Shown piece after piece: positions 1-64,000 of a stretch of DNA of 64,000 bases. The notes beneath the pieces were generated by a model that had not been told where the DNA came from, did not search any database, and worked only from the letters and a program-made list of their open reading frames with translations. The DNA comes from Polytrichum commune (Eukaryota > Streptophyta > Polytrichopsida > Polytrichales > Polytrichaceae), in NCBI GenBank assembly GCA_950295325.1, contig OX485807.1, positions 27,313,666 through 27,377,665 of the forward strand, read 5' to 3'. Numbering within the stretch: position 1 is the stretch's first letter; the number at the start of each line of letters is the position of its first letter. The position numbers were made by a program, and so were the translations under genes.

Positions 1-559
1 TGTAGTTGGTAGCAATTTTCAAAGAGATTACTTTCCAAAAAAATAAAATCTCTTAGTTTGTTTTTGTTGAACTTGGAATTAGAAAATTTCACACCCGATC
101 AAAGAAACCAATTTAAATGCATGTTGTTTTATTCTATTTTATTTGGATCTTGAAAACCCTTTATTTCTCTTTGTTACAAAATTTAGTAGTTAAGGGAAGT
201 AACAAGATTAGTCAAACTAATAGTTTTGGCTTTTCCTACCAAGGTATAACATTCGCACTTCTAGCTGCTCAAATGAAAAGATTAAGTAATTTTGATTCAT
301 CTTAATTCATTCCTAGTGTTGTTTCTAAAGGGGAAATGCTGCTAAAATGATATTGGAGATGGGGCAATGGTCCTTATGCCAAGCTTAACGGATGTAGTCT
401 AGAATTCACTCTCTACAACTTTCTCTTGCACGTCAACTCCAAATGAGGTTCTAAACCAAAATAACATAGCTTTGATCGAGATAGAAAGCCTTACGTCTTC
501 TGGACTCCAAAAAATTGGACTACGTGCTCAAAAGTTTGTTGCATGATGTGACCTACTAA
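1..559. other. no gene recognised
   Basis: AT-rich sequence with short chance open frames only. I see no conserved coding signal, RNA gene or clear repeat boundary before the LINE fragment that follows. Confidence 0.5.
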
Positions 560-800
560 TCAACACATACAAAATAACGGATGGAGAACCAATCCCCTCA
601 TTACCATCACAGCCAGGGCGAGAGGAGCCATACATGAACACTCCATCAAAAAACTCGCCAACCTAAACATCCCAAAATCAAATATTAAAACCCCCATGAA
701 AAATATACACCAAAACGTCATCAAATACCTCACATACCTAGTCCTAAACAAAAGAAAACTCGACAATAAACAAACATCCGTCCCCCCCCCCCCCCCATGA
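560..800 (+). pseudogene. 5'-truncated LINE 3' end (third copy of the family)
   Basis: Reading from about 575, the plus strand encodes a Gly-Trp followed by NPLITITARARGA and later a KRKLDN segment. These align with the C-terminus of ORF2 in LINE copy 1 (GW, DPLIVITAGARAA, KRRLENHQ). Only about the last 65 codons are left. A TGA lies just upstream in the same frame, and the frame runs into a run of 14 or more C at 781-796. This is the usual shape of a dead-on-arrival, 5'-truncated LINE insertion. I could not locate the end of its 3' UTR or a target-site duplication. Confidence 0.75.
781..796. repeat. poly-C tract
   Basis: Uninterrupted C homopolymer at the end of the LINE-derived reading frame. 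It corresponds to the proline-rich, C-rich end of ORF2 in copy 1. Confidence 0.9.
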
Positions 801-1512
801 ACCTGGGATAAGTATTATACTACCAAAGCTCACCTCCCAAAGGACACATAATGTCTTGATTGCATCACAGACAACCGTGATCAACATAAGGCTAACGGGC
901 TCACATTCCTGTCAATACTTGGATACGGGCGTTACTATTTCTTTTTTCTTACTTTTTCTTGATGATGTAGGTTGGATTGCCTAATAAACACATTGATTGA
1001 GGGAACCTCTACTTAAGATCATTAATGAAGAAAAATGATGTCCACTTTGATAATTGAATTGAAGAAGATGTTCACATGGACTTCAAACGGTATGAGAGAA
1101 TTGTGGTTTAGGCTTATTTGGTAACTTTTCTTATGAGGAGACCTATGTTCAATGAGTGGTGGTATGTGATTTGGTGTGGCTCCAAGGCATGGATGTAAAA
1201 AAGGCATGAGTCTACAAGAGATTGGATTGCATGCTCAAATATTATAACATCCTAACCTGAAAAGTCAACATAAACTTGAGGGCCTATACAACTATTTGAT
1301 GAGCACAAGAATTTTCACTTGGATAATGAATAAGATATTCCAGTGAGCTCCGTAATTAACGAGGAAAGCGACTATGGCCTCAATTTGGAGTTGCTCACCA
1401 TCTTGCACTAATTGCGTGTTTCATTTCCTAGAGGAAGTGGGCTAGTTGGAACAAGCACCCATTTAAGACCCCATCTACCTTGAGAAACCTGATGATGGGT
1501 CTAACGTATATG

Positions 1513-1704
1513 AGCATACCTCTCATTCATCCAACACAAAAAAAACCTCGAAATAGTATGCAACCCAGAAGTTACTTTTCTGAAGTCGACTTGACACCAG
1601 AATCAACTTTAAAGACCCCAAATTAATGCACTCGTGACCATTTAAGACGAATCTACAACAAACCGGCAGGAAGTCAAGTTTTTAATGTTGGATGGGTGAG
1701 ATAC
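1513..1704. mobile_element. MITE-like TIR element, family A, copy 1
   Basis: The left end CATACCTCTCATTCATCCAA is repeated in inverted form at the right end (TTGGATGGGTGAGATA). Two more copies lie at 1858-2070 and 19259-19480 with the same ends and similar interiors (a GGGTC/AAGACCC segment). Length is about 190 bp with no coding capacity, as expected for a non-autonomous DNA transposon. The superfamily is unknown. Confidence 0.6.
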
Positions 1705-1857
1705 TTCCCTCTCTCCCATCTCTCATTCCCTCAGTTCGTTTCCTGTCTTCTAATCAAACTCACACTAATCACATGTGCATAATGTATCCTAGGAGAAGTG
1801 GGCTGACCATGATAGAGTACCCATTGAAGAGAACAGAGCGAACTATCGTGTACGAAC

Positions 1858-2070
1858 GTACCTCTCATCCATCCAACATAAAAGACTTTGACCCCAACCT
1901 ATAAATTCTTCTCAAATGACCTTGCGTTCACTATATTTCGGGGTCTTTTAAGACCCGATCCCGGTGTCAAAAGTAACTTCCGGGATGGATGCATGCTAGC
2001 TATTGCAAGGCTTTATTTTTATTTTTATTTTTATTTTATGTGTGTGTTGGATGAATGAAAGGAGAGGTAG
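1858..2070. mobile_element. MITE-like TIR element, family A, copy 2
   Basis: Ends GTACCTCTCATCCATCCAAC and TTGGATGAATGAAAGGAGAGG are inverted copies of each other and match the family A copy just upstream. The interior holds the perfect palindrome GGGTCTTTTAAGACCC and a run of TTTTA units (about 2011-2037). No reading frame. Confidence 0.6.
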
Positions 2071-3799
2071 ACTATATAACTCCCTCCTCTCCCATTTAAG
2101 GCCCCGTCTCGGCATCATTTATTTAAGTTACTCTTTTTCATGGTTTCCGTGACTTTCAAACAAAAGGGCTGACCAGGCAGGTCAGAGACTGTCGTCATCC
2201 GGACGGGGCCGCCAGGTCAGCCTTATCTTCCACGTGGCGATCCGTGACTCACCTGCTTCGTCAGCAGGAGATGCACGCACCCGATCTCGGCCGTCCGTGG
2301 CTGGATCCGACGGTGGAGGGAGCCCCAGGAGTAAGGATCTTCAGGTCCAATAAGGAGGACCTTCCCCTTTGAACCCGGCCCATCAGAGGAGCCCCTTAAC
2401 ATATTCTATTCCGCCTCTGGAATCTTCTTCGTGCAATAGTGCAATGGCCCAAGATTTAGTAGGATCTACGTACCACGTAGATTTTAGAAAAGAGGCTTAT
2501 CACTAGGCTTGAAGGTCCCTTTCTATTTGATGAAATACTTGTAAGCTTGCTTGTGTATTTGGATAGCCCGAGTGGTGGTGATTATGTTATAGTAATCTAG
2601 GTGTTAATCAATTTTTTTTTCATGCTCTCCAACTTCTACCGATTAGATTTATAACACAATGAAACTTGTGTTGCATTGACAAGTCTATGATTAAGCATCG
2701 ATACAAATCGGGCTTTCCTTGATTTAGTTACGGTTATCCGAAATGCGTGAAGTTTGTTGCTTCTTTAACTAGTAGATTCTACATAGGTCACGCAGGTTGT
2801 GTTCATTAAAGTAATGGGTGTGGAGTTAGTTCCAAAAGATTTGAAGATTTACTCCCGATCTCTTTTTAAGGATGTGTGTTTATGGTCCTCACCTGACCAA
2901 ACACCAATGAGACACATGTGCCTGATGAAGAAAGTAGCCGATACACATCTGCTACCTTCATGGTTTTGGCACAAAATAATTTGATTTTCAAGTCAAATGC
3001 TACATGTCCATTTTGTAGTGGCTAGAACATGCTTAAGAAAGTTCATGAATCATCCAACTCCCCCTTTTTAAAGAAGAAAAAACAAAAAAATCAAGCATTT
3101 CAACATTCACAAAACACTAATCATTTGATCAGCTTGAATTTATGTAGGGTTTTGTATCCAATCGATTTGTCCTCAATCTACCTAGGTAAGCATTCTCTTG
3201 TTGATAGTGGGTAGATCGATTTGAAAGCAAGGAGTGGGGAATGCCATCCCGATGTCCATGCCTTCCAATAATACAAAGAAGATTAAAGCACATGAGCTTA
3301 CTTATATATTATGCAAGTGTTGGAGTTGCTAGCAAATTAGCTTGTGTTTTTATTGATGTGAAGTTGTTCGAGATGTTGTTCCCCAAAGTTTCACATAATA
3401 CTAGGAACGTACAACGAAAGTATAAATCATTAATTGGTACGAGTTTGTCCAAACTTAATCACAAGGTAAAAACTTGCAGATTCTATATGTTTCATAAAAG
3501 AATATAGAGGGATATATAGAGAATTCAAAATCCATTTTTTTGGGGTATCACCTCAAATGCCAAGAGACAATGATTGGTCTTTAAGAGTTTGTGCTAGTAA
3601 AATCAACCACACATCTTAGTATCAATCTTCAAACCCAATTAATTTGTAATTCATAGGCACAAATGTCACACGTCAAACTAGGAGGATGATATTGCCTAAA
3701 ATTTTCCAATAATTAATCAAGAGATTCCCAGGCTTGTGACAACAATTGTGGAGAAAATGACCAGTACTTATGTCAAGATCCTATATGCGCCTATCATAC
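2071..3799. other. no gene recognised
   Basis: A moderately GC-rich block (about 2160-2400) is followed by AT-rich sequence. Open frames are short, lack recognisable protein motifs and look like chance. I see no LTRs, RNA genes or clear repeat borders. Confidence 0.5.
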
Positions 3800-3818
3800 A
3801 AGAGAGAGAGAGAGAGAA
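3800..3818. repeat. (AG)n microsatellite abutting the LINE 3' end
   Basis: An AG dinucleotide run directly next to the terminal GAAACTTCG of LINE copy 1. In the element's sense it is a (TC)n tail after the conserved 3' terminus. It could be part of the insertion (a simple-repeat tail) or the target site. Confidence 0.8.
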
Positions 3819-4067
3819 GAAACTTCGATCCCTGGAGGGACCGACGTGAATGAAGTGTCTGTTCGTTCCACCCCTAAACCTATGTCCACGGGACATAGGA
3901 GTAGAAGTGAGGAACTACTTCCCCCTTTCGAGAGTAGACACTATAGTCACAAGTAACCAGTAACAAATAAAAGCTAGTAACCAATGTTGGTTACTGGCAC
4001 AAAAAGAGACTGTGCCCAAGGGATGGTTTAATATAGGGTTTGTTTTGTTTAGTTTGACCTAGGGGGT
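3819..4067 (-). other. LINE copy 1 3' UTR with structured tail
   Basis: It follows the ORF2 stop. The outer part matches the 3' terminus of copy 2: an ACTATAGTGTC stem arm, a TCGAAAGGG segment, a second arm pairing with the first, TTCACG, and a terminal CGAAGTTTC. A perfect hairpin (CCTATGTCC, ACG, GGACATAGG) lies at about 3880-3900. LINE reverse transcriptases commonly recognise such tails when priming, so this is the likely recognition element. Confidence 0.65.
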
Positions 4068-5664
4068 TTAGGGGGGGTCTTGTATTTGAGGTAGAGGTTG
4101 GTGATTTTCAAGTCTTCTTTTGTGAAGCAAGATGGACATGGCGTATTGTATCGCAATGGTATTAATGTTTTTGAAGGTATTTCGGATGGATGTCATGGGT
4201 ATTTTAAATTTGTCTTCCAGTAGTTTCATTGATGGGATGTGTGTTGCGGCTCTGGCGCCTGCTGTAATAACAATAAGCGGGTCGGTTTTCCAACCTAGGG
4301 CAGTAATGCTTTCTATCAGTGGTTGGTATTTGTTATTTTTGGCTTCTAGAGTTGCTGGTGAAAATCTATCATTACAATATGTGAATTCAATGAATTGTAT
4401 GGTAACTGTTTGGTCTACATTTGTGGGGGGTGTATTTTGGTATGGTAGTCCTTTAACGCAAAGAATGTCGGGTTTAAAACGGGAGTTGCAGTGGCATCTT
4501 TGGGTTCCACATGTGCAGGGTAATAACCAGTTAGGGACGGTGTTTTCTTGGGGGTTGTCATTAAAGGTGCCAACGTTCATAAGGGTGTAGCATTGGGATT
4601 TTTCAGATGAGATTAGTAATTTCCTTATTTCCCATACTGCTTTGTTATGTCTTTTTACGTGTAGAGAGTGAATATGTTGTTGCCTACATGTGAGTAGTAC
4701 ATGTAGCCATGTGTCAGGTTCGTATGAGTTACAGATGGGACAGGTGATGGTGGGGAATCTTTGTCTGCCAAAGAAGAGTTGTTTTCTGGCTTGGCCCATG
4801 TAAGTTCCTGTACGAAATTTGATAAGACACGACTTCTGTTTGTCCGTAATAGTAGGGTTATTCCAGAAATCGTTAGAAAGTTCCTTGTCAATGTGTTCAT
4901 TACCTATCCATTTCCAAATATTAGGGGCTTGTGTGGCCATGTTTTCTAAGTTGTTTTTTCTGTCATATTTTTTGATTTGTTTTTCTAGGAATCTGGCTGG
5001 GCCCTTGTCTGGCGTGTCTATCATGGAGGGCCATTTGTCTTTTTGATAGTAGTAAGGTGTGGCATGAGCGTGTTCGTGTGGGTGTATGGCATTTCTGTGG
5101 GTAAGGTCCAGTCCTTCTTTTGCTAATTTATCTGCTTGTTCGTTGCCGTCTATGTTGACATGTGCTCTAACTTTGTATAATGTGGTTGGTTGAGAGCGTT
5201 TTTGGAGTAATTTTACCATGGAGGCAAGTGTGACTTGGTCTGGGTGACTATTGTGTAGTGTAGGGTGTTTGATTTGTGTGTTTAATAGGTATAGGACATT
5301 GAGGCTGTCGGTGAATATATATGCGGGCTCATTTGGATATTGGTCGTTGATAATTCGCAATGTTTTATGTATAGCCATCATTTCTGCTCTGAGGATATTC
5401 TGGTGGCCATATAGTCTTTCGGCTATCCTCAGTCCTTTAGGGCTATATATACCATATCCTGCCATTTCTTTCCTCCATACTCCAGTAGAGATTAGTTTGG
5501 GTTCTTTGAATGAACCGTCGGTATAATAACTGAATTGTGGATGGTATTTCAATGGTAAGTTAGTTTGGTAGTCCGGTAGTTGAGGCATAGGTGATACATT
5601 GAGTATGGGGGTATCGGGGTAAGTTAATTTGGACCACTTTTTGTTAGGGTTGACAGGGGTATTC
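4068..5664 (-). CDS. LINE copy 1 ORF2, C-terminal part: RNase H, CCHC knuckle, restriction-like endonuclease
   Basis: Numbering is from Met at 5588; the frame is open from the C run near 5665. RNase H (about residues 18-165) shows YYTDGS (Asp24), RAEMMAI (Glu69), FTDSLN (Asp94) and HVNIDGNEQAD (His143, Asp152), so the DEDD set is complete. It should degrade the RNA strand during cDNA synthesis. A knuckle follows: Cys283, Cys286, His296, Cys301, then KRHN. Next come a Cys cluster at 358-367 and a PD-(D/E)XK-like pattern: KPD (372-374), Glu401 in FIEFTYC, and KNNKY (417-421). That order matches the R2-type restriction-like endonuclease that nicks target DNA. This segment has no internal stop. 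It is one base out of frame with the PCIF1-like part because a nine-C run appears to lack one C. Confidence 0.8.
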
Positions 5665-5673
5665 GGGGGGGGG

Positions 5674-6445
5674 TGTGCATGGCAATCTGTGTGTATAGTT
5701 GTGTTATTGAGAGGTTATTTGCAATATGGGTGAGTTGATTTAACTGTGCATGGGTGCCTATGTAGTTATTTTGGTGGTGTATGCAGAGTATTTGTAGTGT
5801 GGAGAGTTCTTTCCTAGGTATATTAAGTTCAGGTGGTATAGTAGGTTCTTCGTATGTGATTGTATCTGCTGCAAAGTGAGCGATAATATGTGTATCTGGG
5901 AAAGGGCCCGAGTATGGGTTGAAGTTTTGGTACCAATTTGTGTCAGGTGAGATGATTATTGTGATGTTGCTTGGGTCATCTTTGGCGGCAAGACGGGCCC
6001 AATGTGTAGCCTGTAGTAGGTCTGTAGCGTTGTTGGGGTGGGCAAAGCCTATTCCATTCCATTTGTGGTCGAAGGCTTTCCCTAATGATCCAAATATTTT
6101 ATCTCGTGCGAATGGAGAGTAAAATCTATTAAGTTGTGTAGGGCATGTGACTGGGCATGAGAAGTATGAATGGCTAACGTTGAATGATGTGATGAAAAAA
6201 TTTAATATTGGAGTTGGTAATGTGTATTGGGCTAGTTTTAGAGGGTCATTTTTTGGGATCCGGTACCTGTACCTTTGGTATAGCCATACTATTTCAGTTT
6301 CGAATGGTTGTGTAGGTGGTTCTAACCCATGTGGGATATTTTGCGCGAGTTGGTATTGTTTCCAGAGCCAATGTAGTCTTGTTTTGGGAATGGTAATGAG
6401 GTGCCGTCCCTTGTTTTCATATATGTGAGCAACATCAAAATGCGT
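5674..6445 (-). CDS. LINE copy 1 ORF2, PCIF1-like methyltransferase domain
   Basis: The minus-strand frame is open from just after the TAA at 6446-6448 to the C run near 5665. The core (about 6205-5845) has FSCPVTC, FYSPFARDKIFGS, GIGFAHPNN, HWARLAA, ITIIISPDTNW and IIAHFAADTITYEEP. The same order occurs in the catalytic part of PCIF1, the cap-specific N6-methyladenosine methyltransferase: FSSPLNC, CSAFPDTDGYFGS, an NPPF motif and FIVFIPEW. The catalytic NPPF position reads AHPN here, so activity is doubtful. Copy 2 keeps the same domain at about 58860-59205. It lies between RT and RNase H and may bind the cap or 5' end of the element's RNA, which is inference. There is no in-frame ATG at its start. 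Confidence 0.65.
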
Positions 6446-8178
6446 TTAGATAGTATTTGTGGAGGTTTCTATGTCACTTTCGGGGTTACACTCATGGATA
6501 GAGATATGTGCCATTGGGATAATTGTTGCGGGGGTGATATATCTCGCGTCTCGTTGTTGTTTTGTGTCAAAGTGAGCGTTTATTAAGTTTGAGTAGTGTT
6601 TATGTTGTTTTTCAGTATAGTATTGTGTTAGTAGTCCAGAGTTGTGTGCACATGTGTTAGCTTCGTACCAAGGGAACATGTCTCTTTGGGTTAGCCATTT
6701 ATTATAGGTGGTATGGTTGTTTATTATCCATTGGCATAGATATGATGTGTCTTTTTTCATTATGCCATTGGAGTTAGTGTATTGTCGTTTTTTATGGTCA
6801 AGGATGGTGTGAATAGGGAATTGCCTAGGGTTTTTAAGCACGTCTCTTGGTGGGGGCGGGTGACGTGGGTGGGCTGGGTTTGGGGGGTGTAGTGGCGGCT
6901 CAGGTTGTCTAGGGAGAATGTTATGATTTGTTATTATGTAGTTTTCTTTTAGGGTTCTGGGTAGGTAGTGATGTGGGCATGGTTGTTGGCATTGAGGGGG
7001 GCATTGGGGGTGACAGAATAGTTGTTGAGCAATGTTTAGTGCACTTTTGATTAGTTTGGTAGGGTTGGAATAATAATTTTTAAAATCATTTGGGCTCATT
7101 ATGTTACGGCCATTGGGTAGAGTGATTTGCCCTAGTTCAGTTATGTTGTGTAGTAGTAGTTTTTGTAGTAGTTCAAGGGATGTTTTATGATTCAGGCCGT
7201 GCAAGTTTCGCGCTTCTTTCATCCAATCATTTTCAAGTGGAGAGGTATTAAACATGAAGTTGTTTATTGTGCTCTTTAGGTGAACTCCTGCTTTTTTTTT
7301 GAGTAGGAATAGTGTTCTACTTATAGGTGATCGGACACAATGGTGATATTTAATACGCGGTATCTCTTCGGCGCCACCAAATGTTGCTAATATAAATTGA
7401 AGCAATCCAGTATAGATTTTTCCTAGTCTGCCTGTGTCATTGAGGGCATGTTGTAGTTGTTCTCCTATACATCGTAAATAAGCATTTTTAAGTGAGAAGG
7501 CCTCTATGCCGAATAAGTCATGAGGGAGTTGTGTAGTTATGTTTGACGTGAATTTTGGTAGTCCACATATTGTTTTGTGGAGGGCTATAATTTTTTTGTC
7601 CAGTTTTTTGATGGCAGGTAGGGAGTATGGTACCGCGTAGAAACTATATGCAATTCCGGCGCGTATAACTGTGTCCGCCATGTTGATTTTTTGTTTCATA
7701 GTGGCTGGACAGGCTGCGAGATCTTTGCATTGTTTTATAACTTTGGTGGTAGTGGTGTGTATTTGTGTTTTCCATTTTAGTAAGGGGGCAAGATTTATTC
7801 CTAAATATGTGTATGGTTCATTTTGACTCAAAACTGGTATAGGTTCGTTTCTGTAGTTTATATTACTCGATTGAATTTGGGTTTTAAAAGCTAGGGGGCT
7901 CATTTTGGATTTGTTTGGGCATCCTGTAATTGCACACTTGGGGATTCCAAAATCCATGCCAGCCCATTCACAGAATCTGTCGAGTTTGTTGAGTTGTATT
8001 TGTATTGATTTTAATTTATTTGCTATTGTTGCTAGGTCATCGGCGTACGCTGCTGAGGAGATTTTTACTTTGGATGTTCCGAATGTGTATCCATTATTTC
8101 CCTGTTGTAACCATCTTAGAAGGGGTTCTAAGAATATGATGAATAGGTATGGGCTTAGGCTGTCTCCTTGTATTGTTC
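6446..8178 (-). CDS. LINE copy 1 ORF2, reverse transcriptase palm/thumb part
   Basis: Continues the RT after a frameshift. It starts with GTIQGDSLSPYLF (motif B region, about 8178), then AAYADDL (motif C; catalytic Asp pair near 8040), MDFGIPKCA (motif D) and YLGINLAP (motif E), followed by a thumb and a long connecting region rich in His and Pro (about 7030-6830). The frame ends at TAA 6446-6448 after NPESDIETSTNTI. Copy 2 has a stop at almost the same place. The motifs for polymerisation are intact. Confidence 0.85.
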
Positions 8179-10541
8179 CCCCTTTGAATGGGGATAGGTT
8201 GTGTTTTGCCAAAGTGTTCTCCTATAAATGTGGTCGTAGATTGCGAATATATATTTCCAATGAGGTTTATGGCATCATCTGGGTATCCAAGGTCTTTCAT
8301 TATTGCTAGAAGTCTAGCATGGTCTATAGAACCAAAAGCATTTTTAAAGTCTATGTATAGAATGTATATGTCATGTTTTGTGAATCTTGCATCTTCCAGT
8401 GCAGCAATAAGTATTTGGAGTTGTCTAGAGGTTCCTCTTTCTGCTCTGAGTCCTTCTTGGCTGTCATATAGTATTTGATATGTTTCTCCGTAGGCCGAGA
8501 GGATGGATGTCAGAGTACTTGTATAAAATTTATATATAGTATTGGCTAAAGCAATGGGTCTATGGTTTGTGAGTTGTGATGGATTACCTTTCTTATAGAG
8601 TAGGACCGTTAGGCTTGTTTTCCATGATGCAGGGATTTGTTTTTGTTTATAGCAGTGTTTGAAGAATAGGAATAGTAGTCTGTGAAAGCGTGGTGGCATA
8701 TTTTTTAATATTGAATTAGGAATTTTATCTGGGTCAGGGGCTTTGTTGTTACCAAGGTTTTTTAGACATAGGTCATATGTTTCTGAATCGAAGTATGTAT
8801 GGAGTGGAATTTGGGGTTCTCCACGTCGGTCTATAGTAAGGCCGTCAAGGTCGTGCCACGGGTATTGTCGTACACTACACGTACAATGTTGTGAGTGAGT
8901 TGTTTGATGGGCACATGTAGGGACTGTGGGACGATTACTAGTGGATTGTTGTGTGTATATTTCTTTTGCTATATCTTCAAGGCTAGTTAGGATGTTGTTT
9001 TGTCTATCTATGATAGAGTCTAGGGGTGAGGTTTCGGAGTTTCTAAAGACTTTCCTATTTATTTTCTTAGGACTTTTTTCATATAGTATTTTATATTTTG
9101 ATATTGCTTTTTGTATGCATTCTTTAGTATATTTTGTGGTTATGTTTCTAGCTTGAGTCTTGGCGGTTTTTGCAATTGTTGCTATATCCTCTATCCATAC
9201 GTTTAGTGAGGTGTTTGTTGTGGGTGGGTTGGGAATTTGTATGTGTTGGTGGTTGTGTATTTCATTTAGTATTGGGTGTGTTTGCCAGTTCGGGTCATTT
9301 TTTGTAATGTATATAATTTTTCTAATTAAATGATATGTGGCTAGATGTTTCTTCCATGGTTTAGCCAATTTGCGCGGTAAGAAGCCACCTTGCTGAGCTG
9401 TTCGATCTGTAAGTTGTGGTATTGGAGTTGCACTACATGTTTCTTCTATGTTTTGTGAAATTTTTCTTATTATGTTGTCTAGTGTGTCGCATGCGTATTG
9501 CCATTGGGTGTTCGTGAGATGATCATGATTTTCAAGGAGGGTGTTTAAGTCGTGTATTTGTGTGTGGTTTTCTTCAAAGAATTCTATATTAAAATTTTCA
9601 AGGTTTTCAAGTGGTATCGGGTTTAGGATCCTATTTTGTGTAATGTTATTGGAGGGTATGGGTCTTGCTATTAGTGTGTTATGTGGTATGTGGAGGGTGA
9701 TTGGATAGTGGTATGAGTTTAGGTCCATATGGGTGTTTGTTGTAGAGGAATATGTGTTGTTGTATGGTGAATTGATGTAGAATCCATCGATTAAGCTGGT
9801 AGATGTATAGTTGTTACCACCTTGTCTTAAGAATGTGGTATTTGTTGGGATGTATTCAAGATTTAGGGATGCAGTGAAGGTTTTCCAGTGTATGTCTTCT
9901 TCTTGTGGTGGTGTAATAGAGCTGTCATTTTGTCTACCTATAAGTGCAATGTCGCGGTTGAAGTCTCCGCATAGGGTGTAGATATGATCGGGGTGTACAG
10001 TAATTTGATTAGTGATTGTAGTTTTTATGTTGGGGGTGAGGTGTAGGTCTTCTGTGTGTGTAGGCATATACATATGGATAATTAGCCATGGTTTTAATGG
10101 TTGGTTGTTTATTCGTATTATTTGAAGATATGGCGAAATACTAGCCGATGTGGGAATTTTGGTGATATTACCATGGAAGGCATATTTGTTGTTTATAAGA
10201 GTGAGCAACCCTCCCCTTCCTGGTGTATAAGGCATCCGTTGTTGAATGCATCTAGTGAGTGCATGTGTGTTGTTAAATACGAGTTTGTATTGTGGGAATA
10301 GATTTTGAATATATTTCGTGGATTTGGTTGCTGTGAGTTTAGTTTCTTGGATGGTAATGATTGTTGTATTTGTTTGTGTGTAGGTAATGAGGCTTTGTAG
10401 GTTAGGCAAGGTTGTATTAAGTGATGATGTATTCCAAGTTATTATATTTGTTTCATGATTAGTGTTGGTGTTTATTCTAGTTGTCTGAATGGGTATATTT
10501 AGAAGTGGGGGTGGGTGAGAATATTCGTTTAGTGGTTCAAA
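8179..10541 (-). CDS. LINE copy 1 ORF2, APE-type endonuclease and RT fingers
   Basis: The frame is open from the TGA at 10542 to about 8179. The endonuclease spans about 10470-9680: NIITWNTSS, IQETKL (metal-binding Glu), GRGGLL, HMYMP, CGDFNRD, SLIDGFYI and a final NSYHYP. The last motif is SDH in functional APE nucleases and in copy 2, so copy 1 has an Asp-to-Tyr change. RT follows: NNKAPDPDKIPN (about 8745), SWKTSLTVLLYKKG, NHRPIALANTIYK, SQEGLRAERGTSRQ and YIDFKNAFGSIDH (motif A Asp). The frame is lost in a GGGGG run just after IPIQRG, where copy 2 has one base fewer. A linker at about 9600-8900 carries no motif I know. Confidence 0.85.
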
Positions 10542-11096
10542 TCATCTAAGGGATTTGTTTAATAATTTGATTGGTGAGAACGGGAATTTTCTTTGGAGTA
10601 TGGTAAGGGTTGGAGGTGATTCATGACTATGTATGAAAGTGTATAATTCTTGATGTATTGAGTTTGGAGGTACTATTATGTCTTGGTAGTTTTCTATAAA
10701 TTTAGTATATGGGTGTTGTGTATGGATATGTCTTTCTGGGGGGTTGGTGAGGTTAGCCAATTTGATGATTAGTGCGTTAGTCCATTCTATGTTGAATTGG
10801 TAGATGTTGGGTTGGGCTAATATATTATTGCAAATGTTTATGGAGGGGTTTATGGTTATAATAATGGCATATAGTATGTGGGGTAGGGGTGAGTGTTTTT
10901 GTGTTTGTGTGTATTGATATAGATGTGGGAATGTTAGGATTAAGTGTGGATGTAGAGGGTGTTCATGTTTTAGTATAGGGGCAAATGAATTAGCAAGGTG
11001 TTGGTATTCTGGATATAATTTTATTGTGTTAGGGATGAAGTAGGTGTTGGCTATTCTTTTGTGTGTTGTTGGATGTCTATGCAATACATTTGGCAT
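10542..11096 (-). CDS. LINE copy 1 ORF2, N-terminal extension
   Basis: A 184-codon open stretch starting MPNVLHRHP and ending at an in-frame TGA. The frame continues beyond the stop into the endonuclease, and copy 2 has Cys (TGC) at the aligned position, so the TGA is a point mutation in one long ORF2. The start is supported by the matching start of copy 2 at 53999 (MPNILQIHP). Shared blocks include LYPEYQHLA, NPPERH and PYTKF. I recognise no domain in it. Confidence 0.7.
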   Translation of the reverse strand: MPNVLHRHPTTHKRIANTYFIPNTIKLYPEYQHLANSFAPILKHEHPLHPHLILTFPHLYQYTQTQKHSPLPHILYAIIITINPSINICNNILAQPNIYQFNIEWTNALIIKLANLTNPPERHIHTQHPYTKFIENYQDIIVPPNSIHQELYTFIHSHESPPTLTILQRKFPFSPIKLLNKSLR

Positions 11097-11968
11097 CGGT
11101 GCAGGGTGAGGTTCAATGTCTCCACATTGTAATAGTGCTAATTGGTGGATGAAGTGATATCCTTGGTATTGCTTGATTTTAGGTTTTTATTTATTTATTT
11201 TATAGTATTTAATTAGTGTGTATTTACTTGTGGTAAATAGATTAGGTAGGGCATGTATTATTATTTTTTGGGGGAGTTTAAGGGGATAGTATGTGAGTTT
11301 AGTTTGTTTGTGTATTGGCTTTGTTATTGTATTATGTGTTTGTTGAAAAATGTGATAGTGTGGGTATCCTTTATGTCTAGTTTTGTGGCGAGGCCGGTAG
11401 GCCGAGCCCATTTGGCGTCTTGCAGGGTGCAAGTTAAGGCATTGATGCTGTGTCGGGTTTAATGTGTAATGTTGTCTCTCCCTTAAGTTATGAGGATTAT
11501 TTGTTATTTGGTGTCTAGTTTTAATTATTGTTTTAATTATCAACTTGTGTTTGTTACATAGTGTTTTGATTATGTTTTGTATTTTTGTTATAATGTAAGT
11601 TTGTTTGTAGGTTAAGGTGGGATGTTTGGTTTGTTTGTTGAGGGGTATTTTATTTGTTTGTTTATTAGTTTTGTTGTTTTTGAGGAGAGGTGTTGATTTG
11701 GTTTTAATATTTATATTGTTGATTTGTTGCTTTGTTTGAGTATTGATAAATACTAGTTTTGTTTTACTTTTGTTAATGTGATATCTATATATTTTGTATA
11801 TAGTATTTAATAATACTTTATAATATTTGTTTTGTTGTTTATTATTTTGTATATATAAATATATTTTGTATATAGTATTTAATAATATTTTGTAATATTT
11901 ATTTTGTTGTTTATTATTTTGTGTATATAAATATATTTTTATTATATTATGTTTTTCCATCGCTACAT
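11097..11968 (-). other. LINE copy 1 A+C-rich spacer between ORF1 and ORF2
   Basis: Very biased sequence (T/G-rich on the plus strand, A/C-rich in the sense strand) that translates to Asn, Thr, Lys and Gln strings in any frame. One GC-rich island breaks it at 11387-11411: in the sense strand GGCTCGGCCTACCGGCCTCG. The same motif appears four times in the copy 2 spacer. Direct repeats of an ATATATTTTGTATATAG type fill about 11780-11940. I treat the long open frame here as compositional, not as a protein. Confidence 0.65.
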
Positions 11969-13609
11969 ATGTCAAATCTAGTTTGACATATCCATGTGGT
12001 TTTTCAATTTCGGGGGTGTCGGGGTGGTCAGCTTGAAGGGTTTCCAAGGTGATGCGCATTTGTTTTTGGAGGAGTGCAATTTGTATCCTTGAATTTCGAT
12101 TTGACTCGGCTTGCACTTTGTCTGCATATATTTTTGTTTCTTCTACAATCTCTTCTTTGAGGAGGCTCATTTCTTTACGAATTTCTACTGCCCCTTTGCT
12201 CACCGCCTCTTCTACCATTTTACTTAAGTCTGCCTTTGTGTAACCTTTTGATGGTGCATTATCCAAAGCTTGAATCGTGTTGGCTAATGCGGTGTTCACA
12301 TCTGTAAAGCCTAGTCTGGCAAGTTATGAGGCGGAGGGAGCATCACTTCCGTCTGGGCTCTTAGGGTGAGGTGAAAACTCGACATATTTACCAAGAATTG
12401 GGTGGTTTTATTTTACGTACTTTTTGTAGACAGCTGCATTTAGACACTGCACGTTACATGATCCCACATGTTTCCCCTTTTCTAATCGGAAGAAAATGCC
12501 CGCCACATTTTCTTCTCCAAAGAGTTTCTTTATCCCTTCCTCTAAGGCGGCGGTCGTTTTAGTTTTGTTTAAGTTTTTTGCAATCAAAACTACCGCATTT
12601 TTTTTTGCCTTATCATCCTCGGAAAGTTTATCCATATTAGCAAAGTGTACCTCCATGATTTCATTGAAGAATGAGATTTGAAGGTTTTTAGTTTCTTTGC
12701 TTGGTTTGGGGATGGGGTTTTTATCCATGCAAATTTAGCACTATTATTCTTTTGTACATTGGTGACTTCAAATTCATATCCTCGTTTGAAGCCATCTTTG
12801 ACAATTTCTTCATGCAATTGGAACCACTTTCTATTTTTGAGTGTGGGGCTAGAAATTTTGACCGAGACCAAACTTGCGATGGCTATGAAGTCAAATGATT
12901 TGAATGCCTTACCTCTACAATAGGTTATATTATCCAATTTGAGAATAAATGACCTATTGCCATGAAGAAGATCATTGGGATCTTTCATTGGGTTCTTGAG
13001 GTGGAGTTTGATTGTTCCACTCCACCTCTTAGAACCGTAGAAGCAAATGATAGCTATAGGTTCCCCTAGGATTTCTCCTAGTTCAATATTCATAGCTTTT
13101 AACCTTGCTTCCGTTTTTGCATGTATTTCATCCCTTGACAAGTTTTGTTCACAAAGCTCAAAGGTTATGGCTACTTGGTAGTCAAGTGAAAACCCTCCTT
13201 CATCCACTTCTACATCAAAAGGGACTTGAGTGAGATTAAAGTGTCCACCTTCTTTACCATCCATCATTTTGGAAGGCCAAGCTTCTTGGGGGATGTATAG
13301 AAAAGAAGGGACCGCTTCTAGGTGTTCTAATGCTTCGTCATGTTCCATCCCAAACTTAACAAGTTCACTAACCGAGAATGTTGGTTCTAATGGTTGCCCA
13401 TTTTCACATGCAATTGCATTCATCGCATGGTATCCCAACCAAAAGTGGGGCCGTTGGGATACAACTCCTTTGCCCTTTGCCTTCTTTTGACTAGAGACAA
13501 TCATGACACCGACTTGTCTTTTTTGACCATTTGCTAATGCATCTACCATATCAACATTTTGCTCAAACAATTTCCTAGTGGCGGCAGTAACATTGGTGGA
13601 TGTAGTCAT
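11969..13609 (-). pseudogene. LINE copy 1 ORF1 (RNA-binding/coiled-coil type), broken
   Basis: The start is MTTSTNVTAATRK at 13609, equivalent to copy 2 MASKGK; the open frame upstream of it looks intronic. An N-terminal domain has GHFNLTQVPFDVEVDEGG, LDYQVAITFE, LKAMNIELGE and WSGTIKLHLKNP. A second domain (about 12600-12400) has VVLIAKNLNKTK and NVQCLNAAVYKKY, which may have an RRM-like fold. EFSPHPKS follows, and then a Lys/Glu-rich coiled coil (about 12240-12030). It probably coats element RNA, as other LINE ORF1 proteins do. Lesions: a frameshift near 12680 and TAA codons at 12408-12410 and about 12333. Copy 2 shares the architecture at 50090-51866. Confidence 0.65.
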
Positions 13610-13610
13610 T

Positions 13611-14178
13611 CTGTGACAAATACAATGTTTAAATGAGTGGCATGGTTTTTGTAGAGGTTTAACTAAGTCCGTACTTCTTATCATCCCTTTGTCAAATCTA
13701 TTCCACAAATTAAGTTGTGGGCCATATTGGATATTGGTTTTTGGGAAGAAGTGAAATTTACTATTATTGGTTTTGTAGCAACAACTATTAGCAATCCAAA
13801 CATGCAACACTTTCTTATTTTCTATATTAGTGTATTGTTGTGTTAGAGGTTCAAGGTGTGTGGGTGTTTTGATGAGATACATAAAGTTCCAATATGGAGA
13901 GGCATAAAAACATGGTTGTACTACTTTAGATGTTGATTTATCTTCATGTATGTTTTCATAACAACAACTTGAATACCCTTTCCAAAGAGTGTGAGAGGAG
14001 ACACGGTGAGAGGATTTCCAATATGGGGCGGCTACTATGAGCCATAATACAAAGGCAAGGATGGTTGCATATGCAACCTTCATTCTACCTCCTATCTTAA
14101 CAAAGAAAATTACTATGTGACTACTTTGTTATGTGTGTGCATCTAAATCTATGTGCAATGGTTGGTTAGAAACTTTAC
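13611..14178 (-). other. putative intron immediately upstream of ORF1, LINE copy 1
   Basis: In the sense strand a consensus donor (AAATCCCAG|GTAAAG, exon end at 14179) and an acceptor (TTTGTCACAG, ending at 13611) bracket 568 bases. The ORF1 ATG lies one base after the acceptor. Copy 2 has the same arrangement. Base composition changes sharply at the donor, from GC-rich to AT-rich. It is not demonstrated that it is spliced. Confidence 0.45.
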
Positions 14179-15600
14179 CTGGGATTTCTTTGATCTTGTA
14201 GTGTAGCAAATCAGGGTTCGCTCAGACAGCAGCCCCTCCAACCTCCTCCTCTTTCTTTGGCAGCACGCAGCAGTTTCAACAGCAGGCAGCAACTCTGAGT
14301 AGCAGCAACAGTTTCGGCAGCATCAAGCAACAGCAGCTTCGGGGGGATGGTCGGCTTTCCCCTTAGTGACACGTGGCAGTTCTTCCCGGCAGCAAGCAAC
14401 GCTTCTGTCCTTCCTCGACACCTTCAGTAGTTCTCTCCTGGGTGGCAGCAGCAGTGGCTCACTCAGCAGCAAAATTCAGCTGACGTAGCTTTGTCTTCGG
14501 CGAAGCTTGGCAGGCGACTTCGGTACTGTAATCTCGGTGTTTCAGCAGATTTCTCCCTCGGCAGCAGGCATTAATTTTCTTAATATCATCAACAATCTAT
14601 CACGCTAGTCGGAAAAAGTCGCAGCTGGCGCAGCTTCTCCTTCGGTGATTCTTGGCAGGAGATTTATTTAAGCAGTGTAGTCTATCCGGGCTCTTACACG
14701 GCAGTAAGCAGAATCTCTCTCGGCGGTATACAACGTAACATCAGTATTCTATCTAATGTAAACAAGTCGCAGCTATCACAACTTCGGTGAGTAACAGGTC
14801 TCAGCTATCGCAGCTTTCGTCCTCGACGATTCTGGACAGGAGTCTGTAGGAGGTGCAGCCTAGATGTGTAACTAGTATCAGCGATCTCATTCGGTGGCAG
14901 TCTGTGGTCCTGTGACCAGATCTAAGAGATTCTCGGCATACGCAGGGTGCTTCAGATCGCCCAGATAGCAGGTTTCTTCAATCCTTATGGTGTCCGACTT
15001 CGGTGGAGCGGCGGGAGCAAACGACGCAAATTTCTTCAACCCTTTTCGGTGTCCGGCTTGGTGGAGCAGTGGGGGCAGCAGCGCAGGTTTCTTCAATCCT
15101 CTCGGAGTCTGGCTTCGGTGGAGCGGTGGGAGCAGCAATCGTGGATTTCTTCAATCCTCTCGGTGTCTGGCTTCGGTGGAGCGGTGGGGGCAGCAGGTGT
15201 TCGACTTCGATGTAGCAGCAACGGAGGATGTTGGGCAGCTTCTTCGAGATGAGATCTTAGCAGCAGGTGTGGATAGCGGAAGTGCACTGGTGTTGTATGG
15301 CCGTCGAAGAGATGGACTATTGTTTTGGCACAGATCTTTTATAGGAGGCTTGCAGGAGTGCGAGGCCGTGGCTCCTCCAGCGCTGAAGGGGCAAGTGCGT
15401 ATTGGGATCCAGAGAATTCGGTGACACAGGGTCAGAGGAGCAACATGCACCTGGCACGCCGCTGTGACTCCTTCCTAGTGTCTCCAGGAGCTTCTCTGCT
15501 CCGCCAATCGCCGCTCACCTCCGGTTCCCTGGCTCCGCAAGCGCTCCTCTAGCGTCCGTGGTTGAAGACCGGGCCTCCCTATTATACAAAATAAGGAATA
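14179..15600 (-). promoter_or_regulatory. LINE copy 1 GC-rich 5' UTR / promoter region
   Basis: GC-rich, full of CAGC and CTTCGG strings, with no consistent reading frame. It contains a roughly 62-bp tandem repeat (next entry). Position and composition match the 5' UTR of copy 2. It should hold the internal promoter that LINEs need, but I see no specific promoter element. The 5' boundary is uncertain. Confidence 0.5.
14965..15215. repeat. tandem repeat of about 62 bp, four units
   Basis: On the plus strand, a block built of GGTGTCTGGCTTCGGTGGAG, GCGGTGGGGGCAGCA and TTTCTTCAATCC recurs with starts near 14985, 15045, 15107 and 15168. It lies in the LINE 5' UTR, where tandem promoter monomers are common. 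Confidence 0.8.
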
Positions 15601-16655
15601 AAGCCTCGAAACGCTAGTGCAAGAAGGTATTAGTGTCGCACTCAAGTTCCATATGTGTGAACGAAGTTAGCATACGTACTTAGATGTACTTTGAAATAGC
15701 CCTCATTTCATTGGGCATATAAAATGTTCTACTCCTAAAGAAGAAACTAAATGCACGGGGTAGCTATATATAGAGAGGAGAGGAGATGATGGGAGCAAGG
15801 GCATTACGTTTTGCTCGCTACTAAAAGTGATTAATAGAATAGAGTACTAAGTTGAATCACAATCGTAAGGCATCATGGGATAACCGATCCCTTAGATCTT
15901 GAATGGAGAGGAGAGCTTGCAATCCCAACATTACCACCCTTCCCGCAAATTTCACAACGATGGTACACCATCGATTACAAAATAGTGTGGATTGTAATGA
16001 CACCCAAAGACGGATTGTTCACATTGATTGACTCAAAACAAATGTGTTTCTTAACATTGAAGTATATATAGAGCACGAAATTAATGCACATCAATGACCA
16101 AAACCGTGGTGCCATGTAGACAATATCCATTATAGATCAAAACTCACTTCACAACACACCCCTTTTAAACAACACGATGTCGTGATACACACCACTTCTT
16201 TGCAAGCAAGAAACCCTAAGGAGGATGATTATTTAGAAATTTAACGCGGTCCGCATTCATCATTGTAAATTGTGGATGCTTAATATAGTGTGGTCCATGA
16301 CTTTGGAATTGGAAAGTGTAGGAGACGTGCTCCTCTTCAAACCACAAGAGGTGAGTTAAGAGGCAGTTCTTCAACTACTATCTAATCAAATGATACGGTA
16401 TGTACTTTGCTGGAAGTTGGAGTATAACATTTGACACTAGAAAGCATGGGACTTGGATTTTTTTTTTTTAAATTTGTTAATTTTTTTTCTTCTTTAGGAC
16501 ACAAGAGATGTATGGCCACTTGGCTAGTTTTTCGTTAAGTAGAGAGAGGATTTCATGGCTAGCGGGAAGATTTAGAGGAGGCCCCGTACGTAACACTAAG
16601 TTACCAACAAAGGAAGAAGCTGTCTTGATAAAAAAAACATGAGAGTAAGGGTCTC
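15601..16655. other. no gene recognised
   Basis: Flank of LINE copy 1. It contains a GAGAGGAGAGG stretch near 15770 and AT-rich sequence, with only short chance frames. Confidence 0.5.
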
Positions 16656-17161
16656 ATGTCACCCATGAGATTGAGGGCCCGTGACCATTGCACTTCAAGC
16701 ATTCTCATTGGTGGAAAAGGCAAAGCCGGTCCCAGTTTGCTTCACACTACGCTTGAGGGGAACAACGGAGTAAGCGAATGCCAAGATGGACGTAAAGTCT
16801 ACATGGAATCCTACGTGGCATCAAATGGATCATGTTTCATGGTCACTTGGACCATTTCCAACAACTACCTCTTGGGAGATAGGCCCAACACAAAACCATT
16901 GGGAGACCATGGCCCTCCGAGATCTCACCACCGTTGATTTATTCAATTCTATCATGTGAGGACCTCACATTAACAATAACCCATTGAAATAGCATTCGGT
17001 TGAGGGCCTAGTCACATATGACTTCACACCACACTTGAGGGCCCATGACCGCACTACAACATGATGGTGGAGGTGAGTTGGGATGGCCTTTGGACGCTTT
17101 CTTTGGGGCTCTCCCAATTTCACGGTCACGGCTCTTGGCTTGTGTGTGAAGTGGCCCTCAT
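16656..17161. mobile_element. TIR element family C, copy 1 (about 500 bp)
   Basis: Shares its whole length with 63282-63790 (for example CACTTCAAGCATTCTCATTG, CTACCTCTTGG, GGTTGAGGGCCTAGTCACAT, TCACGGCTCTTGGCT). In the better-preserved copy at 63.3 kb the two ends are inverted repeats (GGCCACTTCACACACGAG). The left end here is worn. No coding capacity; a non-autonomous DNA transposon is the simplest reading. Confidence 0.65.
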
Positions 17162-17421
17162 AAGGAACAACAACAGACCGAGGGGCTGATCACACCAGCG
17201 AATTCAAACACCATCCGTCGACATCTCCGGTTGTAATAGTGTGAAAAATGATGCACCAACATCTAATTCTGAATAGAGTCCCCAACAATTTCACGGCTGG
17301 AACTGGACGGGAAAGTTTCGTGTGATCGGGGCATGAGAACACACTAGCTTATGCAAGTTAATGGAGGGGAGGAAAACAAAAGGGAGTCAAGTGCGGAAAC
17401 CCACCCGAAAGAAAGGGCCAT

Positions 17422-17760
17422 AGCTACACCAAATATGATATTTAGTGTTTGATACACTAAATATGAATGCATACACTAGATATTACTAACCCTATGAAAG
17501 TAAGTAACATTAAATGTAAACTCAAACACTAAATATAAAGTATGGTAATACGTGGAAGTTACATGCACGAATTTAGTGTTAGTAAGATATGAAAAAAAAT
17601 TTAACAATGATAAAAGGAGAAGGGAGGTGGCAGTAGGGAAGGTGGCGGTGCATTTGTGTCTAACGCTAATTATCAAAGAATTGAAAATTAGTGTTGAGCA
17701 AGATAGGTTGGTAACAACACTAAATATAATCAAACACTAAATATGATATTTAGTGTAGCT
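17422..17760. mobile_element. MITE-like element family B, copy 1
   Basis: The left end AGCTACACCAAATATGATAT and the reverse complement of the right end AGCTACACTAAATATCATAT form inverted repeats of about 32 bp, extending into TTAGTGTTTGAT. Further TTTAGTGT/ACACTAAA motifs repeat inside. About 339 bp, no protein. The same end sequence occurs at 47829 and 62870, where LINE copy 2 inserted into a family member. Confidence 0.75.
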
Positions 17761-17887
17761 TTTTAAGCTTAATGGTGAGTTCTGGATCTGAAAAACGAGG
17801 AAATGTTTTTCTGTTTCCTGCTGCCACTCTCCACCTGCTTTTCAGGAGCCGGCCTTGGAGACTGCACATTGTCCTGCAAAGTGGAAC

Positions 17888-17890
17888 ACA

Positions 17891-17922
<32 letters not shown>
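17888..17922. repeat. (TCA)n microsatellite
   Basis: Eleven or so uninterrupted TCA units. Confidence 0.95.
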
Positions 17923-17923
<1 letters not shown>

Positions 17924-18412
17924 TCTTTGCCGAAGCTTCAAAGTTTAAGGTAAATGATGGGTCTTATGTATAAGTGGCTCACCGTTTTCTTAATCGGACC
18001 CCTAGGTTGGATGGATGGATGGGTATGGTATGAGGTTCGGTGAGGATTAAAGAGCAAACACCATAAAAAGAAAGAGAGGCACATGTTTGAATGAGATTGG
18101 AGTACGTCTTCAACTAAAACTATAACTACACTCAATAGTGTAACACGGTTGGGAGGACCTACTCTGTATCCGTTGTGAGTGATGAACAAACATGCATTTG
18201 GATCCAATAAGCACAACTAAGTTAGGGGAGGTCTGATTACATATAGGTATGAGTTATGTAGATGTGCTAATGCAACACGAGTTTTGTGGTGTGGATATGA
18301 TAAGTAGGAGTTGGAGGACACGAAAAACTGAACCAAATAGCACCCCATGTACCATATGTCTATATTTCATTACTTATAATTTATTGTTAGTCCAGACTCT
18401 CAAGTAAGTAAG

Positions 18413-18440
18413 TAAAGGAAGGAAGGAAGGAAGGAAGGCA
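18413..18440. repeat. (AAGG)n microsatellite
   Basis: Run of GGAA/AAGG units preceded by AAGT repeats. Confidence 0.9.
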
Positions 18441-18790
18441 CATGGGTCTTGAATGGACACATTTCCGACTAGCTCACTTATGTTAGGGTATGAAACATGC
18501 GATTAGTACAAGATGGTTAGACAACTCCAAACTCAGGTTGTAGCCACTTTCCTCATAATTTTCGGAGGTCATTGAATCTTTCTTGTTCATTACCAAAGTG
18601 AACATTGTCTTGCTCAAACATGGTGACGTCATATAGATCATCCCCCAATAATAAATCGTTCACTATAGACCTTAGAGTGATTATTTTATTTTGACTCAAC
18701 ATGTAGTCCAATCTCTTTTAAACACATCTTTTCTTTTCTTTTTTTCTTTTTTATATATCCATTCTTGGATACGACTCAAAATTAGGTGTT
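18440..18790. repeat. dispersed repeat, family D, copy 1
   Basis: Resembles 42335-42660 along most of its length: ATGAAACATG or ATGAGACATG, then AAGTTGG-like and CCAAA(C/T)TC segments, TAGCCACTTTCCTCAT, TTCATTG, and TTTAAACACAT before a CATTCTTGGA. The copies are diverged. The class is unknown. Confidence 0.5.
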
Positions 18791-19258
18791 GGAGTAAGAT
18801 AAGCAACCCAATTCAGCATGCCTACCTTACTCAACAAACGGTTAAGACATTACATTTTGATTTGATGTAACATATTCTTGAAGAATCAATCCTGTGAAAG
18901 CCCAGAATAATTATAATTATAAATAAATATAGAGGCACACATCACTACTCAAGGTATTCCCCGGGGCCACATGGCTTAAAAGTGCAAGATTGGTCTTGAA
19001 AAACAAAAGACAAGTCCTCTTGAAGAAGGTTGCTAATGTTATATGTGTTCACACGCTTGCCTTCCATTTCTCAAGCATCTTAATGTTGCAGCCGTTAATC
19101 CATTTGGTGGTCACCTTTCATTTTCTAAGTGTTGCAATGACTACACTAGATAGTATGTTTAATGTCATATATTATTATTTGGACTTATACATATTATATT
19201 GAATGTAAACCTCACCATCTTGGGAGGTTGGCACATGACCCACAAAGAGAGGAAATTC

Positions 19259-19480
19259 TCACGCATACGAGCATACCTATCATCCACCCAACTTAAAAAC
19301 TTGACCCCCTATAGGTTTGTTGCCAATTCATCTCAAACGATCACGAGTACACTAACTCAGGGTCTTTGAAGCTAATGCCGGTGTCAACTCTACTAAGAAA
19401 AAAAGTAACCTCTGGGCTTCATACTATTTCAAGGCTTTTATGTTGAATGAAACGAGAGGTTCGCTCATATATGACGATTC
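19259..19480. mobile_element. MITE-like TIR element, family A, copy 3
   Basis: Left end ACGAGCATACCTATCATCC, right end GAAACGAGAGGTTCGCTCAT, an inverted pair. The interior (GACCCCCTATAGG, CAGGGTCTTTGAAG, CGGTGTCAA) follows the copy at 1858. No coding capacity. Confidence 0.55.
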
Positions 19481-20105
19481 CCTCTCTTTCCTCATTCAAA
19501 CCCGTTCCCCCTAACCTCTGGAATGTCACCCACCATAATGTCACTCCCTCTCTTGTATCCCAAATCCCTAGGGGACAGATTTGTGCAGATCAAATCTCCC
19601 TCGTCGTCACATTTCCCTCCCATATGTCACAGATCTTGGGCATAAACCCAATCCACCAAAGAATTCAAAACGCTTGCTCGCTCGCACACACGCATCACAT
19701 TGTCATGATTGCTATTACTGCAATGGTGACTTTGTGTTCTTCCATAATGTCACACGCTACACTAATTCTCTTTATATCACGCATCCTTGTCAACACTACA
19801 GACCTCCTTAGCTAATATCAGGCGTGATATTAGGGAGTGTATATGGTGTGGAGCCCGTGACGCCCTTCCCAGGAACTCCAAAATCGCCGGAGGAGCTGGA
19901 AAGTTGGGAGTGGTGTAAGCTTAGTCATGTCTACGCAGCATGCATGTGTGGGAGATTTGCATGCGAACTGTTCGAGGGATCGGATTTGAGGACTTGAGAT
20001 CTTGCAAGCCTGTTTCTACAATCGACTCCATCTGGTCTCATCAGAACCTCCTGTCTAATGGACCTTCCAAAACATGAGCGTAGAAGACCATCTCCAGAGA
20101 TCTTG

Positions 20106-20135
20106 GGATTTGGATTTGGATTTGGATTTGGAGTT
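20106..20135. repeat. (GGATTT)n microsatellite
   Basis: Four to five GGATTT units. It resembles a short telomere-like hexamer but is too short and interstitial to be one. Confidence 0.85.
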
Positions 20136-20198
20136 CTTCTCAAGGAGTCCAAATCTCTTGGGAGGTGAGGGAGTCACTTACTACTCTGACGAGGCATG

Positions 20199-20837
20199 TG
20201 TTCTCCGGGACAGGAAGACTCGCCGTTAGTTTCTGATGTTGAACTACATGCAAGGAGGGCTTGACGATTGAAACAGACTTTGGAGATTACCTTCCGTTTC
20301 GCATCGCGAGATATGTGTGTTCCGGAATAGGAAGACTCGCCGTGTTTTTCTGATGCGAACTACATGCAAGGGCTTGAAGATTGAAGCAGATTCTGAGAGA
20401 TACAGCAACGTTAACCCATGGGAACACCTAGCGTCTCGTTATTTATTTCCAACGCGAGGTATGGATTTTTCCGGAATAGGAAGAACTCGCCGTTTTTTTA
20501 TTTTCTGATGCATACTGCATTCAAGGGCTTGAAGATTGGGATTACCTTCCGTTTCTCATCACGAGATATGTGTGTTCCGGAATAGGAAGGCTCACCGGTT
20601 TTTTTTTACTGACGCAAACTACATGCCAGGGCTTGAAGATTGAAGCAGGTATTTGAGATTACCTTCCGTTCACTGAAAGACACAGAAACGTTAACCATGG
20701 GAAGATCTGGTGTCTCATATTTTCATCGCGAGGTATGTACTTTTCGGAATTAGGAAGACTCGCCGTAAATTCTGATGCAAACTACTTACATGCAAGGGCT
20801 TGAAGTTTGAAAGAGATTTTTGAGATTACCTTTCGTT
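20199..20837. repeat. tandem repeat, five units, copying an exon end and splice donor of the CHD gene
   Basis: Units start near 20199, 20319, 20466, 20572 and 20738. Each begins TGTTCCGGAATAGGAAGACT or similar and continues with CTCGCCGT, CTACATGCAAGG and GGGCTTGAAGATTGAA. Several end in GAGATTACCTTCCGTTTC. On the minus strand the last segment reads GAAACGGAAG|GTAATCTC, the same as the donor junction of the final recognisable CHD exon at about 20838. Confidence 0.75.
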
Positions 20838-31802
<10,965 letters not shown>

Positions 31803-31859
31803 GAAAACGCAAAACGGAACTCCATCAAAACAAAAATTCGTGTTGAGTTCTATTGACTA

Positions 31860-32780
31860 CATCGTGAGGTAATGAGAGTTCTTGCCGAATATTTGCAGTT
31901 ATAAAACCGGCAAATGTGCAAATGCAAGGCCGCATTGCCAACGTTCCATACAGGATTTGATCCTTTCTTCAAGCTTAAAATACAATGTGGCATCTGTAAC
32001 CTTCACAATTGCGTGAAATTTTATGAAGAGAAACAACTTTCTAAACGCTGGCACACATACAAGATGTGTTCAGAACTCGTCAGCCGAGACGGGATTGAAA
32101 CCATCTTCACAAGATGGGATCACCTACACTGGAATGAACCACCTCTGACGTCACAACATTATGAACGACAACATCGCAATGTAAAATGTGTTTTCGGATC
32201 ATTTCGAATTGGATTCAATCTTGCCATTGATACAACATTTGCGGGCATAAGAAACGCAACCCCTATGCGACGGCCTTGGTCCCTGGCCTCGTAAGCGCCA
32301 CAATGATCACAGCGCTTGAGAGAAGTTTGACGCATAAAAAAGCTCTTGATGATTTTTCAGGAAATCTGGTTTCGATGGAGCGAGATCGAATTGTCAATCT
32401 CAGTAAAAATAAAAACCGTCATGATGAAGTCATATCCGGTTCATCCGTTACTGCAATGGGAAGCAATGTTCATTGAACATCAATCGTCGGACATGTGAAG
32501 AAGAGCAATTCCGCCGTCGTTCTGGCCGAATTTTTAAGCGCTAAATAATGCAGAAGCGAGCTATCACACCAGCCTCTGTAACTGCGAGGGAGAAATTGAA
32601 TTGTAATGCCTAATACTATGTCTAAGATCCGAAACGGACACATAGTAACAGACACAACCCTGGAAAGCCATCCAAGTCTTGTTTGGCTTCAGTTCCAAAA
32701 AGAGTGATTAACCGCTCTTCACACGACGGTTTAATCAAAATGCACAGGCAAATTGCCCTCGCTACATGGAATGGAACTGG
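31860..32780. other. intergenic, upstream of the CHD gene; no gene recognised
   Basis: Contains the likely 5' UTR or promoter of the CHD gene. Open frames on both strands are short and without motifs. I could not pick out a TATA box. Confidence 0.45.
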
Positions 32781-32789
32781 GTAGACCGA

Positions 32790-33560
32790 GTATGACAAGA
32801 GGAAGAAAAAAAAATGACGAGACAGAGTGCCTCAAAATTACGGATCCGAGGGCAAAGGAATAACTCCATAATGTAGCCACACGGTCTACTCTGCGGCGAT
32901 GAATCCAAGAATTGACTCCGCAGAAGCGCGAATACATTTCTGGAATCGTAGTATTCCGCTGAGAGAAAGAAGGAAATCGAGCAATTCGGTGTAGGAAGGA
33001 GATCGTCCAGATGCACCGGCAAAGTATTCCACATCGAATGCAGTTTAGTAGGCTTGATGATATGACATCGATAAGATTGCAAACAAGAAATCCCGGGACA
33101 CAGCCTCAATCTTGCGAATTCAAAGATATCAAAATTGGAGCAGACAATTGGACAGAGACAGTCTACTGCGAGGTTTGCGTGGAGATGCCGCAAAAGCACG
33201 GAGAAGTTTGTGGAAGCGCAGGTCTCTATCGAGAGAAGAATGAGAAGGAACCGATGGCGATAAATTCAAGAATTGACTCCGCAAAAGCACGGATACATTT
33301 CTGCAAGCATCGGTTTCCGTTAAGAGAAAGTAAGAAAGGAAACCGAGCAATGCCGTGGAGGAAACCGGCAAAGAATGCAGTTTAGTAGACTTGATGATAT
33401 GACGACGGAGAGAATACAAACAAGAAATCTCGGGACACAGAGCCTCACTTTTGCGGATCCGAAACAACCGAATTTGGAGCAGACAATTGGACAAAGACGG
33501 TCTACTGCGAGGTGTGGATTTGCCGCAAAAGCACGAAGAAGTTTGTGGAAGCGTAGGTCT
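32790..33560. repeat. tandem repeat of about 270-340 bp, three units
   Basis: A block with GATGATATGAC, CAAACAAGAAAT(C/T)C, GGGACACAG, GCGGATCCGA or GCGAATTC, AATTGGAGCAGACAATTGGA, GGTCTACT and AAGAATTGACTCCGCA recurs near 32800, 33056 and 33396. Units differ by small indels. It lies in the upstream region of the CHD gene and encodes nothing recognisable. Confidence 0.7.
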
Positions 33561-34029
33561 CCATCGAGAGAAGAATGCGAAGGAACCGAAGGCGTGAAGT
33601 CTAACTTAGTGCGAGGGTGGGCGAGCGAGGGATGGCATGTTTGTGAGCGATGGAGCGTCGTGGCTGCTGCAACGTTCGAAGGAGAAGGACGGAAGGGAGG
33701 AAAGAGGGGCTCTTCCTTTCGCTTTTCTCTCTCTCTCTCGGCCAGCGGAACCAGCCAACCCGCCATTCATCCACATGTGTAAGTACCTATCTCACGTCCC
33801 ATCTCCCAACTCCCCGTTCCACCACTAATTTACGTACTTACGCCCATCCCAAATTGAAACTCTTCAAGTCATTCTGCACGTGCTCACAAAAGAAAGTCTA
33901 ATTGGATCATACGTACGTGCCTACATTGCATTGGTGTAGATTGTGTGCGCTTGGCTTGGGTTTCGAATGAAGAGTGATGCTGTTTTGCATCGGCAGAGAG
34001 AGTGGATGTCTTCTTTCATTGCCTTGGAT

Positions 34030-34590
34030 ACCTATTCCCAGGAAATCACCCACCGGTTGTTCCAGGGTGAGGTTTTCAGGAAAATCCATCCCGCATGTTT
34101 ATAGAGCTCTCGGAACAGTTGCTTGAATAAACAGGCGGTTTCTAACGACATAACGCTACAGTATATCCCATGACTTTCGAGCTATTCTCACTTGTGTTTC
34201 TGATTCTTCCCAGGACATAACCAACCAACTGTTACAGCACTCCAGGGTGATGGAGGTTTCTAGAGGAAATCTACAAAACCATGCTTCTAGAGCTGGCGGA
34301 ACAGTTGCTTGAATAAACAGGCAGTCCCAGTTTCTGACACCATATACTCTACAATATAACCAATGGCTTTTGGATCTATTCTCACTTGTGGAACTGATTC
34401 TCCCCAGGATATCACCATCCAGCTGTTACAAGGCTCTGTCCAGGGTAAGGTTTTCGGGAGAAATCTACAAGAGTAAGTTTCTAGAGCTGGCGGAACAGTT
34501 GCTTAAATAAACAGAGAATCCCAGTTTCTAGCGTAATAAACACTACAGTATATCCCATGGCTTTCAAACTGGTATCTGTCTGTACAAGGG
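34030..34590. repeat. tandem repeat of about 180 bp, three units
   Basis: Each unit carries CCAGGATATCACC or a variant, CTGTTACA, CCAGGGT(A/G)AGG, GAAATCTACAA, CTAGAGCTGGCGGAACAGTT, GCTTGAATAAACAGG and TACAGTATATCCCATG. Starts lie near 34030, 34210 and 34395. No coding content. Confidence 0.8.
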
Positions 34591-34599
34591 TAGTGTAGT

Positions 34600-35426
34600 T
34601 AGTGTCATCCTGCACTGGACTACCAGGAGTAGTTGAAAGAACCCAACAATGTTGCAATGTACAAAATGAGATTGATATGCTCTTTCTAGAAACTGCTCAA
34701 TCACAAGGAGCATCTGGGAAATTTCTGCATGGGGAAGAGGGTTTTTCCACTATGAGCATTCCCACTTTGGAACAATTCCCTCCTTTTGAAGGAAATTCTT
34801 ACATTTTTCACACACAACAGGGAATTGTGCCAAGAGGGAATGTTGAAAATCCCCCTTGTGAATGTAAATGATGTCCCTATCTAATTGCCTGTTTGTATTG
34901 TGCAAACATCTACATATTGTCATCAATTTTGACTCATTCATGTCCTTGCCTATTACTCTGTACTACATGGTCTCTCTAAGAGTCCTCATCCATCTAAAAT
35001 GACATGCCGATAATGGGCACTCCAAGCATTTGGAAGTGGTGTGAAACATCATGTATGTGCTCTCCACATCATGGCAAACATCCCGCCTCTTCTAACAACC
35101 TTTTCTACTTTACCTATATAAGTACATTCGTCGGATTTAAGCAGTCACTACAAACTGCCAGTTACGACAATGCAAAGTCTCTAACCTTGCTTTTGTGCCC
35201 AAAAGTGGGAATGTCTTGGAAGAATAGATACCTGAGCAGTTAATTCACATCTGTGCGTCTGTACAAGTTGTAATTACATTCACTCAACCCTCAGTGCCTC
35301 TGCAGTATTTTTGTAGGCTTGGGTGGTCGTCCGCATTGATTCAGCAAGAAACCAAGGTACCTCAATCACCTTTTTGTTGACCTCACATAACTACACTACC
35401 ATAGGCACTTGACATGTTTATGAACC
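34600..35426. other. downstream flank of the TRAF zinc-finger gene; no gene recognised
   Basis: Likely contains the 3' UTR of the minus-strand TRAF gene. The only open frames are short and motif-free. Confidence 0.45.
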
Positions 35427-38400
35427 TTATGAAGCAGTATTCCCCTTTTGCTGCATGTTGTGAAGCTCTTTGCGAATTTGTAGTATCTCTGCTTTGCAAT
35501 CAGCAGCCTTCAGGTCCTGCCGTAGTTTCTTAACTTCAAGCTCGAGTGACTTGATATGGCTCTCTCGCTCCTTCATGCTCAGGAGTAAGGAGCTTACATC
35601 CACCGCTTCTGACCTTTGAGCAACTGACATTGCCTGCAGAAATCCAAAGCCTCAGCTTCATAGTTATCCACAAAGTCCCTCAAAGAGGTACCAGACAAGG
35701 AGTTTGGTCCCTCTTTGAAGAAGTTTACTATGAACAGCTTATTTGAGATTCTTGTGACAGAACCTAATTATGAAACATAGGTGAAATTCCTTGGACCTCC
35801 TCTTTCAATTCAAATAGCACTTTAGGATCTAAAATAGGGTTTAACCCATGAGACCCACCACTCTAAATCTTGAATCAGTGTATGCTAGTATGACAAGCTA
35901 GAATGCCAGTTTTTATAACCCAGACCACTCTTAGTTTAAGTTTATTGACTTAATAAAACTTGGGTCATTTTATGAGTAAGCTCATAAACTCACCTTTCAG
36001 CCAACTCACCTTTCAGCCAACTCACCTTTCAGCCAACTCACCTTTCAGCCAACTCACCAATAGGTTCACCCAGAGACTTTCTGGAACTATAATGAAGAGC
36101 TGATCTTTGAACTAGAATGCCCCCATCTTGACTTTGATATAGTCAATAGCAGTGACTATATCCTTCTAGTGACCAGACACCAACCATCAGATTTATGGAT
36201 GTTGTTGGCAAGACAATGTAGAGTATATAAGCAGTTGAGGGAGTTGAGAATTTGAGATAAATATAGAGCCTTGAGTGTGTAAAGCCACAAGAAGAAATTA
36301 ACAGGAGCACTTAGCCCCCTAAAGGCCAAAGCAAAATCTACCCAAAATCGCCTAATAAATTTCATCAGAATTGAGAGCCTTATTATTTTAAAAAATCTAT
36401 ACCTCTAATGGTGGATCTCACCAAACGGATGGCATCTTTGTAAAGTTACGATTGCTCGCACAAAATTCCCGCAGTCCATGTGTCTCAGATTAGAATATTA
36501 TAATGTAAACATGTACGCTGGTATGGTCAGGCAGCCACCACTGCCCAGACAAAAACGTCCTTTCTCAGCCAATAGGGATTAATCTAGTTACAGTAAGAAA
36601 TTGCATGCACTATACTCCTCATGACCTACTTTGTCAATGAAATACATGTATTCTGTGTACCTTCTCTAGGAGTCCAATTTGTTGAGCTTGGGTTGCGATA
36701 GCACCTTCATGCTTCTGCATTTTATCAAGAATCTGAAGTAGATGTTGACCCAAGTACTCTGTACAATGTTTCTCCAACAATCCCTGAAAAGCAGCAACCA
36801 CCACCAATGTGAATTACCATGATTGAGGAACTAGGCCGATCATAGCAAATTTAAAGCCAACACTAACTATGTCTTGGGGAATGTAACCTTGGGCATGGCT
36901 CATGTAATTCCTCCTAGCAATGAATGGCCAAATTTGAAACAAGCACCCAAGGAACCCATGATGACGTCCATCAAAGCAAAGAAGAGGAAGTTGCACTAGC
37001 TGGCATTATCTTACCTTGATACATATATATATACAAACAGGCGCTGTATATTTGAAGAAAATTAGGAGACTTCGTTACCTCACCAGATTTCCAGAGCAAT
37101 CATACTTAATACTTCAGCTAGGAATTTCTGAATCACAATACACAAGCTTGGAGAATGTAACCTTTGAACACAGCTCATGCTGTTTGGCATACAAGACCTT
37201 TCATGTACTGTAAGTTTTTGATGCATGCTTGGAGGTAGTATGGAGGTTTGAACAAAGAACATTTTATATTGATTCATTGAGGATCAAACTCGTTTTGGCA
37301 TGCCAGGCGGTGCTAAGATGAGTTTAGAGGTCAATGGACCGAAATAGGTTGCTCTTCATTCAAATTCAAACATTACCTCCGAGCACGCAACACAAGTGGA
37401 ACGAAGCTATTGATTTTGTATGCAAAACAACCAATGGAAAATCAAAGGGACCAACTCGCAACAAAAAGTCCATTGAGTTGAAGGATAACTTTAATGCCTG
37501 GTGATATGAAAACCTTGCAATATTTCAAACATTCTCAACTGAGAGAGAGGATTAAACTTCAAGCACCCAACGCCAACAAATGCTCCACTAGATTGACAAG
37601 TAACTATTCAATGAGAATACACTCTCAATAGAACCATGTAGTAACTACACGGCCATGTAAACGATGACATTTATCATACCTGTGGCATGGGAGTGGTGCA
37701 ACCCGCTTGCTGGAAGGGGCAGTTCACAAGCTTCATTGGGCACACTGTTGCACAATGCTTGTTCATGTGCCCCCTGGCAACAACGGCGCTGCATTTCTGT
37801 TCGCACGAAAGGAGCTTGAAGGAACACTCTAAATCATGCCTATCTGCATGAGAAGCCGAAAACACATCCCCACAACCAGGGTTGCCACATGTGACAGGTC
37901 TAAAACCACACACCATTTTGTGGTTTGAAAGGTCGTCAACTGTATAGAACTTCATCTCACAGTGGCATATTCTGGTGCCATCTACGCATTTAAGTAACGC
38001 TTTTGCAAGTTCCTGCAAATCATCGTGCAAACCATTCTGAGCATCTAATTTTGTAACTAGATAAGCCAATCTCATTACATTTCACAAGCAAGGAATTTGG
38101 GCCTTAAGTGATCACTCTTCTTAATTGGACATCTATGTTTGGGTGCTATGTAGCAAGGTTTGTGGTTAAAAAAGGACACTAAAAAGAAACATATTAAGAT
38201 GAGATTGGACTATGTGTTTAAAATATAGACACCACTGTAGGTTCTATAGTTTGGGAGGGCCTATGCAGCAATCTAAAGAGAAAGATAATCTTCGCTTTGA
38301 CTTCTTATAACTTTTGCATCTCAACTCTGATCCTGAAACTTTTAAATGGCAATTTTTATAATTTGCACATTGCTAACTGGATGAGACACTTTTGGATCTA

Positions 38401-40752
38401 TCCAACAGAAAAAAAATGTCTGTGAGGTTGGAAATCCCCACAATACAACCACATACCTTATGTACAACATCATCTTGTTTGCAAAGATTCGAGTAACTTA
38501 CTTACCTTAATCCTCAGAAACATCCATGACCCAACATCCTGAATTCACCATACCTACCTCTCTTTGTCCAGCCATCCACACATCCTGGCGGTCCAGCTCC
38601 TGTGCATAATCATCAATCCTTTCCTGTTTCTTCTCATTGTACATTAACTTGCTTGAAACCCTAGTGAATAGGGTTCGCTTCGTCCTTACAAAACTGTATA
38701 AAATGTCATCCAGCACTTTGTTCAAAGTGGAAGCCTGCTCACCACATTTTCAAACTTAGCCATGTATAACTTCAATGTCCTCTACAACAACCTTAAGTGA
38801 ATAAATCCACAAATTAACAAATAAATGAATGATTGAATGAGCAACCTAGAAAGCATCAGTGCCAATTTACCTCTTGCCCGTAAGCATTATTATTCTTGAC
38901 CCTGGTAGTTCCATTAATTAGACCGCTATACTGATAACAGTAAAGAGTGTTGGCAGATGTATAGTGCAACTTACCCTAGGCCCACACTATACACCATCAC
39001 GCAAGAACACAGTGTGCAACCCTAGTTACACTCTTGTCATGCCCCCGTGATATACCCACCTCCTTCCCTAGGTTGCAAGTCCTTCAAAGGCACACTATTT
39101 TCCAATAAAAATACTGTGACCTACATCATGGACCTTTGATGTTGGATATTGTAGATTGCCAAATAGGGTGCACCAACAGTGTTATCCTCTCAACATTTTA
39201 AGTGTGGAAATATGCCCAATAGTGTGGCCCACAATATATACCATTATCAGTGTAGTTTTTGGGTTTGTATGGTAAGCTGAATTCAGTATAATCTGTATGA
39301 TAAGTTACAGATTGCTGAAATTACAACAGAAAATTTTCACCTGTCCCACTCTCGGAGACACCGCAGTGTTGGTGTATGTGTCACATTGCTTCTGCAAGTA
39401 ATCAAGCAGCTCTTGTTTCACTTCGGGAAGTATTGCCTGTCCGTGGCTGAAGAAATCTCCAGAGGTTTTTTCAACACATGCTGTCGCCAAAGTGACAAGA
39501 AGCGCCTGGGAGATGTGCTGCACTTGTTGCACATCAAAGTACCCGCATTCTTGGGCCGCATCCTTCTCCTCACCTGCACCCATGAAAACAACTCACAACG
39601 CATCTTTCAGCACCCATATGTGAACAAGTACAATGGTAAGATTTAATTTCTTACTAAGGACCACTTACAATATGGCCAAGGGCCGTGACCATGAAACTGT
39701 GAAAGCGCTTGAAACTCATCCGAAGGCCATACTGTAGAAAATGGTAGTTGAAATTTGTGTGATGACGGGTCTTCAAGAGTAGTGTAAAAACCTACGCATC
39801 CAGGCTCTAAACCGAATGCTATTTCATGACCATCCATTCATGTGGGTCCCTCTACAGAATGAGTTATGTGAGATTTGGAAGTGTCGAGATCTCCTGGCTT
39901 TATGTTAGACGCAGCTCTTTAACGTGAGCTTGACACAAAAACCAGTAGACATGAAAACATATCCATGTCAAGATGGATGTCTATTCAGCACTCCATGTAG
40001 GTTTGTTCATTCATTCAAACTTCTTTGGTCCCTTAGGCCCTCAAGCTCTAGCTCTAGTGTAAAGTGAAGTGGGACGGTCTTGGCCATCCCCGCCAATGAG
40101 AGATTTTAGATGGTCACGGGCCCTCAATCTCTAGTGCTCTAAACCCATAAAACCTTTGCAAAACCTGAAATCCTGAGAACCAGAACAAGCAGATATTGTC
40201 ATCGAACCCACATGCTGACTAATCTGCATTTGAATCGAGCATCTCGTGGGTTGGGACAGTGACAATTTCTTGGTGCACTTATATCCGAGCAAGATATATA
40301 AATTTCCAATACTGTTTTACTTCTTGTAGAAAATAGGGCAAGATATTTTCATTATGAATTCTACAGATTATAATTTGCGGCTTAAAGACTCTGCCCTTTT
40401 CACTTCACTAAGAAATAAAGGGAAGGAAGGAAGGAGACATCGCTGTATAAGATGACCTTCAGTTGATATACACATTGTTATCAAAAAATGGACAAGAAAT
40501 TGTCATTCTGCTGAAAGAGAAACGGCATCAGCGTAAATGTGAGAAGAGATTCTTAACTGCAACTCTACCATCAAACAGGGCAGACAGACTTGAAACAGAT
40601 CCTCAGTCAAGAAGAAGGGTTAAGCTCTTTGCTGTGTGGGTGTGAAGGAGAAATGAAATGGGAGAGGAGAGAAACAGAAGGGGGATGACTTACCTGCTCC
40701 TCCATCATCTTTGTAGCCAGGGGTGAAGTCACCGGAGTCCGCCTCTTGCTGC
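35427..40752 (-). CDS. TRAF-type zinc-finger protein (plant family, Arabidopsis At1g09920-like), multi-exon
   Basis: Exons at about 40752-40693, 39575-39343 (FDVQQVQHISQALLVTLATA, CVEKTSGDFF), 38735-38557 (TKRTLFTRVSSKLMYNEKKQ, ERIDDYAQELD), 38015-37679, 36786-36664 and 35640-35427 (stop). The fourth has regularly spaced Cys/His: CHCEMKF, HKMVCGFRPVTC, CGDVFSASHADRHDLEC, LLSCEQKC, HCATVCPMKLVNCPFQQAGC. These are TRAF-type zinc fingers. The last two exons (EKHCTEYLGQHLLQ, LELEVKKLRQDLK) form a coiled coil, probably for self-association. The order follows the plant family, whose molecular role is poorly known. The first exon upstream of 40752 was not identified. Splice donors (for example CCACAG|GTATGA at 37679) are consensus. 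Confidence 0.8.
35668..35990. repeat. dispersed repeat, family E, copy 1 (in an intron)
   Basis: Matches 41783-42145 in the same orientation: AAAGTC(C/T)CTCAAAGAGG, GATCTAAAATAGG or AATCTAAACTAGG, CATGAGACCC, AGCTAGAA(T/A)G(C/T)CAGTTTTT and AAGCTC(A/T)(T/C)AAACTCAC. It lies in the last intron of the TRAF gene. Class unknown. Confidence 0.6.
35990..36060. repeat. 16-bp tandem repeat, about four units
   Basis: CTCACCTTTCAGCCAA repeated head to tail at the end of the family E repeat, inside the last TRAF intron. Each unit contains TTTCAG, a potential acceptor, which might confuse automatic gene prediction. Confidence 0.9.
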
Positions 40753-41782
40753 AAACCAAATGACTCAACATCAATCGGTTTCACTTGACTTTGACTCACA
40801 AAAATGCGTTGCTAGGTTTACTCCAGCTCGTGCTTTACCCATGGTGATAATGGATGGCTCCACAAAAAAAGTAGCATAACATCATTAATCTCATTCCACA
40901 CTTGCTCACTCCATTTAAGCAAGCTAATCTCATCATATTATAGCCAAATCAGCACCCATTACCTAACCCACATAAAGGATACTGGCCACAGAATAATCCC
41001 CAATCTCACAAAACTAAAAAATCACCAAGAAATCTCTCTCTCTCTCCCTCTCTGCGAATTACACATTATTAAAGTAGGCACATGAAGAGATTCCAGAACT
41101 TCAAGAAAACCCCACAAGTACAAAATTCCACCTCCCCTGCCCTCAACAAAGATGAAGAAGCAGCAGCAGCAGCAGTACCATCATTCTCCTTCCTCGGTGA
41201 AGCCAATCCGCAGAAAATAGAAAATTGGGTGTTTCAAACGCTAATCCTCATCGTCGTCAGTACACCCAGTCTTCTGCACTTGCCACACAGACTCACGAGT
41301 TTCCCACAAACTCATTCACCCCAATCTCCCTCTCCACTGCCTCGCTTACCCTCCGAGATGTGATACTCCAAACAATACACTAACCTAGGGGTTGCACAAT
41401 CCTCAGACACATGGCAATTGCCAGAGGGGTACCAACCCGGCCCAAGAACCTTCTTAGTGATCTTGCTCGGTTAATCTCCCCATCTGCTGCTTGCACCCAT
41501 GAAGTCATCAATACTCAGAAAAAATACCCACGAGTTCCTTCGATGAAGCTCCTCCTCGTTGCCATTTGTGACTGAGCATGAGTAAATGAGCTTGGATTTC
41601 AAGACAGAGCTTGAAGACACTCCAATCTGCCGACTGTCTTGAGTGCCGACAGACTTTGTGGAAATGGTTTCCGAAGTGCTTGTCAACACCAGAAGTGACA
41701 CTAAATGCACAATCTGGAGAATGATATGGTGAATTGATCAGGAAAATTTTGACAAACATCTTAACAGAGGCTCTCCGTCGTA
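40753..41782. other. putative 5' region of the TRAF gene; no coding exon resolved
   Basis: Contains CT-rich and GCA-rich stretches (41038-41056; 41160-41175) on the side where the first exon and promoter of the TRAF gene should lie. An ATG followed by GT near 41186 on the minus strand could be a short first exon, but nothing confirms it. Confidence 0.35.
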
Positions 41783-42145
41783 AAGTCTCTCAAAGAGGGA
41801 CTAAAACCGTGGGTTTTGATCCCTCCTTGAGAAAACATTCTATCAAGAGCTCCTTAGCTCCGAGCCTATTTTGAAAGATTTTTGGAAACTCTCTTGCCAT
41901 CTCAAAATCTTTGAGAGAATTTTAGAATCTAAACTAGGATATCCACATGAGACCCGTTGTTTCAAATCTCAAATATGGTCTATGCGAGGCCAGTTGGGTC
42001 CACACATCCTAGTAAGTCGAGCTAGAAAGTCAGTTTTTTAATAATCTGACATCAATCTTTGTGTATGGTAATTTAAGCATTATGAAATCTTGGTGACTTT
42101 GTGTATAAGCTCTCAAACTCACATTTTAGTCAAGATAGTACTCAA
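41783..42145. repeat. dispersed repeat, family E, copy 2
   Basis: Diverged direct copy of the intronic repeat at 35668-35990, with the same block order. Confidence 0.6.
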
Positions 42146-42334
42146 CATTCTTTGTGATGTCAAGACTGTAAAAATAACTCTAATGTATGCAAAGTGATGA
42201 TCGCTTACTAAATAAGTTAGTATCGAAGTATAAGGTGAGAGCTACATGAGAAATTTGATTTGGATGTTGGTTTGTTGGCCTTCCATTCCAAAAATATTCA
42301 TCTTTTATTATTACTGTTATTGCGGCATGTTAAG

Positions 42335-42660
42335 ATAGATGGGTCTTAATTGGTCACTTTTTATGACTAATCCACTTCCCTTAAGATATGAGACATGTGA
42401 TTATATAGTCCAAGTTGGTTTGCAAGTCCAAATTGAGGCCATAGCCACTTTCCTCATTTTTTTTTCAGATTTCATATGAATATCTTATTCATTGTCAAAT
42501 TGAAGAGTTGCGTGTTCATTGAATGGTCGTAAAGGTCCTCCCAGTTACTTTTTTGATTGTTGAGGTGAGAAAATTTATCATATTATAAGCACACGATCCA
42601 ACCTTTTTTTAAACACATGCTTCGTTGGTACACATTCTTGGAGCCACATCAAAGTACGGA
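42335..42660. repeat. dispersed repeat, family D, copy 2
   Basis: Diverged copy of 18440-18790 in the same orientation. Confidence 0.5.
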
Positions 42661-45600
42661 CATGCCACTCAAACGAAGGGACCCTACTAAGAAAACCAAC
42701 CAAACGAGGGTTGTCTACCATAATCAAAGTGGTCTTCATGACTTGTCATGTAGCACCAAATCCCATGAGACACCATCTCTAGTTGCCACCCAGTGATTGC
42801 AAGACAATTAGCATGGGTTGATGATGAATAGTGTGGGCCACCCAATATGCAGATATTTAGTGTAGATACAGTGAAGTAAGATGGATGGATGATGTGAAGA
42901 ATAAGTTAGATCATGGGGAGACCCAGTCCATGATGGATTAGGATTAGGATCCACGCCATTCATGTAAGGGGATCAAGTAAAACCCATCCCAAACTATAGT
43001 AATACACAGTAATCCATAATGGACTATTAGGTATATGGTTGGTTCAATCAAGACTTAGTTTGTATCACTAGATTAATTTGGGGTCTCTAGTGCTATTTTT
43101 GGCATTGAGATTGCTTTGAAGGAGGGAAATTTCAAGCTATATTAAGGGGTCCCCCACGTTTTCACCTCGAACTTACATGAACGACATGGATCCCTAACCG
43201 TCCAAAACCGACATCACCGGAGTATTGTGTATGTGTACATGGCTAGAGCTACATGGTGTTTAATTTAATCCTTTGGGAAGGTACACAACACAAAGGGTTG
43301 ATTCTATAGCATTTATATATTGTATACTATATGATTTGACTCCAAAATTGACATTGGAGTAGTGTTGTCCAACTAGAATGAATCAGCCCTCACCTCCTAG
43401 GGTTGATTTTACTAGAGTCCCTTCCATCCACATGGGTGAGTTTATTTGCACGCAATGAAGCTTGAGCATATGTGTATGTGTTTATGTGGATGTATGCCAT
43501 GTACGTTGAAGTCAAAATTGTTGGGAACCTTGTACAACTCATAAATTCCTACATGGCACCAAAAGTGACATCATAGACCCATATTACTCTAGTCATATTA
43601 AGTTCAAACGACTTGGCCACAAACCTATAGGGGTAGGTTATTAATCCCATCTCCCCTCTTTGACATGGCCATCACGAATTTTACCGAAGGACTACTAGCC
43701 TAACATGCCTACCAAGGATTAAAAATTATGGCAACCATGTTAAAGGTCCGATTAAAACTTAATCATTACAATTTTATAAAAGCTTCACCCCAACTAAGTC
43801 TCATTAATTGATTCAAGGTCAATGATACTACCTTCAAGGTTACGATTGTTTTAAACATTGTTTGTTTATTTATCTACAATTTTATTTGAAATTTATGAAT
43901 TATGAGGGATTTCCAACCTTTTTAGTGTTTGCCTTCAACTTACATGGTACCACAAAATCCTTGGCCTCATACCAAAACCATGGTGTACATATCAAGGCCT
44001 CAATTCACCCAAAGAAAATTTACACTAACTTTCTATTAGGTTAAGTACTTGTTGTCAAGTAGAGAACCTAGTGCAATTTTAGGAGGTTCAAATCCGAACC
44101 TTTATCTTTCATAACTCAAACATAAGTGACCTGAAAACATACACCTTTAGCTTGTGATTTACCTACACAAGTTTATTACGACATCGAATTTTTATTTATT
44201 TTTCAATGACTAGTATTCATATTACAAAATCGGCGTCGTTGAAACCATCCAATTTGAATGACAAATGAAATTTCAACGTTTGGAAAGCGGAATTTGAATC
44301 GTTCTTTGTTATTTAGTGGGGTCCTTATTCAAATAGTTCTAAGGGAGGGAGTCTTATGAGCAATCTCCAAAGGTTGGAGTCACAAACTTGTGTATTTTGT
44401 GCCAAAACATGCACAACTTCAAGAACTTAGATAAATCATCACATACTTCTATGCAATAACTACAAACAAGATACTAAATGTTGAATAAGTATGAGGTAAA
44501 GTGCCCTTTTTAGAGACAGAAAAAGACGACACCAACCGTTAGGTTGGCGTGAATGAGGGACGTTTCCCCTCAATCATAGCCGTGAGCTCATATATGAACC
44601 TGGAATAGGTTTACTGAACAAGGCTATAAGACAAGTGTTATTGCCTCCTGTCAGAGGTGGTCCCTATTTATAACCAATGATGGGGCAATATTAGCCTAGT
44701 GGGGGGGGAGGGAGGGTATGGGATTATGCTTTCCCATTTGACTTCTATGTTGATGAATTCTTTACCCCTTTTAGAAAATCTATATATTTTCCATTGGCTT
44801 CAAACCATGACTCTAACATATAAGCCAAGTGACCTTTGCCATTAACACCTGCCACTGAACCTCCCAAAATACATTAATCCCTAAGTGTCTAAGAGGTCCA
44901 AACTTGGCCTCACCAAGCCAAAAATAGGGTATTTGAGCTACCCACTTTCATATTCAGGTAATTATGTCAAAAGCGACCCTATTCAAAATCATCTTATTTT
45001 TCAAATGAACTACTTAAACACTTTGAAGTTACTGAAGGCTTGAGTTCAAAAACGCAGCCTGGGTGCCCTTGGATGCAAACATATATGTTGTATTTTAATC
45101 ATCAATTTCTATGTATGAGTATATTTACATTCCCTCCTTGACATAAAAAAACAGCGTGTATAACAAGGTTTCAAACACACAAATATATAAAACACAATAT
45201 ATGAACTCGGTGAAGCTCGTATGAAGTGTGTATATGACCGTATATCGAGACCCCCACGTCCTTTAAGGGTTAGTACCCTTCCTCATGCCCAAGGAGGCTT
45301 TTCAAGTACGTTAATTCTTGCATTTTACATGTCTACTTAAGTGTAATTATAGTCAATGTTGTCAATTATGAACTTGACTTAAAATAGACATTCTATTGTG
45401 TTTTAAAGGAGAGATAGATTCAAAAACACTAGTAAATACAAATTTGTTACTCTTAGTGCTTGTTTTTTTCCCTATATATTATAATTTACGTTTTGTCATC
45501 GTTGTTGCAGCTTATTGTACTTATGCTTGCTATCTATGATATCTTGTGCTTGGTGAGGCTGGGGAGTTTTTTGGGCATAATCGGTTAAAATCTTAATGTT

Positions 45601-47828
45601 GTTTTCCAAGTCCAACCACTTACATGTTGTGATCTTTAATTTCAATTCTTCTTTATCAATTTGAGGTACATTCTATAGATTCTTTTAGATCGATTGGTCA
45701 TTTTTTGAAGTCTTGGATTTCAACCAGTTATTTTTCAAACTCAACTAGTGCATTTGTAACTAGCGGTCGATTCTCCCCGTTCATTGTTTGTGCATATCAT
45801 TGTCAAACTTGTGTTTAACATGACATGCATGTTAGCTTAGTTTCACGTGATTTGTTGATAACTCTTTGAACTTGAAATTATGAAATGCCATTCCATCCAC
45901 TTGACAAGAAAACTTCAAAGACTTTCATCTAAGATTGTTTTGGTAATTTTCAATTATATAAATATATAAAACACCTCGGACCTTTACAGGCTCATGCATT
46001 GAGCGTCATTTCATTGTGATTGCGATTGCTCAATAAGTGCCATAAGTACTTACTGTTTGTACAATACATGATGTTGGCATGAGTGAAAGTTGCTCTTCCT
46101 TCCCAAGAGGATTCTTGAACATGGTAGGGCCAACGGGCTCAAATTCACGTCGAACTGCCCGATGTTTATTTTATTTTATTTTATTTATGCTCTTCCTTCA
46201 AAATTGTCACGATGAGGATAACATCCTGAAAGGTGATGCCTTATGATGGAAAAACTATTCAAATGGAGATATACATACTTTTGCAATCACTCATCAAACT
46301 AAGAGTCATTTGAAAAAGAAAAAATCTCATTGAGGCTACTAAGCCCACTTTATACTTGAGACCGGATTGAGGACCGGCCTGATTCTAAGAATTTCAACCA
46401 ATAAGATTGCTCAGTTTCATCAAATCTGATCCAAGGGCTTTATACTAGGGTCAGCTTGAACAATTAAACATTCTATGTGGTGTTTTAGGTGGTAATAATT
46501 TGGCTCGAATCTTTTGGTCGGCTTGGAAAAATGGGGACGAGGTTTGTCTTGGCTCAAACTCTCGACGTGGGTTGGATTGGGCTGATCCGTTGGATAATGA
46601 ACATCCCTACTATCGATCCATCAAAGGTTAACATTTTATCACTAAATTTTCCCCTCAAAAAGACTGGGACCTAAAACCGGGTCTCGTCACTTTACATGCA
46701 ATAAGGTTGGGTTTGAAAATGGTTGATAAAATTGGACCAAAATAAGGGCTTAACCGTCGAGCGCTCATGCAACCCGAAATGAATCGCCACCTAATATTTT
46801 GATGGGTGTCGCGACCCACTAGGTGGCAATCTATGTGAGTGCTGCCCACTATCACATGGGTTCAAATAACATATGAAAACCTCATACTCCAAGCATGTAG
46901 GGTTTTATTCTTAGGTTGGCATTTGCTTGTTTTGGGAGGTGGTCCGATGAGGTATCCATATGTAGGAGCCAAAATTAGAAGCCAAATTTAGGAGCTAATA
47001 TCTTTCATGGCATATGCTAAATGCCCCCCTATGAACTTTCAAAGGGGCCATTTGACAACGTCAAAAGCTGCCCAAGGCCCAAAATTATATTTGCCCGTTG
47101 CTAATGTCATCACCATTACCCAATGGAATTTATTTCGTCCACAACATTGTGTCGTCCATGCACTGTAAGACGGAACGAGTGCCAACTTAATTGCTAAATA
47201 CTGCAAAGTTTGTCCTTCATATCATGTTTTTAATAACATTGTCATGCAAATCTTGTTCTTCATATCTATTTCCCCGCAAATTTTAGATATGGTCACTTCC
47301 CATTTTCGATCTCAGTGGACCTCAATGTCCTCTTTTTGTTGGTTTGCGTGCTTTTTGGAATGGTATTGTCTCTTCTTCTTCTTTGCTTTCTATGTGTTCT
47401 TTGATCGTCTTTGTTCTTTGCTCTTCGATTCATGTGAACATGTTCTCTGCACGCACACTTCAAATTTAAGATTTTGACACTTGGGTTGAACGGAACATGT
47501 TCTTCATGTTTGTAGGAGTTGTGGTAGAATAGGTGGTGGTTTAGGGATAGAAAAAGGAGAGGTAAAATGAAGTGGAAGAGATAAATTACTCATTTGACAT
47601 GGCTCATGCCCTTTGTGATGAGTTAAAGTGCTCAACCATTAAAGTTCCACACCATTGTTTTTAAACATGCCCTCTACATGTACATTTAAAAAACTAGAAT
47701 GATATAATTGTGCCTTTTTTTAATATATCTTTAAAACTCGGAGCCTCAACGCTTTTCAATGGTTGTTTTACCCTTACATTCTTCATTTGAGTTCATGTGG
47801 GGTAATATCATGAACTAGTATTTTATTA
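42661..47828. other. gene-free stretch
   Basis: About 5 kb with almost no open frame over 60 codons on either strand. It is AT-rich with scattered decayed repeats and a short G run near 44701. I recognise no gene, RNA or bounded element. Confidence 0.55.
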
Positions 47829-47852
47829 CTACACTAAATATGATATTTGGTT
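47829..47852. mobile_element. left end of a family B MITE split by LINE copy 2
   Basis: CTACACTAAATATGATATTT matches the terminal sequence of the family B element at 17422. The rest of the element resumes at 62518, after the LINE. The last 15 bases are the duplicated target. Confidence 0.7.
47838..47852. repeat. target-site duplication of LINE copy 2, left copy
   Basis: ATATGATATTTGGTT, identical to 62518-62532. A length of 15 bp is typical of LINE target-primed integration. Confidence 0.85.
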
Positions 47853-49828
47853 GAGAGGTAAAATGTTTTACGGTAGTGTATGCGGAGTGTGGGGAGAGAG
47901 ACGATGAGAGCGGAGCTCTGAGCCTACGGAGGTGGAACAGAGGAGCTTTGACGATGTGAGTACTGAGCAAGTTGTAGCAGACGCGAAGGGTGATTCCGGT
48001 CCGTCTATGTCACAACAGATTGCTTGCCTCACACGGTCCCATGCTTGCAAAGTTTGGTAGGAAGTGCGGCGTAGTAACTGGAGCGAGCTTGCAAAGTCCG
48101 CAAGTTTGTGGATCTGGCTTACCTTGGTGCCCAGTAAGGAGATCGGGAGATCTACTGCAAAGGGGAGGATAAGGGAGTGCTGCACAAGGGGGCTCCAGTG
48201 ACGCATCCATGGATCGACAGCGCCGCCCAGCGTACTTGGTGATCTGGAGTGGGAGTCACCGAAGCCCTCCCCAGCGACCTATGGCGAATTGAGGAGATCT
48301 TACGCCGAACACCGAAGCACTGGACGCGCCGGTCGGCTCGGAAACACGGCATACCGCGGTGTTCTGGAAGGCTGACCGAGACAAAGATCCGCTCTGGAGA
48401 ACCCCCAAGCGCATCACCAAAGCCTACCCTTGAGCAACGAACTCAGGACGCCCCTAGATCGGAGAAATTCTAGGCCTGTGGAACTCGCTCAAACGAGGCA
48501 CTCACAGCAGGATTTTTTGTGGGTACAACCAACTTTGATTCGTGCTTTGTATCCATGCTTGCTTAAGTGATGTATTGTCTATTAAAGTAGACGTAGTCGC
48601 ATAAGTAACCACAGATCCGCACCAAAGAGTCACACAGGAACTCAAAAATCCAAGAAGGGAGGTTGCTCGTCGGAAGAGAGACTACCTGTCGCCGACTAGT
48701 GGGAATCGAGAGAGCCAAGGATCGGCAACCCGGATGTTGGTCGACCCAACGTACCTCCATTCCCCCACATTGTAACAAGGTTCGTCTGCCCCACAAAGGC
48801 AGATTCGGGTGACTTGTGTGGGCGCCGCAGTTCAACAGCTTCAACTGGACAGCATCGCCGGATGGAGTGTAGGTCCTGCAGCTAGATCTCCACCAACGCC
48901 CCTCCCCAGACTTCTGCGGAGTACTTCGTGGACCGAGATCAACGAGGAACTACGTCCACCGGCCAGCTCGAAGGATCTCACCCTGCGATTGCCAAGGCGA
49001 CTTCACCGAAGCCTCGTCCCCAGCAGTCAAAGGGAAGATAGGTGAGCGGCATCGAAGCAAGGTGAAACTTCGGAGATCCGCAAAGCTTCAAAGCCGACAA
49101 GCTGCCCTGCACCGCCCTACGAATCACATCAAACTCTTGACCGACAAACCTGCGCACCGAACTCAAGGTATCAACCCCCACAGGAGCACCTAGGCCCGTA
49201 AAAGCTCGCTCAAAATCGACACACCCACAAATTTATTTGAGGGTACAGTCAATTTGATTTGTGCTTTGTTCTTCTATCTGCTTGTGTTGCACCTGCCTGT
49301 TCAACAGACGTAGCCACAGAGGCAGATACAGTTCTGCACCGAGGCACTTTACAGGGATCCACACCTCCGAGAGCTTCACCGAACGGAGGCTCCAACCGTA
49401 TTTCGCTGCTCCGACACACCGACCTTGCACTGCCGCTGCCCTTTAGTAATCTATGTTGTTCTAGGATTAGGCACAGTCGCCTAGGGTGGGTCTGTACCGA
49501 TTGTAAGTAATCTAGGAAGAGGCAGGTTGCTAGGTAGTATTAGTAGTGCTTGATAGTAAGGCTGCTTAACTAGAACAAACCTTAGTCCCGAATCTGAGAA
49601 GGAGCTGGGGGACTTGTCTTGATGGTGAGCAAAGACGCCGGTTTGGAAAGGGGAGGCAACACACTGTCACACACAACGAGCCTACCAAGCCCACCACACC
49701 ACCGTAGTTACTAAGGGCAGAAGCTCCTCCAACTCCACACCGCCACCGAACACATGCAATTGACTCTCCGCACCAAAACACATTATAGAATAGAGGCCAC
49801 AACAACGACATCCGACCACAACATCACA
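47853..49828 (+). promoter_or_regulatory. LINE copy 2 5' UTR with two diverged monomers of about 720 bp
   Basis: GC-rich, without a coherent reading frame. A segment at 48472-48640 (AGGCCTGTGGAACTCGCTC, TTTGTGGGTACAACCAACTT, TTGTGCTTTGT-like) recurs at 49192-49350, an offset of 720 bp. This indicates tandem 5' UTR monomers, which often carry LINE promoters. The first bases (GAGAGGTAAAATGTTTTAC) resemble the unit of the 3' fold-back array. Confidence 0.55.
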
Positions 49829-50089
49829 GGTAAGCCTTCTCACTCATACCATCAATTTGTGCTCCACATTCTAAAAACCATTCTAACTATTTGCCTTCAA
49901 CATAATAAGTTAGTACAAAAGTCCACAAACCTCTTTATAACAATGCATATAATGTCTAAAAAATATAATCAAACACACATAAGCTTTAATCTCCTCCATA
50001 AAGCCCGATTGCACGCGCAAAAAGGAGGAGGAGATGTAAGCATTACCTTAAAAACTCACCAACACTTTAGCAAATACCATGTGCAACAG
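49829..50089 (+). other. putative intron immediately upstream of ORF1, LINE copy 2
   Basis: The donor CATCACAG|GTAAGC and the acceptor GTGCAACAG bracket 261 bases, and the ORF1 ATG at 50090 follows directly. Copy 1 has the same organisation with different intron sequence and length. Splicing is unproven. Confidence 0.45.
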
Positions 50090-51866
50090 ATGGCAAGCAA
50101 AGGCAAGGCCGTGCATGACGCCATCATGCGGAGCCCCACCGACATCCATATGGAAGACACGGATGACACAATGGTCTTAGAGGCTAACCCAACAAAGAGG
50201 ACACAAGAAGCAAAGAAGGGGAGCAGTTCAAGCAAACGGAAAAAGAACTCTGAAATTGCAACAGGACTAAAAGATATACCCAAGGAATTTTGGCTAGGGA
50301 TTGTAGCCATGGAGAAGCTTGCTATCGATGAAGGGGTGAGAGCCAAAGACTGCAAACCATCTATGAAAAAAGAAGACCTCATTGGAATGGGCATATCGGA
50401 ATTGGAAGCAGAGGAGATGAGTCAAACAAACAAGATTGCATTCCCACATGTAAGGCAACTCCTCTACCCACTAGAGAGGCCGGATGGTAAAGGTGGGCAG
50501 CATTACAACCTAACCCAATTACCTATTGAAACGGAGGTTGACCCAAGCACGGGACTCTCCTTGGACTATCATGTAGCTGTCTACTTTGACAAACCCGCAA
50601 CAGATTATGCACACAATGAGATACTTACCATGGTAACAGCAAGGCTATCTCATATGAAAATTGAATTGGGGATAGGACTAGCGGAACCCATATATATCCC
50701 ATGCAAGGAAAAGGAGAGAAACAACAAAATAAAATTTTGGACAGGGACCATTAAGATCCATCTTAAGCACCCCAAGGTAGATGGCATTGGAATGCTCAAG
50801 GGGCTACGCCCCTTCATCATGACACTTGACAAAACCCCCACCTTAGGCAAGGTTTGCAAATGCTATGATGCAATAGCTCGAAACACTCTCCTCTCTACAA
50901 AAATTGAAAATCCTAAACTCCACCTCATATCTGCAAGTGAACTCCATAGGGATGTGCTCATTGAAAGTTTCATGAGGTTATGACTATGAAATAGCTAGTG
51001 TACAGAAGGTCAAGGAAGCAACATGGGGTTGGCTCATATCAACCACACCTACCTAGGCAAACCGGATCATTCAGTACCTAGTCCCATACAAACAAGAACT
51101 TATGCATGTAATAACACCACAAGCAGCCAAAGCAGAGAGAAGGAGTTGCGGTGAAGGACTTACGGAGGAGGAAATCAAAAAGAAAAATGCCACAATGTTA
51201 TGTCTTTACGGTCTTCACAAAATGAAGAAGGTTGAAGATACAAAAGAATCCATAAAAGCAGTATTAGGAGGATTGAATGTGGCATCCTTTTATTTCCCGG
51301 GGCAAGTAGGAGATTTACACAAAGGAACGGCCAATGTGCAATGCCTTAACGCCATTGTCTATAGACAATGGGTAGGCAAGACAGTTGAAATTTTTGGGAA
51401 GCATGTAAACTTTGCCCCGCACCCAAAAAGTTTACAAGGCGCAATACCACCCACCAAGGAGGAGCAAGAGAAACTAGGTTTTTGTGACATATCCACGGCA
51501 ATAGCAGACACACTTGAAGCAACTAGGAATGCACCTCAGACCAAAGGAAAACACAACATGGTTACACACGAGGATTTAGACGCACTAGTGGAAACCGCTC
51601 TGGATAAAAGACACGGACAACTCAAAATTGAGCTCAAAACAGAGCTTACAACAGAGATACACAAAGAACTGGGAGAATTCAAAAAAGAGGTATCCTTGGA
51701 AGCAGACATTCGGGAAGGGAGAATCACAAGAAACCTAACCTCACATGTCAAACTCCGGCTAGCGGAAATTCGGAAACAACTGGCACTAACATCGCAAGCA
51801 GTCAACATGACAACAAAAGCATTGGACTCTATCCTAACCCCAGAACAACCACAACTGGAAAACTAG
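50090..51866 (+). pseudogene. LINE copy 2 ORF1
   Basis: Starts MASKGKAVHDA, then a Lys-rich stretch (about residues 30-55). The conserved N-terminal domain has GQHYNLTQLPIETEVD, LDYHVAVYFD, LSHMKIELGIGLAEP and WTGTIKIHLKHP. A frameshift near 50976 and a TAG at 51054-51056 break it. The frame then continues through ATMLCLYGLHKMKK, NVQCLNAIVYRQWVGK and FGKHVNFAPHPKSLQG (possible RRM-like domain), and a coiled coil (51590-51830) to a stop. The parallel with copy 1 supports one ORF1 protein of about 590 residues, probably an RNA-binding chaperone. Confidence 0.7.
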
Positions 51867-53998
51867 TTGGGAAAAACAACCACATAGCCAAAAAACAAAA
51901 AATGTGTATCCAAACACAAAAAACAAAAAACAAAATCATCATCAAAGGAAACATCCCAAAAGCATTAAGCAATGCTAACAATAAAAACACAAATAAACCA
52001 AATAAAACCAAAGCATTTATAAATGCTTACACTCAAACTAAGGAAGAAAAAAAAACTATTGAAAAAAACGAAGAAGAAAAAAAAGAAAAAAAAGAAAAAA
52101 AAGACAAAAACATCAAAAAATAATACACATAAAAATAATACCAACATTGGCCAACAAAAAATAATAATAAACATAATTATACAAACTTACCCAAAAATAT
52201 CCAAAATCAAACCAACACAAACACACACCAAAAAATTACTACCATATGAATACAAAACACCAAACATCAACAACCAAAATACAAACACAACTAAAACAAT
52301 AAGGTACTCAAAAAAAACAACAACAACAACACCAATCAATTTCTATCTATTTACCACACTAAAAAGAAGGAGGCCCACTGGCCACACCCTAAAACCAAAA
52401 AAACATAAACATAACAAAAATAGACCCAAACACCAACTAATAATATTACCCAAACAAAAAAGTAACGGAATTAAAACAAAAAACAAAAAATATCAATCTA
52501 AACTATATATATACCCAAAAATACTACGTAAAACAAAACAATGAAACACACAAACCAACATAACAAAACACTTTAAATACCGCCAAAAAACATCAATCCC
52601 CCTAAACTATTAACATGCACAATCCTAAAACGAGCTCGGGCCTACCGGCCTCGCCCAAACTACAAAAGTAACACACAATCAAACACATTCACAGATAACA
52701 CATCATAATACACACAAAACCAAAAAAACAAACCTTCCCAAAATAACAAAATCAACATTACATACAAAAAAACGCAAAATGGCAACTACGACACACCAAA
52801 ACACACACCCAAAAAATGTGGAAAATAAACAACAAATAAAATGGACTCGGCCTACCGGCCTCGCCCAAAACCAAACAAACAAATCAAAAATAGCAAATAC
52901 ACAAAATAAGAACTCAAATAAAGCAACACCTGTACAAACTTATAACAAGAAAATAATAAACCATCACCACATAACAAATATACTTAAAACACCTAACTTG
53001 ACCTCAACCAATAAAACAAAACAAACAAATAAACACAAAAGGACACACACCCCACCTAACTATAACAAACACCAAACAAAGCTACATAAAAACCAAAAAA
53101 ACATAAGAAAAACAAAATATAACACAAAATATAATCAAGAAATAACAACTCATAACACAACCACACAAACAACACACAAAATAACACAAAGAATCCTAAC
53201 AATAAAAACCCAAAAACCCCAAAAACCCCAAGGAACGGAAAAATACAAATACCCCCTTAAAACTCTATATAAAAAATCAAAACCTTACAAGACACAAGGT
53301 ACCAAACAACTAACCAATACACCTAGCATAAGCTACACTATCTTAATAAAACACACAAAAAAACAACAAAACACAAAAAATATACCAATGAAAATAACCT
53401 AAAACGGGCTCGGCCTACCGGCCTCGCCCAAAACCAAAAAAACAAAATAAGACAAGAAAGCCAACACAAAACCGCACATAACAAACAAACACAAAAAAAA
53501 ACCATCAAACACATAAACCACATAACCCACCTAGACCACCAATTAAATACCAAGAATAAAAAAACAATGGTATATAACCTATGAAGAACGCTCAATCACT
53601 CTCAATGTCCACACATCCTCCCTACACTTTCTAATACCACTTAGCAAAGACACCGAAACCAACCTGGGACCCATGCCCAAACTCCTCCAAACATACAAAA
53701 CGAAAAAAACACAACATATAAACCACAAAAGCCATCTAAAACGGACTTGGCCTACCGGCCTCGTCCAAAACCAAAAAAACAAAATAAGACAAAGAATTCT
53801 ACACAAAACCACACCTATTAAACAAACACAAAAAAAACCATTAAACACCCAAGACACATAACAAAACAAGCCCATAAAACAATAAACAATAATAAGAGAC
53901 AAAGACATAAAGAACGACCAAACCCCCTCATTATCCAAGCATTCTCCTTACACTTCTTAATATTACTTAGTGGAGACATTTAAACCAACCCGGGACCC
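51867..53998 (+). other. LINE copy 2 A+C-rich spacer with repeated GGCC hairpin motif
   Basis: Over 2 kb of A/C-rich, G-poor sequence. It translates to Lys, Asn and Thr strings that I do not regard as protein. The motif TCGGCCTACCGGCCTCGCCC, or a close variant, occurs near 52634, 52849, 53410 and 53751, each followed by AAA-rich sequence. In RNA it can fold as GGCC-UACC-GGCC. Confidence 0.7.
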
Positions 53999-56900
53999 AT
54001 GCCCAATATCCTCCAAATACACCCATCCACACATAAAAACAGATGCAAAATATACTTCATGGAATGCACCATCAAATTACAACCCGAATACCAACACTTA
54101 GCAAAACGATTTTCTCCTATAATAAATCTAACACACCCCAAACACCAAGACACAATTACTGCCTACCCATACCTATCAAGATACATTTATAGAAACCAAC
54201 ACCACCCACCCCCACGCATATTGTACGCACTTATTACCACAATTAGCCCAATAATAGAAACATGTAACCATATATTAATACAAACCCCAGAACCAGATTA
54301 GACAACAATAGTATTAGAACGTATGGCTTCACTCCAAAACCCACCGGAAAGACACATCATAATCATGCACCCATATACACAATTCCTCCAAACAAACCAA
54401 AACATTATTAACCCACCCACCACCATCCACAAAGAACTATATGATTTCATTAAATGTAATACACCACTAACCATACAAACAATGTCAGACAAATTTCCCT
54501 TTTTACCACTACAATTACTTATAGAAGCACTAAAATGCAATGAACCGCTCCACAAATACTCACACCCCCCACCACCACCCACCACACCCACCCTACACCC
54601 TCAAGAAAATCATACAACAAACTACAACACACACATAATCACATGGAACGCTTCATCATTAAACACAGCTCTACCAAACCTTCATCAACTTATATCCCAT
54701 ACACCAAACAAACCAACAATTATTACCATACAAGAAACTAAATTAACGGCAACCAAATCCACGAAATACATTCAAAATCTATTCTCACAATATAAACTAA
54801 TATTTAATAATACACACTCACTAACAAGATGCATACAACAAAGAAGGCCATATACACCTGCAAGAGGTGGACTCCTCACACTCATAAATAAAGAATATGC
54901 ATACCCAGGTAATATCACCAAAATACCTATCCCAGCTATAATATCACCATATCTACAAATAATAAAAATACATAACCAACCTCTACAACCCTGGTTAATA
55001 ATACACATGTATATGCCATCACACGAAGAAGACATAGGATCCATACTGCTAATTAAACAAAACATAACACAACAAACCATTGACCACCCAAACCATATAC
55101 ACATACTATGCGGAGACTTTAATAGGGACATAGCCCTAATTGGAAGACAAAACGACTACACCACAAGCAGAAGACACAGAATGACGCACATTCACAAACA
55201 ATCTACAACTTACATACATCCAAACAAACAGCCTATACTCTAGACAAGGAGGCCAAAACTACAACCAAACTAGCCTAATAAATGGATATTACATCAAAAC
55301 ACCCAATAACAACCTATACACATCAACCATAAACAATGACCACAACCTCAACTCAGACCACTCCCCAGTAACACTACACATCCCACGAAATACACTACTA
55401 GCCTGCTGTCTACCACCAACTATAGACAAACCCCCAAGGATCCTAAACCCCATCCCACATATAAACATCGAAAAATTCAAACCATAATTCTTTGAAGAAA
55501 ATGCACCATAGCTAAATGAACTCACGAACACCCTAATACAAGACCAACTAACAAATGAACAATGACAAACAACATGCACAAAATTTGACCATATCATACA
55601 AAAAATCTCCGACAAAATCCAAGATACATGCAGTGCACCACCTCTCCTAGACCTCACAAACCGTACATCACAACAAGGAGGTTTTCTACCAATAAAACTC
55701 CAAAAGAAATGGAAAAACTATCTTTCCACCTACCACCTAATTAGGAAAGCAATTTACCTGATAAAAAACACACCAAATTGGCAAACACACCCCATAATCG
55801 AAGAACTAAGGAACCATACCCAAACCCCCATCCCACCCCCCCAATCAAGAACCTAATCAACATGAATGGATAGCAACACTAGCCCAAATCGCCAAAACCG
55901 CACATATACATGCCTGAAAAATTGCCACAAAATACACCCAAGAATGCATTAAAAAAGCCATATCCAAATACAGACTACTATACGACAAAAGCCCCAATAA
56001 AATCAACAAAAGAGTCTTCACAAACCAAGAAACGCCCCCATTACACTGCATTACAGACGTAAACAACAACGTACTTACAAACCCCACAGACATAGCCAAT
56101 GAAATATACAACCAACAATCTATTAGCAATAGACCCACCGTACCAACAGGCTACCACCAACCAGAACACACACCAAAATGCACATGTGGTGTTAGACAAT
56201 ATCCATGGCACGACCTAGACGGATTTGTCATCGAAAAAGAGGAAACTCTAAAGCTCCACTACATGAATACTTTGACATAGCAACATACGATATGTGTTTA
56301 AAAAATCTAGCAAACAACAAAACACTCGGCCCCAACAAAATTCCCAACATAATCTTAAAAAACATGCCCGAAAGCTTCCACAATATATTTTTCTTATTAT
56401 TATCCCACTGTTACAGATGAAAACAAATACCAACTTCATGGAAAATAAGTCTAACAATATTACTATACAAAAATGGAGACCCATCAAAATTAACAAACCA
56501 CAGACCAATCGCACTTGCAAACACAATATATAAATTCTTTACGAGCTCCCTTACATCCATACTATCAGCATATGGAGAAAAATACCAAATCCTCCACGAC
56601 AGCCAAGAAGGATTCAGAGCAGAAAGAAGCACATCCAGACAACTCCAACTCCTCATAGCAGCACTAGAAGACGCAAGATTTACAAACCAAGACATCTATC
56701 TACTATATATTGATTTCAAAAATGCATTCGGATCTCTTGATCACGCACGACTATTAGCAGTAACTAAGGACTTAGGATATCCAGAAGATGCCGTGTCTTT
56801 GATAGGAAATATTTATTCAAATTCCAATACCATATTTATAGGAAAACACTTCGGAAAAACAAAACTCAAACCAATACAAAGAGGCACAATACAAGGTGAC

Positions 56901-57420
56901 ACACTCAGTCCATACCTCTTCCTAATATTCTTATAACCACTGCTACGTTGGCTACAACGAGGGAATAATGGGTACACATTCGGTACATCCAAACTAACAA
57001 TCAGCTCTGCAGCATACGCAGATGATCTAGTAGCCATCACAAGCAATCTTCAATCAATACAAACCCGATTACACAAACTAGACAAATACTGCGAATGGGC
57101 CGGAATGGACCTGGGAGTTTCAAAATGCGCTATCACGGGATGCCCAAACAAATCAAAAATAAAACCTGAAATATTCAAAACCAAAATCCAAGCCCAAAAC
57201 ATCCCCTACAAAAACCAACCACTATCCGTCCTACACCAAAACGAACCATACGTATATTTAGGCATACAATTAGTACCATCATTAAATTGGAAACTCCAAA
57301 CACACATCACCACAACCAAAATGATAAACCAATGCAAACTACTAACAAACTGCCCAACTACAATTAAACAAAAAATAAGTATGGTACGTAGACACTGTCA
57401 TCAGAGCCGGTATAGCATAT
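53999..57420 (+). pseudogene. LINE copy 2 ORF2, endonuclease and reverse transcriptase
   Basis: Starts MPNILQIHP, like copy 1. TAG at 54299-54301. The APE endonuclease (about 54640-55390) keeps IQETKL, RGGLLTL, MYMPS, CGDFNRD, SLINGYY and NSDHSPVTLHIP, with a frameshift near 55170. Several stops follow in the linker (55480-55920). RT: NNKTLGPNKIPN (56310), NHRPIALANTIYKF, SQEGFRAERSTSRQ, YIDFKNAFGSLDH, GTIQGDTLSPYLF and AAYADDL (57011). Polymerase motifs are recognisable, but stops (for example TGA after SHCYR near 56418 and TAA after LIFL near 56935) inactivate it. Confidence 0.8.
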
Positions 57421-58606
57421 AGCTTTTATGCAGTCCCATACTCAATGCCAGCTATCAAAAAATTAGACAAAAAAATTATAGGAATCCAAAAAGTAATATG
57501 TGGTCTACCTAAATAATAACCCACCTACCATACGACTTGTTTGGACTAGAAGCCTTCTCATTAAAAAATACCTACCTTAGATGTATTAGCGAACAACTCA
57601 AAAATGCACTTAATGATCCCGGCAGACTTGGCATAATCTACAAAGGACTTATACAACATATCCTTGCAAAATATGGAGGCGCAGAAGACATACAAAGAAT
57701 CAAATTCCATGACTGCACAAGATCACCTACAACACGAACACTATTTCTTATGAAAAAAGAAGGAGGAGCTTACCTCAAAAACATAGAAACAAATTTCCAG
57801 CTCCATGCAACTGAACTTGAAACATAATGGAAATCCCACAGTCGTACTACCACAACTAAACAAAGAACTATCTCTTAAACTACTATATAAACTCCTACAC
57901 TAAACATACAAAAAAAACACATTTCCCTTCCTAATGGCACACACTTAATGTCACCAACAGACTTTCAAACCTACTATAAAACCCCGACAAAACTAATAAA
58001 AAACTCACTACACATAGCAGAATAATTTTTCTGCCAACAAAGTTGTAACCAACACTGTCCAATCCAATGTAATAGACACCCACAAGCCCGCACACTCCAA
58101 GAAAAATACATATCAGATAATAGAGAATTACTACCCAGAATCTTGGACAACCCCTTACACCCGCCACCAACACAACAACCCCAACAACCAAACCCACCCC
58201 CCAACATAACAAATAACCCAATCAAATTCCCCATATACAACATACTAACCACAAATCAAACATAACGAAAGACAAATATAAAATAACAAAAAAATTTAAC
58301 ACATACCTATGCCAATGGTCACTCCAAAACAACGCAACATACTACAAGTGGATGCCACAAAAAAAACTATTCCCACCAAACCATCCCTCAGTAATCGAAC
58401 ACAACATAAACCTACTAAAAGAATATTATATAAGACAACAACACAACCACTACAACAAACTAATACATACCCATATAACCCCCATACAAACCAAAGACCC
58501 AAGATTCATACCACCACCTACAATAATACCACACACCCAAATATCAATAATATAATACAACCCAGAAAGAGACATTAATACAACGAAATAAACTATGCAA
58601 ACACAA
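57421..58606 (+). pseudogene. LINE copy 2 ORF2, RT thumb and connector
   Basis: Out-of-frame continuation of RT: FGLEAFSLKNTYLRCISEQL, DPGRLGIIYKGLIQ and RSPTTRTLFLMKKEGG match copy 1. Several frameshifts and stops. It ends with NPERDINTTK and a TAA, followed by ACT and an ATG. Copy 1 has TAA at the corresponding place. Confidence 0.75.
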
Positions 58607-59500
58607 AATGAAATAACACACATATATGAAGACACAGGGAGATATCTCATAACCATCCCAACCACCAGACTAAATTGGCTATGACAACAATACAACAAAG
58701 ACACCTACAAGACATACGGCCTAATACCACCCCCACAACCATTCGAAACTGAGGTAGTCTGGCTATATCAAATATATAATTCTAAAATACCAAAAAAATA
58801 TCCACTTAAAACATCTCCATACACTCTCCCACAAAACCTCCTTGACTCCGTTACAAAAGCATTTAACATTTCACACTCCTACTTCTCTTCACCAATAACA
58901 TGCTCTACACATATTACAAAATATTTCTCACCATTCACAAGAGATAATTTTTTTGGATCATTAGGCACCGCTTTCCAATACAAATGGCACGGAATTGGCT
59001 ATGCCCACCCACAAAACGAAGAAATGACTCAACAAGCAATACACTGGGCAAGCCTAGCAGCCAGAAATGACCCAGACACCATCACACTAATAGTCACACC
59101 AGACAGAAATTAGTACCAAAACTACTCACCACATACAGGACCGTTCCTAGACACACATGTCCTAGCCCATTTCGCCGCAAATACCATTATATATGACGTA
59201 CCAACAAACCCTCAAAACCTCAATAAACCACAAATAAAACCATTAGCAATACATATACTCTGCATCCACCACCAACACAATAATTTTGGCACTCCCAACC
59301 AAATAGACACAATCAAAACAACAATAGAAAACCTACAAATAGCACAATACCATATACAAATAACCCCACCCGCACCAAACAATATACCCGTAAACAAGAA
59401 CACTAAATGGAACAAACTACTCTATCCACCACATAATAACCCATCAATTACACCCATACCACCAATACCAAACTACGAAACCCAACACACATTAAAATTC
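58607..59500 (+). pseudogene. LINE copy 2 ORF2, PCIF1-like domain
   Basis: After the stop, a frame starting MQTQNEITHIYED runs into ITIPTTRLNWL, then FNISHSYFSSPITC, YFSPFTRDNFFGSLGTAFQ, GIGYAHPQNEE, HWASLAARNDPDTITLIV and TPDRN, and later LAHFAANTIIYD. The alignment with copy 1 is clear despite stops (TGA near 58681, TAG near 59111). The NPPF position reads AHPQ, so both copies lack the canonical catalytic motif. Confidence 0.65.
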
Positions 59501-60909
59501 CTACCACAATATAGCTATTACACCGACAGTTCGTTTATCCCACCCATGAAAGCTAATGACGGGCACTGGAAGAAAGAAAAAGTTGGATATGGTATCTATA
59601 ACCCAACGAAAATAGACATATGTATATCAAAAAGACTGCCCGGCCTACAAACCAGCTTTAGAGCCGAATTAATGGCCATACACAAAACCCTCAAAATAAT
59701 CACAACCAAATACCCGAACGAACCTACACGCATATTTACAGACTGTCTAAACTGCCTATATGTAATCAACACACAAATAAAACACCCAACTCATCATAAT
59801 AACCATGCTGACAAAATCATACTGACATCTATGGTTGAAATGTTAAAAAACCGAACACAACCCACTACGATATATAAAGTAAAAGCACACATAAACATTG
59901 ACAGAAATGAACAAGCTGACCAACTTGCAAAGCAAGGCACTAAAAAACAATATAGATTTGCTGCCAAAACATATGAATTTGCACATACCACACCATACTA
60001 CTTCCAAAAAGACACATGGCCGGGACCCAACAAAAGACCTGACAAAGGCCCAGTCCGATGCCTTGAAACATACCTCACTAAACACAATAGAGATAACAAC
60101 CTAAAAAGGTTGGCAATACCATTCCCCAACATTAACAAATGGACAACAAACCCAGACATAGACAACGAAATATCTAATCACTTCTGGTCTAACCCCACAA
60201 TAACAGATTCACAAAAGACTAGTATCCTAAAATTCCGTACCAGACAATATATGGGTAACGCTAGAAAACAACTATTTTTTGGCAGAAAAATATTCCCATC
60301 CATTACATGCCCAATCTGTAACTCACCAGATGCAGACACATGGCTATACGTACTATTAAAATGCAACCAACATCATATACATGCCCTCAGAACCAAAAGA
60401 CATAACAAAGTAGTATAGGAATTAAGAAAACTAATCCTACCATCACAAAAGTCAAGATGCTACACCCTCATGAACGCAGGAACATTTAACAACAACCCAC
60501 AAGAAAATACAGTCCCAACATGGCTTCTAACATGTACATGTACACAACAAAGATGCCACTGCAACGCTAGACTCAAACCTGACCTTCTATGTATAAAAGA
60601 ACTCCCGCACCAAAGCACCCCATCACCCCACCACCACACCCAACCAACAACCTAACGGTACAATTAATCGAATTTACATAAACTAATGATAGATTCTCAC
60701 AAGATACAATCAACAACAAAATCCAAAAATACCAATCATCAATTAACGACATCACCCAACAATGATGGAAAGTAGACCCACTTATAGTCATAACAGCAGG
60801 AGCTAGAGGAACCACGCACATTCCATCAATGAAACAACTTGAACAAACATTTAAAATCCCCGAAAATAATGTTAAAAATACATTCAAAGCAATAAACACT
60901 ATTGCCATA
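59501..60909 (+). pseudogene. LINE copy 2 ORF2, RNase H, CCHC and restriction-like endonuclease remnant
   Basis: RNase H: YYTDSSF (59517), RAELMAIHKTL, FTDCLN and HINIDRNEQADQLA; the four acidic residues remain. The knuckle has CPIC and KC, but the His is Tyr (WLYVLLKC). A stop follows KRHNKVV at 60416. LKPDLLC, LIEFT, IQKY and DPLIVITAGARG (60570-60815) are the remnant of the PD-(D/E)XK nuclease. Similarity to copy 1 stops at about 60909, where a GATA run starts. Confidence 0.75.
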
Positions 60910-60922
60910 GATAGATAGATAG
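60906..60922. repeat. (GATA)4 microsatellite
   Basis: Lies exactly where ORF2 similarity ends and the inverted copy of the LINE 3' tail begins. It is likely the simple-repeat tail of an insertion in the opposite orientation. Confidence 0.85.
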
Positions 60923-60975
60923 AAACTCCGGTCCCTTGGGTAGGGGCCGGCGTGAATAAAGTGTCCATTCGTAAG
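60922..60975 (-). repeat. inverted copy of the LINE 3' terminus
   Basis: GAAACTCCGGTCCC, then GGGGCCGGCGTGAATAAA and GTGTCCATTCGTAA. It is the reverse complement, with very few changes, of 62465-62517. It also resembles the end of copy 1 at 3820-3870. Confidence 0.9.
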
Positions 60976-61457
60976 TATATTTTACCTCTAAGTATGTTTT
61001 TTGTAAAAACCGCTATTTATGTAAAATATTTTACCTCTAAATATGTTTTTTGCAAAAACCACTATTTATGTAAAACATTTTACCTCTAAGTATGTTTTTT
61101 GCAAAAACCGCTATTTATGTAAAATATTTTACCTCTAAGTATGTTTTTTGCAAAAACCGTTATTTATGTAAAAACGTTTTACCTCTGAGTATGTTTTTTG
61201 CAAAAACCGCTATTTATGTAAAAACGTTTTACCTCTCAGTATGTTTTTTGCAAAAACCGTTATTTATGTAAAAACGTTTTACCTCTCAGTATGTTTTTTG
61301 CAAAAACCGTTATTTACATAAATAGCGGTTTTTGCAAAAAACATACTTAGAGGTAAAATGTTTTACATAAATAGTGGTTTTTGCAAAAAACATACTTAGA
61401 GGTAAAAAACATTTATATAAATAGCGGTTTTTGCAAAAAACATACTTAGAGGTAATT
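60976..61457. repeat. fold-back array, 49-50 bp units, seven forward and three inverted
   Basis: The unit contains TTTTACCTCTAAGTATG, then TTTTTTGCAAAAACCGC and TATTTATGTAAAA. Forward units start at 60980, 61029, 61078, 61127, 61177, 61227 and 61277. Orientation flips at about 61312, followed by three inverted units to 61457. The transcript could form a long hairpin. Units are contiguous, so this is not a CRISPR-like array. Confidence 0.9.
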
Positions 61458-61909
61458 TACAACAGATTACAAAAGCAAAAAACAGTAAGGGAGTAGACAC
61501 GAGAACAAAAGATGCGAAGGTGAATATCACAATAATGAGGTTGAAGAGACATGTTCCACCTAACCCTAGGGCTTATATATTACATACAACTATGAGTCAA
61601 GACTCCTTTCAACTGGTAGTTCCAAATATCTTAACCATAGTGGTTTAAATTTGGTTTGCTAAAATATTCAATTAATTAAAATTACATATAATTAATTAAA
61701 AGTTGAACGCAACATGTTCATAATTATATATAATTAAAATTTTCAATAATGTAGCTCTCAAGCAACTTGGACACCTTTTCTGCCTATTAGTAATTAAAGT
61801 GTAAAAAGAAGTTACGTAACTTAAAAAATAAAAAATTTTAAAATTGGCTAGTGATTAAAGAAGTCATTTAAGAAATAAACATACTTGACTAGATACATAT
61901 AATATATGT

Positions 61910-62190
61910 AACTATATATGTGTAACTATAGTTAACATCCACATTAACTTCGAATGGATAACATCCACATTAAAATGGAATGGACCAAAAATTGAAAGGA
62001 CCAAATAGACCAAGACCTAGTAACGTATAACTATAGTTAACATCCACATTAAAATAGAATAGAGCAAAAATATAAAAGACCAAATAGACCAATAACTAGT
62101 AACGCATAACTACAGTTAACATCCACATTAACATAGAATGGACCAAAGATAAAACCAAATACACCCAAGAACTAGTAACGTTCAAGTGTG
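61910..62190. repeat. tandem repeat of about 95 bp, three units
   Basis: AACTATAGTTAACATCCACA followed by TTAA(A/C)AT(G/A)GAAT and CCAAATA(G/C)ACC recurs near 61925, 62030 and 62108. It lies in the extra sequence near the 3' end of LINE copy 2. Confidence 0.8.
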
Positions 62191-62344
62191 AACGCAAAGT
62201 GGTTAGGAAATTTGCTCTTGAAACAACGAACTTAATGCATAGTCTCTGATAACATCCTCCCTCAACCAACCGAGGAAACATGACTTGGCAAACACCAACG
62301 CCACAAAATCACACCTTATAACACCAACAAAACAACAGTAAACG

Positions 62345-62517
62345 ACTGCCAGCTGCAGCTAGCTTTCTTTATTCGGTTTTTAACTACTATAGTGTCCATC
62401 CTCGAAAGGGAAGAGTAGTATAGCCCCAATTCCCTTTGTCATGTGGGCATCGGGTTATTGGCATTACGAATGGACAATTTATTCACGCCGGCCCCTACCC
62501 CAGGGACCGGAGTTTCT
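62345..62517 (+). other. LINE copy 2 3' UTR end with structured tail
   Basis: CTAGCTTTCTTTATTCGG, then ACTATAGTGTCCATCCTCGA, GAAAGGG, CGAATGGACAATTTATTCAC and GGACCGGAGTTTC. It aligns with the sense 3' UTR of copy 1. TGTCCAT and ATGGACA can pair. It ends at the right target-site duplication. Confidence 0.7.
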
Positions 62518-62875
62518 ATATGATATTTGGTTTTATTAATTCTAAGTGTCTTGCTCAAACTTTGGTGTAGTGTCACCAATACTAAATGTTAACCTAACAT
62601 TAATTGTCATTCCTTGTAAAAAAATTAATAGATTATAGATTTACAATGTTGCAATTACTATCACTTACCAAGTGTTTTTTCATCCAAATTTCAATCATCC
62701 ATGACAATATTTTATCACAAGAGAAAGTAGGGTGTTGGTCAATGGATGAACTCATCCATCATCTATGTCAATCTTTATTCCCTTATACATAAGAAGTGTC
62801 ATCCGAAAAGTTACCAAAGTGACATAAAATGCCATATGACACCAAATATCATGTTTAGTGCAGCTCTACCATGTA
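62518..62875. mobile_element. right part of the family B MITE split by LINE copy 2
   Basis: Begins with the second copy of the 15-bp target duplication (62518-62532). It ends with CCAAATATCATGTTTAGTGC followed by AGCTC, the inverted counterpart of the left end at 47829. Joined in thought, the pre-insertion element is about 370 bp, close to the 339-bp copy at 17422. No coding content. Confidence 0.7.
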
Positions 62876-63281
62876 GGAGAGAGACCTAGGGGCGGTCTTT
62901 GAATTGGACCAAAGTTTGGCAACCAACCATAACCGGTCACATATGATATTAGAAGCTCAATTTTCAAGTGGAGTCCAATTACAAGTGACCATTGATGTGA
63001 AGTGGTCTCTAAAGTGAGCCAAAGTTTGGTCGGACAATTGATTAAAAACTAGCCACATGCTCAAGATAATATTAGGGAAGAACACCGTTGCGACTAGCTG
63101 TTTGTTATCATGAAACTGATTCTTCAAAGTGAACATGTAGGGGACATTTTTCACCGCCCCACTTGTAAATTGGCGACCACATTTGATGAAGGGGTGGATA
63201 ACCAAACACTTAATACCTCAATATATGCAAGAGAAAACAATTTCACCTTTCATCCCTTAGTTGATGATGAAGGGTTTGCCT
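62876..63281. other. no gene recognised
   Basis: Short chance frames only. It contains a repeated CCAAAGTTTGG phrase (near 62908 and 63019), probably an old repeat. Confidence 0.4.
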
Positions 63282-63790
63282 TAAGGCCACTTCACACACG
63301 AGATTGAGAGCTCATGACCATTACACTTCAAGCACTCTCATTGGTGGAAAAGGCGGAGCCGGTCCAAGTTCACTTCACACTGCGCTTGAGGGACCAACGG
63401 AGTATGTGAATGTAAGATGGATGTAAAGTCTACATGGACTCCTACATGGCACCGAATGGATCATGTTTCATGTTCACTTGGACTATTTTCAAAAACCACC
63501 TCTTGGAGGTAGGCCTAACACAAAACCGGGAGACCACGGCACTCCGAACGCTCACCACCGTTGGTTTATTCTACTTTATCATGTGTGAGGACCCGCGTGA
63601 ATAGAAATTCATTGAAATAACGTTTGGTTGAGGGCCTGGTCACATATGACTTCACACTACACTCAAGGGTCCGTGACCACACTACGTGATTGTGGAGGTG
63701 TGTTGGGACGACGACCTTTGGACACTTTTCTTTTGGGCTCTCACAATCTCATGGTCACGGCTCTTGGCTCGTGTGTGAAGTGGCCCTTAT
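63282..63790. mobile_element. TIR element family C, copy 2 (about 505 bp)
   Basis: Left end GGCCACTTCACACACGAG and right end CTCGTGTGTGAAGTGGCC are inverted repeats, extending imperfectly through AGAGC..ATGACCAT. It shares its interior with 16656-17161. No protein encoded. Confidence 0.75.
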
Positions 63791-64000
63791 TCTATTTGAT
63801 CATGTGTGAGGACCCGCATGAATAGAAATTCATTGAAATAGCATTTGGTTGAGGGCCTGGTCACATATGACTTCACACTACACTTAAGGGTCCATGACCA
63901 CACGACATGATTTTGGAGGTGTGTTGGGACGATGGCCTTTGGACACTTTTCTTTTGGGCTCTCACAATTTCATGGTCACGGCTCTTGGCTCGTGTGTGAA
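63788..64000. repeat. duplicated right half of TIR element family C, cut by the window edge
   Basis: TATTCTATTTGATCATGTGT, then GGTTGAGGGCCTGGTCACAT and the rest repeat the segment from about 63565 at a spacing of about 222 bp. It ends in CGTGTGTGAA at the last base, so the copy is probably complete just outside the window. Confidence 0.8.

Follow-up and report, generated by a model that had tools for sequence, protein, structure and literature searches.

A LINE that is present twice in the window, the 64,000-nucleotide stretch of DNA analysed here, contains a PCIF1/CAPAM-like domain within its ORF2, between the reverse transcriptase (RT) and RNase H. The domain is near-constant in the element lineage within the part of the genome examined, and is clearly under purifying selection. 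Because this constraint persists without the catalytic signature of PCIF1, the domain is suggested to be a conserved pseudo-methyltransferase that serves as a nucleic-acid-binding module of ORF2 and does not make m6Am, a reading that we favour with moderate confidence.

In the first window copy, the domain (5627..6445, minus strand) lies in the ORF 5624-6445(-), which encodes 273 aa. The motif series named in the initial annotation is complete in this ORF and follows the same order: SYFSCPVTC, YSPFARDKIFGS, GIGFAHP, HWARLAA and SPDTN. The Pfam model PF12237 matches the domain at 33.0 bits (E=5.5e-8; cut-off 31.1). The match covers residues 43-147, about 6319-6005 of the window, and positions 15-120 of the 176 in the profile. 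PF12237, whose family name in Pfam refers to the WW domain, is described as a CAPAM/PCIF1-like methyltransferase model (PMC7641849). The proposed location between RT and RNase H holds as well: the upstream frames 6449-8221 and 8097-10541 both match RVT_1, and the downstream frame 4071-5714 contains RNase H. The domain of the second copy (58637..59413, plus strand) is 67.6% identical to that of L006, a copy with a long ORF2, and contains two in-frame stops (TGA at 58682, TAG at 59111). Both window elements are broken: each has frame changes, together with an in-frame TAA at 6448 in copy 1 and with stops in copy 2.

On these and the following sequence comparisons, homology of the domain to PCIF1 is regarded as secure; the PCIF1 fold itself is only putative. 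All 15 varied domain copies match PF12237 at E<=1 (best 7.4e-14), and the domains of three long ORFs (L006-L008; residues about 2,142-2,400 in the L006 frame) score 40.4-47.0 bits. Most of the genome matches extend no further than about position 144 of the 176 in the profile. Since the Pfam model could in principle include element sequences, PCIF1 was also searched for directly. Four queries, one window sequence alone and three profiles built from 8, 7 and 15 copies, were run against 177,635 PDB sequences; with E limits of 1 or 5, all matches are PCIF1 chains. The best E-values are weak: 0.33 for the single sequence, 0.063 for 8 copies, 0.37 for the longer 7-copy profile, which performs worse than the 8-copy one, and 0.012 for the more divergent 15-copy profile, which performs better. 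In the reverse direction, a 122-aa fragment of PCIF1 (PDB chain 6irx) yields two matches in the 408-Mb genome, with E=7.5e-4 and 9.2e-4 (threshold E<=0.001, 85 of 85 candidates scored). Both are element copies in which RNase H follows the domain (L035 and L036). The colinear homology to the PCIF1 catalytic region claimed in the initial annotation is thus supported by PF12237 and by PDB matches to PCIF1 chains alone. An unrelated fold, which the annotation had considered, is disfavoured at the sequence level, where no other family emerges; the structural side of this comparison yielded a low-confidence AlphaFold2 model from the two window copies (pLDDT 34.2, pTM 0.29). Scattered weak matches to other Pfam families occur in single domain copies and were taken as chance; the best is AdHead_fibreRBD, in 1 of the 15 copies (E=0.0018). 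No relatives were found in viral contigs using the 8-copy domain profile or the PCIF1 fragment, nor in genome contigs using the 8-copy profile.

The likeness to PCIF1/CAPAM (PDB 6irv and 6irx) comprises the PF12237 core and the colinear FASPLNC, D..FGS.G and A.P motifs. In contrast to PCIF1, the element domain has HPx(N/T) in place of NPPF and sits inside a LINE protein. ORF2 also differs in that most of the helical domain is unrecognisable and a WW domain is not detected; the Pfam scan of the three long ORFs contained no WW family at E<=1. Fusion of a CAPAM-like domain to unrelated modules is described for choanoflagellate eTudor proteins, which are cellular proteins, unlike the mobile element studied here (PMC7641849).

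The architecture of the element is best seen in the three long frames, which measure 2,919, 2,924 and 2,625 aa from stop to stop (fetched as L006, L007 and L008). Each encodes, in this order, a 2A-like motif, an APE-type endonuclease, RT with YADD, the PCIF1-like domain, RNase H, a CX2CX9HX4C knuckle and an RLE-like PD...E region. The active-site motifs of APE, RT and RNase H and the RLE-like PD...E are presumptive assignments. Pfam detects RT (RVT_1, 95.8-103.6 bits), RNase H (PF00075, 47.1-54.8 bits) and the PCIF1-like domain in all three frames. The APE family PF03372 is found in L006 only (25.5 bits, cut-off 24.5) and not in L007 or L008; IQETK, GDFN and SDH, which we take to be APE motifs, are present in each, as are the RNase H acidic residues. 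Among solved RTs, the best match is R2 (1.5e-26), followed by L1-type RTs (best 3.1e-14).

The same parts can be followed in the window. In copy 1, on the minus strand, the APE-type region (9810..10457) is similar to the APE segment of L006, the RT (7790..8588) spans a frame change with RVT_1 in two frames, the RT thumb/linker (6536..7765) is similar to L006 ORF2, and RNase H (5109..5531) scores 49.6 bits with PF00075. Copy 2, on the plus strand, contains the APE region (54596..55168), RT (56427..57296), the RT thumb/linker (57297..58247) and RNase H (59492..59950). The C-terminal region, which conserves CX2CX9HX4C, RHN and PD...E, lies at 4089..4799(-) in copy 1 and 60251..60909(+) in copy 2. 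It matches no Pfam family and no PDB sequence, and the putative RLE is assigned by motif. For RLE LINEs, PMC5678591 gives the knuckle as CX2-3CX7-8HX4C; the spacing in the element is one residue longer.

The 2A-like motif, with the published form D(V/I)ExNPGP (PMC4981915), is an exact GDIExNPGP in L006 and L008 and has one change in L007. It is degenerate in window copy 1 (GDIEPHPAP, 11097..11123(-)) and interrupted by a stop in copy 2 (about 53972(+)). An ORF1 precedes ORF2 in all five copies examined, at 12048..14128(-) in more than one frame in copy 1 and at 49715..51866(+) in two frames in copy 2. Aligned parts share 27-44% identity with the window ORF1s, and no Pfam family reaches its cut-off in ORF1. 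At its 3' end the element has a hairpin and then a tail of short repeats, TATC in L006-L008 and CT in window copy 1 (3817..3846(-)). Compared with shuffles, the predicted fold of the 3' end is stronger in L007 (z -4.17) but not clearly so in L006 (z -1.39).

This domain content fits a LINE of the Dualen/RandI type with a putative RLE-like end. Dualen/RandI elements are described as combining APE and RLE in one protein that also contains RT and RNase H (PMC4640811), and the element resembles them in its APE, RT and RNase H and in the putative RLE-like end. A short-repeat tail in place of poly(A), as in green algal RandI (PMC3747384), is a further likeness. The element differs in having the PCIF1-like domain and the 2A-like motif, and it is likened to Dualen/RandI by domain content, with the RLE recognised by motif. 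LINEs with a methyltransferase-family domain are already known: according to PMC5890265, the dinoflagellate SymbioLINE-Dnmt acquired a cytosine DNMT, which is located in an upstream ORF, whereas the PCIF1-like domain lies within ORF2. Among the open-access literature matches listed, no report describes a PCIF1-family domain in a retrotransposon, which does not establish that such a report is absent.

Copies of the domain are abundant in the genome. The pattern GIG(F/Y)A(H/N)P occurs exactly at 304 places genome-wide and at none in backward controls, and all 150 of the scored genome matches (697 candidates) pass the PF12237 cut-off. In a set of 35 loci (L001-L004 and L006-L036, in which L002/L006 and L001/L035 are the same places), RNase H is present in 35, the CCHC/RLE region in 34 and RT or thumb in 32. 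As these loci were selected via the domain itself and are therefore biased, the count was restarted from an RNase H motif, which has 260 exact matches (control 0). The first 100 of these 260 places were used; 94 of them fall within the range that the 100 listed PCIF1-motif places also span, namely contig C1 and 33 Mb at the start of contig C2. At 67 of the 94, a PCIF1 motif or Pfam match in the same orientation lies no more than 2.6 kb upstream, twice at unusual distances (1.7 and 1.9 kb). The remaining 27 places were fetched; 25 contain the domain or a part of it, and three of these (L046, L050 and L063) begin within the domain, like 5'-truncated copies. Overall, the domain is present upstream, complete or in part, at 92 of 94 RNase H places. 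At the two places without it, similarity to ORF2 is lost upstream of residues 2,402-2,405, again like 5'-truncated copies, so that absence of the domain from intact members of the lineage is rejected as far as examined. The possibility that the domain occurs only at this one locus, raised in the initial annotation, is not borne out: the 304 motif matches, the Pfam scores and the RNase H places together reject a single-locus accident.

The catalytic motif of PCIF1 is altered throughout these copies. PCIF1 ANPPF aligns with AHPx(N/T) of the element domain, and AHPNN takes its place in copy 1 of the window. The alignment comprises 62 rows, namely 28 domain copies and 34 fragments from 26 further loci; 51 rows are informative, one per locus or copy, after 10 gaps and 1 misaligned row were set aside. 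At the position of N553, H is found in 49 rows, Y in 2 and N in none. The position of F556 is occupied by N in 29 rows, T in 19, S in 2 and I in 1, and never by F. An N-bearing form is likewise rejected among the exact motif matches, with 0 of 304 genome-wide, in a pattern blind to residues other than H or N at this position. The change is specific to the domain, because the presumptive active-site motifs of APE, RT and RNase H are kept in all three long ORFs. Other parts of the domain are mostly kept, including WAR..A as well as FGS.G and FSSP..C, the latter two being AdoMet-side motifs in our reading. WAR..A, WY and D.H do not vary across 15 copies with 54-81% identity to the first.

The initial annotation had related the domain to the enzyme that makes m6Am, and had suggested that it could let the element recognise or modify the capped 5' end of its own RNA or of host mRNA. 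As for making m6Am, with H or Y for N553 and N, T, S or I for F556 in every informative copy, this function is unsupported. An active methyltransferase with a remodelled site, acting on the cap-adjacent adenosine (or another group) of element RNA or host mRNA, is accordingly weakened by the replacement of both residues in 51 of 51 copies, and the N553A and F556G mutations are described as lowering PCIF1 activity (PMC11550742). In Drosophila, a change from F to H in NPPF is proposed in PMC9479742 as a possible reason for absent m6Am. In honey bees, however, where the change is F to Y, that paper likewise finds no m6Am. While the conserved PF12237 core and FGS.G region, the purifying selection and a host without a detected PCIF1 exon able to act instead all speak for retained activity, we consider it unlikely. 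The H-P pair is strongly conserved, which could reflect altered catalysis rather than none.

Selection was assessed region by region, using pairs with dS >0.15 and leaving out stop-bearing or short-coverage copies and saturated-dS pairs. The median dN/dS is 0.135 for the domain (149 pairs, 21 sequences), 0.124 for the thumb/linker (29 pairs, 9 sequences), 0.116 for RNase H (252 pairs, 28 sequences), 0.102 for APE (10 pairs, 5 sequences), 0.071 for CCHC/RLE (154 pairs, 27 sequences) and 0.047 for RT (2 pairs, 3 sequences), all values being descriptive since the pairs share history. The domain thus has the highest value of the six regions, close to those of RNase H and the linker. This ranking, together with the changed Motif IV and the location in the linker, a region said to vary between RLE LINEs (PMC5678591), would suit a domain captured by chance that now merely sets the distance between RT and RNase H. 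Such a spacer would have little need for the invariant WAR..A, WY and D.H, and we regard this explanation as improbable.

The pseudo-methyltransferase reading raises the question of what the domain may bind. Located between the RT thumb and RNase H, it could bind the element RNA, or the RNA/DNA hybrid as it emerges from the RT, and would help to hand either of them to RNase H. It might also recognise the 5' end of full-length RNA. METTL14 supports METTL3 without catalysing, and the domain may play an akin role, without making m6Am. RNA binding, cap binding and template hand-over are functions that we infer by this analogy.

In a narrower version, the domain is catalytically dead but can still recognise a capped 5' end as PCIF1 does, which would give full-length capped templates an advantage. 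The cap-binding site for m7G in PCIF1 is described as likely lying between the helical and methyltransferase domains (PMC11550742). A second, sub-threshold match pairs WLW.QY...GLEPPTQSFE of the element domain with PCIF1 LRQHYRELCQQREGIEPPRESFNR in each of the two solved sequences, within the N-terminal part of the helical cap-binding domain (R239, R269). However, this match scores below 0 bits in every printed case (-3.5 to -0.2). It is separated from the methyltransferase core by about 20 profile positions in the element as against about 255 residues in chain 6irv, so that the helical domain is mostly missing or unrecognised. We therefore treat dedicated cap reading as doubtful, and retain the broader nucleic-acid-binding pseudo-methyltransferase as the preferred explanation.

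According to PMC8868631, prokaryotes lack PCIF1, and its origin can be traced back to the last eukaryotic ancestor. In the host, the search with the PCIF1 fragment (408-Mb genome, E<=0.001) detected element copies only and no canonical PCIF1 exon, although one could be concealed by introns, divergence or gaps in the assembly. Hundreds of copies of a PCIF1-family domain are carried by a genome without a detected canonical PCIF1 exon, and for this reason it would be informative to learn whether this plant has m6Am. The label "algal" given to the element in the initial annotation is doubtful, since matK, psbA and ycf2 stand side by side within 3.9 kb on a plastid contig, suggesting a land plant or a close relative, with a streptophyte alga as a less likely source. 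Seven contigs measure at least 40 Mb, a number that might, speculatively, match a moss with n=7.

To the question of how a LINE gives preference to its own full-length RNA, a domain of a cap-recognising family beside the RT in ORF2 would offer a concrete and testable answer. More speculatively, and with a rather low probability in our view, the LINE may have converted the family of cap methyltransferases into an internal sensor for capped 5' ends, or into an altered modifier, with which the RT complex checks that its template has an intact capped end; the domain would then be the sole PCIF1-family protein in the host.

Several further features were observed. In the 3'UTR of L006, the element strand contains GGGAATCGAACC, with similar sequences in L007 and L008; it resembles an antisense tRNA B box, a tentative reading, and ARAGORN found no tRNA in L006-L008. 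No Rfam family was found in the window at gathering scores. Strand bias is strong over ORF2 and the spacer at 4001-12000 and 52001-60000, with GC skew up to 0.47 and -0.58, and weak over the ORF1 stretches. Copy 2 ends just past 60,909 at the inverted 3' end of another element copy, which is adjoined at 60979-61455 by a 50-bp unit in two head-to-head arrays (6.8 and 2.9 copies). The window also contains chromodomain and SNF2 exons, and a 221-bp tandem repeat of 2 copies (63566-64000) runs to its end.
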